From the NCBI GenBank assembly GCA_036346225.1, contig JARFIW010001215.1, forward strand, positions 3,358,501-3,422,500: a stretch of DNA of 64,000 nucleotides, given 5' to 3'. This document shows, in pieces, positions 1 to 64,000 of the stretch (positions within the stretch are counted from its first letter, which is position 1; each line of letters opens with the position of its first letter). Made by a program: the position numbers and the translations under genes. The DNA is from Platerodrilus igneus (lineage: Eukaryota > Arthropoda > Insecta > Coleoptera > Lycidae). The notes under the pieces are model-generated. The model made no database searches, was not told the origin of the DNA, and saw only the letters and a program-made list of their open reading frames with translations.

Positions 1-1844
1 TGAATATGTAATTGACGCACACATAAGAAAACAAGTTGCATACCTGTAGGTGTCCTGATACTTAGCTCGCAACCCGTGGGGGGTGAATGAGCATAGAAAC
101 GCCGCGGTCGTCTGCATACATTTACTCTGCTACCATAATTGCATCAGCGGTCTACGGACAAAAGTAGTTGGTCTACAGACAAAAGCAGTTGTTCTACATA
201 AAGAAAGAACCCATTTGGCCTTCAGCTAAAAAAAGCTAAAAAGAGAATCTGATTAGGATGGGTACGCGCAAGGAACTGACCGAATACACGCAAGACACCT
301 CCTAGTTGTTGAACAGAAAAATGTGTATCGCTTTTTGAAATACAGTGACAAATAAAATGTAGGAAACACTTGGACGCACATGCTGCAGAATCAAACTCAA
401 CAATGGTTCAAACAACACGAATTCGAACTGCCAATTCTAGCTTATAGAAACGCGGTAAAACTGGAAAATCCGGGTTTATATCGGATAGTGCGCGACCTTA
501 TTTCAACAAGTCGTTAACTTGGAACAATACAGAGAACCATCATACGGCGGTCGTAAGGTATACCAAGATAACGGTTGAAAATCAACGTAACACAGTATTG
601 ACGCCGTTCTATTTTTGCCCTCACTCATTGCTGCTACCTACCTACCTTTCCCTGTAGTTTTTTTCACTTTTAGTTTTGTCCGATATTTTGGTTCTTCGAG
701 CCGGATATCAGATGGTTTTTTTTTTGTTTGTTAATATACTTAAGCGATTTTTTTTGTTTGTTTTTTCCGTACTGAGTACTGCGCTGTCCACTCCCTTACT
801 TTTGTTTTTACCCCGACCTTTTAAATTTGTGGAGGGGAGGGGAATTTGTTACGTTTACTTTCGAACGGTAAAATTAAAACGTACCTTTTTGTCTTTTATT
901 ATTCGTATACGTAGATTCTTCTTCAACCCTCCAACAACACCCGGTATATTAGACCTTCCTGCACTAAGTACGCTTCCTAATAATTTGCATTTTTAATATA
1001 TTTATTTTAAAACGAAAAGCTCTTCTACAATCGAATAGTCGGTACCTTGTTTTAGGTGTCTGTTGGCTTGGCCCATATTCTTATAGAGTATAATTACTTC
1101 GTATACTACTTCAATCTAGAGATTCGTTGAAATAATAGATCATTCTATATTTGATAAAGCGTGGTTCGAGTGTCTAATTACCTTTTGGTATATTTGATAA
1201 CGCCGGTATTGAATATAGTCCTTGCTAGAAACGAGTTCATTACTCTCTCCTTCCTGTATACGACAACGATTACTTGTCGTAACCTTTTTTTATTTTTCGT
1301 TACTTGATAAAATTTCGTGCACACATCACTGCGTGGTAAGTACTTTTATTGTTAAAAACATGTACTTTTCTTCGTAAAGGGTCTAACTCTTACTCGCAAA
1401 TATTATAACTTACTTCGGTGGACATAACGACTCGTTGAATGACCGCTCCTTTTGGTATGGGAGGACACCCGTACTGCGTGATCCCGAGTCCATCTGTTCC
1501 GGCCTATCATTAGGGAGGGTGTGACCAAACCTACACCTTGGACACGTGTATGAGTGTTTATCAACAATTTTTTTGTACTGATTCTGTGAAATCGTCGAAA
1601 TAATATGTTTATCAGGTTCTATTGGATGCCTGAACTTTGTAGCTATAGCATGATTATCTTCATCTCTGTGTGAGATGATATTTATTATTAAGATTGTATT
1701 TATTGTGACCATTCTACATATTTGATTGTCGGTTTACGAGAGTGATTTAGAACTATTGGTCTTTTTTTTTGGGGAAAGATTACGAATCCTTTTTTTTGTT
1801 AGTTAAGACATTGTAGTGCTAATGGGATGTATGTAACTTTATGC
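1..1844. other. AT-rich stretch without recognisable gene
   Basis: I see no coding homology, LTR end or tandem repeat here. The longest open frame (about 676-996, plus) opens at a TTG, is rich in Phe and Leu because of T-runs, and resembles no family I know. A minus-strand frame at 1410-1712 is equally anonymous. The 3' half of the minus-strand gypsy element that stops at 1845 would be expected here but cannot be recognised, so that element is probably truncated. Confidence 0.5.
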
Positions 1845-2386
1845 TTACAATAATGATTTAGAGTTTTTGTTTTTACTGTTAAATTGTTTTTTTTTGTGGT
1901 TATTTAAGATTTCTAGTGACCTAAAAACTGCAGCTCGCCATTTTAAGTGATAATTTTTTTTTTGGTTTCCTGATATACATTTACATTTTTTAGGGCTCAA
2001 AGTAAGGTTTGCCCCGCATAATCTTTGGAATATCTCGTCTAGGTTCTTAAGATGTTCTTCAAAAGACCTGCCTAACACTATCACGTCGTCTAGGTGCACC
2101 AGGCATGTTTTCCAGGACAGTCCACGCAGTATCGACTCCATCAAACGTTCAAAAGTAGCAGGAGCATTGCATAAACCAAAGGGAATGACCTTGATCCAGT
2201 TCCAATTGTAAACGCTGTTTTCTTTTTATCGTTTGGCTCCGAGCCTACCTGCCAGTATCTGCTTTTCAAGTCCAAGATCGAAAACCATTTAGATCCGGAT
2301 AGAGTATCCAGGGTGTCATCAAATCTGGGCAAAGGATAGCCGTCTTTCTTTGTCAGATTGTTTAACCGCCGGTAGTCTACACACAA
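1845..2386 (-). pseudogene. pol: gypsy reverse transcriptase fragment
   Basis: Two overlapping minus-strand frames encode RT blocks. The first (2386-2141) has VDYRRLN, then the catalytic LDLKS block followed by YWQV. The second (2144-1845) has the catalytic box as HLDDVIV, where the family normally has YLDD, and then LSPKKC. The frame changes near 2143 and the sequence becomes low-complexity after about 1970. RNase H and integrase are absent. As seen, it is a dead copy. Confidence 0.85.
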
Positions 2387-2489
2387 CCTTGTCGACTAAT
2401 CGTTTTTCTTGACAAGCACTGCCGGGGATGCCCATGGACTATTCGAAGGTTCAATCACTCTCTGTTGTCTCCATCATGCATGCTTGTCC

Positions 2490-2819
2490 TTACCGAAGCG
2501 TGACATCCGGGTGTCCCATCACGATCATATCCGCCTTCTCGGGTATTTTCATATCACAAATCATTCGAACTTGCATTGTCTGGTTACTCGTCCCTTGAAA
2601 TGGAATCTCATTATCATCTATCTGAAGCACATTTTTTTTTATGTTCACATGAAACCCATATTTTCTCATGAGATCCATTCCCAAGATAACTTTTTCTGTA
2701 ATTTCAACTACCAACACCCGATGATTCATTAGTTTGTTTTCAATTGCCAATGTAACGGCAGCCTCTCCGTGAGTAGAAATTTTCTCACCACGATAGAGGT
2801 AGCACTTTTCCACGAGCAA
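2490..2819 (-). pseudogene. pol: gypsy retropepsin (aspartic protease) fragment
   Basis: The minus-strand frame contains the flap-to-C-terminal part of a retropepsin, with the diagnostic motif VILGMDLMRKYGF. The N-terminal part with the catalytic Asp is in another frame (within 2729-3148), so the domain is frameshifted. It lies between gag and RT as expected. The homologous motif in copy C is VILGIDILKKYGF. Confidence 0.75.
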
Positions 2820-3586
2820 CCAAATTTGATCTCACAATAGTCCTGTATCCACGAGTAATCGGACAACCCTATCATTAATTCTACCATCGATATAAATGCT
2901 GTCCAGACTTCCCATCGACGATGCAGTTCGGATGATAATCTTTGGGGCACTACGTAGTGCTGTCGACGTTCACCTTTTACATCGACCTGCTTTAGCTCAA
3001 CCGGTTGTTTTTTTGGTTTTTGTGACACCCTGTGTGACGTCTGCTTAGCTGCTTCAAATTCAAGCACACGAGCCAGTGCGTCATCTAACGTTTTTGGCCT
3101 TGCTAATCTTAGCGCTTGCTGTATTTCGCTGTCTTTAAAGCCATTCACAAATGTTTGAACAGTCAGTTGTTCGAGGCAGCTTTGAGTATGCCAATCTAAC
3201 TAATCTGGCAATGTCAACTTCGAATTCTTGCAGGCTTTTATTTGTCTTTTGCGATCGGTTTTTAACTTGTACATGGTAAACCTGTTGAAGGTGAGCGTCT
3301 AATATCTCATCTCAAGCTTCGATGTTAAGAGGCCGTAATCATTCTGTTGGTGATCGGGAATCGTTTGCAAGATGTTAAGAGCTCCACCCCCCCCCCTCCC
3401 CGTAGGGCCAATATTAAGGAGATAGCCTTCTCTTTGTTGCACCAACCGTTGATTATTGCAGCAGCTTCAAATTGCTTCAAATATGTCGGCCAATGTGTTT
3501 TACCATCGAATGTGGATGGTTTTACGATAAAGTTTGACGGTATTGACTCGCTTCCTTCCATGATTTTTATTTCTGGCATGTTGTGA
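2729..3586 (-). pseudogene. gag: gypsy gag core fragments
   Basis: Minus-strand frames at 3586-3325 and 3148-2729 resemble capsid-type gag of 412/mdg1-like gypsy elements. The first has the block FDGKTHWPTYLKQFE. The second has EIQQALRLARPKTLDDAL, a typical gag C-terminus. Copy A at 25.2-25.7 kb has the same two blocks. Frameshifts and a C-run at 3385-3400 break the frame. Confidence 0.75.
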
Positions 3587-4146
3587 TATACAACTTAGTT
3601 TGTTAATTCAAGTGGCTGCGAGTTATGTAATCCCCCATTTGATATATACAAAATAAACTAATACTTAAGAAGTTATTAGAAATATTAGGAAATGTGCAAC
3701 AATGTTATGAAGGACAATTTATTACAATTTAATTCAGTTTATTAACGTTCATGAGAACGGAAGCGCTACAAAGTAGCACAAGGATAAGTGACACTGCAAA
3801 TGTCAGGTCACAGACGGTCGTAGACAGTCACGTACCGAGATTACGCAGAAGTAAGCTCGCAACAAAGTAGTTATGAATAGCTTTAAGATTACAACAATGT
3901 ATTATGAATAAGAGTCAAATGAAAGCAGACATTAGGTCTGCAAGTTCCCACAGAACTTTGAGGGGTAGGGAAATTATAAAAGGCCCGGGAGCTCCACTCG
4001 CAGTCAGTTCATCAAACGTTCAGCTTTCACATTGCAGTTCGTAGATAGCTCACTTATACAATTAGTAAATAATTTTCGACTTAGACTAATTATTCAAGAT
4101 TGTAAAAATTCCATTGTTCAATTCTGTTTTAAAAATCAAATAAATG
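3587..4146 (+). mobile_element. solo-LTR-like insertion inside gag
   Basis: This block separates two parts of copy D gag and codes for nothing. On the plus strand it has features of an LTR promoter and leader: a TATA-like attataaaa at about 3972, a GC-rich patch, an initiator-like cagtcagttc, and near the right end an aataaa. The left edge begins near tgttgtgatat (about 3579-3582). Exact ends and a target duplication could not be fixed; atgt occurs at both edges. It could be a solo LTR of an unrelated element. Confidence 0.4.
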
Positions 4147-4148
4147 TG

Positions 4149-4607
4149 TTAAAGTTCAAGAAGCCTTTTTAAAAAGGACCGCTCGAAGCCACGAACCTTA
4201 ACTCGCGTTGTTAGTGAAATCATTTGTTCTTGCAGCCTCATCACATCTTCTTCCATTTTTACCAATTTACTGTCCAACTTTTGCTCAACTGCTTTTACCT
4301 GTTCAGTGACATCTTCTTTTAATGCAATGGAGCTTTCCATTAATCTTTGTTCTAACGTGGCTGTATTTTCATTCACCTTTTCTTCTATTTTCGCGGCATA
4401 TTCACTTAACTTTTCTTTTAGGGTTGATTCCAGTTCAACTGATCCCGCTACGTTTTCTCTAAGTATCACTTCGAGTTTAGCAGACTTCTCATCCATTTTC
4501 TCAGCATTTTCACTAAACTTTTCTTCCATACTGGATTTAAAATCCAGGAAATTCATTAAAGTTTCTGCGTTCATTTTGCTTTGGCTTCTTGTAACTGCAT
4601 ATACCAA
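4149..4607 (-). CDS. gag: gypsy gag N-terminus, coiled coil
   Basis: This minus-strand frame of 152 codons opens with MVYAVTRSQSKM and continues as heptad-like Glu/Lys/Leu repeats with recurring EKLSE/KMDEK units, a long coiled coil. The block is intact but is cut from the rest of gag by the LTR-like insertion below 4149. Copy A carries a decayed counterpart at about 24,627-24,950 on the plus strand. The N-terminal coiled coil probably helps assemble gag; that is inference. Confidence 0.7.
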   Translation of the reverse strand: MVYAVTRSQSKMNAETLMNFLDFKSSMEEKFSENAEKMDEKSAKLEVILRENVAGSVELESTLKEKLSEYAAKIEEKVNENTATLEQRLMESSIALKEDVTEQVKAVEQKLDSKLVKMEEDVMRLQEQMISLTTRVKVRGFERSFLKRLLEL

Positions 4608-4859
4608 CTTGGGGGTTATTGATTTCTTTGTGTTTGGTTATACTGCGCTTTATGTCTCTTTAAAATGTCATGTATAATAGTTATAAGTATTAACTATGTT
4701 TGTGTTCAACTTTTTTGGTACTACTGTTCTTTTGTAACATGTTTTTTTTTAATTAGTGTTTTTTTTATGTTTTGTTTTGAGTTATAAGTGAGTGTGTGTA
4801 TTTTTATTTCAGGCCTCTTCATTATTTTTGGTAATTATAAAACCCTGCCTACTCGCCGA

Positions 4860-5572
4860 TTGAACCCGGTCATTCTTGAGTTATTCGTCCAGCTACGTCG
4901 ATGTACGTAGCAAACTTTATCTTTTAGTTTCTCAAAATTAAAGTGTCGTTTCTGTTCCTTTTTTTCAAATTTTTTAGAGCTGCCTTCATAATTAAAAGTT
5001 GTGATCAGTGCCTATGTCTGCTTCTGGGTAGCATCTTCAATCTATGACTTGATTCCTAACCCGTTGTCTAACAAGAATGTAATTTATTTCATATCTTCCT
5101 ATATCTCCTGGCACTTCCCACGTGTATCGTGATGATGTTGAAATAAAGTGTTTGTCATGGTTAAATTGTTTTTTGTCGCAAAATTCTACCAACCTATTTC
5201 CCCTGTCGCTTCTCGTGTCTAAACTAAATAAATACTACCGTTCCTTCCCTGCCCTCACCTACCACTGCGTTAAAATCCCCCGTAATTATTAAATTTTCAT
5301 GCTCTTTTACATATCTTAATATGTCTTTGATATCTCTGTAGATGGCTTCTACGTCTTCCTCGCTATAGCTAGAGGTGGACATATATACTTGTATCATTAC
5401 CGTATTTACCGGTTTAGATTCTAACCTAACTATGAGTACTCTTCGTTCTTTTTCCCAATCCGAATTTCCTTCCTCTGATCCTGTGTGAATTATCCTAAAT
5501 ACTTTTGACATTCCACGCTCCGACTCGCAGAATGTTCCCGATTCTATTTCTAAATTTTCCCATCACACCCTT
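4860..5572 (-). pseudogene. RTE-like non-LTR element: AP-type endonuclease domain
   Basis: Read on minus, the domain begins with the signature NRIGNILRVGAWNVK (near 5565-5520), which opens the apurinic-like endonuclease of RTE-type insect elements. It continues in the 5511-5224 frame with ENLIITGDFNAVVG, containing the catalytic GDFN motif. Beyond 5224 the frame shifts, but remnants such as TWEVPGDIGRYEINYILV are readable down to about 4870. The reverse transcriptase part is missing. It is unusual that the 5' rather than the 3' end survives. Confidence 0.8.
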
Positions 5573-6060
5573 CGAAGTAGTCCCCTCGCACAGATCCGAA
5601 TGGGGGACTATTTTAACTCAAATCCCGACACGGTCCGCTTGAAAAATGTTAGGCGAGCATTTTTCATAAAAATACGTCCTCGTTCGGATGAGAGGTAAAA
5701 TGGAGTTCCCATGTGTGTGTTGTCGCGCACGTTAAAGATCGCTACTTTGCTTGCAATGGCAAGGGTTCGGCAAAATTCAAAGCTTCCAGGTAAAAAACTC
5801 GCTTCCTGGCCAATGTAGTGCCTTCAGGTGGAGGATTGGAAAATCAAATGTAGAGACTATTTTAACGTCGGAATTCTTTACCCCAAAGGATGTCATCGCC
5901 TTAAGTAACAATTTAAGTACGCTGTGTACTTGGGAGGTAATGTGGTGGTTTCCTGTTGCCTTCCAAATATCAGTAGTGTGGCTTACAATGCCATACCGAC
6001 CCGTATAGTTTTTGCCACTCTAGGTACCGAAAGAGGCGCTGCCCTCATTCTAGTCTGGTT
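5573..6060 (-). mobile_element. putative 5' UTR of the RTE-like element
   Basis: This stretch lies directly upstream (on minus) of the endonuclease start and is less AT-rich than its surroundings. It has no long frame of its own. I assign it as 5' UTR by position and composition only. The outer boundary is uncertain and no duplication was identified. Confidence 0.4.
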
Positions 6061-7440
6061 CCTTATTCAAAAGACCCCACTAATTTGGTTAAACCTATAG
6101 TATGGCTCTTTAGATCATTGGAACTCTCAAGCTGTTCCACCCGTTCTAGTAATCTACAACTTCTCCAAGGTGCAAGTCCATTCAGAACGGTCAAAGACGA
6201 CACAGACACAGCGGTTTTATCTAATTACAATTAAACTTGGTCATTTAACCACAATAGATATCGAACACCATCGTATCATAAGCGGCTCGAATAATTGAGA
6301 AATTTATTAAACGAGAAAGCAAACATTTATTGAAACAGGATCTAGAAAGTGTAAAATACAGAAGGTATCGAACTTACGAAATGAAACAAAACAATGTACT
6401 TTTAGTATAGTAAATGTTTTCACAAGCTCAAGGAAGTCCTTGTACTTTCTGTATATTTACACATTAATTATTATTGAAACTTGTTAATAATGTTAAGCCC
6501 AAAAATGATGCAGTTAGCGAGGAGATATCAGGCAGCTGGAAATAAGTTGTAAAAAGGCATCGAGAAACAAAAGTGATACATTTTTGTTTTTCCTTCCTTT
6601 TCGTCCATTATAGGAATGCTGGTTATTGACGGCAGATTTCTCATGACCCAAACTCTTCTGAATTTATTCTTTCTACTCCCGACTCTTCAAGAGTTCCTTG
6701 TCATGTATTGGACATAAATTAAATTGAATTGGAGAGAGCACACGTGCAATAAACAGTCATTCACTCTAGAACATTCCAGGATAATTCTTAATTCTTAAAC
6801 TTTACACCTTAATATCTATTTGTTTCTTTGAAATCATTAAAATATTTGTTACTTTGTCTCCTCTGTTTCACCTTTATTCCTCGTAAGGTAGCAAAGTACA
6901 CTCCGTTACGTTAGTAATTTGTCATAGTTGAACTTTAGTCAGATATGTTTATTGATATGAGAATACATTTTTTAGAAGTTTAATCAAATGATATCGTTAT
7001 AACTAATTTGTTGATCAGCGGAAAAGAATAATTATCTATAGAGACATACTATATTTATGACCAACCTTTGCCCAGGCTTTTTCAAAATTGATTTTTTAGT
7101 GCTTTACGATTTACGTGTCCAACCAGTTCCAGAAACGAAATCCTAATGATGAAGAAGTAATTGTATTTAAACCTGATGATTATCGTAAACAACTACAGGT
7201 GTTGGTTTTGCAATATCTCAACAAATGTTGATTTTGCGATAGGAGTAATTGGAAAACTACTGATTCGACAAGTGTCTAAGTGGTGGGGAATCTTGGTAGC
7301 CGTCAGGTTGCTTAACCCTTTTCGCGCACCATTGAATATCGGTGAAACAGGGTATATTTTTAGAAAACAATACAAGGGGAAAGTGCAAAAGATATATACA
7401 AAGATTAGCCCCAGGTCGTGATGTATTTAACAAGAAAATG
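6061..7440. other. AT-rich spacer
   Basis: No family resemblance is visible. A short plus-strand frame at 7161-7421 and its minus shadow are not supported by any motif. I see no tandem repeats or LTR ends. Confidence 0.5.
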
Positions 7441-7890
7441 CCATGTTGAAGACAAGAAACATAGAAATCAGGAAAAAAATTTTGTACGGTTGTGAAACGC
7501 GGACAGTAGGAAAAGCGGACAGGTAAAAGATAGAAGCCTTTAAAATGTGGTGCTACAGGGGTATGTTGACGATATCATGGAAAGATAAAGTTAAGAATAG
7601 GTAAGTACTAGAAACGAAAAGAGAAGAAAAAAGTGTGTGAACCATTGTAAAAAATAGGAGAGATAAGATGGAAGAATAGAAACTAAGGCATGACGGAATA
7701 GCGCGGCATATCTTAGAAGCAGAGAAGGAAAACGGGGAGGTAGAGGTAAATCTAGATTTAAATATTGCACACATATAGTGAAAGATGTGGATATGTAGGT
7801 GTGCAGGTTAGCTCAGAATAGGAAACAATGGAAATAGGCGTCCAATCAGTTCTAGGACTGAAGACCTAACGATGATGATAAATTCTTTGC
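7440..7890 (+). mobile_element. RTE-like non-LTR 3' end fragment
   Basis: The plus strand reads, with several frame breaks, the C-terminal region typical of insect RTE-like ORFs: YGCETRTVGKADR, then IEAFKMWCYRGMLTISW, then RHDGIARHILEAE. The last bases are a gatgatgat-type run, the usual tail of such copies. It is 5' truncated, lies just beyond the sulfotransferase 3' end, and points toward that gene on the opposite strand. Confidence 0.8.
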
Positions 7891-8077
7891 TAACAGTATG
7901 TAAACAGATTTTAATAGAGCAAGAAGTTCTTCTGTATTTGTATTTTGAATAGATAAGAAAAACCAAAACAGTTTTCAATTATTTTATAAAATCGATTATA
8001 CCCTCGATCGCCAATTCAATATCCACAAAACTAACATAAAAAATTAAACAAATAAGTTAGAAAATCAAGAAATATTC

Positions 8078-8424
8078 TTAAACAAATTCCAATCCTGTGC
8101 TCGCAATATTTTCTTGCATCCAGTTTTCGAGCCGTTCGATAAATTCTTCTGTCATTACTGCTTCTTTTTTGGCCGATATATACACTTCCTTTTTGGTGAC
8201 TTTTTTGTACTGACACATTAAATTATCGTGCTCATCATAACTCAATTCTTTGGCTAACTTTTCGACCTCTTCGTCGGTTATTATTTTATCGAGAAACTTA
8301 GCAATTTTTCTAATTGTTCCGTGTATGTCGTTCTCCAATTCAGAGTACTTGATGAAGAGAATATTAGATCGATGTTGTTCGTTCCAGTAGCTTAGCACAA
8401 CTTTCCAAAATGGACCCAAAGGAG
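8078..8424 (-). CDS. sulfotransferase exon 5 (terminal)
   Basis: It starts after gtttag (49-bp intron) with APLGPFWKVVLSYW and ends at TAA 8080-8078 after STGLEFV. The dimer/C-terminal region is present (LENWMQENIASTGLEF), but the stretch that should hold RKGxxGxWK reads VTKKEVYISAKKEAV, so the PAPS-binding glycines are absent. No clean AATAAA is seen within about 100 bp downstream. Confidence 0.85.
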
Positions 8425-8473
8425 CTAAACAATTACTTAATTGGTTTAGTATTTTTTTAAACCTAATACTTAC

Positions 8474-8594
8474 CACGTCCACCCAAAAATAATTCGCATA
8501 ATTCTCGAAAATCGCCTTTATTTTTATCCAAAACCTTGCTGTAACAGTAATAAGATTGGCAAACGTCTTGTGGATGTCTTAATGTTGTGATAAT
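8474..8594 (-). CDS. sulfotransferase exon 4
   Basis: It starts after aaattttag at phase 0, exactly matching exon 3, and reads IITTLRHPQDVCQSYYCYS and then RELCELFLGGR. This is the PAPS 3'-phosphate block with Arg163 and Ser171 in place. It ends at cgtg|gtaagt in phase 1. The R1 element begins only 65 bp upstream of its acceptor (at 8659), yet the splice site looks intact. Confidence 0.85.
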
Positions 8595-8648
8595 CTAAAA
8601 TTTTGTTTAAATTAAAACTGTAGTAGTGAATGTAGAAGAAGTGTTCTG

Positions 8649-8658
8649 TTTATAGTGT
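8649..8658 (+). repeat. target-site duplication of R1 element (left)
   Basis: tttatagtgt, repeated at 19790-19799 on the other side of the element. Because the right copy follows a T-run, the exact length could be 9-10 bp. Confidence 0.75.
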
Positions 8659-8969
8659 GGCCTAGTGCCAAGAGAATATTGTGATATAAGCGACATAAAG
8701 CGATTAGAGCTTCAAAGCAATAAATAACTGGGCAGCGTAAGTCGTTGGACGCAGCTGTCTCAAGTTGACGGGGCACTTCGCACTCTACCCGCCTCCACGT
8801 GGTTAGGCAGGAAACGACCAAGGGACCTTCTTCAAAAATTTATTTCTGAACTAGGTTTAAACACCCTTGGCGGCTAAAGGGTAGACAAAGGGGGAGGGCC
8901 TTCGGCCCATAACCCGGACAATAGTGAGTGAAGTGATAAGACACAGTGTATAAGTGTAATTAACGAACA
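8659..8969 (+). promoter_or_regulatory. R1 element 5' UTR
   Basis: About 310 bp of GC-richer sequence between the left target duplication and the ORF1 ATG at 8970. It would have to hold the internal promoter of the element; no motif proves this. A perfect hairpin gggccttcggccc lies at 8896-8908. Confidence 0.5.
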
Positions 8970-11000
8970 ATGTCCGTTAACGAAAAAGAACAAATCATGA
9001 GGAGGCGAAGCAGTTTGACTCCTCGTTCTCTAACGGGAAGTCAACAAAGCTTTGTCTTCTCAACAAACATGGATACAGACGAAACTCCCAGAAAAACCGA
9101 ATCAAACCAACCCCAGAGTGCGACAACTCATTCGAAAACGAAAAAAAGAGTAAACGATAGCCCGAAACAAGACTCTAACAAGGAATAGGAAGAAAGCTTA
9201 ATGGAAAAGATCCAAAGCACTTACCTAGACATAATGAATTACATAGATATATCCCTCGATGTAGGCAACAGAGTTCCTAAAGACAGGAAAGTCACATTGA
9301 AAGAAAAATCACAAACATCACCTTCAGCATGGCTCAACTTAAGGGGCAAATCGATTTGTTAAATAAACAGAATATCAAGTACCAAAATGAATTGGAACAA
9401 TATAAAAACCAAACATTAACTAAAACGCAAATACCGTCTGCATCATATGCAGACATAACAAAGATATCAACGATAAACTTGGGACCGAAACAAGACAGGA
9501 TAGAAAGAGTGACCAAATCAGGTAATCACACTCTTTTCATCACCTCAAAGTCGGGAGAAGACGCAAAAAAAGTGTAAGATACGTTTACAAGAATAATCAA
9601 ACCAGCAGTACACAAAGTCAAAATCAGACATATGAGAACCACAAATAAAGTACTCATTGTGGAAACAGAAACGCCACAAGACATAGATAAACTTAACAAC
9701 CACGTAGAACTTACACAAGCACTAAGATGCGAACTCCCAAAGAAAAGGCAACCGTTAATCATCATTTATGATGTACCCTCAAACTTGACAGGACAAAACT
9801 TAGTCGAACTTGTATATAAACAAAACATAGAGGAACTTATGACGCTAGAAGCATTTAAAAGAATTTCATACTAAGATTTAAAACAGGACCAAAAGGCAAA
9901 GCCACCCAACATCATGTTGTGGAAGTTTCGCCACAAATGCGAAAACGACTATTAACACAAGGTAGAATTTTTCTAGGTTTCAGATCTCTCACAGTAAAAG
10001 ATTATATAGTAGTACCGAAATGCATTAGGTGTCAGGATTTGGAACACGTCTCAAAGCACTGCACCAAAGAAAAAAAAACGTGCGGACACTGTGGCACCGA
10101 GACCGAAAAGGACTCTAACCACAGGAAACAGAACTGCCCAAAATCAAATACGCCAAGGATATGCATTCCATGCCTAAGACGAAACAAGAAATGTACTGGC
10201 GACACAAAGACTTGTGCAACATACAAAACGATGCTGGAACGACTAATACAAAAAACAGACTATGGATCTAGTTAAAATACTAGAACACGAAACCAGCGAA
10301 ACACTAACAATAGGAACACCCAGAAAAAAACCACCATCACAAATAAAACGTGACAGACTTAGGGCAGAAAAACTTCGACAAAATATACAAAATAGTCAAC
10401 GAAAAGAGGAAAGTACACAGACTGACCCAGAATTTATTCCGGAAACAGTACCGGAACTAATAAATCCTACAGAATGTAGTAAAACCAAAAAATCTCTAAT
10501 GAAACGAATAAAACAACTTAACATACTAAAGCGAATCAAATCAAAACCTGTACTAGCTACAGTACAAGCACAGGATGGCTCAGAGACCTCAACGCTCGTA
10601 GAAGATATAGAACAACTAAAAATTTCGGAAATATCTGAAAATGATGACCCTCAAGACGATGGAAACGAGATGCAAGGCGAAAGTGACTGTAACTTCCCAG
10701 CACCAGACATTATATATAAACAGCTAGAAAATGCGATGCAAAGATCCGCCCTGGAGGAACCCGTCCTCCTCACCACAGCGTTAAGACACCTAATTAGAAC
10801 AAAACATCATAAGAGAATAGGATTACCTTCCCTACAATAGAAGCGGTGGATCGAATTACACTAAAAAGACACGCAATACCGACAGAACCAGAAGCCTTAT
10901 ATATCATTATCTTAGATATATTTAAAAGACGCGAAGAATCTTTCGACATAGACGAAATATACAAGCAATTTGTAATGGCACACGGGGAAAATAACATATG
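8970..11000 (+). pseudogene. R1 ORF1 (gag-like, CCHC zinc knuckles), broken
   Basis: The frame opens at ATG 8970 (MSVNEKEQIMRRRSS), is basic and low-complexity at first, then has a short coiled coil (about 9329-9420). After frame breaks it carries three clustered Cys/His motifs at about 10020-10220: CIRCQDLEHVSKHC (CX2CX4HX4C), CGHCGTE...H...C and CIPCLRRNKKC. A Lys/Glu-rich tail (10262-10840) follows. In-frame stops at 9186-9188 and 9575-9577 and shifts near 9300, 9875 and 10260 inactivate it. The product would be the RNA-binding protein of the element particle. Confidence 0.85.
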
Positions 11001-11047
11001 ACCACCTTAAACCATGGCCACAATCATACACACATACAAAACATCCT

Positions 11048-11455
11048 TGTTCGGTCTCTTTGTCGCACGTTCGCGTGGTTAATTTTAAGTTATTTAAATT
11101 TGTAGTCGTAAATCTAATAGTAAAACTGTCATCCCTTGTTCCCTTATATCCTGCCATAAAAATTCCTTGTGCATGGGTGAATAAGTTGGACTAAGAGTAG
11201 TGAACAAACACTTTCTTATGGATATCGAAGCAGAACAGTCGTCGGTTTTTTCGTTCGGTACCGTAAGTTAGTCAAGTGCCGCAGTCTTTATTTGTGAAAC
11301 CCCTAAAAAACACAGTGCAAGTGTAACGTAACACAGACTCAATTTCGCATACAGTCCACTTGGTTGAAGGAAGAGGAACTGCAGCTTAGAACAACAACAA
11401 AACACCGCGGAGGTAAGTCGATGTATAAATTTATAAGACCCCCCGCGCGTGAACA
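11048..11455 (+). repeat. BEL/Pao 5' LTR
   Basis: 408 bp, TGTTCGG...GTGAACA. It matches 14595-14989 base for base over their shared 395 bp. A short minus frame that occurs in both copies is an LTR artefact, not a gene. Confidence 0.92.
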
Positions 11456-11959
11456 AAATTGGCCTTTATCACCGGATTATTAATTAATTAATTAGTTCCC
11501 ATCCTTTAAGCTCCTTATACTTAAATTTATAAAATTGTCGTAGTTTTTATTATGGTTAAACGTGTTACACAGAAAAAAACATCTTGCTTGCACATTTAAT
11601 GCTAGTAACATTTAGTCATAACGGTAGATTTTACAATACATTCCTTATCCTTTGTGACAAAGATTAGGGTCGTCGTTGGTATCTTTTTATGTAAACTATT
11701 TATGAGGGTTATTGTATCCTAAATCTTTACCTTATTTGTCACTTCAAGTTAGAGCAACCATTCGGGTTCATGCAACTTGTATAACAAAAGGGTTGAAATT
11801 TATTTGAAACCTTAAAAGCTTTGTCGGGCGAGCACTGTAGTTAGTTGCATTTTTCTATTAATAATTTAATTTCGTAGATGAATTAGTAATTTAGCGTATT
11901 CGAGTCACGCATTGTTTTTACATTAATTTTTATTGTCGTTCATTAATCATTAATTAAAT
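11456..11959 (+). other. BEL leader between 5' LTR and gag
   Basis: An AT-rich untranslated leader. The bases after the LTR (aaattggcctttatc) do not match a tRNA primer site that I can name. No frame of note. Confidence 0.4.
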
Positions 11960-12490
11960 ATGGTTATATCAATTGATAAAGCTATTCTTGAAGCTAATTT
12001 TGTAGTTAAAAGGTTGGATCATATATACAGCAAAATCAACCAACCGGAAAACGTATCGATTGCTTTAATTAGAGCGTCGATTAAAAGTGTCGAACAGATT
12101 GAAACGCTTTTCAAATCCTTTTGCAAGGATATTTTCTTTGATGAAGAAAGTGAACAATGGGATGAATTTTCGGCTCTTAGGGTGAAAATCGATGATTATC
12201 TATTAGATATTCGTATTATCGCTGAACAATGCGAATTAGATCGGGTAGAAAATAAGCCAAAGGTGGAAAATATTAATAATTCTTTTTCGTCAAAATGTGG
12301 AGGAATTCGCTAGAAACATCTTTCAGTCCCACGCTTCTCCAGACGCATTTCAGATTTTGAGAGTTACAATGCAATTTATAAGCGGTTGATTCATGATAAT
12401 GTCAGTTTGTCACCCGTTGAAAAATTTTGCCATTTCGTTGATACATTAGATGATTCGTCGCGTGCATTGATAAAACACTTGCATTAAATG
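11960..12490 (+). pseudogene. gag: BEL gag N-terminal part
   Basis: The frame begins MVISIDKAILEANFVVKRLD and continues through an in-frame TAG at 12311-12313 into VPRFSRRISDFESYN and KFCHFVDTLDDSSRALI, a BEL-type gag (retroviral-like capsid region). A frameshift near 12485 passes to the next frame, which continues without a break into the long downstream ORF. Only two lesions separate it from an open gag-pol. Confidence 0.8.
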
Positions 12491-14594
12491 ATTATGCATA
12501 CGAGGAAGCCTATAAAATCATTACTAATCGTTTTCAGTCCAAGAGGTTATTACTTTCAACATATTTTAATGCTCTTGAAAAATGCCCTAAGGTCAGTTCC
12601 TCAGACTCGCATGCGGAACTCCAGCAATTAATTAGTTGTTTTGATGAAAATATATTCGCGTTAAGGCAGATGGAAATAGATTTATTAGATTTCATGTTGT
12701 TCAATCTGTTATCGAAAAAATTAGATACAAACATTTTAAAGCGTTTCGAATTAGGAAATAATGACGAAATTCCCTCGTTCAAAGATTTAAGGTCGTACAT
12801 TGAAAATCAATGTAAAGTGTTGGAAATAAATGACATTGCTTCAGGAACATGCTTAAAATCTCGAGATTCCGTTAAAGAAAGAGAAAAAGGAAGGTTCGTT
12901 AGCACTTCGGCTAAAACATCTTTAGTTAGTACCACCAATGATAGTAAAAATTGTAGTTTCTGTCAAGCTGTGCATCCTATTTATAGATGTAAGCAGTTTC
13001 TCGAAAAAAACCCTCAAGAAAGATTTGAGGTGGTAAAGCTTAAAAATCTTTGTATTAAATGTTTAAATCCTTCACATTCGATGAAAAATTGTACGTTAGA
13101 TTGGTCGTGTAGAAAATGTCATCAGTCGCGCAATTCGTTGCTTCACTTCGATAAACAAGAAAAATCGGTGTCGCCACGCCGACAAACCCATCGTCAAAGG
13201 TCAGCGTCTCTTCGGAGAGCGGCGCCTAGACTTACTTCTACTAGTAGACCTAGTGAAGACAATCTGTCGTCGTCGGTTGTGCATGAACAACCTGTCACTA
13301 GTTCGTTGATTTCGACGTCATTAGAACACACAACCACGCTGTTAGCTACGGCAATGGTGTCGGTGCTTGATTATACAGGAACATTGCAATCTGTTCGTGT
13401 AATATTAGATAACGGATCCATGGAAAGTTTTATGACTGAAAGGTGCCGTCAAAAATTAGGTTTAAGGAAACGGAGAGCCAATGTCACTGTTCAAGGACTT
13501 GGCTTGAATTCGTCGTTGATGTCTGGTGCACTATTGTGTGTAGTCAGCCCCTCGGGAGCACGGTCTCCAGCAGATGGAATTGATTGTTATATTTTACCTA
13601 ACATTTGTAATCAATTACCTTCGTCGTCGATAGGGGTTAAGGAATGGTCGCATACTCGAGGTTTGGCCTTAGCTGATCCTAATTTTAATGTTCCTGGTAA
13701 AATTGACATGCTACTCGGAGCGGAAATCTTTGCTCAGGTTTTGTTGAACGAGTCTCGTTGGGGTGTCGCTAACGAGCCAGTTGCTATTAAAACAACCTTT
13801 GGTTGGGTTTTAACGGGAAAGGTCGTTTCCCCGAATTGTTCTATTACGTCGTTGTGTGCTTTCGTTGAACCCTTAGACAGTGACATTCGTCGATTTTGGG
13901 AATTAGAAAATATTCCCTTCAAAAAACACATTTCTCCTGAAGAAGAAAGGTGTGAAAATCAATTTGTGGAAAGTTATAGACGTAACAAGAACGGCCGTTT
14001 TGTAGTGTCCTTGCCCTTTAAAATTTCGGAACCCTCATTCGTGGGTATGAGATCAATTTGTATTAAAAGATTTTTGTCGTTAGAACGTCGTTTGTTAAAA
14101 AATCCTGAATTGTATTCAGATTATCAAAAATTTATGGAGGATTATTTGACAAGCGGTCACATGGTTCAAGTGAAATCGCCTGAAAATTCGTCGGGTTATG
14201 AAAAGATGTATTACATTCCCCATCATGCTGTACATAAGCGGGATAGCACTACCACCAAGTTGCGGGTGGTTTTTGATGCTTCGTGTCAGGATCAATCTGG
14301 AAAGGCGTTAAATGATAGCTTGGCTATTGGTCCTGCTTTGCAAAAGGACATTGCAGTTTTGTTATTGCACTTTCGTGTACATCCTATCGTAATTACAGCT
14401 GACATTAAACAAATGTATCGGCAGATTTTGGTTAAAGATACCCATCGTAATTATCAACGTATCGTCTGGAGATTTTCTCCGTCAGATCCTATTATGGACT
14501 TTAAGTTAAATACTGTGACTTATGGAGTTTCGTCGTCGCCTTTTTTGGCCTTGCGTACTGTTCAAGAATTGGCAAGGTTAGAGTCGATTAATTT
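12484..14594 (+). pseudogene. pol: BEL gag C-terminus, protease and N-terminal RT
   Basis: One long open frame follows the frameshift. It holds gag zinc knuckles (CSFCQAVHPIYRC, CLNPSHSMKNC, CRKCHQ; about 12,950-13,145), a retropepsin with ILDNGSMESF at about 13,405-13,435, the BEL linker with KTTFGWVLTGK, and RT blocks LRVVFDASC, ITADIKQMYRQI and VTYGVSSSPFLA up to 14,594. The catalytic Asp of RT block A is present; the YxDD block is deleted. The protease triad reads Asp-Asn-Gly where Asp-Ser/Thr-Gly is usual. The frame then runs by accident into the 3' LTR and stops at 14616. Confidence 0.9.
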
Positions 14595-14989
14595 TGTCGC
14601 ACGTTCGCGTGGTTAATTTTAAGTTATTTAAATTTGTAGTCGTAAATCTAATAGTAAAACTGTCATCCCTTGTTCCCTTATATCCTGCCATAAAAATTCC
14701 TTGTGCATGGGTGAATAAGTTGGACTAAGAGTAGTGAACAAACACTTTCTTATGGATATCGAAGCAGAACAGTCGTCGGTTTTTTCGTTCGGTACCGTAA
14801 GTTAGTCAAGTGCCGCAGTCTTTATTTGTGAAACCCCTAAAAAACACAGTGCAAGTGTAACGTAACACAGACTCAATTTCGCATACAGTCCACTTGGTTG
14901 AAGGAAGAGGAACTGCAGCTTAGAACAACAACAAAACACCGCGGAGGTAAGTCGATGTATAAATTTATAAGACCCCCCGCGCGTGAACA
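14593..14989 (+). repeat. BEL/Pao 3' LTR, 5'-truncated
   Basis: Identical to 11061-11455 over the aligned region. The missing first bases and the absence of a polypurine tract upstream show the deletion end lies within the LTR. Confidence 0.9.
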
Positions 14990-17963
14990 ATCCTGATGTC
15001 TAAGGAACTTAAAATTCTTCAGCTAAATGCTAACAACAACAAAACAGTTACATACGAACTAAAAAAGGTGGCAGAAGATATGGACATAGATATTGTAGCT
15101 ATTCAAGAACCATATCTTTATAATCATCAATTGCGCGGAATGCCGGTGGGAGCAAGAATAGTATTGGCTGAACAACAAGCCAAAGCAGCATTCATAATAT
15201 TAAATAAAAGTCTAACCATCACAGTAATACACAAACATACAAGCACACATTGTGCTTGTATACAGGTGGAGTCCGGAAGCGTTGGCACCTAGATTATGGC
15301 TAGCCTATATTTCCAGTACGCCGACGCTATCGACCTCTACCTGAGTATCATACAAAGCATTAAACTCAAATACGACAACATACCTGCACTACTCCTAATG
15401 GATGCCAATGCAAAATCCTTACTATGGCATAGCAATTAAACGGAAAGAAATGGAGAAAAACTTGAAAAGCTACAAGTGCTCAATGAGCCTAATAACCCCG
15501 CAACTTATAGTCATGCGGGAGCAGAAACCAATATAGACATCACACTAGCAAACGTAAAAGCTTGGGGGACGAGTGACTGAATAGAAAGTACACGAACATT
15601 TAACCTTAAGTGATCACAACATAATAACATGTAACATAAAAATTCTATTGAAATCTAACAAACATCCAACATGGAGATGCAAACCAAATATAACTTGAGA
15701 AAAGCCAACTGGGCAAAGCTAATACAAAATTTCCAACCAAATAATAATATACAACCAGAGGACACAGTACACACACGAGCTGCCAAACTGACCAAAAACA
15801 TACAGCAAGCCATGAAAGAAGCAATACTACAAACTAAAAAACAGACAAACTCAAACCAAACTGGTCAAACTCCAACAACTTAAAAGTACCACCCGCAGGC
15901 TTAGAAAATATTATCAAAGATCAATTGATGGGAACGAAAGAGAATTTAACCTTAACAGGTATAGAGAAGCCAAAGCAACATATAAAACCAAGTTAAAAGA
16001 TGAAAAACAGCGAACTTTAAATCAGTTTGTTGAAAAACATCTACAACTTAATATATGGGGCTTACCATAAAAAATAGCTACGAAAAAAATAAGATCTCCA
16101 CCCACTTACTCAACACTGGTTAAAAACCAAAACATTACTACTACTAATTGGAGAGACACCATCGAAACTATGCTTGAGGATCTTCTACCAGACGAGAATC
16201 TGGAAGAAGATATCCCATATCAAGCACAAATAAGAACTTTAATAGGCACAAATTACGCAACCCCCTATATAACAAAAAACTTCACAAAAGAGGAAGTGAA
16301 AATCACGATACTGCAAGGGAAAAAGAAGCGAGCACCAGGTCCAGATGGAATTCAAGCGGAAATCTTACAGGCCCTAATAGAATCTATAACTAAACCGCTA
16401 ACGACATTATACAACGAATGCTTACGACAGGGCAAATTTCCAAATTCATTGAAAGAGGGCCACCTTGCAATCTTGCAAAAAGCGAAAAAAGACGCAACGA
16501 AAGCGGACTTTTATAGACCTATATGCCGCTTAAATACCATAGGCAAAGCCTATGAAAGGCTTATAGTAAAAAAACTGAAAGAACATAGGGAAGAAAATGG
16601 AGAAAATCCAAATCAATTTGGGTTCAGAAAAGGCAAATCGGCAGAAGACGCAATAAACAACATTACAAACGCGATAAAAGCAGCTACGGATAAATATGTA
16701 ATTGTAATATTTATAGACATTAAAGAGGCATTAAACAACCTATGGTGGCCGGCGTTATATAAACGCCTACAAAATATTCAATGCCCAAAACGCTGTACCA
16801 AACAATCAGGAACTACTGCCAAGACAGATATATCAAAGTACAGAGCAAAAATGAGACTATTTCTAAAAGAATTACCAAGGGATGTCCACAAGGCTCGGTC
16901 TACGGCCCGATCCTTTGGGATATTGTGATGGATGAAGTGCTGGACTCCATCTGCGAGGCACCTGAGATATTGTCCGTAGCTGCATACGCGGACGATATCG
17001 CCGTTGTCGTGCAGGGAGAGACACTCATTTAATTGCAAACTATATTCAATAAAGCACTAGAAATACTAAACAACTGGAGCAATTACAACAAGTTAAAAAT
17101 TTCCACAACCAAAACCACGTATACCATTTTCAAAAGACAATTAAAAACCGGACCAAGAATACACATACAAGATACGTTAGTTAAAAAAACATCTGAAAAC
17201 AAATACTTAGAAATACTCTTAGATGAGAAATTAAACTTTTGGAAACATATCGAAGAACAATGTGATAAAGAAACGACAACTATGCATACAATAGCCAACA
17301 TTGCTCAGAGGGACTATAGGCTCCCCCTGCGGCATATTCAAATCTATATGAATACAATCCTGAACGCAATAACCACATATGCAGCAAGCATATGGATTCA
17401 CAGAGTAAAATTAATACGACCAAAAACAATATTAAACTCAAAGGAAGATCTTAATTAGATTAACAGATTAACGCCCTACTGGTAATCCTGGGAATAGTTC
17501 TTCTAGATCTCCAAGTAATGTACAGGGCAGCCAGTTGCTGGCTACGTACTAACAACCTAACCGAAATACACAATCTATTCGGACAAATATACAGAAACAA
17601 GAAGGAAATACGAACAAGAATCGTTTATCTATGGCAAGAACGCTGGAGCACCTCCGAGACGGGAAGAAGAACATTCCAATTTCTACCAAACATAACGGAG
17701 AGAATAGAACTAAATCACATCCAACCAACCAGCGGACTAATACACTTCTTAACAGGGCATGGTCCATACGATACGTTTAGGGCCAAATTTAAAATCAAGG
17801 ATACAAACATATGTGAATGCGGACTCACAAGGGATCCAGAGCACATACTACTAATATGCCCCCTGTACATCGAAGACGCAGGGGAATTTAGGCAAAAACT
17901 AGAAGGTAAAAATATATACAATATACTACGAAAATTAAGTAAACAAATGACCTGTTACTTACC

Positions 17964-18006
17964 TAGCACTGGCGGACCTTCTAAGAAGGTACTACACCCA
18001 GTGCTA
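17964..18006 (+). other. two-tier hairpin in the insertion spacer
   Basis: A 9-bp perfect outer stem (tagcactgg / ccagtgcta) and a 6-bp perfect inner stem (accttc / gaaggt) with a taa loop. It lies in the spacer between the partial unit and the left arm. Function unknown; it may be part of the element RNA structure. Confidence 0.5.
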
Positions 18007-18131
18007 ATCGAGGAAGTTGGTCGACGGAAACCAATCCGTTTCCAATTAAACATTAATGAATAATTTTGTCTAGCATGAAGAAGTAATTCGAGCATAGGAT
18101 CGAAATCAAATAAGTGTTGGTTATTTTGCAA

Positions 18132-18178
18132 GAAGCGGACCGGTTTCACTGTCTTGCAGATCATCAGACGGACGCATA
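18132..18178 (-). ncRNA. hammerhead ribozyme remnant (left arm)
   Basis: On the minus strand the left arm repeats CTGATGA (18167-18161), the ctg/cag stem and GAAACCGGTC. The bases after the cleavage site read cgcttc instead of acgggc, so stem I cannot form properly. It is the inverted partner of the motif at 18614-18660 and is probably inactive. Confidence 0.6.
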
Positions 18179-18613
18179 TCTTTTGCAAAACAACCAACGT
18201 TCTAATACACAATTACAAGTGTATTTAAGTGCAAATATTTCTCATGCGCTCTCTATACTCGAGAATAAGCAACTAACTATCGAAGACTGTTTCAGTCTCC
18301 GACGTGATAGCAGATGGCATTGCCAGACAAATTTAATAACTGGTCAAAGACAAGATGAAAATTGGCAAACAAATGACTACCAGGTAGGTAACAGGTCATT
18401 TGTTTACTTAATTTTCATCTTGTCTTTGACCAGTTATTTAAATTTTGTCTGGCAATGCCATCTACGCTATCACGTCGGAGACTGGAAACAGTCTTCGATA
18501 GTTAGTTGCTTATTCTCGAGTATAGAGAGCGCATGAGAAATATTTGCACTATAAATACACTTTAATTTGTGTATTATTTTAGAACTTTAGTTGGTTGTTT
18601 TGCAAAAAGATAT

Positions 18614-18660
18614 GCGTCCGTCTGATGATCTGCAAGAACAGTGAAACCGGTCACGGGCTT
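18614..18660 (+). ncRNA. hammerhead ribozyme motif, type I (right arm)
   Basis: In order: stem I strand gcgtccgt, core CTGATGA (18622-18628), stem II ctg/cag with a 6-nt loop (18630-18641), core GAAA (18643-18646), stem III ACCGGT (18646-18651), cleavage triplet GTC (18650-18652), then acgggc, which pairs with stem I (6 bp including one G-U). All core positions are present. Stem III is only 2 bp with no loop but is self-complementary, as in small type I hammerheads that act as dimers. A U-U mismatch at the base of stem II would weaken it. Confidence 0.75.
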
Positions 18661-19311
18661 GTCTTTTTGCAAAATAACCAACACTTTATATATTGATTTC
18701 GATCCTCTATGCTCGAATTACTTTCTTAAAGCTAGACAAAATTATTCATTAATATACTACGAAATAGAGATGACTGCACAGTTCTGAATCTCCTCGCACA
18801 AAATATCTCTATAACCGAAAAAAATAGATTTATTGCCTCTTTGAGGAACAATTAACCGTAACTATCGACAAACAACGCTATTTAGCACAAAGGTATTAAA
18901 CATACTCCTGGAATACCAGGGATATTCCCTAACGCTAGAAGTAACCAAACAAGAAAACAACCTAAAAAAGGGTAGAAAATAGATTACTAAGTAACTAGGT
19001 GGCGGGTAAAAATAGTTTAAGTAAAATAGTCTAAGTATTAGAAAGTAAGTTAGAAGATTAAGAACCTAGATTTAAGAGAGAAGTAAACAAATAAATAAGA
19101 TTGTCACGTGAAAGGAAGAGGCGCATATAACAAACCAAGCGGAAGAAGGAGCGGCGTTCGACGACCGCAAGGAAACATACTACACAATCCCAACACAAAC
19201 ACCAACTCACCCACAAACCACACACATAAACACTCACATCTAATACAAACACAAACAAACACAACACAAGCACGACCACTCGGCGCGCAAACGGACTTGT
19301 CCAGGACTTGG

Positions 19312-19355
19312 GGCGTTGTTTCCTGGTTTCCGGCTGCCGATGGTCGGGGCACGCC
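19312..19355 (+). other. conserved R1 3' UTR hairpin 1
   Basis: Apical stem ccggc/gtcgg around a tgccgatg loop (19330-19347), enclosed by an outer stem ggcgt/acgcc. Confidence 0.6.
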
Positions 19356-19368
19356 TTAAGAACGGAAA

Positions 19369-19422
19369 CTGCGCCCAGGACTTTGATTTCCGGCTGCCGA
19401 TGGTCGGATTCCCTGGGCGCAG
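19369..19422 (+). other. conserved R1 3' UTR hairpin 2
   Basis: The same apical ccggc-tgccgatg-gtcgg element, enclosed by an 11-bp perfect outer stem ctgcgcccagg/cctgggcgcag unrelated in sequence to the other three outer stems. Confidence 0.7.
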
Positions 19423-19504
19423 GGAGGCAAAGGGTTAAGTTAAGTTAGGGTCAAAGGGTAAGCATAAGTTAGGTTAGTGTAGTAACTTAGGTTAAGACCT
19501 GTGT

Positions 19505-19544
19505 CATGTATCCTGGTTTCCGGCTGCCGACGGCCGGGGACATG
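19505..19544 (+). other. conserved R1 3' UTR hairpin 3
   Basis: Apical ccggc-tgccgacg-gccgg: the G-U pair of the other copies is G-C here. Outer stem catgt/acatg. Confidence 0.6.
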
Positions 19545-19568
19545 TCTACAGCTAGTTTTAGGTTTCAA

Positions 19569-19611
19569 CCAGGGAAGCCGATTTTCGGCTGCCGATGGTC
19601 GGGGACCCTGG
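19569..19611 (+). other. conserved R1 3' UTR hairpin 4
   Basis: Apical tcggc-tgccgatg-gtcgg, outer stem ccaggg/ccctgg. Confidence 0.6.
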
Positions 19612-19789
19612 AAGAAACACGTAGGTTAGTCAACGTAATTTAGTTAGACGTAAATTAGGTTAGGAATGTAAGGCACCAAATGCCAACATCTTTTGTGTTA
19701 GTTTTTAGTTAGATTGCGCACACAACGACCTGTAGTATAATTGTATAGATTGCAGATTGATAGGTAGGGGAAAGAAATAAAGTTGTTTT

Positions 19790-19799
19790 TTTATAGTGT
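19790..19799 (+). repeat. target-site duplication of R1 element (right)
   Basis: tttatagtgt, identical to 8649-8658. Confidence 0.75.
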
Positions 19800-20429
19800 A
19801 TATAATTTACCGCTTAAGGTTATGTTCCGTTTATTTTGTACATAATTTACCGCTAAACTTGTTGATTATTTGCGTCGGCCCGGTGTATATAATTTTTATT
19901 TAAAAATACCGTGTAATTACTTCAAGCACGTGCCTGTACAAAGTGCCGTGATTGATAAACTTTGCTCTTCGCATGTGCGAGAACATTTTCATCACCTTGG
20001 AGAACACACGAAGCATGGCAGTATCGATTTTTCGTTGTAGAAGGCTGCATCACTAAAAGTTCTACGTAGAACCGCATTAGAAGAGTCGATTTTTGTATTT
20101 CGTAGAAGACGGACGCATTATACAGGTTTTTTTATCGTTATTCGTTTGTACGGCCGCCTAAATATAAATGTGCTTTGCTACGCTCGCAATACACAAGCAA
20201 AGTGTTTGAAGTAATTTGTTTTTTGTTTATTATCAATTATAATTTATTTTCGTGTACATCTCCATTTTCTCTACCATAAGTAGCTATCGAAATTACAGCA
20301 AAATTAACAAGAAGCTATAGTTCAATTACTTTATAATCCACTTATCTAGAAATCATCATGTCTTTGAGTAAAAGCCTTTGATTCGTTATAATTAATAATA
20401 TCAATCACCTCAAGTAACAACTATTTTAA
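19800..20429. other. intronic AT-rich sequence
   Basis: It includes two short similar pieces (tataatttaccgct near 19800 and cataatttaccgct near 19840). No coding or element signal was recognised. It separates the R1 element from the truncated LTR of gypsy copy C. Confidence 0.4.
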
Positions 20430-20526
20430 ATTGATCATTGATCTATCAATAATCCTTTGTGTACAAACGCTTCATTTACTTTCTAATGCAATTATTCTGG
20501 TCATAGGTAGACTAAACACCGCTACA
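20430..20526 (-). repeat. truncated 3' LTR of gypsy copy C
   Basis: The minus strand from 20526 reads TGTAGCGGTGTTTAGTCTAC, matching the LTR starts at 23916 and 56619. Similarity to the copy B LTR ends near 20430. Confidence 0.75.
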
Positions 20527-20645
20527 GTGGCCGTTTTTGTCCCCGAACACTCTGTGAACCGGACGTTAAAAGTCCCTGTAGCGGTAAGGAAAGTCCAAAC
20601 CATTTCTACAGTCTCCATGTTCGTAGCACGCGCAGTATCATATGC

Positions 20646-21146
20646 ATTGTAACCACACGTCAGGCTCTGGACTGCACTTTTCTGGAACAGTACCTTTAGC
20701 ATATTCTATACCACCCTCCAGTCCAACCTATCGAGCCCACAACCGATCTTGGGTATGATCAAATTCTTGTCTCAATATTTGATCATCTTGTCCTTGAGGT
20801 CCACTAAGGCGTTCCTTAAATTCTGGTAATCCGGTCTAAGAAGGCAATTGGTTAGTCACCAGATGGTAAATGCCACGATATCGGTTCTTTAGCCGTATGG
20901 TATTTCCAACCTCTAATTGACAACCACATTTATTTTCAAGCTCCCGAACAAAATCCTCTGGACATATAAAGGCCCGCTGCTACGAAATGTGTCAGAGAGT
21001 ATAGGATGAGACATCGAATAGATAATCTGGAATCTTTTAAACATGCGAGCAAGTCTTTGGGGTATATAAAGGCTCGCTGTTACGCAATGTGCCAGAAAGT
21101 ATTTCGATGAGGCATTGAATAGATTACCCTAAATCTTTTCCGTGAC
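20646..21146 (-). pseudogene. TARG1/OARD1-like macrodomain, copy C
   Basis: After ARFGVTEKI and one stop the minus strand reads GNLFNASSKYFLAHC, matching the start of TARG1-type macrodomains (GDLF...LAHC). Further on come RGIYHLVTNQ, then LRNALVDLKDKMIKY, and IIPKIGCGLDRLDW, which agrees closely with the RIGCGLDRLQW active-site motif of TARG1, including the catalytic Asp. A segment of about 105-110 bp (GDLF to the helix after LAHC) is present twice in tandem (about 21146-21033 and 21032-20930). Three or more stops make this copy inactive. In TARG1 this domain removes ADP-ribose from acidic residues. Confidence 0.85.
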
Positions 21147-21199
21147 CCCAAATCTCGCTTTGCCTGTGCAGCTGTACATAAACATGAACCAATCATAAC

Positions 21200-21990
21200 T
21201 CGATTCAGACTTTTGTTTATTCTCACGAGCGTAACTGTTTGTTCGTCTCACTGCTTGCCGTTCTTCGACATTATCAGCGTCATCACTATCGTAGGGTGTT
21301 AACTCGTTAATATGCACCACTACCATTCTTTTTTTTGGGATCTCGCAAATCCGATATACCACGTCGTTTAATCGTTTTTATAACTTCGTGTGGATCCTCC
21401 CAGTGTTTCTGTAACTTTGGCGATAATTCACGCTTCCGTAGCCAGACGCGATTGCCTTCTTGACAACCAGAATCGTGCGTTTTGATGTCGTATCTTGTCT
21501 TCATTTGCTCGCTTTCGAACTGGATATCTTTCCTAAAGTTTTCTACCATGCTGTGCATTTTGCGCTTGAGCGTCTCCGCGTAGATCTCCTACACGATTTC
21601 ATCTCCGGGCTTACATCTAAACTCCAGGTTATATGTTTAACGTATTTCACGTTCAAGCACAGCACATACATGTGCTTCGCCTGTGCTCTCGTGAACCGAA
21701 GACGGATAAGCCTATAAAAATAGATATAAACATCGTGTCCAGTCTCTCTCATGCGCGAAAACTTTCTTGTAAAGGCTCTACCATACCATCAAAATGTTAG
21801 TTCAATTGTCTTGTTCGGGTCTTTCTCATCGCCATCAACCGGCACACTTCTTAGATTAACACGGACTCACTCGAAATTTTAGTCTTAATCGATGTGCAAC
21901 TCCATATGAACTCCGAAACGGCAGAACAGTTTCTTTACCAGCACGTCAGCGATGGCTGCAACTTCTTGGTTTGGTATAGCATATTTCTTT
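21200..21990 (-). pseudogene. pol: gypsy copy C integrase core and C-terminus
   Basis: The minus strand reads, over several frames, YAIPNQEVAAIADVLVKKLF and RFGVHMELHID (integrase core between catalytic Asp residues), then a tail (21558-21307 and 21362-21129) with HDSGCQEGNRVWLRK and SPKLQKHWEDPHEVIK, which is the GPY/F-type DNA-contacting module, then MVVVHINELTPYDSDDAD. The last frame runs without a stop up to the macrodomain. Confidence 0.8.
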
Positions 21991-22245
21991 GGATTCAGCT
22001 CTATATTTTCCCTAGATTTTTAAAACGCTTCTTCTAAATTTTGCAAGTATTTTTCCAATGACGATCACGTCATCCAATTATACAAGACACGTTTTCCACG
22101 ACAGCCCACGCAAGATGTTAGCCTCTGAACACTTGACGCTGACAGGAGTGTTGCAAAGACCAAATTGAATACCTGTAAATTGCCATAGGCCAGTACCAAT
22201 AGTTAAAGCAGTCTTTTCCGGATCTCTGGTTTCCATATCCACTTG

Positions 22246-22503
22246 TCAGTAGTCACTCTTTAAATCCAAGGTTGAGAAACACCGTGACCCTAAAAGTGTA
22301 TCTAGGGTATCGTCAACGTTTGGAACTGGGTTGCTGTTCTTCTTGGTCATATTCAATCGTCTGTAGTCCACACAAAATCTTATTTGTCTATTCTTCTTCC
22401 TAACAAACACAACAAAAGTTGCCCAAGAGCTATCAAAGTGCTCAATCACTACTTGCCCCTCCATATCTCCAATCATTTTCTCAGTTTCCTCGCGTTTGGT
22501 CAA
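22246..22503 (-). pseudogene. pol: gypsy copy C reverse transcriptase fragment
   Basis: The minus frame has MIGDMEGQVVIEHFDSSWA, then IRFCVDYRRLN and FSTLDLKSDY (RT blocks with the first catalytic Asp). The motif set is close to copy D. The YLDD region continues in another frame just below 22246. Confidence 0.85.
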
Positions 22504-22969
22504 TGGGAGTTATCTCGGCTTCTGTTTTATTGACCATGCACTTCTTCTATCGATTCTGTGCTTAACTATTGCTGTTTTTCCTAATTAACCCCGTCGACCG
22601 CGAGTACGTCGCCGTACCGTCGGATTAAGTTTTTGAGTTCTGTCTGTGGTTGTTATTCAGGATACATAGTGTCTTCAACTTCCCTAACAACTTCGCTGAA
22701 TCGTCTTTGGGAATGGCTTGTTCTGAACACCGTCACACCCCGCCACGTGAACAACCAAGAACACCACCCAACCGTTGTATTGTTTTCAACCGAAATTGTA
22801 GTCATTGGCGTTTAAGATCGTAACAGACGTACCATTCATCACTTTGGTCAAAGGATTGTCCACTAACACGCTCATTTCAAGTGATTCGTCAGAAACCGGT
22901 TCAATAACGCGCATAAAGCATTTCTAGAGACTACCATCCAAGCGTCCCATCACCATACTTTCTGTCCTT

Positions 22970-23182
22970 CTAGGTAGGATAATGTAGTCCGTCAGACAAA
23001 CTCGCACAGACACGTCTGCTTAGTAAAACAGCACTTCCTTCTTTCACTATCATGGCATACTCTTTCATATTTACATGGAATCCATACTTTTTCAGGATAT
23101 CTATTCCTAAGATAACTTCTTCGACTACAAGATAAGCAACGACGATAGAAGCAAAGAAGACATAAAGTGTAGGCTGGCACAA
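22970..23182 (-). pseudogene. pol: gypsy copy C protease fragment
   Basis: The C-terminal retropepsin motif VILGIDILKKYGFHVNM is readable; the catalytic N-terminus is missing. It marks the truncated left end of copy C. Confidence 0.7.
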
Positions 23183-23254
23183 GTAAAAAAAGCTGTTGTG
23201 AAAAAGAAAATTTTGATGACATCAAAAATAGATTTAAATATTAGACAAATATTT

Positions 23255-23915
23255 TTAAAGGTTTTGTATGGGACGTGGCTCTGTAAATAATTGAAACGTG
23301 AACGATAGGTCTGGAGAGAAGAGAATAGATGCCTCCGAAATGTAGTGTTGCAGACGTATTTTACAGATTAGGTGGGTAGATTGAGTTTCAAATGAGAAGG
23401 TATTGAGACGCATTGGTAAGAAGAGAACACTCTGGCGAAATGTAAAGAAGAGGATGATTGGACATACCTTGAGACACACAGGATTGCTTAATATTAGAAA
23501 AAAATGTGGTGGGTAAAAATGGTAAAGGCACCCGAGGCTCGAATATGGTAAACAAATTCAGGTAGATGTAAAATGTATTAGTTATGTATCAATGAAGCAG
23601 TTAGCTCAGTATAGGTTAGCATGAAGAGCTGGATCAAACCAGTCTGCGAACTAAAAACCCAACAACCTAACAATCCCGATTATAAAAATTGGTGGGAAAA
23701 TCGAATCTTAAATGAGGATGTATTGCGGCAATAGATGAGAAAGGGTTCTGTGGCGAAATATAAAGAAAGGAAGCGATAGAATCATTAGATATATCTTATA
23801 CAGGATCTTATACAGGATTGATTAATTATATGTTAGAGAGAAATGTGATGGGTAAAATGGTAGAAGCAGACAGACGTTTGAATATGATGAACAAATTCAG
23901 ATGGATGTAGGATAT
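23255..23915 (+). mobile_element. RTE-like non-LTR 3' ends, two overlapping pieces
   Basis: The plus strand at about 23,315-23,640 reads the C-terminal block of an RTE-like ORF: EMxCCRRILQIRWVD, KVLRRIGKKRTLWRNVKKR and RHTGLLNI, then VKQLAQYRLAWRA-like residues. A second, more decayed copy of the same part (ERVLWRNIKKGSDRIIRYI and so on) follows at about 23,690-23,915, right up to the LTR of copy A. It could be an internal duplication or two insertions. Confidence 0.7.
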
Positions 23916-24570
23916 TGTAGTGGCGTTTAGTCTATCTCTGACCCAAATAATTACTTTAGATTGTAATTGAATCGTTTGTACACAACAAATGACTGAAGGG
24001 GCCTGCAGGATCACTTCTTTCGCGAGGACTTGATTGACAGGTACAAGAGTTTTGCATTTAAGAGTTATTTAGATTACAATAGGTACATTCGAGATGTTAT
24101 TTGGATAATTTCTGGAATGTTCTCGACATAACTAGTGCAATTGAGTAAAGTACAGATAACCATTAAGGGGTTTGAAGGTTCAGTTCTAATTAAAGCTTTA
24201 ATTACACTATGATATTTATTTCAAAGCTTTGAAAGTCGTGATATGGAATACACTAGTTTCAAATAATGCTAAATATAAATTGCTTTAAGTAACATAAATT
24301 CCTGTAGTGATTGATATAAATTTATTATAGTGATCGATATAAATTAATAACAAGTGCTTGGATAGGTGATTATAGTGTTTCAATAATAAGTAATTAAGAA
24401 GATAGCAGTGAAGTGTTAAGAAGATAATACTTGTACTGCAAGCGATTAGCTGGAAATAAATTGTAGAGCCATTATAAAAATTTTACTGTAGCCACGAGTA
24501 GTTGAAAAGAGTTGTACAACCGGTTTGATAATAAAAAACCGTTGTTTGCGCAAATAGACATCTCGCTACA
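23916..24570 (+). repeat. 5' LTR of gypsy copy A
   Basis: 655 bp, perfect 5-bp inverted ends TGTAG/CTACA. It is similar along its length to 56619-57196 and to the minus-strand block at 60540-60905, and its start matches 20526. A likely polyadenylation signal is aataaa near 24531. Confidence 0.88.
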
Positions 24571-24590
24571 TTGGTGTCAAGTTGTGGGGT
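24571..24590 (+). promoter_or_regulatory. putative primer-binding site
   Basis: Directly after the LTR end comes ttggtgtcaagttgtgggg. tggtgtca...gtggg resembles primer sites complementary to tRNA-Leu 3' ends used by 412/mdg1-like elements. The match is judged by eye only. Confidence 0.45.
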
Positions 24591-24626
24591 TGTAGTGAAA
24601 AAGTCACTTGAACGATTTTTATTTAC

Positions 24627-25690
24627 ATGCCTGAAACTCGTAAACAAAAACAGGAAATGGATACTGAAACCCATCCCTTTCGGAAAAAGTTCAAGTCAAC
24701 CGTTGAGGAAAACAGCAAAACGCTGCAAGCCTGAGAAAAACTGAACCAGACCCCCGCCAATTTACAGAAACATACCAAAGAACAGAACCGAAGCTGTCAG
24801 CAAAATTAGAAGAAAAATTACTAGAAAATGCGGAGAAACAGGAAAGAATCTCCGCAAACCTTGCAGAAAAACTTAACCGAACCGCCGTTATTTACAGAAA
24901 AATTTCACAGCAGAATTAGACCAGAATGCAAAAGCGATTGCATTAAAACTAATGGCAAATTACATAAATTGAGAGATGAATATACACGACGCTAAAAATC
25001 CGCGGAAAACCTGAAAGCCAAATGTTTCGGCAACTTACAGAAAATGGAATCAAATTTTTTAAAAGATTTATTAGAAAACTCGCAGAAGCTGGACGCAAGA
25101 TTTTCGAAAAAACTTTTAAAAGCTTCGCGTAAAATGTAATTAGTAGTACCTAGGACGGAAGGCTGGATTAATTTTCTAACGGTACAAGTACCATAATCCT
25201 CAGCACTTGTAATATATGCGCACGCCCCAGAGTTTAAGAACGTCAAGGAAGGCAAACTGACGTCAAGCATTAGAGTAAAATCACGCAGATTTGTTGGAAA
25301 GTCGCTTTGGCAGACATATTTTAAATAATTCGAGGCTAGCGCGCGAGATAACGGTTGATACGATGATGAAAGGGCAACCGCTTTGACTGTCGCGTTACAA
25401 GATGTGGCTTTAAATATTCTGCAGATCATATTTAATCATGACCACAAAAGCTACGTGGCTTTAACATCAAGACTAGAAACAAGGCACCGCAATTCTCATC
25501 TGCAACAAGTGTATTACGCTTAAGTGAAGAACCGTTACCAAAAAGCCAGCAAAATGTTTGTAAGAGTTTGAAACAGATATTGCTCGCTTAGTAAGAACAG
25601 CCTACCCAACAGACAGCTGGTAGTACTGACCTGCTTGATGGGATACCCGACGAGGAAATCCAGCAGGCGCTACTGAGTCCAAAGAAGTGT
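24627..25690 (+). pseudogene. gag: gypsy copy A gag remnant
   Basis: ATG 24627 opens MPETRKQKQEMDTETHP and runs into repeated Lys/Leu/Glu/Asn units, a decayed coiled coil comparable to 4149-4607. From 25,250 the plus strand shows the capsid-like block (SLWQTYFKQFEASARDNG in broken frames), then ALTVALQDVALNIL, RLETRHRNSHLQQVY and DEEIQQAL at about 25,670. Many stops and shifts. The frame is then joined to RT thumb sequence by deletion. Confidence 0.75.
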
Positions 25691-26340
25691 GATTTGCTAG
25701 GCGAACAGTAATATACCTAGGACACATAGTTTCACGCAACGGAGTCAGGCCAGACCCGGAAAGTATTAAAGCGATACAAGAGTGGTGGACGCCAAAAAAT
25801 AAACATTACCTACGCAATTTCCTGGGATTGGGCACTTACTATAAAAGATTCGTTTCCGGATTTACGGATATTGCCAAGGTGACTAAAAATGGGCGTGATT
25901 ACGTTTGAGATGAAGTTGGCCAAAATGCGTTCCACAAATTAAGCATTCATTGACAATAGCTACAGTCTTAAGTAATCCTCGATCGGAAGGCAAATTTAGC
26001 TTGGATACAGATGCATGCAATGTCGCCATTGGAACTGTAATAACTCATATGCAAGACAAGCTAAGGAAAGTCATTGGTTACTATAGCAAGGTGCTTTTGA
26101 AACTGGAACGAGATTATTGCATTAAAAGAAAGAAACTGTTGTCTGTGGTAAAATCCGTAGAGCAAGTTCAGTACCTCTACAAGAAAAATTTCACCTAAGA
26201 ATCGAATATACCGCCCTGAAATGGTTGTTACAGTGTATAAACCCCTTAAGGCAAGTTGACAGATGTATAGAAAGGCTGCAGGAGCATGACTTCGACACAA
26301 GTCATCATAATGTGGATGCGCTTTCGAGACTACCTTACTC
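25680..26340 (+). pseudogene. pol: gypsy copy A RT thumb and RNase H
   Basis: SPKKCDLL followed after a shift by YLGHIVSRNGVRPDP and YLRNFLGLGTYYKRFV is the RT thumb/connection block. The frame at 25950-26198 carries FSLDTDACNVAIGTV (RNase H, first catalytic Asp region). About 26,270-26,340 gives RLQEHDFDTSHHNVDALSR, the RNase H end with the Asp of DALSR. Frames are broken between blocks and the palm is deleted. Confidence 0.85.
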
Positions 26341-26599
26341 CGAAGATTGTAGTCATTGCTCATGGTTAGAACAAAAGTGGGTTGGATTACCGTGATCAAT
26401 GGCGATTGGCGGTCTCTACAGTTGCGAACCGAACAAACGAATAACAAAGATCTAGGTTTCATTCTGGATAGGAAAACCAGAGTAGATCGTTTATCCTGGC
26501 AAAACACTACCTCATTGAGTAGCGTCGTACTGGATACAATGATTTTCCGTGAAAGTAGATAATTAAATTTTGTGCGATTCCTGTGAATGGAGAGGGAAC

Positions 26600-27480
26600 C
26601 GTGAGCTCCAATGAGGCAATACAATGTGGGAAGCCCTTTTGAAAGAGTGGTAATCGATATTGACGGTTCATTCCCTGAAACTGACTCCGGAAATAAATAC
26701 ATCTTGGTAGCCGTGGGCTATTTTACTAAATAGATCAAAACGTATGCTATACCAAACCAAGAAACTGCAACAGTCGCTGACGTGCTGATAAAGAAACTGT
26801 TCTGCCGTTTCGGAGTTCATATGGAGTTGCACGTCGATCAGGGCAGAAATTTTGAGTCTGCGTTAATCCAAGAAGTTTGCCGGTTGATGAAGATGAGAAA
26901 GACCCGAATAACAACATTGCACTTACATTTGGATGGTGTGGTAGAGCGTATGAACCGTACCTAGAACAAGTCTCCAAACATAAAACAGATCGGGAATAAA
27001 GTTTACATCTATTTTTATAGTCCTATCCGTCTTCGGTTCACGATAGTACGGGAGAAGCACATGTTTGTGCTATGCTTAAACGTAAGATACGTTCAACATA
27101 TGACCTTGAGTTTGGATGTAAGCCCGGAGATGGCATGGTGTGGAAGAGCTATGTTGAGACGCTCAAGTACAAAATGCATAGCATCCATAGTGGCCTTAAG
27201 AAAAATATCTAAATCACAAGAGATCGGATGAAAACAAGATACAAAATCAAAACGCAAATTTCTGGTTGTCCTGAAGGCAACCACGCCTGGCTATACAATC
27301 CCAAACGTAAGCGTGGATCGTCGCTAAAGTTACAGAGATCTTAGAAGAGTCCATACGAAGTTATAAAAAGAATCAACGAAGTGGTATATCGAATTCGTGA
27401 GCTCCCAAACGGAAGAATAATAGTGGTGCATGTTAGTCGTTTAACACCCTACGATAGTACTGGCACCGAAAATTCCAAAG
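26600..27480 (+). pseudogene. pol: gypsy copy A integrase
   Basis: The core starts near 26,640 with FERVVIDIDGSFPETDSGN (first Asp) and continues through FCRFGVHMELHVDQGRNFE (second Asp, HVDQG) to LDGVVERMNRT (Glu) at about 26,950. The tail covers 27,100-27,480 and ends RIIVVHVSRLTPYDS. One TAG at 26,730 and several shifts are present. The last part is in the same frame as the macrodomain, separated by a single TAA at 27525-27527. Confidence 0.85.
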
Positions 27481-27596
27481 AACGACAAACAATAAGAAGA
27501 GCAAACAGTTATGCTTGTAAAAATTAACAAAAGTCTGGATCGAGCTATGACTGGTTCATGTCTTTGTACATCGACACAGGCAAAGCGAGATTTGGA

Positions 27597-28020
27597 GTCA
27601 CAAAAAAGATTCAGGGTGATCTATTCGATGTCTCATCGGAATACTTTCTGGCACATTGCATAGCAGCGAGTCTTTATATACGCCGAAGACTTGCACGCAT
27701 GTTTAAGAATAAATTTGGTGCTCTGGATCAACTGCGACGATATCAGTCGGGGGTTTGGAAATACCATCGGGCTAAAGGACCGACTTCGTGGCATTTACTA
27801 CCTGCCGAATAAGCAATGGCCCTCTGGTAAATCGGGTTACCAGAATCTAAAGCACGCGTTAGTGGACCTCAGGGAGCAGATGATCAAATTTGGAGACACG
27901 AAGTTGATCATACGCGGAATCGGTTGTGGGTTCAATGGATTGGACTAGAGGGTGGTATGAAATATACTAGAGGTACTATTCCAGGAAGCGGTAATCCAGA
28001 TCCTGACGTATGGTTACAAT
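27597..28020 (+). pseudogene. TARG1/OARD1-like macrodomain, copy A
   Basis: In frame with the integrase tail: KARFGVTKKIQGDLFDV, then EYFLAHCIAAS and FKNKFGALDQL, all matching TARG1-type macrodomains. After a frameshift near 27,745 come RGIYYLPNKQWPSGK (with the Lys that aligns to the TARG1 active-site Lys), YQNLKHALVDLREQM and GIGCGFNGLD. The catalytic Asp aligns with Asn here, and the following Trp is a stop. The C-terminal strand LTYGYN ends at 28020. The domain normally binds ADP-ribose and hydrolyses its ester link to Glu/Asp. This copy is decayed but its position is informative. Confidence 0.88.
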
Positions 28021-28055
28021 GCAAATGGTACGGCGCCTGCTATGAATAGCGTTTA

Positions 28056-28425
28056 TTGCTAATTCTATCAACATTGATCCGATGACCCGAAAACAGACTG
28101 AAACGTGACCAGGTGATCCGGGACCCGAAGTGATTTAAACTGCCCAAGTGATCCGAACTGGCCCAAACTGACCCGGTGACCCGAATTGACCCGGTGACCC
28201 GAAGTGATTCGAACTGCCCAGGTAACCCGAAGTGACCTGGATGACCCAGTGATCCGAAGTGGTCCAAAATGTCCCGGTGACCAGAAGTGCCTCTGTGACC
28301 TGATGACCCGGTGACCCGGTAACCCGAACTGACCCGATAATCTGAACTGACCCGTAAATCCATACTTACCCGATAACCAGAACTGACAGACCTGGCCAAT
28401 CAAGCGCAGTGGTTTAAACTGACCC
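28056..28425. repeat. GC-rich minisatellite
   Basis: Imperfect short units built on gtgacccg, gtgatccgaa and aactgaccc, about 9-18 bp each, fill the interval. Both strands stay open by chance because of the repeat, giving Gly/Ser/His-rich frames that are not genes. It replaces the expected 3' LTR of gypsy copy A. Confidence 0.85.
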
Positions 28426-29497
28426 CAAGTTCTAAACTGTTCCGGAAACGCGAATTCAATATCGGAATTTAAAACACTAAAGTGAACCGAATTTTCGGTG
28501 ATGTCTTTAAGTCTACATGATTTAGGAAGGGATTAATAAGTAGTAAAGAAGAAAGGGCTTAACGAAACTCCGTTTATTAGGATATACAATTCAAGACAAT
28601 AGATTACAAAAAGGAATATAACTATTAACTTTTAACGGTGTAGTTTGATTTTCAAATCTACAGAAAACTCGTATAACTATTAAACCTATTAGTATTTACG
28701 GTACATAATGTGACCCATTTCTGAAAGAAAAAGATAGTGTTTTTAACAGAGTCTGCAAAGAGCATGCAGAATAAATCTTTTATTCAGGAAGACCTGAGAC
28801 AACAGAGCGCAATTCTTATACACGTTACTAAGTGTGCTAAATTGGGACAAATAGTATGGAACAAAACATTACTGCTGGAATCAAGTCCGTCATATTTTAC
28901 AGTTAACAAATTAGGGCACACTATGCATTTCCAATTACTGGTTACAAAAAGCATCGCAAAAGAAGATATGAATTAAAATTGTAAAATTGGAATTAAATTA
29001 AATATGTGTAAAACAACTCCTACTAAGCATAAGGAAATTATAGTTCTTTAATTGTAAAAACACGCATATTTTATATTATATAAAAATTAAAATTAGATAC
29101 AGAATATTAATTAATTGCAACAAACTGGTATGAATGCTTGTCTGAGTAAAATAACTGTAAGATATCCTAACAGCCAAAGATAAGTGACCTTAGAAGGTAG
29201 CCGAAACATGATAGCTTCAAATATTGTAAAGCCTGTTTGAAGTTTAAGCTTTGAGCTTGAGAAATGGTTTGTATGCAAAAGGAAAAGTTACAGAGGTGGC
29301 TTTTTGAATGATACGACGTTAAAGATTCAACTACATATCAAAACCTAAGATTAACAACTTCTAAGTTTTGCTAAAAATCTAAGCTATGCATCAACGGAAT
29401 TAAGGGTCACTCATCGGCTTTGCTTCTAGTTAAAAAATTTGACTAACATCCTAAACATAAATTAATATCTAACGATGAAGTTTGGGTTAAACAATTT
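28426..29497. other. intronic AT-rich sequence
   Basis: A plus frame at 28737-28976 has no recognisable motif. No element ends were seen. The region leads into the 370-bp satellite, and its last 200 bp already have isolated similarity to the satellite monomer. Confidence 0.4.
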
Positions 29498-32455
29498 TCT
29501 ACGTGTTTTACACGCTAAGATGTTATTTATAAACAAAATTCTATTTTTTAGGGGTTGCATCAAGGTAAGAGTTGTTCCTGAGTCAGAAGCAAGGGTATAA
29601 CCTAAAACTTTGTAAAAAGCTAGATGAAGCTGGCCTAAGATCTCGACAGACAAGGCGAAATCTGAATTTTGAGCTACAGAACAAGAATTGCTATGTGTTG
29701 AAAAAATACAAAAGATTTAAACTCCAAGAAATTCTGGATTAAATACCTATGTTAAGTCTCAAAAAAGATTTTGACAACCTAATAATCTGGCTTGTAAGAA
29801 TTTTGTCTGTCCAAGACTTAAAAGGGCTGTAACTCTGAAGGTTTTTTTGACTTGAAAACTTTGAGTATATTTAAATTCCTCCTGTTTTTTATAAACAAAC
29901 TTCTAATTTCTGAGGGTTGAATCTAGGCGAGGGTTGTTCCTGAGTCGAAATCAAGAGTATAACCTAAAACTTTGTAAAAAGTTAGATGAAGTAGTCTAAG
30001 ATCTCTACAAACAAGGCGAACTCTGAATTTTGAGCTACAGAGCAAGGATTGCTGTGGGCTGAAAAATTACAAAAGATTTAAACTCCAGGAAATTCTGGAT
30101 TAGATACATATGTTAAGTCTCAAAAAAGGTTTTGACAACATAAAAATCTGGTTTGTAAGAATTTTGTCTGTCCAAGGCTCAAAAGGGCTGTAACTCTGAG
30201 AGTTTTGTCTTACTTGAAAACCTTGAGTATATTTAAATTCCTTGTGTTTTCACGCTAAGATGTTATTTAATAACAAAATTCTAATTTCTGGGGGTTAAAT
30301 CTAGGTAAGGGTTGTTCCTGAGTCAGAAGCAAGAGTATAATCTAAAACTTCGTAAAAAGCTAGATGAAGGTAGTCTAAGATCTCGACAAACAAGGCAAAA
30401 TCTGAATTTCGAGCTACGGAACAAGAATTGATGTGTTGAAAAATTATAAAATATTTAAACTTCAGTAAATTCTAAAATAAATACATATGTTAAGTCTCAA
30501 AAAAGTTTTGAAAACCTAAAAATCTGTCATGTAAGAATTTTGTCTGTCCAAGGATTTTTGAGTATATTTAAATTCCTTTGGTTTTAAACACTCACATGTT
30601 ATTTAGAAACAAAATTCTAGCTTCTGGTGGTTGACTCTAGGTAAGGGTTGTTTCTGAGTCGAATGCAAGAGGAAAACCTAAGACTTCTTAAAAATTTAGA
30701 TGACGCTAGTCTAAGATCTCGACAAACAAGGCAAAATCTGAATTTTGAACTACAGAGCAAGGGTTAAAAAATTACAAAAGATTTAAACTCTAGGAAATTC
30801 TGGATTAGATACATATGTTAAGTTTCACAAATGGTTTTGACAACCTAAGAATCTGGCTTGTAAGAATTTTGTTTGTCCAGGGCTTGAAAAAGCTGTAACT
30901 CTGAGGATTTTGTCGGACTTAAAAACTTCGAATATATTCAAATTCCTCGTGCTTTACACGCTAAGATGTTATTTATAAACAAAATTATAATTTCTGGGGT
31001 ATGACTCTAGGTAAGGGTCGTTCCTGAGTCAAAAGCAAGAGTATAACCTAAGACTTCGTAAAAAGCTAGATGACGCTAATCTAAGATCTCGACAAATAAG
31101 GCGAAATCTGAATTTTGAGCTACAGAGCAAGGATTGCTGTGTGTTGAAAAATTACAAAAGATTTAAACTCCAGGAAATTCTGGATTAGATACATATGTTA
31201 AGTCTCAAAAAAGGTTTTGACAACATAAAAATCTGGTTTGTAAGAATTTTGTCTGTCCAAGTCTTGAAAGAGCTGTAACTCTGAGAGTTTTGTCCGACTT
31301 GAAAACTTCGAGTATATTTAAATTTCTCGTGTTTCACACGCTCAGTTGTTATTTAGAAACAAAATTCTAATTTCTGGTGGTTGAATCTAGGTAAGGGTTG
31401 TTCCTCAGTCGAAAGCAAGAGTATAACCTAAGACTTGGTAAAAAGCTAGATGACGCTAGTCTAAGATCTCGACAAACCAGGCGAAATTTGAATTTTGAGC
31501 TACTGAACAAGGATTGCTATGTGTTGAAGAATTACAAAAGATTTAAGCTCCAGGAGATTCTGGAATAGATACATATATTAAGTCTTAAAAAAGAGTTTGA
31601 CCACCTAAAAATCTGGTTTGTAAGAATTTTATCTGTCCAGGGCTTGAAAGAGCTGTAACTCTGAGGGATTTGTCAGACTTGAAAGCTTCGAATATATTTA
31701 AATTCTTGGTATTTTATACGCTAAGATGTTATTTATAAACAAAATTCTAATCTCTGGAGGTTGAATCTAGGTAAGGGTTGTTCCTGAGTCAGAAGCAAGA
31801 TTTTAACCTACAACTTGGTAAAAAGCTAGATGAAGCTATCTAAGATCTCGACAAACAAGGCGAAATTTAAATTTTTAGCTACAGCGCATGGATTGCTGTG
31901 TGTTGAAAAATTACAAAAGATTTAAACTCAAGGGATTCTGGATTAGATACATATGTTAAGTCTCAAAAAAAGTTTTGACAACCTAAAAATCTGGCTTGTA
32001 AAAATTTTGTCTGTCCAAGACTTGAAAGGGCTGTAACTCTTACGGTTTTGTCCGACTTGAAAACTTCGAGTATATTTAAATTCCTCGTATTTTACACGCT
32101 AAGATGTTATTTATAAACAAAATGGTAATTTCTGAGGGTTGTTCCTGAGTCGAAAGCCGGAGTATAACTTAAAACTTCGTAAAAAGCTAGATGAAGCTAG
32201 TCTAAGATTTCGACAAACAAGGCGAAATCTGAATTTTGAACTACAGAGCAAGTATTGCTATGTGATGAAAAATTACAAAAGATTTAAACTCCAGGAAATT
32301 TTGGATTAGATACATATGTTAAGTCACAAAAAAGGTTTTGACAACCTAAAAATCTGGCTTGTAAGAATTTGGTCTGTCTAAGTTTTCAAAGGGTTGTAAC
32401 TCTGATTGTTTTGTCCAATTTGAAAACTGCGAGTATATTTAAGTTCCTGAAGTAA
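29498..32455 (+). repeat. ~370-bp tandem satellite, about 8 copies
   Basis: The landmark ctaagatctcgaca and variants recurs at about 29636, 29997, 30376, 30712, 31081, 31460, 31839 and 32202, spacing 336-379 bp. Other landmarks (tacacgctaagatgttattt, gggttgttcctgagtc, aaactccaggaaattctgga) keep the same order in each monomer. No coding potential. It lies inside the large sulfotransferase intron. Confidence 0.92.
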
Positions 32456-33287
32456 TACAGGATTAAATACTCACGTTAGCCTCAGCAGCTGAAATAGAAA
32501 ACAATGAGCAAGAGCAACGCCAGTTCGTGCTTTCTCCTTCTATCCAGTAGCCATGGCTACTGCCAGTCTTTATTGCTAAGTGACCCAGTTTTTTAGAATT
32601 AAGCTATAAATCTTAAGGGTTTTTGCATCTAAATTTCCGCCAGGATCTCTCTCGTGATTTATTGTTGCTGTTCTAAAGCAGCAATGGTTCTTGAATCTAT
32701 AACCATGGGTTTATTAATGTTGTAGTCGAACTCGAAAGTGCAAATGTCACGCTGTCACTGATGATTACATTTCGAATGGTTGCTAGGCGAAAGGCGATAG
32801 ATAAATAAAATAATTTAAAACTAGCAAATTTTAACCGCTTGCCCTTGGATCAAAATATCCAAAAGGACACAACTTTGGAACGATTGGTTGAATTTTAAAG
32901 ACGATCCGATAAGTTGTTGGCAGTACAATGTCATTTTAGGCGGGTATCACTTGACTAATCTTTCGTGTAGGGTTAGTAGAGGTGGCTATGAAAATTTGGG
33001 AGACTATTCAACGCCTTTTAAAATTTCATCAGTATGGCCTTCTTGAAATTGTTCGAAACGATTTTTGATTTTTAAAATCTTGTCTGTTTCTAACTTATAA
33101 CTAATTGTCACCATTTGGTAAAAATATATTGATGCTCTCTCTATCCTTTCAAACGTCAACCCAAGCTTCTCTTATGAAACCTTGTGACTCACACACTTAC
33201 AACGAAAAACTATATGCTACCGATTAATTGTGCTTTTTTTAGATTTAGTATAATTACGTGAGGTGTTGATAACTTCAATCAACTTAC
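32456..33287. other. end of large sulfotransferase intron
   Basis: It holds no recognised element. The donor of exon 3 is at 33287-33282 (gtaagt on the minus strand). A hairpin-like tatccagtagccatggctactgcca patch occurs near 32540-32565. Confidence 0.45.
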
Positions 33288-33450
33288 CTTCGGAGTTTTT
33301 TCTCCATTTCGAATTTGGTCAGGTAACAATGACCAAGGCAAAAATGTCTTGAAGCACCTGGGACTTACTAGTTTTTCCGTATATGTTAAAGAATCAGATT
33401 GAAGCAGCTTCTTAATTTTTCCACTTCTACGATGTGTAAATCCGTGCAAT
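33288..33450 (-). CDS. sulfotransferase exon 3
   Basis: It starts after ttttttgtag and ends at ccgaag|gtaagt in phase 0. It encodes the SPRCFKTFLPWSLLP block; the position of the catalytic His of the family (KTHLP) is Phe. The intron before it is 44 bp. The intron after it is 24,693 bp and holds nearly all the transposons in the 8.6-33 kb interval. Confidence 0.85.
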
Positions 33451-33494
33451 CTACAAAAAAACATTAACGTATTACTTCATACACTCGTACATAC

Positions 33495-33594
33495 TCAAAT
33501 ATTGGAAAACGCTTTGTGAGTGACTCTTCGTTGGCACGTTTAAAATCAAAATTGTTCATTAGCAGCCATATTAATTCACTGCACTTTGTGGTAC
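33495..33594 (-). CDS. sulfotransferase exon 2
   Basis: It completes the PKTGTT loop and reads KCSELIWLLMNNFDF and then RFPIFE, the standard block after the loop. It starts after tttgtag and ends at tttga|gtatgt in phase 2. Length is 100 nt. The Trp that follows PKTGTT in most members is Lys here. Confidence 0.82.
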
Positions 33595-33645
33595 CTACAA
33601 ATTATAAAACTTGTATGTCTGAATGGGTTGCATAGGAAATACTAC

Positions 33646-33853
33646 CTGTTTTGGGATGAGCTGCCAGAATCACATCATCGTTGCGAATTTCAAAGTTCTG
33701 TATTCTTTCCTGATTATCTTCGTAACCCATGGGAAAGACATAGTTATCTTCCCCAATTTCAATAAATCCTGGGAAATCTGAGCATGCAAAATTTTTATTT
33801 AGTAAATGGTCCAAAGGGGTTATTCCCTCAATTTTTCTAAACGACTTTTTCAT
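33646..33853 (-). CDS. sulfotransferase exon 1
   Basis: It encodes residues 1-69 and the first base of codon 70, from MKKSFRKIEG to the start of the PKTG loop. The donor is aaaacag|gtagt, giving phase 1. The intron after it (33595-33645) is 51 bp and ends in tttgtag. Upstream, tgtag near 33865 could be an acceptor for a 5' UTR exon, so the true start may be spliced. Confidence 0.8.
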
Positions 33854-34020
33854 CGTTTTTAGTACTGCTACATGCAGTGGAATCAATTGAACTATTATAA
33901 AAATGTTCGTGTTTGTCAAACCAATTGATAAATGAGCAGATAAGGTAGTTACAAGTGTATGTACATACTTTAAGTATATTTCGCATTTGGTTATGTGCCG
34001 GTAATTACATCATCAGTATG
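33854..34020 (-). promoter_or_regulatory. region upstream of the sulfotransferase start
   Basis: The frame is open to a Met at 33919 and a possible splice acceptor lies near 33865, so this may be 5' UTR rather than promoter. No TATA box is convincing. Confidence 0.3.
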
Positions 34021-37000
34021 TACTTGATCTTGACTTTTGTACACATTCCGGATATCAGAAAATAAGACAAAGCAGGAGCATATGAAACCTATTCTCGTAC
34101 AGAAAAAATTGAAATCAACCGATACAAGTTATCAGAAAGGTAAAATATTTATTTATCTGAACGTAGAAATAAACGCTTATATGAGATCCTAAACCTTGCA
34201 AAAAAATTTGAAGACCGCAGCTGCACTAATCAACGCTACAGTTTTACTACTATTGATAAATGAAATTAATAAGTATTCAAAACAGGAATCAAAGTAATTT
34301 TTCTTTAAGCGTTGAAAATTTTTAAATTGATAATTGAAACAATTCGAAATTTTTCTGAGGCTAAAAAGACTACCTTAATGTCAGGTATCCAAAACTCTGT
34401 TGTTTCAATTTGCGATCTAAAAATAATCGAAAATTAATCGAAAAGGTTACAGTTGATAATACTGTAAGAGTATGCAACCAACCATACTTCTAACTATTTG
34501 ATCAATAAGCACGCGGCATACAAACAAAAAGTATGCACGCTTAAAACACCCCTCATGTACTGGTCTAACACCCTACTAAAATAAAAATAAAACTATCCGT
34601 ACATAAAATACAAACAAACCTTAGTACAAAGGAAGCCCCAACCGCTAGAACAAATCACTTCTTTTCGTTCTCTTTTTAAGAAGATCACCAAACTTCTTAA
34701 AAGATCCTAAGAATAGTGCAAGAAAAACGTTACCAAGCTCTTCATGCACAAAGAGATTTCCTTCAGATTATCTCATTATGATCACTAAATCTAACGGGAT
34801 GAAATAGTGATAAATTCTCACAACACTACGGACAGGATCCCGCCAGAACTTGAACCCGCTCAACTTCTAACGCCATGGTCATCAGGACCACCTCCTAGAG
34901 CACGTAATGCCCACAAGCACGCCAGGAATTTAGAGCATTCCGCCACATTTTGGATATCAAAAAAACAAGGCAGAACATATTAAACATTTATTCTTGTACA
35001 GCAAGAACTGGAATGAACCCACATAAGCTATCAAAAAGGTAAAACATTTACTTAAATAAACGTTTTCATAAGATCTCCAACCGTGAAGAAATTTGAAGAC
35101 AGGTGCATTAATCAAAACTAGTTTTATTACTATCGATAAAAAAAATAGTAAGAATATTTATAACAAAAATCAAAATTAGTTTTTAAATTTCATTGCACGT
35201 TGAAATTTTTTGAATTGGTGATTAAACTCATTTGAAAAGATGTCCAAAAATCTGTTGTTTTAATTCGCACTCTACAAAAATGCACCAACGCAAAAACGGT
35301 TACTGTTGATAATGCTGTAGGAGTATGGAACCAACCATACACCTAATTAACTGACCAATAAGCGAGCAGCATTCAAACAAATAGCATGCATGTAACACTT
35401 CTCACCCAGAAATGGGTTTGTCCAATACTCTTTAAGATACGAATAGAGCCGCCTGAACGTATAATACAAGCACACCCGGTATAAAGGAAGCTCCAAACGT
35501 TAGGGTAAATCACTTCTTTTCGTTCTCTCTATCAGAGAGTCTTGAAACTTCTTGGGGTAACTAAAAATAGTGCAAGACATAGGTCACTAAGCTCCTCCTA
35601 CTCTAACAATTTTTCTTCAGATTATCTCATTGTGACCACCAAATCTAACGAGATAAAATGGAGTTAACCCTCACAATACTGTGGACAGGATCGCGTCATA
35701 ACACAGCTTGAAACCACTCCACTTCCAAAGTCACGACCATCAAGACCACCTCTTAGAGCTCATAACACCAAGAAGTCCGCCTAGAGTGAGATCATTCTGC
35801 CAAAAGCACGCTTCAGTTTCTACCAACTAAGGACGCCGTCCGTAGGTCAGCTTCAGCCCACAAACTGCTAGATACCGAAGCTATGAAAATCCGACTGCAG
35901 TGCAATCAGCGTAAACCGGGCCAGGGTTACTTTCAACCATTGACCTCATCACCTACACGTCACCAGACCCAGGTCTTCGTCGTGAACCCGCAATATTCAA
36001 TTGTTCAACATGGAAACACGTTCCGCAACTTTACAAACTAAATTGCTTTCAGTTCAAGTGTTAAAAGCATTTGTAAATATTTTATGTGCCTCTAACGTTA
36101 ATGAATACTAAGCTCATATCAATATTTTATCTTGGAAATAAATATTGCCTCTCTGTATGTTTGTTGTAGTTTGTTTTGTATTTTTCTTAATTTTTCTTGG
36201 GTATTAAACCACTCAGAGTTTTTAAAATTGTCTTTATTTACGGTTCGATCCATGACCTAGGATCGTTGTCAAAATTTAAAAAAAATTTGCCTTTGTTTCT
36301 ACGAAGTATTAACAAAATGACTTCTTGACAACCAAAACACTACTGTACTATACAATCACTTCTATAAAGCGCCATTGAATTTGAGAATTTTAGATCTTTT
36401 TTTAATGAATTCCATTTTTATGTTTTTGTTGTATCAAAATATGGGCTTGAGAATAAAAGGCGCGTTACGTGTTAATTTGACGCTTACCTAAATGAAATTT
36501 ACTCTACCAAGGAAAGGTAACAGTAAATAATGCAGCAAATAGCTATCAGTGGTAAGCGGTAAGTTGCATAAAAGCAATGCTAAAATTTTTAAAAGCATAC
36601 AAACTTCATACCTTCACTTACACCTACTTGGAATGGTTTTAGAACTTTTTGTCTAGTATTGATCGCCGACCCACTTGGATTTCGGCCCCACTAGACAATG
36701 AGTGATCTATGAGACAACTAAATGGTTATTTCTTTCTGCCACACAGGTTGGTGGGCCTTGTGTACACCTTTTCCTTACCTACTAATTTAAACTAAGCACA
36801 AACAATAATAAAACTGCAAAACGTTTGTTGAACCTATATTAAAAATAAATATCACAAAATTTAATAAACAGAACCAACACAACTAAATCAACTCTAGCTC
36901 AACTGGCCAAATTGCGTATATCTAAAAGAAAGAGGGTATCTTAAATTTATTCAACTATAGTTATCCGACTAATTTGATTGGTACACATAAATTTATACAA

Positions 37001-38900
37001 ATACGATTATGGTACTTGTTTATATTAGAACTTTTTATTGCAATACGTTTGTAACTAAGCGTACACCAACATAAAAATTTCAGTACAATAATTTTTATGT
37101 AAATAATGAACTATACATCAACAAAATTTATAGCAAGTAGAAAGCAAAAATTCTATCACTTACAGCTTGTTTATCGAATATAAGGCCCAAGCGACCTTAT
37201 CGTGCAGAACAAACTGGGGTGTCAGTAATTTATTTACCCAACTATCGTTAACTGAAAGTATTCACTCCAGAAACACTTTTACAACGTAACGGCATTTTTT
37301 TGAACCCGCGATTACTTTCGCGTTTTGACTTGTTTCGCTACAAATCCGAATTCAAAGCTATCATAACGAATTACTTAATCTATTCACTTGCCCGATATGA
37401 TAATTAAAACAATTTGAAATATTTCTAATGCTACAAAGATTACCTTAATGTCTAATATCCAAGAATCTAAAAAATACGTTAATGCAAAAAAGGTTACGGT
37501 TGATAATACTGTAGGAGTATGCACAACCAGCCATGCTCTTAATTAACAAATAGCATGAACGCATGAAATATCTCTCAACCAACAATGGCCTTGTCTAATA
37601 CCCCTCAAAAGACGAATAGAATCGCCAGAACGTGCAATACAAAGAAACCTCGGTTTAAAAAGAACTCCAAACCCAAGAGCAAATCACTTCTTTCAGAAAG
37701 CCATCAAACTTCTTGACTGGACTTATGAATAGTGTAAGACGGACGTCACCAAGTTCCGTGTGCACTATAGTTTTTCCTTCAGCTTATCTCGTTATGACCA
37801 CCAATCTAGCGCATCAGCTTGGATTCGCTCCACTTCTAAAACCACGGATATCAGAACCGCGTCTTACAGCACGTGACGACAAGCACGTCAGGGTTGGGAA
37901 CATTTTGCCATTAGCTCGCTTCAATTTCTACCGACCAAGCAAGCCGCGGTACGTCGTCAGTCCACCAGCCCTATGTACCGAAGCTATGGAAATCCGACTG
38001 CAATCACCACTACGAGGTACCGCAATGCAATCAGCGTAAACCAGGTTTACTACTATCGTCCAGTGTTAAATTGACGCTAGTTACCTGAATGAAATCTACT
38101 GTACTAAGGAAACATAACAGTAAATAAAGCACCCGCTAGCTTCAGTGCAGAAGGGCAGGTTCCGTAAAATCAAATGCTAAAATTTTTAGGTCCATAAAAT
38201 TCAACATTTTCACTTACACCTACATGGAAAGGTTTCTAAACTTTCTGCCCAATACAAGAACTTGAGCGCCAACCCACATGGATTTCGGTCTCAATAGACA
38301 TTGGTTGGTTCAAAACGACTAAGCAGTTATTTCTTTCTACCACACAAGTTAATAAGGCATTATCTACACTTCTTCCCTACCTACCAATTTAAACTAAGCA
38401 CAAACAATAATAAAACTGCATAACGTTCACTTAACCTACATTAAAAATAAATATCACAGTATTTAACAAACACAACCAACACCACTAGACTGAACTCTAT
38501 CCCTAACTGGCCTAATTGCGTATATCTAATAGAAAAGGAACATCTTAAATTTATTCAATTATAGTTATCCCACCAATTTGATTGGTATACATAAATTTAT
38601 ACAAATATAATTGTGATGCTTGTTTATATTATAACTTCATATTGTACTACGCTTGTAACTAAGCGTGCATCAACGCAAAAATGTAAATAAATACAACAGC
38701 AAAATATATTACGGTGGAAAACAAAAATTCTATCACTCGCAGCTTGTTGATCAATCCAATTATCCAACTATCGTTAACGGAAACAGAAACAGAAACACTT
38801 TTACAATATAATGTCACTTCTCTCGAATTTGCAATTTTTTTCGCGTTTGAGACTTGCTTCGCTACAAATTCGAATTCAAAGCTATTATTACAAATTACTT
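34020..38900. repeat. noncoding repeat family, units A and B
   Basis: Unit A occurs three times (about 34020-34960, 34960-35960, 37380-38050), marked by gttgataatgctgtaggagt-like text (34450, 35305, 37500), aaatcacttcttttcgttct and cgaagctatgaaaatccgac. Unit B occurs twice (about 36470-37350 and 38062-38870), marked by aggtaacagtaaataatgca-like text, aactgcaaaacgttt and cgctacaaatccgaattcaa. The order A, A, x, B, A, B suggests a duplicated A-B module of about 1.5 kb. No frame is conserved; it may be a nonautonomous transposon. Confidence 0.7.
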
Positions 38901-39269
38901 AAGCTGTTACCCGCCCTATAATGGTGCTTGCTTTTTAACCTACTCAAGATTAAGAGCTTGTATTAAAATATTTAAATCACTCCGAAAGGCCCTTTCATTA
39001 TGCTATGTCGGTATTTATAGGTTATATTATTTCAAGGGATTTTTCGACTTGCTCTACACAAGGTGTGTACTATTTGAACAGTCTTAATGTCCAGGTCAAG
39101 GGTTCCTCGGTGCATGAAAATGCTTGTATGTGTTACCACAGTTGCGTCATTGGTTGGTCATTACGTCTTATATGTTACACTGTTTTATGGTTTTTGTATG
39201 TTTGAGCAATTTACAATGAATTCGGCGCCTTTCAATACGTGAGGATAGTAAGTTTGGTAATTTACGGAA

Positions 39270-42200
39270 AGAGGCTTGCAAGACCATGTCTGCTATATAT
39301 GTTTGTGTGAATAATAATCTACCTATCGGAGCTTCAACTCAGTACCCTTCAATTCAATGTAACCACCGTCGGTAAAGTAAAGGTATGGGGTGAGGTCATA
39401 AAACTTAAACAATTGTTTCTCTTTTACAAAACGATGTCTGCTAAATCTGATTGCGTGAATAGTCATCTACGTAAAGCAGCTTCAGTTCAGCATCCTTCAA
39501 TTCACAGTAACCATCGTCGTTAAAGTAAAGGTAGGGGGTGAAGTCATAAATCTTAAAACATTGTTTTCTTTTACAAAAGTATGCCAGCTGAATTTGTTTG
39601 CACGAATAATCATCTACGTAAAGCATCTTTAGTTCAGCATCCTTCAATTCAATGTAACCATCGTCGATAAAGTAAGGGTAGGGGAAAGGTAATACACCTT
39701 AGAAAATCGTAAAGCAATTAATATTAATAATTGTATCTTTTTCCCGAAACAATTTTTGGTAATTTAGTTTGCGCGAACAATTTTCTATTTGCAGGATCTT
39801 CAATCCGGCGCACTTCAATTCAATGTAGCAGCCGTCGTTAAAGTAAGTGTAGAGGGTAAAGTAATAAACTTTAGTAAATCGTATTTCCGCTACAAAATGG
39901 TGTTTGCTACATTTGTTTGCGCGAATAATCATTTACGTAAAGCAACTTCAGCTCAGCACCTGTCGTTAAAGTAAGGGTAGAGGGTGAACTAATAAATTTT
40001 AAAAAATCGCATTTCCTTTACGAAACGATGTCTGCTACATTTGTTTGCGCGAATAATAATCTACATAAAGCAGCTTCAGTTCAGCACCTTTCAATTCAAT
40101 GTAATCACCCTTGTTAAACTAAGAGTAGAGCGTAGAGTAATAAATCTTAAGTAGTCGTATCACTTTTACAAATCAATGTCTGCTAAATCTGTATGCGTGA
40201 ATAATGATCTACGTAAAGCAGCTTCAGCTCAGCGCCCTTCAATTCAATGTAACCACCGTCGTTGGGGTAAGAGAAGAGAGTAAACTAATAAATTTTTAAA
40301 AACGGAGCTCCTTTACGAAACGATATCTGCTAAATTAGTTTGTGTGAATAATAATCTACCTATTGGAGCTTCAACTCGTTACCCTTCATTCATTGTAAGC
40401 ACTGTCGTTAAAGTGAGGTAGAGGCGACGTCATAAATTTTAAAAAATTATTTCTCCTTTGCGTAACAGTGTCTGCTAAATTTGTTTTTCGCGAATTATCT
40501 ACGTAAAGCAGCTTCAGATCAGAATCCTTGAATTCAAAGTAATCACCGTCGTTAAAGTAGGGGTATGAGTAAAGAATTAATCTTAAGAAAATGGTTTTTG
40601 CTTTACAAAACGATGTCTGCTAAATTTGTTTGCACGAATAACCATCTACCTATCGGAGCTTCAACCCAATACCCTTCAATCCAATGTAACCACCGTAGTT
40701 AAAGTAAAGGTAAGGGGTGAGGTCATAAACCTTAAACAATTGTTTCTCTTTTACGAAACGATGTCGGCTAAATTTGTTTGCCCGAATAATCATCTACCTA
40801 AGGCAGCTTTAGTTCAGCACCCTGCAATTCAATGTAACCACCGTCGTTAAAGTAAGGGTAGGGGTAAAGTAGTTAATATTAAAAAAATCGTTTTCTTTTC
40901 CTGAAACGATGTCTGCTAATTTAGTTTGGCCGAACAATTTTGTACCTGCAGGATCTTCAATCCGGCGCCCTTCGATTCAATTTAACCGCCGTCGCTAAAG
41001 TAAGTGTAGGGGGTAAAGTAATAAAACTTACTTAATCGTATTTCCGTTACAAAACATTGTCTGCTAAATTTGTTTGCTCGAGTAATCATCTACGTAAAGC
41101 AACTTCAGCTCAGCACCCTTCAATTCCATGTAACCACCGTCGTTAGAGTTAGAGTAGGAGGTGAACTGATAAATTAAAAAAAAACGTATCTCCTTTACGA
41201 AATGATGTCTGCTAAATTTGTTTGCGTGAATAATCATCTACCTATCGGAGCTTCAACTCGTTACCCTTCAATTCATTGTAACCACCGTCGTTAAAGTAAG
41301 GTAGAGAGCGACGTCATAAATCTTAAAAAATTGTTTCTCCTTTACGTAACAGTGTCTGCTAAATTTGTTTGCGCGAATTATTATCTACGTAAAGCAGCTT
41401 CAGTTTGGCATCCTTCAATTCAATGTAACCATCGTCGTTAAAGTAAGTGTAAGGGGTAAAATAATAACCTTTAGAAAATTGCATCTCCTTTACAAAACGA
41501 TGGCTGTTAAAATTGTTTGCGCGAGTAACTATCTACCTATCAGAGCTTCAACTCAGTACCCTTCAATTCAATATAACAACCGTCGTTAAAGTAAAAGTAG
41601 GGGTGAGGTCATAAAACCTAAAAAAATGTTTTTCTTTCACAAAATGATGTCTGCTAAATTTGTTTGCACGAACAATCATCTATGCAAAGTAGCTTCAGTT
41701 CAACACCCTTCAATTCAATGTAGCCGTGGTCGCTAAAATGAGGGTACGGGAAAAGTAATAAACCTTAAAAAATCGTATCTCCTTTACAAAACGATGTCTG
41801 CTAAATTAGTTTACGCAAACAATCATCTGCGTAAAGCAGCTTCAGCTCAACACTCTTTAACTTAAAGCAACCGCCGTCGTTAAAGTAAGAGTAGGGGGTG
41901 AACAGATCAATTTTAGAAAATCGTATCTCTTTACAAAACGATGTCTGCTAATTTGTTTGCGCGAATAATCATCTACGTAAAGCAGCTTCAGTTCGCACCC
42001 TTCAATTTAATACAACCACCATCGTTGAAGCAAGAGTAGGGGTAAAGTTGTTAATCTTAAGAAAATCGTAACTTCTTTACGAAACGATGTCTGCTAATTT
42101 TGTTTGCTTGAACAATATTCTATCTACAGTAGCTTCAATCCAGCGCCGTTCAATTCAGTGTAACCACCGTCACTAGAGTAAGGGTAGGGGTAAACTGATA

Positions 42201-43305
42201 AATTAAAAAAAAAGGTACCTCTACGTATCGATGCCTACTAATTTTGTTTGCGCGAATAATCATCTACGCAAAGCAGCTTCAGTTCAGCACCCTTTAATTC
42301 AATGTAGCCGTGGTCGCTAAAGTGAGGGTACGGGAAAAGTTAACCTTAAAAAATCGTATCTCCTTTACAAAACGATGTGTGCTAAATTAGTTTGGGCGAA
42401 CAATAATCTGCGTAAAGCAACTTCAGTTCAGCACCCTTCAAATTAATGCAACCACCATTGTTGAAGTAAGGGTAGGGTGTGAACTGATAAATTTTAGAAA
42501 ATCGTATCTCCTTTACGAAACGATGTCTGCTAAATTTGTTCGCGCGTATAATCATCTACGTTAAGCAGCTTCAGCAAAAGCACCCTTCAACTTAAAGCAA
42601 CCGCTGTCGTTAAAGTAAGAGTAGGGGGTGAACAGATCAATTTTAAAAAATCGTATCTCTTTACAAAACGATGTCTGCTAATTTGTTTGCGCGAATAATC
42701 ATCTACATAAAGCAGCTTCAGTTCGCACCCTTCAATTTAATACAACCACCATCGTTAAAGCAAGAGTAGGGGTAAAGTTGTTAATCTTAAGAAAATCGTA
42801 ACTTCTTTACGAAACGATGTCTGCTAATTTTGTTTGCTCGAACAATATTCTATCTACAGTAGCTTCAATCCAGCGCCGTTTAATTCAGTGTAACCACCGT
42901 CACTAGAGCAAGGGTAGGGGTAAACTAATAAATTAAAAAAAAAGGTACTTCTACGTAACGATGCCTACTAATTTTGTTTACGCGAATAATCATCTACACA
43001 AAGCAGCTTTAGCTCAGCACCCTTCGATTCAATGTAACCACCGTCGTTGAAGTAGGGGTAGGGGATGATATGATAAATTTTAAAAAATCGTGTCTTCTTT
43101 ACGAAACGATGTGTGCTAAATTTGTTTGCGTGAAGAATCATCTACCTATCGAAGCTTCAACTCGTTACCCTTCAATTCAATGTAACCACTGTCGCTAAAA
43201 AAAGGTAGAGGATGACGTCATAAGTTTTAAAAAAAAGTTTCTCCTTGACGAAAGTGTCTGCTATATTTGTTTACGCGAATAATCATATACCTGGTTTATT
43301 TTTCT
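39270..43305 (+). repeat. 147-bp satellite array, forward orientation
   Basis: About 27 monomers. The landmark cgatgtctgctaaat or close variants recurs at about 39431, 40026, 40173, 40321, 40468, 40614, 40759, 40907 and so on up to 43254, spacing 144-149, mostly 147. Each monomer also carries cagcttcagttcagcaccct, caatgtaaccaccgtcgt and a short T- or A-run. Blocks 41795-42230 and 42523-42960 are nearly identical, a five-monomer (~728 bp) higher-order repeat. Because 147 is a multiple of three, open frames pass from one monomer to the next; I do not regard them as genes. Confidence 0.95.
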
Positions 43306-43309
43306 ACAG

Positions 43310-43488
43310 AAGCTTGGAAACTGCCATCATATATCTATTGTAATCAAGATTTAGATTTTGAACTAAAACAAGCTATTCATTTGAAAAAATATGATTTTAA
43401 TGGGAATTTTACATTTTCGAAAATTTGTGAACATGTCAATTACATAAAACACAACGGCAATTTAAGAAAGATTTATAAAAATCTTTAA
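43310..43488 (+). CDS. possible terminal exon, unidentified protein
   Basis: A textbook acceptor, tttatttttctacag, ends at 43309. The frame that follows reads AWKLPSYIYCNQDLDFELK, then KYDFNGNFTFSKICEHVNY, and ends at TAA 43486-43488. The sequence is not satellite and looks like real protein (mixed hydrophobic and charged, no low complexity), but I do not recognise the family and found no partner exon. It sits exactly where the satellite array reverses. It could instead be a gene fragment caught in the satellite. Confidence 0.35.
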
Positions 43489-43624
43489 CAAACAATAACA
43501 TTCACGGTACTTAATTCTATAAAAAAGTTTACATTACCAAAGTTGGACTACTTATTCATGGATATTCGGAATCGGAATTCGATACAAAGCAAATGCTGTT
43601 AGTAGGCATAACATTTCAAAGTTG
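43489..43624. other. unique spacer between the two satellite arms
   Basis: AT-rich, with no satellite text; it separates the forward and inverted arrays. Confidence 0.5.
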
Positions 43625-44715
43625 AAGAGAACCCACATGATTATTCACTTGGACAAATTTAGCAGCCATCGCTTCGTAAAGAAGATACGATTTTTTAAGG
43701 TTTACTACTTCACCTCCTACCCTTACTTTAAAGACGGTGGTTACATTGAATTGAAGTATGGTGAATTGATGCTGCTTTAAGTAGATGATTATTTGTGCAA
43801 ACAAATTTAGCAGACATCGTTTTATACAGGAGATACGATTTTTTGAGGTTTGTTGCTTTACCCCCTACCCCTACTTTAACGACGGTCAAAGCTGCTTTTC
43901 ATGCATGATTATTGGAGAAAACAAATTAAGTGGACATCATTTTGTAAAAGAACTACGATTTATTCAAATTTATTACTTTACTTCCTACTCTTACTTTAAC
44001 GACGGTGGCTGCATTGAATTAAAGGGTGGTGAACTGAAACTGCTTTACGTAGATGATTATTCGCGCCAACAGATTTAGTAGACATCATGTCATACAGGAA
44101 ACACGATTTTTAAAATTTATCAGTTCATTCTCTATCCTTACTTTAACGACGGCAGTTACTTTGCATTGAAAGGTGCAGAATTGAAGCTGCTTTAGGTAGA
44201 TGATTTTTCGCGCAAAAAATTTAGCAGACATCGTTTCGTAAAGAAGATACGATTTTTTATAATTTATCATATCACCCCCAACCCTTACTTTAAGGACGGT
44301 GGTTACACTGAATTGAAGGGTGCTGAGCTAAAGCTGCTTTACGTAGATGATTATTATTCGCGCAAACAAATTTAGCAGGCACCGTTTCGTAAAGAAGCTA
44401 CGATTTTTTAAGGTTTGTTCCTTTAACCACTACCCTTACTTTATCGACGGTGGTTACATTTAATTGATGGGTGCTAAGTTGAAGTTCGTTTAGGTAGATG
44501 ATTATTCGTGCAAAACATTTAGCAGGCATCGTTTCGTAAAGGAGAAGGAATTTTATAAGGTTTATGACTTCACACTCTACCCATACTTTAACGACGATGG
44601 TTACATTGAATTGAAGAGTGTTGAACTGAGGCTGTTTTACGTGGTTGAATATTCGCCCTATCAAATTTGGCGGACATGGTTTTGTAAAGGAGGTACAACT
44701 TTTTAAGATTGGGTT
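43625..44715 (-). repeat. 147-bp satellite array, inverted orientation
   Basis: About eight monomers of the same satellite, now on the minus strand. The landmark agcagacatcg (reverse of the forward one) recurs near 43660, 43810, 43930, 44080, 44225, 44372, 44522 and 44668. They are less complete at the outer end. Confidence 0.92.
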
Positions 44716-47560
44716 TGCGAGTTTTTTGAAAAGTGTGGATGACGTTTCATTCACACGTTAATGATGTATAATAGTCACATTTTGTGTGGATAGATTTGAA
44801 TGTTTCTAACTTCACACCGATTAATTGTGGTTATTTTCTTATAGTTCTAAATAATAATAATAACCTCAACCTCATTTCTACAAAAATGACATTTCTACTT
44901 CTTTTTTTTCGGTTGAATCATTATTTTGGATATTAGAAAGTGTTTGACACTAAGCAAGAGTCATGCCTCGTAAAACCTAGTCTAGTTTTAGTAGGTGAGT
45001 CAAATGATTAAGTAAAAGCTCATCTTTTTGTATCTGGAGATTGTTACTTTCTCGCAGAGCAGGAACAAGCAGTTTATCATTATTTATTAACCAAATAAGA
45101 TCTCTTAAATATCCCTTATTAGACTGTAAAACTTTATTGGCATGTTGTGATCTTTTCTAGTTGTTCCTTGAGCACCTACGGAGTTCACCAGAAAGCTTCC
45201 TGTTGTTTACAAGTACAATACAGAAGTCAAATGCATCAAGACGGATGACGTAGACTCACGTTGAGCTGCATTGTAAACACGATACCCAAAATGTTACAGG
45301 GAAACCTTTTTGTATACATCATGATCGAGAGTAATTTTAAATGAATGAGTACTTTACAAAATTTTACGGAATTTGTATTTGAATGGCCATTTATCTTCCA
45401 AAAGGGATCAATAAGACACATGTGTCTTTTTGCATTAGAGTCATGAACGTTTTATTGCCATATTGTTCTGTTGAGTAAATTACGGTAGCGTAGAAAATGT
45501 CACAGTTGGTGAGGTATTTAAGCGTAACGCCATATTTTAAATTACAAGTAACAGTTTTATAACTTATTCTCAGAGCGTGCACATTCTCAATTCTTTGGTA
45601 AATAATATTTTGGAATTTTGTACGGATAACTAATTCACATACTTTGACCTGTTTTCCTCAAAGTAAAATGTATATTTTAGAAGCATTAGTTGATCTGAAT
45701 GCGAAAATAATAACAATATTGAGAGATTAATCGCATTTTACCAATATTTTATTTTTGTTATTTTGCAAAGTATCTGGCTTCTATTGCCTTTTGTACACCA
45801 CATCTGGAGTATCGACAATAATCTACAGGAATTGAAGAGTTCATCTCAGATATCTTTTTCCAGTTCCGCAATGCTTTGATAAAATCCTTCACCGTGTTCA
45901 TCAGTCACAGCTTCACAGTTTTCTTAAAAAGAAATCTAGGTAGCAAAGGAGATAATGGATTATCATACACATGCTTAAGCGGGTTTTGTGTTATAACATG
46001 TCCTTTGGCTGAGGCCTTGTCATGTACAACGTGCTTTGCACTTTATAAAATATTCCTGTTTTAAATACGCTAAAAACACATTTTATTACTTCCTGGAATT
46101 AATTTTAATTCCGAACATATATTTACGTTTAGCCTTGTACTAGAAAATAATACTAGACATGGAGATTATACTTATTCATTATGTTTCTCCTTTATTTATG
46201 TTGTATAAATAAATGCGAATAGAAGTAATTTTCTGAATGGTTGATTCCTTTAAGCATGTCTTTTAAAACACAATTTATGTCAGGAGTGTCATTTATTCGT
46301 TCCTTTCTTTTATGTTTCTTATCTGTAACATACGAATAACGTTCATTTCTTTTGTTATCTGACTGTCTTCTGGTGCAGAAACTGTCAATGTTAAAATACC
46401 TATCAATTAACACGAGGTTACCTATGGTACGTATTTTCTACCTAAACGCATAACGTTTTACTAAAAATAATTTTATAGATGTTTTACCTAGGATGTAAGA
46501 TGAAGTCTCGCTTATTTGAACCTGTCTTATAAATTAGGGACAGTAAGATATTAAAAGATAAATTTTTGATAGTTTCATTGAACCATATGTATTATAAATT
46601 GGCAACACAATTAATTTTGCAGGGTCCAAAACCTTACTCCAAAACTTTACTTCGAATATAGTCTCCAAGGTTTTCCTATAATTTTTACTTCGAAAATATC
46701 TACAATTATTTCTATATAAATTTTTATCTACGATCCATGTCTTGAATTCATCTTTTGCGTTGGATATCGTCGACTTCTTCATAAATTTTCTCTCAACGTT
46801 TTACATAAAAAACTGTGATATGCAACAGTTTTACCTACAAAAATATCTGGATGCCGAACTTTTTTTCTTTGATGGAATCAAGTTATATTTAAATGCAAAT
46901 ATTTGGCGGAAAAGATATTTATTTAGGGAGTTATATATAGACTTCACTTTGTGGACGAGTCGTTTGACAACTGCCAGATGTTTACTACAAAATGCCATGG
47001 GGAATCTGAAGATAACTAGAATATGAGTAACAATCTAAAATAGTTACTCCAGGTATGAGTTTTACTGTAATCTCTTTTATTGTAAATGGTAGTGCATAAA
47101 CATTGTTACCTCACTCTTTACACATATCTAAATCCACGTGATTTTTACAACTGTTGCTTTACCTTTTGCTTATCTTGCATTTAAATAAAAGGTGCTCTTA
47201 AATATTTTTTGTTGCTGCTTATAACCTCACTTTGTGAACATAGGGGATTTCGTGAAACTTTTTATGGTAAAAAAGGTTTACATGCAAATAAGTTAAAACT
47301 GAAACAAAACTATTTCATTGTCTTTACAGAGTTTTGTGTAAATGCTTATAAAAATATTGTAGCAAGGCTGCGATTTCTTGATTAGTGATTGCTTTTATAG
47401 AGATAATTGTTCATATGTTAATTACCAAAATTTGAATATATAAGCTTAATATATTTCTTCCAACAACCTGCATTTGATTTTTAATTCTTTTATTACCAGG
47501 TGAGAAAAGAAAAGAGAGTAATCATATAGAGAGATTTAAGAGCTATATCTGTGAATAACG
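44716..47560. other. unique AT-rich sequence without recognised gene
   Basis: Frames at 45391-45582, 45876-46064, 46192-46413, 46534-46782 and 46742-47026 show no family motif. A host exon could be hidden here, but I cannot support one. No tandem repeats or element ends were seen. Confidence 0.45.
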
Positions 47561-48000
47561 TCCTCCAGTTAAGATAAGTCGTTTGCAAACTCCGCAGTCC
47601 TTAAAGGCCGTTGCTGCTCCGACAGAGTACATTTATTTTAAACTCTGCAGTATACCTACGCTTTATATCTCACTGGAAAAAGGGACGGTGCACTTTGGTG
47701 CACAATGCCCACGCCCAATCCTTGACACAAAATGTCGTTTTCCTTCTTCTTTTTCTACGCTTTCTATGATACCTTAGTATCCAACCTGGATTTTCTTTCT
47801 TTCTAAAAATTTATTTACAGCACGTTAGCACCTTAGTGCCCAAACGTGGTAGATAGAACGCTCTTAGTGCTTAACGCCCATTATCGCCCATCAACGCCTA
47901 TAGCGTCCAACCTGTTTCTTTTTCTTTTTATAAATTTTTCTAGAGCACACCTTGACGCCCAACACACGTTTTTTCTTTTTCAAATTTTTCTGCAACACAA

Positions 48001-48787
48001 TCACACACAACGTGTTTTTATACTGTTAGCTGTGGTAAACTTTAGCTCTAATTGATACGCGTCCAAGTGCATAAGCTCAGATTTTAGCTCATTGTCCGCA
48101 CGATGAAAATTAGTTCCATTGTCACTGTATATCTCCAGTGGCATTCCTCGAGTTGCTACAAAGTTCTGTACGCACTTAATATACGAGTCAATAGCTAGAG
48201 AATGTGCAAACTCCAAGTGTATAGCTCGAATGGTGAGGCATGTAAACTAACACCCCCATCGTTTTTCACTTCGTCTTTCTACTGCTACTACAAATGGTCC
48301 AAAGTAGTCTACGTCGACAAAGGAAAATAGTCTCGTGAATGCCGACATGCGAGCATTTGCTAATTTCTGGTTGAGCTGGCCTTGCACGGCTATTTTTACA
48401 CATTTGACATTTATAACTGACACCTTTGACAACTGTGCGTAAACAGGATATTCAGAATTTTTGTATAATTTCGTTTACGATAACTTCTGTACCGCAATGG
48501 TGTAGTTTATTATAGTAGGATTTCACTAAAAGCAGTGTAACTTTGCTGTTTCTTGGCAAAATCATAGGTCTTTTTACCTCGTTTTGCTTCTGCGCACGAA
48601 TCAATTCTACCACGTATTCGCAAAATGTTATCGGATCAAGATAAGCGGAACATGTAGCAAGAGCGCTTGATTTAGGCAAAACTTTGTGTTGACCTTCAGG
48701 AAGTTCCAAATTTGTTTTAAGCACAGTAATTTCATCACCAACGTAATCATATTGAGCACGACAATACAGTTCATTTTGTGCGCTCAA
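48001..48787 (-). pseudogene. pol: BEL integrase zinc-binding region and core
   Basis: Frame 48787-48452 carries LPRNSKVTLLLVKSYYNKLH followed by HCGTEVIVNEI, the zinc-binding region. Frame 48432-48247 has FSFVDVDYFGPFVV with the first catalytic Asp. Frame 48216-48001 has ATRGMPLEIYSDNGTNF with the second Asp. The Glu and C-terminus are missing: sequence jumps within about 40 bp to the A/G-rich tract. Confidence 0.82.
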
Positions 48788-49180
48788 TAGCTCCTATCAA
48801 TTCAACTGATGGACGTATTCCACGACATCTTTGTCTTAAATGTCTAATGAATCTAAATACGTAGGCAACTGTTCTCTACAGGCGGTGCCAGTTAGAAAAT
48901 CGCTCTAAGTTTATCAATTCCAATAACTTTTGGCAATGAACTAAGAACACATATAATTTGATTTTGTATCTTCCTCTGACGTATAATAAGGGTTCGGATC
49001 ATTCGGCCAATCGTCTTCGCTTTCATATAAAAAACTTGGACCAGCGAACCATCGACTGCTGATGTCTGGAGCCTTTGACCATTTTATAGCGTCATCTGCA
49101 ACATTTAACTTAGATGCAAGCCAACGCCAATCCGTCTATTGTGTCGATTCCAAGATCTTACTTATGCGAAACATTACAAA

Positions 49181-49534
49181 TTATTTGTATTTTCTAGGAT
49201 CTGAGTTTAACCAACACAACACCGTCCGGGAATCTGACCACATAACTTTCTTTTCAATGTGAATTTGGTGACATTTACAAATACTATCTACTAATTTTGC
49301 TCCTAACAAAGTTGCCTGCAACTCCACGTTTGGGATTGAAACAGGTCGTAAGGACGACACCTTTGTTTTGGCTCCAACCAAAGTACATTCTACAGTCCCG
49401 TTGAATTCTATTTGAAAGTAGGCAACTGCTGCACATGCATTTTCCCTCGCATCTACAAAAACGTGTAACGCTATACTACCTTTCACATTGGTTAGATATT
49501 TGGAATAACATCGATTAATGTGCACTTCTTCCAA
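49181..49534 (-). pseudogene. pol: BEL RNase H-like domain
   Basis: The minus frame has GSIALHVFVDARENACAAVA, KTKVSSLRPVSIPNVELQAT and VMWSDSRTVLCWLNSDPRK, the ordered blocks of BEL RNase H with Asp, Glu and Asp in place. Intact over 117 codons. Confidence 0.85.
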
Positions 49535-50680
49535 TAAGGACAGGTATTAATCCATTGCAACCATCTTTCAAATAGAGAATCTGGTAATTGCTTATCCCAA
49601 CCAATTGCAGTTTTCCAAACATCTTGGAGAAGTACTTTAACCCAGGTTAAATATAACGACAAAAAGCCCAACGGATCAAAAACGGACAATGTTTTTAATA
49701 CTTCACGTTTAGTAGGACGTCTGATGACTGCCAATATTTCCTTGTTTAACGTACCAAATTTTAAAAGATATCGGAATTAGTACACCACCACATACCAAGA
49801 ACCTTTTTTTGTCTGGCCGGTGTCTGAGATTACACTAAGTGGTTTACCCTTTAACGGAGGGTGCTCATCTTTGCCTAGTTTTCTACGTACCCTTTTGGAG
49901 TTAGAAGGCTAATTCCGCATATGAAATCTACCGTTTTCATGTATTAGCTTGACTTCTTTGGCCAACTGTATAGCTTCTTCTTCGGTATCTACGCTGTCCA
50001 ACAAGTCGTCACGTAATGATGTTTTATAATAGCTTCAACTGCATGTGGATACTCGTTTGCGTGCTCAAGAGCATTCAAGTTCTTAACATACTGAGCTTTA
50101 CTTGGAGAGCAGGTCAAGCAAAAGGTTAAAACTTGCATTACATAAGTATCTGGCTCCTTTTCCTGGTCGTCTCTTCATAAAAACTGCCCAGCGTGCTACA
50201 TCGAAAATTGTGCAGTACTTCCGCTAGCACGACTAATTGATCTGGACCCTTTAATAGCATTGAGTTCAAAGAGATTCCATTGACTTGTGCGGCAGCGTCC
50301 CAAACTAAACGAACCTTTGATGGCTTATTCGGATTCTTAACTATGAATATCGGCAGGTACCATGTTTTGGGTTCGCGCGTAAACTTTCGCACGTAACCCT
50401 TTTCTAACAGACTTTGAATCTGGTCTTTCAGATTATCATACAAAACTGGGTCATTTAAAGTGTTCTTTGCCAAACATGATAATCGTCTCTTAGCCATGCC
50501 GTAGCTATTAGGAACGTCAAGGCTAGTACACTTCCATAGCAATGCATATTCAAAACACTTGTTCCTTCGTATGGTCTGCTTTTTTAGTATATTAAAACCT
50601 CGATCCTCGTTGACGCATGCTGGACAAACGTTTGGTTTTCCGATACCAATATTTTCTAATAAAAAGAATTCTTTAACCAA
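49490..50680 (-). pseudogene. pol: BEL reverse transcriptase
   Basis: Blocks on minus: EKGYVRKFTREPKTWYLPIF, SKVRLVWDAAAQVNGISLNS and LLKGPDQLVVLAEVL (50680-50138). A decayed palm follows, then FDPLGFLSLYLTWVKVLLQD and WDKQLPDSLFERWLQW (49734-49492). No clear YxDD box survives in an open frame. Confidence 0.82.
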
Positions 50681-50683
50681 ACT

Positions 50684-51231
50684 CTAAAGGGATTGGCCAG
50701 AGCCACATTCGCACATATGATAACTGCTATAATAATCCATCAAATCAGATTTACTGCAATAGCAACCATGTATGGACCCTCCTAATCGCGTGTTAATTGC
50801 AACGAGCTCTTTCCATTTACCTTCGTAAACTTCCAACGGACAGCATAGCTTCCAATTGTCCAACCCTATTAGAATTTTTGGAATTCCGTTACTGTACGAA
50901 TCAAATGGAATATCTTTTAGGGAAGGATACTTATTCACTAGATCAGCCTTTACAATTGATTGCACTGGTAAATTTAGACTTTTCACCGTACGTACGTCAG
51001 ATAGTGTATACCGGAGACTTCCGCCCGCTTGCTTAGAAATCTGAAAGCACACTCGTCTAGATTCCGCTTCTGTTCGCACAATGTCCACTTTAGACATAAA
51101 CTTTCTGGTGTTCCACTAAGCTGCAGATTATTAATCACTTCTTCTTCTATCAGTGTTACGGATGAATCTTCATCTAATAGAGCAAAGGTCCTAACACTGA
51201 TATTATTAGAGCCATGCAATACCACTGGCAA
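50684..51231 (-). pseudogene. pol: BEL protease and linker
   Basis: MPVVLHGSNNISVRTFALLD and EDSSVTLIEEEVINNL (51231-50983) form the retropepsin start. The triad reads Asp-Glu-Asp before SSVTLI, so it is altered from the usual Asp-Ser/Thr/Asp-Gly. The overlapping frame 51097-50684 gives IPKILIGLDNWKLCCPLEVY and INTRLGGSIHG, the linker before RT. Confidence 0.75.
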
Positions 51232-51901
51232 GATTCTAAAGAAAATTCCATGACTCGATGGTTGGTTTGATGTGCATTGCAGTTTGATTGCTGAGGCACT
51301 GCTGTGAATATATCCCCTTGACTTGACCTTCCACCTTCTTCCTTGGACTTGTAATTGTGATTGGCATTATGTAGAAGTGGGTGATGTTGTAATACACAAT
51401 CAGATTCTTGGTATGCCTTTACATTTTTACACTTGAAAAACGAATGTTTGACAAATCAACATCGTCAAACCTACCATAGATTCTGATTTGTCGCTCACTG
51501 CCAGTGAATGCAAAAGAGAACGTTGATTTGAGCTTGCTGAGCGCTGCTTACTTTCTTCCTGAACGTGCGTTGGACCCATTTGAGGTTACTAAATAAACCG
51601 CCTATGCTACTTTAAATAGCCTGTCGCTAAACGTCAATAGGTACCCTGTCTGTTTGGACTGGTCCAGTAAAAACAGTGCCCAGTTTAACCTCACTGGCGC
51701 TGGGAACTATTCTACCAGATTTTGCAACAGCACAGGATTCCGTAAATGATCCGTAAGTAGGGCATTTTCCATTGTGGAACAAAGATTACGCGCAGACAAA
51801 ACATAATCCACCAACGTTTCCAACTTACTGCCTTTGGAAAAACCTAGTTTCTAATTTTAGTCATTAGGGACCTAATAATACCTTTGAGGCGCCTAGAGCA
51901 T

Positions 51902-52372
51902 CTAAATCGAAACGGCTGATGGCATTAATAATCTGCACTTTACAGATTCTAATGCTTTTTCCTTCAGGCATTTCTGTAGTCTGGCTAAATTTTCAGCAAC
52001 AGTGTAACCGCAAATACTACTGCTGTTCTGATATCTGCTGATAAATAATAGCCAGTCTTCTGCGTTACCACTAAAGACAGGTAGATTTTTAGACATAACT
52101 TGTCGGGCTACCAAATACGTATAATTTGGCACTGTTCCTTCGCGAATAGCTTGAACATAATCTGCCGGGTGTGCATTTGAAGACGAATGATGCCTTCTCC
52201 TTTGACAGTGAGGCATCTTCAGATTTCGATCAAAACGTTCTGACTGACTTCCAGTATGTGTTGAGTTTTTCCCGGTGGCGTTTACTTTAGGAATAGAGTT
52301 AACCCAGTCTGTAGCTCTTTTCAGTTTTAACTTTGTTAACGACTCGCCCTCGTCGTCGCTGCTTAAGGTCAA
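51902..52372 (-). pseudogene. gag: BEL gag core
   Basis: The minus frame contains NLPVFSGNAEDWLLFISRYQ and LARLQKCLKEKALESVKCRL, the conserved gag block of BEL/Pao elements, plus the first of the four tandem units at its N-terminal side. The frame ends near 51902. The segment 51240-51900 between it and the protease is decayed gag with zinc-knuckle remnants that I could not resolve. Confidence 0.8.
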
Positions 52373-53290
52373 CCACTAAAGACAGGTAGATCTTTGGACA
52401 TAACTTGCCGGGCTGCCAAATGCGTACGATTTGGCACTGTTCCTTCGTGGATAGCTTGAACATAACCTGCCGGGTGTCCATTCGAAGACAAATGATGCCT
52501 TTTCCTTTGACAGTGAGGCATCTTCACATTTCGGTTTATCAAAACGTTCTGACTGACTTCCATTATGTGTTAAGTCTTTTCCGGTGCCGTTTACTTTAGG
52601 AATAGAGTTGACCCAGTCTGTAGCTCTTTTCAGTTTTAACTCTGTTAACGACTCGCCCTCGTCGTCACTGCTTAAGGTCAACCACTAAAGACAGGTAGAT
52701 CTTTAGACATAACTTGCCGGGCTGCCAAATGCGTACGATTTGGCACTGTTCCTTCGCGGATAGCTTGAACATAACCTGCCGGGTGTCCATTTGAAGACGA
52801 ATGATGCCTTCTCCTTTAACAGTGAGGCATCTTCAGATTTCGATTAATCAAAACGTTCTGACTGACTTCCATTATGTGTTGTCTTTCCCGGTGCCGTTTA
52901 CTTTAGGAATAGAGCTGATCCAGTCTGTAGCTCTTTTCAGTTTTAAATCTGTTAACGACTCGCCCACGTTGTCACTGCTTAAGGTCAACCACTAAAGACA
53001 GGTAGATCTTTAGACATAACTTGTCGGGCTGCCAAATGCGTACGATTTGGCACTGTTCCTTCGCGGATAGCTTAAACATAACCTGCCGGGTGTCCATTTG
53101 AAGAGGTATGATACCTTCTCCTTTGACAGTGAGGCATGTTCAGTTTTCGATTTATCAAAACTTCTATTATGGGTTGAATCTTTCCCGGTGGCGTTTACTT
53201 TAGGAGTAGAGTTGACCCAGTCTGTAGCTCTTTTCAGTTTTAATTCTGTTAACGATTCGCCCTCGTCGTTACTGCTTAAGGTCATAAGCA
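52067..53290 (-). repeat. four tandem ~307-bp units inside BEL gag
   Basis: The junction text accactaaagacag recurs at about 52067, 52373, 52682 and 52990, so units are 306-309 bp. On minus each unit encodes MTLSSDDEGESLTELKLK, RATDWVNSIPKVN and RRNSAKSYAFGSP-type text, with frame differences near its end. Only the lowest unit is joined directly to the gag core. The multiplication must have happened inside a gag already in place or during reverse transcription. Confidence 0.9.
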
Positions 53291-53299
53291 CTTGATACT

Positions 53300-53650
53300 T
53301 TTGCTTAAAATATTTTAGTTTTGTCTCGCGTTCTTCAGTTAAACGTTGGAGTTCAAATTTAATTTTCCGTTGCATTCGTGAAGATACGGTAGACTCGGCT
53401 ACTATGTGTTGCCTTTGAACAGATCGTTCTTTTCTCGTGTCATGCTGTTTAGTTTTTAAACAGTACCAACTGTGATTCTGTACCTCTACAATTACATTTA
53501 CACATGCGTAGTGAAACCAAGTATCACACGTATCGCATTGAACCATATCGCTGAAGCCTTCAAAGTTTGAGCACAACGGACAAACTTGACCTGTTTTGTT
53601 GTCCTCTCTTTCACTGCAGATACTCCTTTACATCGTGACATCTTTTACCT
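53300..53650 (-). pseudogene. gag: BEL gag N-terminus with PHD-like zinc finger
   Basis: The minus strand opens at about 53640 with MSRCKGVSAVKE, shifts frame, then reads VCPLCSNFEGFSDMVQCDTC, WFHYACVNV and SWYCLKT. This is the Cys4-His-Cys3 spacing of a PHD finger (CX2C, CX2C, HX2C, then CX2 with the last Cys replaced by Thr). A basic, Glu-rich coiled-coil segment follows (MQRKIKFELQRLTEERETK). PHD fingers usually read histone H3 tails; here it could tether gag or the element to chromatin (inference). Confidence 0.75.
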
Positions 53651-53704
53651 TGTACAAAGTTATTTAAAGAATGTTAAAATACCAAAATTTTGTAGCGAAA
53701 GGGT

Positions 53705-54240
53705 AGACTACTATAATACCTGACTCACTTAGTCTTGCAATACAAGACGACATAGTAAATTTAAATACCTTAGAAGTCGATCTAAATACTATCGATGATT
53801 ACTACATACCTCTAAAAAACAAAATAAAAAATTCACCAGATACCTATCCACAATGGAAAATGGAAGATAATTTAGTACCTTCGAAATTACCTTTAACCTC
53901 AAATATAAATGACTGGAAAATCTTAGTATCTCAGAAACAAAAAACTGATGTTCTATCAAACTGTCACGATCCATCTGTCGCTAGTCATTTTGGGTTTTCT
54001 AAAACATTCGCTAAGTTACAAAAAACATATTATTGGCCTAAGATAAAGGTCGATGTTTTGAAGTATTGTCGAAATTGTCTCGTTTGTGGAACAAAAGCAT
54101 TGAATATAAAACCTTTGGGATTAATGGGAAAGGAAAATGATGTACGTTTTCCATTTCATACTATAACTATAAATCTTATAGGATCCTTACCTCGATCGAA
54201 ACAAGGTCACAAATGGCTACTAGTAATAAATGACTGATTC
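53705..54240 (+). pseudogene. pol: unrelated gypsy integrase fragment
   Basis: The plus strand reads a pre-integrase linker, then the HHCC zinc module (CHDPSVASHFGFSKTFAKLQ, YYWPKIKVDVLKYCRNCLVC) and the first integrase core strand (TITINLIGSLPRSKQGHKW, with Asn where Asp is expected). It ends at TGA 54235-54237. It differs from the integrase of the macrodomain family and is probably the insertion target of, or a neighbour to, copy B. Confidence 0.82.
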
Positions 54241-54959
54241 ATCCATTGCGAAGTGCAAAAGCACATAATATTGAAAAGTATGTCGAAAACAATGTAATTT
54301 TAACTTTGTAATAATAGACAAGTAATGTTGCCATCGGAAGTGTACTATCCCAGATCTTAGGCAACGTTATTTTAGTAACTTGCTCTCGAAACCGAACAGA
54401 ATTATTGTTGGGTGGGTGTAAATTTAGTAGAACACATTTATAGGTACCTGTACGGGAGAAAATTCCACATGCTAACCGACACGCCGCCCGCTTAGGTATC
54501 TGTAAGGGAGAACATTTTACCTAAGAACGTACGCCATTTTCTAATGCCTATTACATTTTTTAAAACCCGAAGCGCAAGTAACCAGATGGATAAAAAGGCT
54601 GCAGGAGTATGACTTCGATACGGAACACCGCGCTGGTACAGGGCATCGTTATATCGATGCACTTTCGAGACGACCTTTTTCCGAAAATTGTAGCTATTGC
54701 TTACGGTCAGAAACGAAATTTGATCTACTTGGTCAGACTACCGTGATTAATGACGATTGACAGTCTTTCCATTTGCAAACCGAACAGAATGAGAAAGACT
54801 GGATTAAAAAGCCAAATTAGAAAAACCATCTTGGTAGAATATTAGTCCTTTGAGCAGCACCCTGAAGCCGTACTAGACACAATGGGATTCCCTGATGCTA
54901 GAAAAAGGAATCTTAGTGCAAATGTTGGAGAACGGAGAAGAATCCGTGAGTACGCTTTG

Positions 54960-55990
54960 GGTGGTGGTTCCTATAAACAAGCTGTTGGAGGTTTTAGAAC
55001 ATCTACATACTAGCACCTCGGGAAAACACTTTGATGTCAAGAAGGTTCTGAAGAAAATTTGAGCAATATCTTACTGTCTAGGCTGCAAGGACGATGTAAA
55101 CGAGTTGAGCTGCAAGTCCCAGCTGTGTGCACCATTGAGAAACCGAAAGGCTCCAATATTGCAATACAACTTGGGAAAGCCCCTTGATAGAGTGGGAATC
55201 GATATTGCCAGTTTATTCCCTGATACCGATTCCGGAAATAAGAACGGTGACCATAGGCTATTTTACGAAGTGGACCTAAGCATATCTTGCAACAGTCGCT
55301 AAAGTGCTGGTAGGACACTTTTCTATCGTTTTGGGGTTCCTAAAAAGTTGCACGTCGATTAAGTACGAAATCTTGAATTAGTGTTATTTCAAGAAGCTTG
55401 CCGGTTGCAGTATATGAGAAAAACCCGAACAACGCCATCGAACTTACAATCGGATGGTATGTTAGAGTGCATGAACCGCTCCTTGGGCAAATACCTTTCC
55501 AACGTGGTCTCCTAACATCAGAGAAACCTGAATCAATACTTTTATTGGCCTATCGATTTTCAATTTATGAGAGCACCGAATAGATATCTGTATGCGCCAT
55601 GCTGGGATGCAAAATTCGTCTACCACGTGATCTTGAGTTTGGATGTAAACCCAGAGAAGACGTTATCGGAGAGAGCTACGTCGAGAAGCTCAAACGCAAG
55701 ATGCATGACATTCATGATGATGTTAGAAATAATATCCAGATCGCAAGCGATCAGATGAAGATCAGATATGAAAAGGGGCAGGAATCTGTTTTTCATGAGC
55801 GTGACCACATCTGGCTATATAATTTCAGATGGGGAATGGACTGTCGACAAAGTTATAAAGGCATTGGAAGGATTCATATGAAGTTATAAAAATGAAGAAC
55901 GACGTGGTAGTTCGGATTCGTAAACTTCCAAAAAGAATAACTATAATCGTGCACGTTAACCGGTTAACATCCTACGATAATGATGACGTC
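54960..55990 (+). pseudogene. pol: gypsy copy B integrase
   Basis: SYCLGCKDDVNELSCKSQLC (zinc module end), GKPLDRVGIDIASLFPDTDS (first Asp), RFGVPKKLHVD followed by a stop (second Asp), and QSDGMLECMNRSLGKYLSNV (Glu) are read in broken frames. The tail 55599-55889 (YVEKLKRKMHDIHDDVRNNI, VFHERDHIWLYNF) and 55892-55990 (KRITIIVHVNRLTSYDNDD) match the tails of copies A and C. Confidence 0.85.
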
Positions 55991-56076
55991 GGTAATGCCG
56001 AAGAACGGCAAACATTGGGCCGAACTTTGATTGGTTCATGTCTCTGTACAGTGGCGCATGCAAAACTAGATTTGCG

Positions 56077-56478
56077 GTCACAGAAGATACTCAAGGCGAT
56101 CTTTTCAATGTACCGTCAGAAAACTGCCTGACACATTGCATATCAGTTGGCCTAGATATGTCCCGAGGGCTTGATCGAATGTTTAAAAATAAATTTGATA
56201 GTCCGGATCAACTTCCCTGGCAACAATCAGAGGTTTTTAGGACCATACGGCTAAAAGACCAACATCGTAACATAGTGACTAAGCAATAGTATTCTGGTAA
56301 ATCGTATTACCAGGATCCATGAAAGGCGTTAATGGACCTCAAGGGTCTGATGATCAAATTTGAAGGCAAGAAGTTGGCCATACCCATGATCGGACATGGA
56401 CACCATGAGTTGAGATGGAGGATGGTACCGAATATGCTAGAGGTACTGGAGTCCAGAACTTGGTGTGTGCTTACAATC
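56077..56478 (+). pseudogene. TARG1/OARD1-like macrodomain, copy B
   Basis: The plus frame has VTEDTQGDLFNVPSENCLTH, CISVGLDMSRGLDRMFKNKF and IRLKDQHRNIV, then after a shift YQDP.KALMDLKGLMIKFEG and IPMIGHGHHELRWRMVPNML. The region aligned to GCGLDRLQW reads GHGHHELRW, so the active-site Cys and Asp are both altered. Several shifts make it inactive. Position relative to integrase tail and LTR equals that in copies A and C. Confidence 0.82.
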
Positions 56479-56605
56479 AGAATGAAACGGCGCTTGCTAT
56501 GAAGGGTTTTGATTACTACTTCCATCGGTATAGGAACTGCAAATTTACCGCCGCAAGGACTTCCAAGTGTCCCGCTTACAGAATGTTTTGGGATAGAACA
56601 ACTTT

Positions 56606-56618
56606 AAGAGGGAAACAG
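56606..56618 (+). promoter_or_regulatory. polypurine tract before the 3' LTR
   Basis: aagagggaaacag immediately precedes the LTR start TGTATCG. This is the expected primer site for second-strand synthesis. Confidence 0.6.
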
Positions 56619-57196
56619 TGTATCGAGCGCCGTTAAGTCTACCTTTGACTAGATGCTACATCAGAACATAAACAAACCATTTTACACAAAGGACAATTGA
56701 TAGACACCTTGTGGCGTAACATGCTCAGATAGATTTGATTGACAGATTACAAAAGTTTGCATTTAAGTGCATTATTAATCTTACAATAGGAAATCTGTAG
56801 AATAATTTTGGTACATTCTCGAAATAATCTAGAGCAATTGAATAAAATGTAAATTGTCCGATAGGGGTTTGAAGGTTCGGTACTAATTTAAAGTTTTGAT
56901 TATAATATTACGTTTTTACACGACCCATGAATCAGTGTTACATACTATTAATATAAGTTGCCTTATGTGATGTAAATAATTGTATTGGTCGATATAAATT
57001 AATTATAGTGCTTCGATGGTAATTAAGAAGATAGCATAGTAGATTCAAGAAGTTAATATTTGTACTGTTAGCGACTAGCTGGTAATAAATTGTCATGAGT
57101 GCTGTAAAAATTTCTCTGTAGCTACGAGTAGTTAAAAATGTTTGTGTAATCGGCTAATAATAAAGAACAGTTGTTTTGAAAAGAGTTTTCGTTACA
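56619..57196 (+). repeat. 3' LTR of gypsy copy B
   Basis: 578 bp from TGTATCGAG to CGTTACA. It aligns along its length with 23916-24570 with numerous substitutions and indels, so the two are old and do not belong to one insertion. Confidence 0.85.
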
Positions 57197-60100
57197 ATAT
57201 GAACACAGGAAATAATACGAAAGAACCGAGTTGGAGTGATAATAATCATTTCACAACATAAAGGTTTATAGACTTAATAATGAAAAAGGATGTGTAGGTT
57301 GTACTGTAACCGACCTGAACGCTGACCCAAACGCCCTCTATAAACGGCACACCGGGTTCCATGATCTGACATCTAGGTGCAGTGACTCGATGACTCCTAC
57401 GTTGTGTTATTGTAATGTAACCCAAATTCACACTGGGAAGACGGCGCTGAGACGGGAAAGTTTGAAATATAACTACAGCATTTACGTAACTTTACTTTTA
57501 ATCAAAAGAATAACAAATAAATAGGTCATTCGCACGAAAGCATAGAAAATTGACATTTGTAGCAAATAGTTCCGTACTCAACCTAGGCGATTGGAGCAAG
57601 ATCACCGCAGAGAAAACCCCACATTTCCAACTGCATTTGGCACATCTCGACAAGGATAGGTAACATACAAGTACCCAGATTACCAACACTGAAATTGACG
57701 GGATGTCAACTATTACCCAAACATACCACACATGACAACTGAAAAAACGTTAGTATAGACCAGCTACTCTTTTCTGGTGGGTACTGAGGTCAGCTAGGGC
57801 AATACTACCCAGCTAAAGTTGAAGAGGAGGGACACCAGGAAGATGACCTGCACCTTGACTACTAATGTTCCTCCCCGCAAGGACATAAAATGTTGCTAAT
57901 ATTTACCAAGGCTCGATCACACGCGCCCACATACATACATTTACAGTTTCCAACCCGTGTTACAAAATATTTCACAAAGGCTAGCCGACTTCCTAGTATT
58001 TGCAAAAGGGTTCAACTACAAGTACCTTGACAAAAGGAGATGAATCGCTGAAATGAACTTATGGTGTGATTGCGCATGGTTGAAAAGGCGCTTATTATTG
58101 AATAGTCTATCTCCAACATAGTTATAAATGCAAACGCAAAAGGCACGAGATGGTCAGTCATACCAGAGGTTTAATTTAATTATATCACAATGATTATCAC
58201 AAACGTTAAATGCTAGTTAATTATATAGGAACATCGGCTAGACAATAGGCTAAACACACAACAAATATATCATTACGTCTAAACCGAGATATAAGCGTTG
58301 CAGTTGTATATGTGATTGATATGCTGAAATAAAACAATTACACATAATAAATATGTCAAATGAATCATAACTATCAAACATTATAAAATATGTTAACAGC
58401 AAATACACACCCCAAAATTCTACAGCATAAATACAAGCCCAGATTTAGACGCTAAATCTTTATATAAATGCGTGTTAGTTAAAAATTATTCATTATAATT
58501 GCATCGGTTAAAACGCATTTTTAAAAATTATCTATCTTAAAAACATAACAAATATAACATAGAAATATAATACTGTTCATATTCAAACTTGCCTAATAAT
58601 TTGATTCAATATATCTAAGGGGTGATGTTGGTACTAATTGCTCGTAGAATCACAATAAGGGTACATTTACTATTGATTCTGTAGCAAGTGCAATGCAATT
58701 GGAGTTAGAACTTTGAATTAAAGACAAAATTAACATTGTTTCAAATAAATAAATATTAGTTTTACTTTGATTTATATCTTAAATAAACAATTTAATTGAA
58801 TAAATATTAGTTTTTGATTGTTAAACCAAACAACGCCCTTTGTACATAAAACATATTCAATAAAACAGTGAATTCACCTGATATTATATATTAAACAATT
58901 CACATCAAATTCAAAGTCAAAAACAACAAGTAAACCATAAATATATTTTTTCAATGGTTAAATAACTAATGGTTTTACAATAAGTACCAACATCACACCC
59001 AAAAAAATGCTAGAATTACCAGATCTAATCAGATTACCTTAAATAGCAACTACATTATCAACATAAACATTGCCTTTTAATAAAAAACCGCCAAGTAAAA
59101 TTTTACAACCTGCCATCTTAAAATTTAGAATAAAAGTCCTTTTACCTTGTTTACTCGATCGATCGTCCCTACACATGCGCCCCTTATAATGTAAATTCTG
59201 ACATCACGGAAATCGTTCAGAAACCAGCAAGTGGTTACAGAGCTATTCTAACAAATACCTTCAAATATCGAAATAAACACTATAATATTTGCAATAATTA
59301 TCAACCAATGAGAAATCGCCTGAGAAACACTACGGATCACTACAAGGTGGTCAAGGATTAAAAGACATTGATCAGATAGCACAGGATGTAGGTAGCAGAA
59401 GTATAAGAACTAGGTCAAGAACGAAAAGGTTGGAGGGCTGCTACTAATTACTAACATAGTTTCAAGAAAGTAAACAGGTAACACAACACAGCACCAAGCT
59501 AATCAAGATGACAATGTTCAATGATGATTATTAGAAGCCTGTGCTTAATATTAATTTAGTGATATAAGCCGATTGCAACTCTTAGGCTCATGAGTATAAG
59601 TTTCTTTTATCAGTGTCCATAATATTCCAAACTGAACTTTTGATATAGTATTTGATAGAGTAATAGATAAAATCCATATGTTCCCTCCGACGTAGGTTAA
59701 AGTGAATTTATTTTCCACTACGTGATTCAAAAGGGTTGTCCTCATTTTCGGGTGGTGTTCAAGCTTCTCCAACCCTATCCGACACTGAAAACGTGCGCTC
59801 TGAATTGTGTAGTAGGAAAGGAAACCACCCTAATGGCCGTCATACAACGAGTCAGAACCACCCAAATATATGCTTTTGTTTAAGAACAATTTCTTCTAAA
59901 ATTTTATTCTCGTGATGTTTACTATAACGATGCAAACTCATTCATAGTTATAAAAGCTATTATTAAACAACACAAAGACACCAAGATATTAAATATTTCA
60001 TTAAAGAACCCCTCGTTGTGTCACAACAAGACTCATTCATATACTTTGTCCTCATGAATGGGCGAGTAAACAGATGAACTCTTAACACTTTAAATGGATA

Positions 60101-60539
60101 ATTGAGTGTACGTACATGTATGTCTATTGGTAATATACGTAACTCGTATGAAGTATATACACTACAGCTGCTGATGCATCTTCAAATTAAGCATGAAGAA
60201 ACCGAGCCGCCGGATTCATTCATTAACGATGCGACATTTGCTCTTCAATATTCTGTTTAATTAACGATTTATTTGCGCTGACCCCGGATGTGACTCAGTT
60301 TAGTTTAAAAATCTTAGTAATATTAATCTAGGAAGCTATGGATTTCCGACTAATTAAGTATGTTTCTGTGTATGTAGTAAGTGACAACTGTAAATTCGAA
60401 AAACGGTGATTGTTTACTTCTTTGAAACAATGAAAATCATCTAACGGAGAACGCAGTATATTGTACACTACAAACTAGTTGAATATGTATTCAAAATCTG
60501 TCCTGTTTCAAAACCACTTTCTTTGCTTGAAATTATTAT
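57197..60539. other. AT-rich sequence without recognised gene
   Basis: Frames at 57246-57431, 57498-57731 and 59551-59772 have no family motif. I see no LTR pairs or long tandem repeats. Confidence 0.45.
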
Positions 60540-60902
60540 CTTCAAACAACAAACAACAACAACAGTTCTTGATTATCGCACTGATTATACAAGCCTTTTC
60601 AAGTCGTAGCTGCAATGATGTTCTAAAAGCTCTCACAACAATTTACTTCCAACTAATCGCTAACAGTACATTTACAAGCTTCTTAATCTACGATCCTATT
60701 TTCTTAATTAATATAATATCAAAGCAATACAATTAACTATACAAACACTTATATACGAAGCACTATAATCAATTCATATCGAATAGGGCAATTTATATCA
60801 CCAGTAATTTATATCATATCTTTCAAAGCTTTAGAGCACATTATAATCAAAGCTTTAGTCAGAACCCACAGTGTAATCAAAGCTGCGGTCAGAAGTCCAA
60901 TA

Positions 60903-60905
<3 letters not shown>
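60540..60905 (-). repeat. LTR fragment of the macrodomain gypsy family
   Basis: The minus strand shares ordered text with the LTRs at 23916 and 56619: aaagctttgaaag, gattatagtgctt, tgtactgttagcgattag, gcagctacga and caagaactgttgtt. It therefore covers the central and 3' part of an LTR. Its start is replaced by an AT microsatellite. No internal element sequence is attached on the lower-coordinate side. Confidence 0.75.

Positions 60906-60950
<45 letters not shown>
60906..60950. repeat. (AT)n microsatellite
   Basis: About 21 consecutive TA units. Confidence 0.98.
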
Positions 60951-60951
<1 letters not shown>

Positions 60952-61910
60952 CTCATATTTAGACCAGGGTAGAAAATTAAATAATCACATCAAATAATTT
61001 TAATCACCGTGTATAATGAATATTATTAGATAATACGCGTTATTAAAACCGTGAAGCATAAAAATTTATTAGTTTCATTAAACATAAGAGATTTAAATCA
61101 TGTACAAGACGCTTTATATCAAAAGAAGCAGTATTAAAAGCTCTGCGTGTAATGTAATTATTCCTAAACAAATGGAAATTACGTGCAAAATTTATCTTAA
61201 TTAACTCTATTTCAAGTAACCGGTATTGAACAAAACGTACAGATAATATCTACAGAAACTTGTAAAACCCAATAAAATGCAAATCCTAGAAGTGTTAGTT
61301 AGAAGTAGGATGTTTGAACACACCTGCGTATTTTAAAAGGCAATTTCAGTTTAATTTGTTTAGATAAACATGTCGATTCTAAGGATATTGGAAACGGTCA
61401 GATGCTTTAGCACGAAATACAAAACAGGGTTTATTTAAAAGCTCATTCGGCGAAAATTTTGCAGATAATTAATGTTTACAAAGAATCTTGGAGAAACCGG
61501 GGCTTAATATTCACGAGAAGGTGCGATACGGGGTTATTAAACCCAGATAGTCCACATGGACTAAAATATAATCGATAATAAAGAATATCAATTTGCACCA
61601 ATACGAACAGGTTAGAAAGGAAAGAGAAAATGCGTCAAGCAAAGACACATATAGTAAAAGGCGTGATTTAAGCAACGTCACGAGGGTCACAATTGGTTGA
61701 AAATAGGATGCAAATATCAGAGGTAGAAACAACAATTTCTGTACAAAATTAATTAGTTTTTCTCGGACATGTTTGCGTGCCGTGTGAGAATTTCTGAGAT
61801 TTAAATGGGGCGAGTGAGAATTCGTAAAACCGACGCGCGAGCGACGGACTGGGAACATAGAATGAGAAATTCTTAAGAATTGTCTGTTTTGAGGACAAAA
61901 GCGACGTGCC
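60951..61910. other. AT-rich sequence without recognised gene
   Basis: A minus frame at 61858-61511 (115 codons, Leu/Ser-rich) shows no recognisable motif. A gene here is not supported. Confidence 0.4.
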
Positions 61911-63100
61911 GGCTATTCGCTATATATACCGGTGGTAATATGAATTTCGGCCTCTTAGACTTTTGACTATTCGATGCGTTAAAAGCTCTTACATCCGCGA
62001 CTTGATTCAAGATGTTAAACAGTGCATTTTAGTTTGATAAAATAATTTAAAATTTTGCTCGTATATTTTAGTGATTCAAAATAGTTTGTTATTTACGTGC
62101 TAACATGAATGTACTTCAGTGCACTTAGATACAAGGTAATAAAATTTAGTATCACTGTACCAATTAGCAAAATTTACGACGACAAATGTATACACAAAAG
62201 TAGGCAGTTTTGGCGTATATTGATGAAAGACGCATGAATTTCTCTGCTATTTTTCGGGGGTGTTAATAATTAAATGGTTCAAATACGTGTCTGGATCCAC
62301 GAAACAAGAGTCAGATATACACAGATGAGTTCCGGAAAAGCCCAGAAACAACTTTAAATAAATGGTGATGGAGAAAATTTTAAAAGCGTTGAGAATTAGA
62401 AGCCGTAAATATAATCCTGTTGGAATGGTGTGATTAACTAAAGGGACGATGTACATTGAAGCTACGAGGACAGTAACCTTCAGGTAAATTATACTATTTT
62501 GTTTGACATTTTGTGTGTGTTGAATAACTTTATAATTGATTTACTTTAAATGGACATTAGTGAAATTGTACTAACCATAAAATTTTAATTTTAAGATGAA
62601 ATTTGCTTGTTTAAGTAGAAAGGGTATTTAGTATTGATGTTCTGAATTATGATGAAACTTTGGGTATGTCTTTGAGCTCAATTAGACGAACCTGGTTAAT
62701 TAACGTAAAGGGGTGGTAGATGCTCCCTTTATACTCAGACTCCGGTCTGCTTATATTGTTATATTAATTAGTAGGCATCCAACAAGGACTCTAATTCTGG
62801 ATGCACGTTAAAGTGATAATAAAATTAATCTTGTAATTCTTTTTAAAAACTGAATTTTATGCTGAAATTTAATTTGAAAATTTAATGTATTCTGAATATT
62901 GATGTAAATAGAGTTAACGTTGATGTTTGTGGTAGGAATGTGTTGTTTAATTTTATGAATGAGGAGGTTTATAAAATTAGGTGAGCAGCTGAAGCGAAAC
63001 CAGGATCACAGCAGTTTATGACGCCCAATCGGTGGGACTAGAATTTTTTTGTTGAAAAGACCCAGTTCCCGCATTCAAAGGAGTATATCACAGCAGTTTA
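61911..63100 (+). mobile_element. possible LTR and leader of an element running off the right edge
   Basis: A TATA-like gctatatatacc lies at 61918-61929. Downstream, before the gag at 63.2 kb, a 40-bp block cacagcagttta + tga/tgg...gactagaat or gctcgaat occurs twice (about 62998-63042 and 63090-63133). The second ends in tggcgaccac (63101-63110), a typical start of tRNA primer sites. The LTR would then end at about 63100; its start was not found. Confidence 0.4.
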
Positions 63101-63229
63101 TGGCGACCACAACGTGAGGGCTCGAATTCCAGATAGTGTTTAACTATTCCAGGAAACTGGCGATCTGAGAGAGAGAGTTTCTGTGTGTGTATAAATTTAA
63201 GAGTATTTTGAGTGTGTGAGTGAGTAGAA

Positions 63230-64000
63230 CGTATGCAGAGAAAAGAGTGGTTAAGGAGTCAAGGAGTGGAAATTGGAAGTGACGATAGTGCATTGTGCGA
63301 AAAAATTCTAAAATTGAAGAAGCTGGAGGCAGTAGAGATCAGTCGAGGACGGAATCAGGGATCAAGGAAACGAGATGATATTGAGAATGTTAGAGAGGAT
63401 GAGTGAGAGTCTAACAGAAAATTAGAACTGCTAAGCGATGAATCGAATAGAGCGAGAGGACTCAAATCGAAAATTTGACCGAATGAATGAGACATTAACA
63501 GGAGTTAGGGAAACCCTAAGTGAGAAAATAGATAAGACGAATAAAGAAGTTTCAGAATTTAAAAATAGTCTTACCGTAAAGATGGGGAAGTTGAAAATAG
63601 GGTTGAAAAAATGAGCGTGATATTACAGGTCTTCGACAGGAAATGGGACATTTAAAGTCCGAAGTACGCATGTTCTCTGAAGAAGAGATTAATGTAAAAT
63701 GACTGAAGTGACGGACTCATGTAGGGATCAGTTAGGCAGGGTAAAACGCGAAGTTAGTAGTATTAAATACAACATGTCAAATTTAACGGGGGATGGTCCC
63801 AGATTTTCTACAGGTGGAGTATCATTGGACCAACACATGAAATTTTATGGCGATAACAGGGTAAATCCACAAATTTTTATTAATAGTGTAAGAAATCTAG
63901 TGGGAAATTTATTTGACGAACAGACTAAACTAAATACGATAAAGGCTTTATTAAAAGACAATGCGGAAGCGTGGTACAATTTAGTAGGACAGGACATAGA
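63230..64000 (+). pseudogene. gag: LTR-retrotransposon gag, 3' part cut by window end
   Basis: A Glu/Lys-rich coiled-coil part begins near ATG 63233 and has several frame breaks. From ATG 63699 the frame is open to the window edge (100 codons): KREVSSIKYNMSNL, then LDQHMKFYGDNRVNPQIFIN and KALLKDNAEAWYNLVGQD. The last block is the gypsy-type capsid pattern (aromatic/Gly start, NP..F, AEAWY). The continuation lies outside the window. Confidence 0.7.

What the first reader, a model, noticed from the sequence alone, without database searches (positions are those of the whole stretch)
27360..28020. A Ty3/gypsy Pol polyprotein that ends in a TARG1/OARD1-like macrodomain
Directly after the integrase tail, the same reading frame continues (one TAA at 27525-27527) into QGDLFDV, YFLAHC, FKNKFG, GIYYLPNK, YQNL and GIGCG, the ordered signatures of the TARG1/OARD1 macrodomain. 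The arrangement recurs in two other copies in this window, so it is a property of the element family. Known: macrodomains of this type remove ADP-ribose from Glu/Asp, and several RNA viruses use macrodomains against PARP-based defence. Inference: the element acquired a host ADP-ribose hydrolase, possibly to counter host ADP-ribosylation or to assist integration in PARP-marked chromatin. I do not know a published description of this fusion.
Basis: partly seen in the sequence, partly recalled or inferred. Interest (0 to 1): 0.93.

Follow-up and report, generated by a model that had tools for sequence, protein, structure and literature searches.

The report
Retrotransposon integrase fused to TARG1-like macrodomain
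A family of jumping genes in a large animal genome carries, fused to the enzyme that pastes it into DNA, a relative of a cellular enzyme that strips ADP-ribose tags; selection has kept it there, which suggests that ADP-ribose tagging matters in the contest between host and jumping gene.

Summary
Unbroken copies exist elsewhere in this 2.7-Gb genome: L017 has a 691-aa frame reading integrase zinc finger, core, p58 C-terminal domain, Macro and a CCCH-like finger; its macrodomain matches TARG1 at E=7e-38 and keeps K84 and D125. All 8 elements fetched whole have LTR pairs; two have pol frames of 1418 and 1441 aa. Of 20 young copies sampled by integrase alone, 20 carry the domain; pN/pS there is 0.20 (0.12-0.34). 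An older, decayed set including the window copies has the same domain at saturated synonymous distance. Best reading: a captured ADP-ribosylhydrolase working for the element, probably on its cDNA, RNA or integrase; chromatin reading is the main rival. Activity is untested. Ten searches of an open-licence library found no description of this fusion; closest are NADAR-bearing Ectocarpus Gypsy Pol and fish retroviruses with macro-domain ORFs.

The parts
24621..25611 (+). gag remnant of the window element
   Evidence: tblastn with gag piece of L052, E 1.1e-31
25702..25941 (+). end of reverse transcriptase; no match to the protease piece or to the start of the RT piece was found between gag and here
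   Evidence: tblastn
25971..26377 (+). RNase H remnant
   Evidence: tblastn E 3.3e-38
26608..27131 (+). integrase core remnant (two pieces, several stops)
   Evidence: tblastn with L017 integrase core, E 1e-58
27135..27569 (+). integrase C-terminal (p58-type) domain remnant, in frame with the first half of the macrodomain apart from stops such as the TAA at 27525
   Evidence: tblastn E 6.9e-33
27576..27761 (+). TARG1-type macrodomain relic, N-terminal half, integrase frame
   Evidence: phmmer vs PDB: C6orf130/TARG1 first, E 4.5e-4
27757..28017 (+). TARG1-type macrodomain relic, C-terminal half, in another frame; the D125 equivalent reads N
   Evidence: phmmer vs PDB on 27763-27945: C6orf130/TARG1 first, E 3.1e-5
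20649..21167 (-). macrodomain relic of second window copy (insertion and stops)
   Evidence: tblastn E 2.6e-23
21240..21992 (-). integrase core and C-terminal remnants of second copy
   Evidence: tblastn; Integrase_p58_C in 21129-21377 E 4.1e-7
21958..23128 (-). reverse transcriptase and protease remnants of second copy
   Evidence: tblastn RT E 2.2e-62, PR E 1.3e-11
54321..56002 (+). RNase H, integrase zinc finger, core and C-terminal remnants of third copy
   Evidence: tblastn
56053..56460 (+). macrodomain relic of third copy
   Evidence: tblastn E 7.4e-27
1983..4607 (-). partial copy closer to the young subfamily: gag, protease and RT matches only
   Evidence: tblastn with L052 pieces, 49-94% identity

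Best explanation
The relic belongs to a long-lived, abundant Ty3/gypsy-type LTR retrotransposon family whose Pol polyprotein reads protease, reverse transcriptase, RNase H, integrase, TARG1-type macrodomain, CCCH-like zinc finger (shown). The macrodomain is a captured relative of the cellular mono-ADP-ribosylhydrolase TARG1/OARD1 and has been kept by purifying selection (shown for the young copies; bounded for the old ones). Most likely it is an active hydrolase carried with the integrase that removes ADP-ribose which host transferases put on the element's own cDNA, genomic RNA or integrase, so that reverse transcription and integration can finish; the zinc finger would hold it on RNA or on the preintegration complex (inferred). 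I put the fusion and its selection at about 0.97 and the eraser role at about 0.55.
For: Domain identity: TARG1 first in the PDB, E 7e-38, 61 of 132 residues identical; Pfam Macro above the gathering score in the same unbroken 691-aa frame as Integrase_H2C2, rve and Integrase_p58_C. Element anatomy: 8 of 8 nine-kb stretches have LTR pairs (93.5-99.8% identical); gag frames of 405 and 425 aa and pol frames of 1418 and 1441 aa in L056 and L052; CCHC knuckle, protease, RT, RNase H and integrase zinc finger in L052 pieces. Recurrence: 20 of 20 integrase-selected copies carry macrodomain and CCCH stretch. Selection: pN/pS 0.20 (bootstrap 0.12-0.34) against 0.105 for integrase; variants shared by copies S24:N15:stop0, singletons S14:N26:stop4, Fisher p 0.025. 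Old against young copies: pS 0.79 (saturated) with pN 0.375. Catalysis: K84 in 20 of 23 old-set copies and 12 of 13 readable young ones; D125 in 15 of 23 and 20 of 20; old-set copies match L017 more at human-identical columns (0.61) than at others (0.33), p 6e-6. Mechanism by analogy: TARG1 reverses thymidine-linked DNA ADP-ribosylation and needs K84; [quoted passage not shown] a NADAR paper's abstract says these enzymes reverse guanine ADP-ribosylation (PMC11125620, listing).
Against: No activity was tested and no structure was predicted. The TARG1 loop MGAGIA reads MSRGIA in L017 and in most of the other young copies printed, so the pocket is altered. D125 is lost in 8 of 23 old-set copies (5 read N), though these are decayed copies. 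15 of 20 integrase-selected copies carry at least one length change between integrase end and zinc finger, many in base runs; this is decay, a shared defect or assembly error. The Fisher test is modest, and the corresponding integrase test gives p 0.065. Pfam Macro is silent or below cut-off on three old copies. Whether the macrodomain stays joined to integrase after proteolysis is unknown.
Confidence: 0.55

Rival explanations
1. One reading: the macrodomain binds ADP-ribosylated chromatin and steers integration, as the chromodomain does for chromoviruses, the catalytic residues being kept because they also shape the binding pocket.
For: It follows the integrase C-terminal domain, the place where Gypsy elements carry C-terminal chromodomains or a Tudor domain (PMC12477816). 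The GAG loop is altered. TARG1 interacts with poly-ADP-ribose and shuttles between nucleolus and nucleoplasm (PMC5928194, title and abstract start in listing). In a chikungunya mosquito study the title says that binding, not hydrolysis, was critical (PMC12632316, listing).
Against: The catalytic lysine K84 is kept in 20 of 23 old-set copies, which pure binding would not obviously require. Insertion-site preferences were not analysed.
Confidence: 0.25
2. Counter-defence against PARP-type antiviral proteins in the cytoplasm: the domain de-ADP-ribosylates host proteins or Gag and the CCCH finger competes for RNA with ZAP-like factors, as proposed for RNA-virus macrodomains.
For: RNA-virus macrodomains counter host antiviral ADP-ribosylation (PMC7232374, title and abstract start in listing); ZAP restricts human retrotransposition (PMC4441479, title and abstract start in listing); a sub-threshold match to the ZAP-like CCCH profile, E 0.036.
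Against: The domain is fused to integrase rather than free, and the ZAP-like match (14 bits) is far below the cut-off (27). No host PARP repertoire was examined here.
Confidence: 0.13
3. Passenger: a chance fusion, kept by replication of whole elements without function.
For: Accessory domains are described as non-stringent in retrotransposon polyproteins (PMC6338049, passages); many copies are broken.
Against: pN/pS 0.20 in the macrodomain against 0.34 in the linker before it; pN 0.375 at saturated pS between old and young copies; residues shared with human are preferentially kept.
Confidence: 0.04
4. Assembly artefact, one segmental duplication, or chance motif matches.
For: The window copy alone is weak and Pfam misses it.
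Against: 149 of 150 scored matches span the full 178-aa query and one spans 177, on many contigs; different flanks and 4-bp flanking repeats in 7 of 8; unbroken frames.
Confidence: 0.01

Closest known systems
Human TARG1/OARD1/C6orf130 (PDB 4j5r)
   Same: Same domain over 132 aligned residues, 61 identical, K84 and D125 kept
   Different: Solved as a small free-standing protein; here fused to integrase, followed by a CCCH-like finger, with the GAG loop changed to SRG
Ectocarpus Gypsy lineage with a YbiA-family NADAR domain in Pol (PMC12477816)
   Same: Ty3/gypsy Pol carrying an ADP-ribose-processing domain
   Different: [quoted passage not shown] here a macrodomain after integrase, nearest in the PDB to an animal protein
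Fish epsilon-like endogenous retroviruses with macro-domain ORFs (Basta et al. 2009, cited in PMC4977317; original not held)
   Same: Retroelement carrying a macro domain
   Different: Described as additional open reading frames in retroviruses, not a fusion to a Ty3/gypsy integrase; macro subfamily not seen by me
Chromodomain- or Tudor-bearing Gypsy integrases
   Same: Extra domain fused C-terminally to integrase
   Different: Histone readers; here a hydrolase-type ADP-ribose domain; no chromodomain found
Orchid Gypsy elements with an AlkB m6A demethylase (PMC9289625, abstract and section list)
   Same: A Gypsy lineage that captured a nucleic-acid demodification enzyme
   Different: Other chemistry, separate reading frame

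Membership tests
Ty3/gypsy LTR retrotransposon | Paired LTRs with TG..CA ends and short target duplication | tested here: met
   LTR pairs in 8 of 8; after moving L051's ends inward by 3 bases, 4-bp flanking repeats in 7 of 8, L052 within an AT repeat; L053 does not match
Ty3/gypsy LTR retrotransposon | gag with CCHC, then PR-RT-RNaseH-IN in this order | tested here: met
   Pfam on L052 pieces and the L017 frame. No RT tree was built; the order is shared with retroviruses, but pol runs into the 3' LTR in L052 and L056, leaving no room for an env frame after it
TARG1/OARD1 macrodomain | Best sequence match to TARG1 rather than other macrodomains | tested here: met
   E 7e-38 against 3.7e-7 for the next PDB macrodomain; only PDB chains were compared
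TARG1/OARD1 macrodomain | Catalytic K84 (PMC8501950, passages) and D125 (recalled); their place in the alignment is recalled too | tested here: met
   Both present in L017; K84 20/23 old-set, 12/13 young; D125 15/23 old-set, 20/20 young
TARG1/OARD1 macrodomain | M-G-A-G-I-A loop as in the human chain | tested here: not met
   L017 reads MSRGIA; of GAG only the last glycine is kept
TARG1/OARD1 macrodomain | ADP-ribosylhydrolase activity | not testable with these tools
   -
DarG antitoxin | NCBIfam NF048014 cut-off of 250 bits | tested here: not met
   56.4 bits over positions 26-156 of 338
Chromovirus | Chromodomain after integrase | tested here: not met
   No chromodomain among the Pfam hits up to E 0.1 of the 691-aa frame
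CCCH zinc finger | C-x8-C-x5-C-x3-H pattern and Pfam cut-off | tested here: inconclusive
   Pattern-like cysteines and histidine visible in the translated frame; PF00642 19.5 and 20 bits against a cut-off of 20.5 in L004 and L052

The most novel reading that the evidence does not exclude
Animals ADP-ribosylate retroelement nucleic acid (cDNA or genomic RNA) as a defence, and this retrotransposon family answers with an integrase-tethered TARG1/DarG-type eraser: the animal counterpart of DarT/DarG conflict between bacteria and phages, with the NADAR-bearing Gypsy elements of brown algae as an independent case.
Probability: 0.25. Interest if true: 0.93.

Novelty: new variant of a known kind. Interest (0 to 1): 0.82.

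Why it matters
Extra domains that selection keeps in retroelements show which host processes press on them. An ADP-ribose eraser fused to integrase, present on both sides of a synonymously saturated divergence in a family with thousands of (unscored) candidate matches, says that ADP-ribosylation bears on retrotransposition or integration in animals. With NADAR in brown-algal Gypsy Pol and macro-domain ORFs in fish retroviruses, it suggests repeated, independent recruitment of ADP-ribose processing by retroelements. It makes a clear biochemical question testable: protein, DNA or RNA substrate.

Tried and rejected
Chance or artefact was rejected. One segmental duplication was rejected. A dN/dS ratio between old and young copies could not be made: synonymous differences are saturated, the point ratio is undefined, and only 28 of 300 bootstrap replicates for the macrodomain were finite, so I use it only as a bound. 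In one search the young within-set value for the macrodomain (pN 0.153) is inflated, I believe by out-of-frame alignment stretches, and was replaced (0.0195). A first dN/dS on copies chosen by macrodomain score (ratio 0.19) is biased by that choice and is not used as evidence. Host species: COX1 matches are many, and one reads through under the invertebrate mitochondrial code, which I chose; I could not name the species. Host OARD1 gene: not found, because the search did not complete. Viral contigs: the single-sequence query found none, the alignment query one homologue. Literature: (open-licence PMC only; 10 of 10 searches used) gave no description of a Ty3/gypsy integrase-macrodomain fusion; absence from this library is not absence from print. 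Structure prediction was not attempted: its stated rule does not admit loci from whole-genome searches, and the window copy is broken. A second integrase-selected sample and a p58-selected sample could not be fetched.

Full report
What was claimed.

The window copy. The integrase core (26608-27131), integrase C-terminal domain (27135-27569) and macrodomain (27576-28017) are there on the + strand. The macrodomain is broken: its first half runs in the integrase frame and its second half in another. Pfam finds no Macro hit in either open piece, but phmmer against 177,635 PDB sequences puts human C6orf130/TARG1 first for both, over adjacent stretches (chain residues 13-59 and 69-124 of 2eee). The two other copies are at 21992-20649 (-) and 54937-56460 (+). 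Upstream of the finding, gag, the end of RT and RNase H remnants lie at 24621-26377, without a match to the protease piece or the start of RT between them.

Unbroken relatives. PF01661 against the window's own genome (2.71 Gb, 1723 contigs) gave 20 rows. L001 and L002, two places on one contig, look like exons of a MACROD-type host gene and L003 like another macro gene (my reading of the translations). Of the other 17, I translated 11 in the coding strand and read all 11 as copies of the retroelement, some broken; L008, L012, L014, L015, L016 and L019 were not translated in that strand. L017 reads without a stop through 691 aa: Integrase_H2C2 7.3e-21, rve 3.5e-16, Integrase_p58_C 1.9e-13, Macro 7.7e-6 (26.3 bits, cut-off 22), and CCCH profiles below cut-off. 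Its macrodomain matches human TARG1 at E 7e-38, 61 of 132 residues identical. A 178-aa query of macrodomain plus CCCH gave 13,439 first-look candidates, of which 150 were scored; 149 of 150 span the whole query and one spans 177, at 94-100% identity (L017's own place included), and 133 of 150 list no stop (hand count). These are the best-scoring 150, so this is no random sample.

Anatomy. Eight nine-kb stretches, chosen mostly for long open frames, all show LTR pairs of 525-588 bp, 93.5-99.8% identical (7 of 8 at 98.4% or more). Taking the ends three bases inward in L051, 7 of 8 show a 4-bp direct repeat at the flanks (L052 inside an AT repeat); L053 does not match. L052 and L056 have gag frames of 425 and 405 aa and pol frames of 1441 and 1418 aa, pol ending inside the 3' LTR. 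Pieces of L052 give a CCHC knuckle, aspartic protease, RVT_1, RNase H and the integrase zinc finger; its C-terminal piece gives Macro and sub-threshold CCCH.

Family-wide or not. To avoid choosing by the domain itself, I searched with the integrase core alone (54,874 candidates, 150 scored) and took 20 of the 150, every seventh row from row 2 to row 135. 20 of 20 carry both macrodomain and CCCH stretch downstream. These 150 are 96-100% identical to L017 over the integrase piece, so the sample covers the young subfamily only. With a macrodomain piece of the window copy as query, the best other copy is 68% identical and no row lists an open frame above 234 aa (6,259 candidates, 150 scored): that window copy belongs to an older, decayed set. 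The minus-strand window copy is 75% identical to it in DNA over 1389 aligned positions; the third was not compared in this way. Of 20 old copies fetched (15 spread over rows 2-100, 5 picked for longer frames), all have the macrodomain by selection; 14 of 20 have an integrase match and 8 of 20 a CCCH match (my counts). Open stretches of two old copies, L098 and L094, again find TARG1 first (E 2.7e-22 and 7.6e-26), though Pfam Macro is below cut-off or silent on L098, L094 and L097.

Selection. In the 20 integrase-selected copies, counting codon columns, macrodomain pS is 0.097 and pN 0.0195, ratio 0.20 (bootstrap 0.12-0.34); the linker before it 0.34; integrase (residues 271-440 of L017) 0.105 (0.057-0.174). 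The integrase value is partly low because copies were chosen by integrase. Variants shared by two or more copies: 24 synonymous, 15 non-synonymous, 0 stops; singletons 14, 26, 4; Fisher p 0.025 on synonymous against non-synonymous, and 0.065 for integrase. Between old and young sets synonymous sites are saturated (pS 0.79) while macrodomain pN is 0.375, integrase C-terminal pN 0.32, integrase core end 0.21; part of that pN must be decay of old copies, since pN within the old set is 0.24. In the old set (20 loci plus 3 window copies) residues identical between human and L017 are matched more often (0.61, 61 columns) than others (0.33, 71 columns), p 6e-6.

Catalytic state. K84 is the catalytic lysine of TARG1 (PMC8501950, passages); its place in the sequence, and D125, are recalled. 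K84 is kept in L017, in 20 of 23 old-set copies and in 12 of 13 young ones readable there; D125 in 15 of 23 and 20 of 20. The human MGAGIA loop reads MSRGIA in L017. So the catalytic residues persist but the pocket is not identical.

Result against. 15 of 20 integrase-selected copies have at least one length change between integrase end and zinc finger, many at the same short base runs in different contigs, and one of the other five has a stop inside the macrodomain. That can be assembly error, an inherited defect, or decay; I cannot tell which. It does not touch the copies with unbroken frames.

Mechanism. Shown: the fusion, its presence in every copy of the integrase-selected sample, its persistence and its constraint. 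Inferred: hydrolase activity, substrate and purpose. TARG1 removes thymidine-linked ADP-ribose from DNA and is K84-dependent; the same paper cites earlier work on DNA and RNA ends. A Gypsy lineage in Ectocarpus carries NADAR in Pol, another ADP-ribose-processing family. The shared theme, with the tether to integrase, makes an eraser acting on the element's cDNA, RNA or integrase the reading I prefer; a chromodomain-like reader is next.

Novelty. Macro domains in retroelements are not new (fish retroviruses; PMC4977317, passages, citing Basta et al. 2009, which I could not read). A TARG1-type macrodomain plus CCCH-like finger fused behind a Ty3/gypsy integrase is, as far as ten searches of an open-licence library show, undescribed. 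Hence a new variant of a known kind.

Noticed in passing
Its Pfam matches are sub-threshold.
   Followed up: partly
L100:2980-3399 (contig IMGVR_UViG_3300033149_001257): A 110-kb contig of the viral collection encodes a free-standing TARG1/DarG-type macrodomain of 139 aa (MGAGIA, LVTKK, GCGLDRL), 47% identical to human TARG1 over 127 residues.
   Followed up: partly
window:12454-14616 (+), direct repeats 11059-11358 and 14593-14892: A 720-aa open frame with DUF1759 and a sub-threshold aspartyl-protease match between 100%-identical direct repeats: by recalled domain habits a Bel/Pao-type element, perhaps internally deleted.
   Followed up: no
window:29497-32363 and 39276-44710: Arrays of diverged repeats with about 380-bp and about 148-bp spacing.
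   Followed up: no
window:8078-8578 (-): Open frame matching the sulfotransferase domain (E 2.5e-17), possibly a host exon or retrocopy.
   Followed up: no
window:53010-53627 (-): Open frame with a PHD finger (E 1.5e-8) beside a frame with an integrase zinc finger at 53707-54237, the latter only 31% identical to that of L017.
   Followed up: no
G000, 97 COX1 matches: Very many copies of mitochondrial COX1 spread over contigs, several covering the whole profile; probably nuclear copies.
   Followed up: no
table: The same open-frame length (382 aa) recurs in 14 of 150 integrase matches (hand count) on different contigs, which suggests a shared defect or shared assembly error.
   Followed up: no
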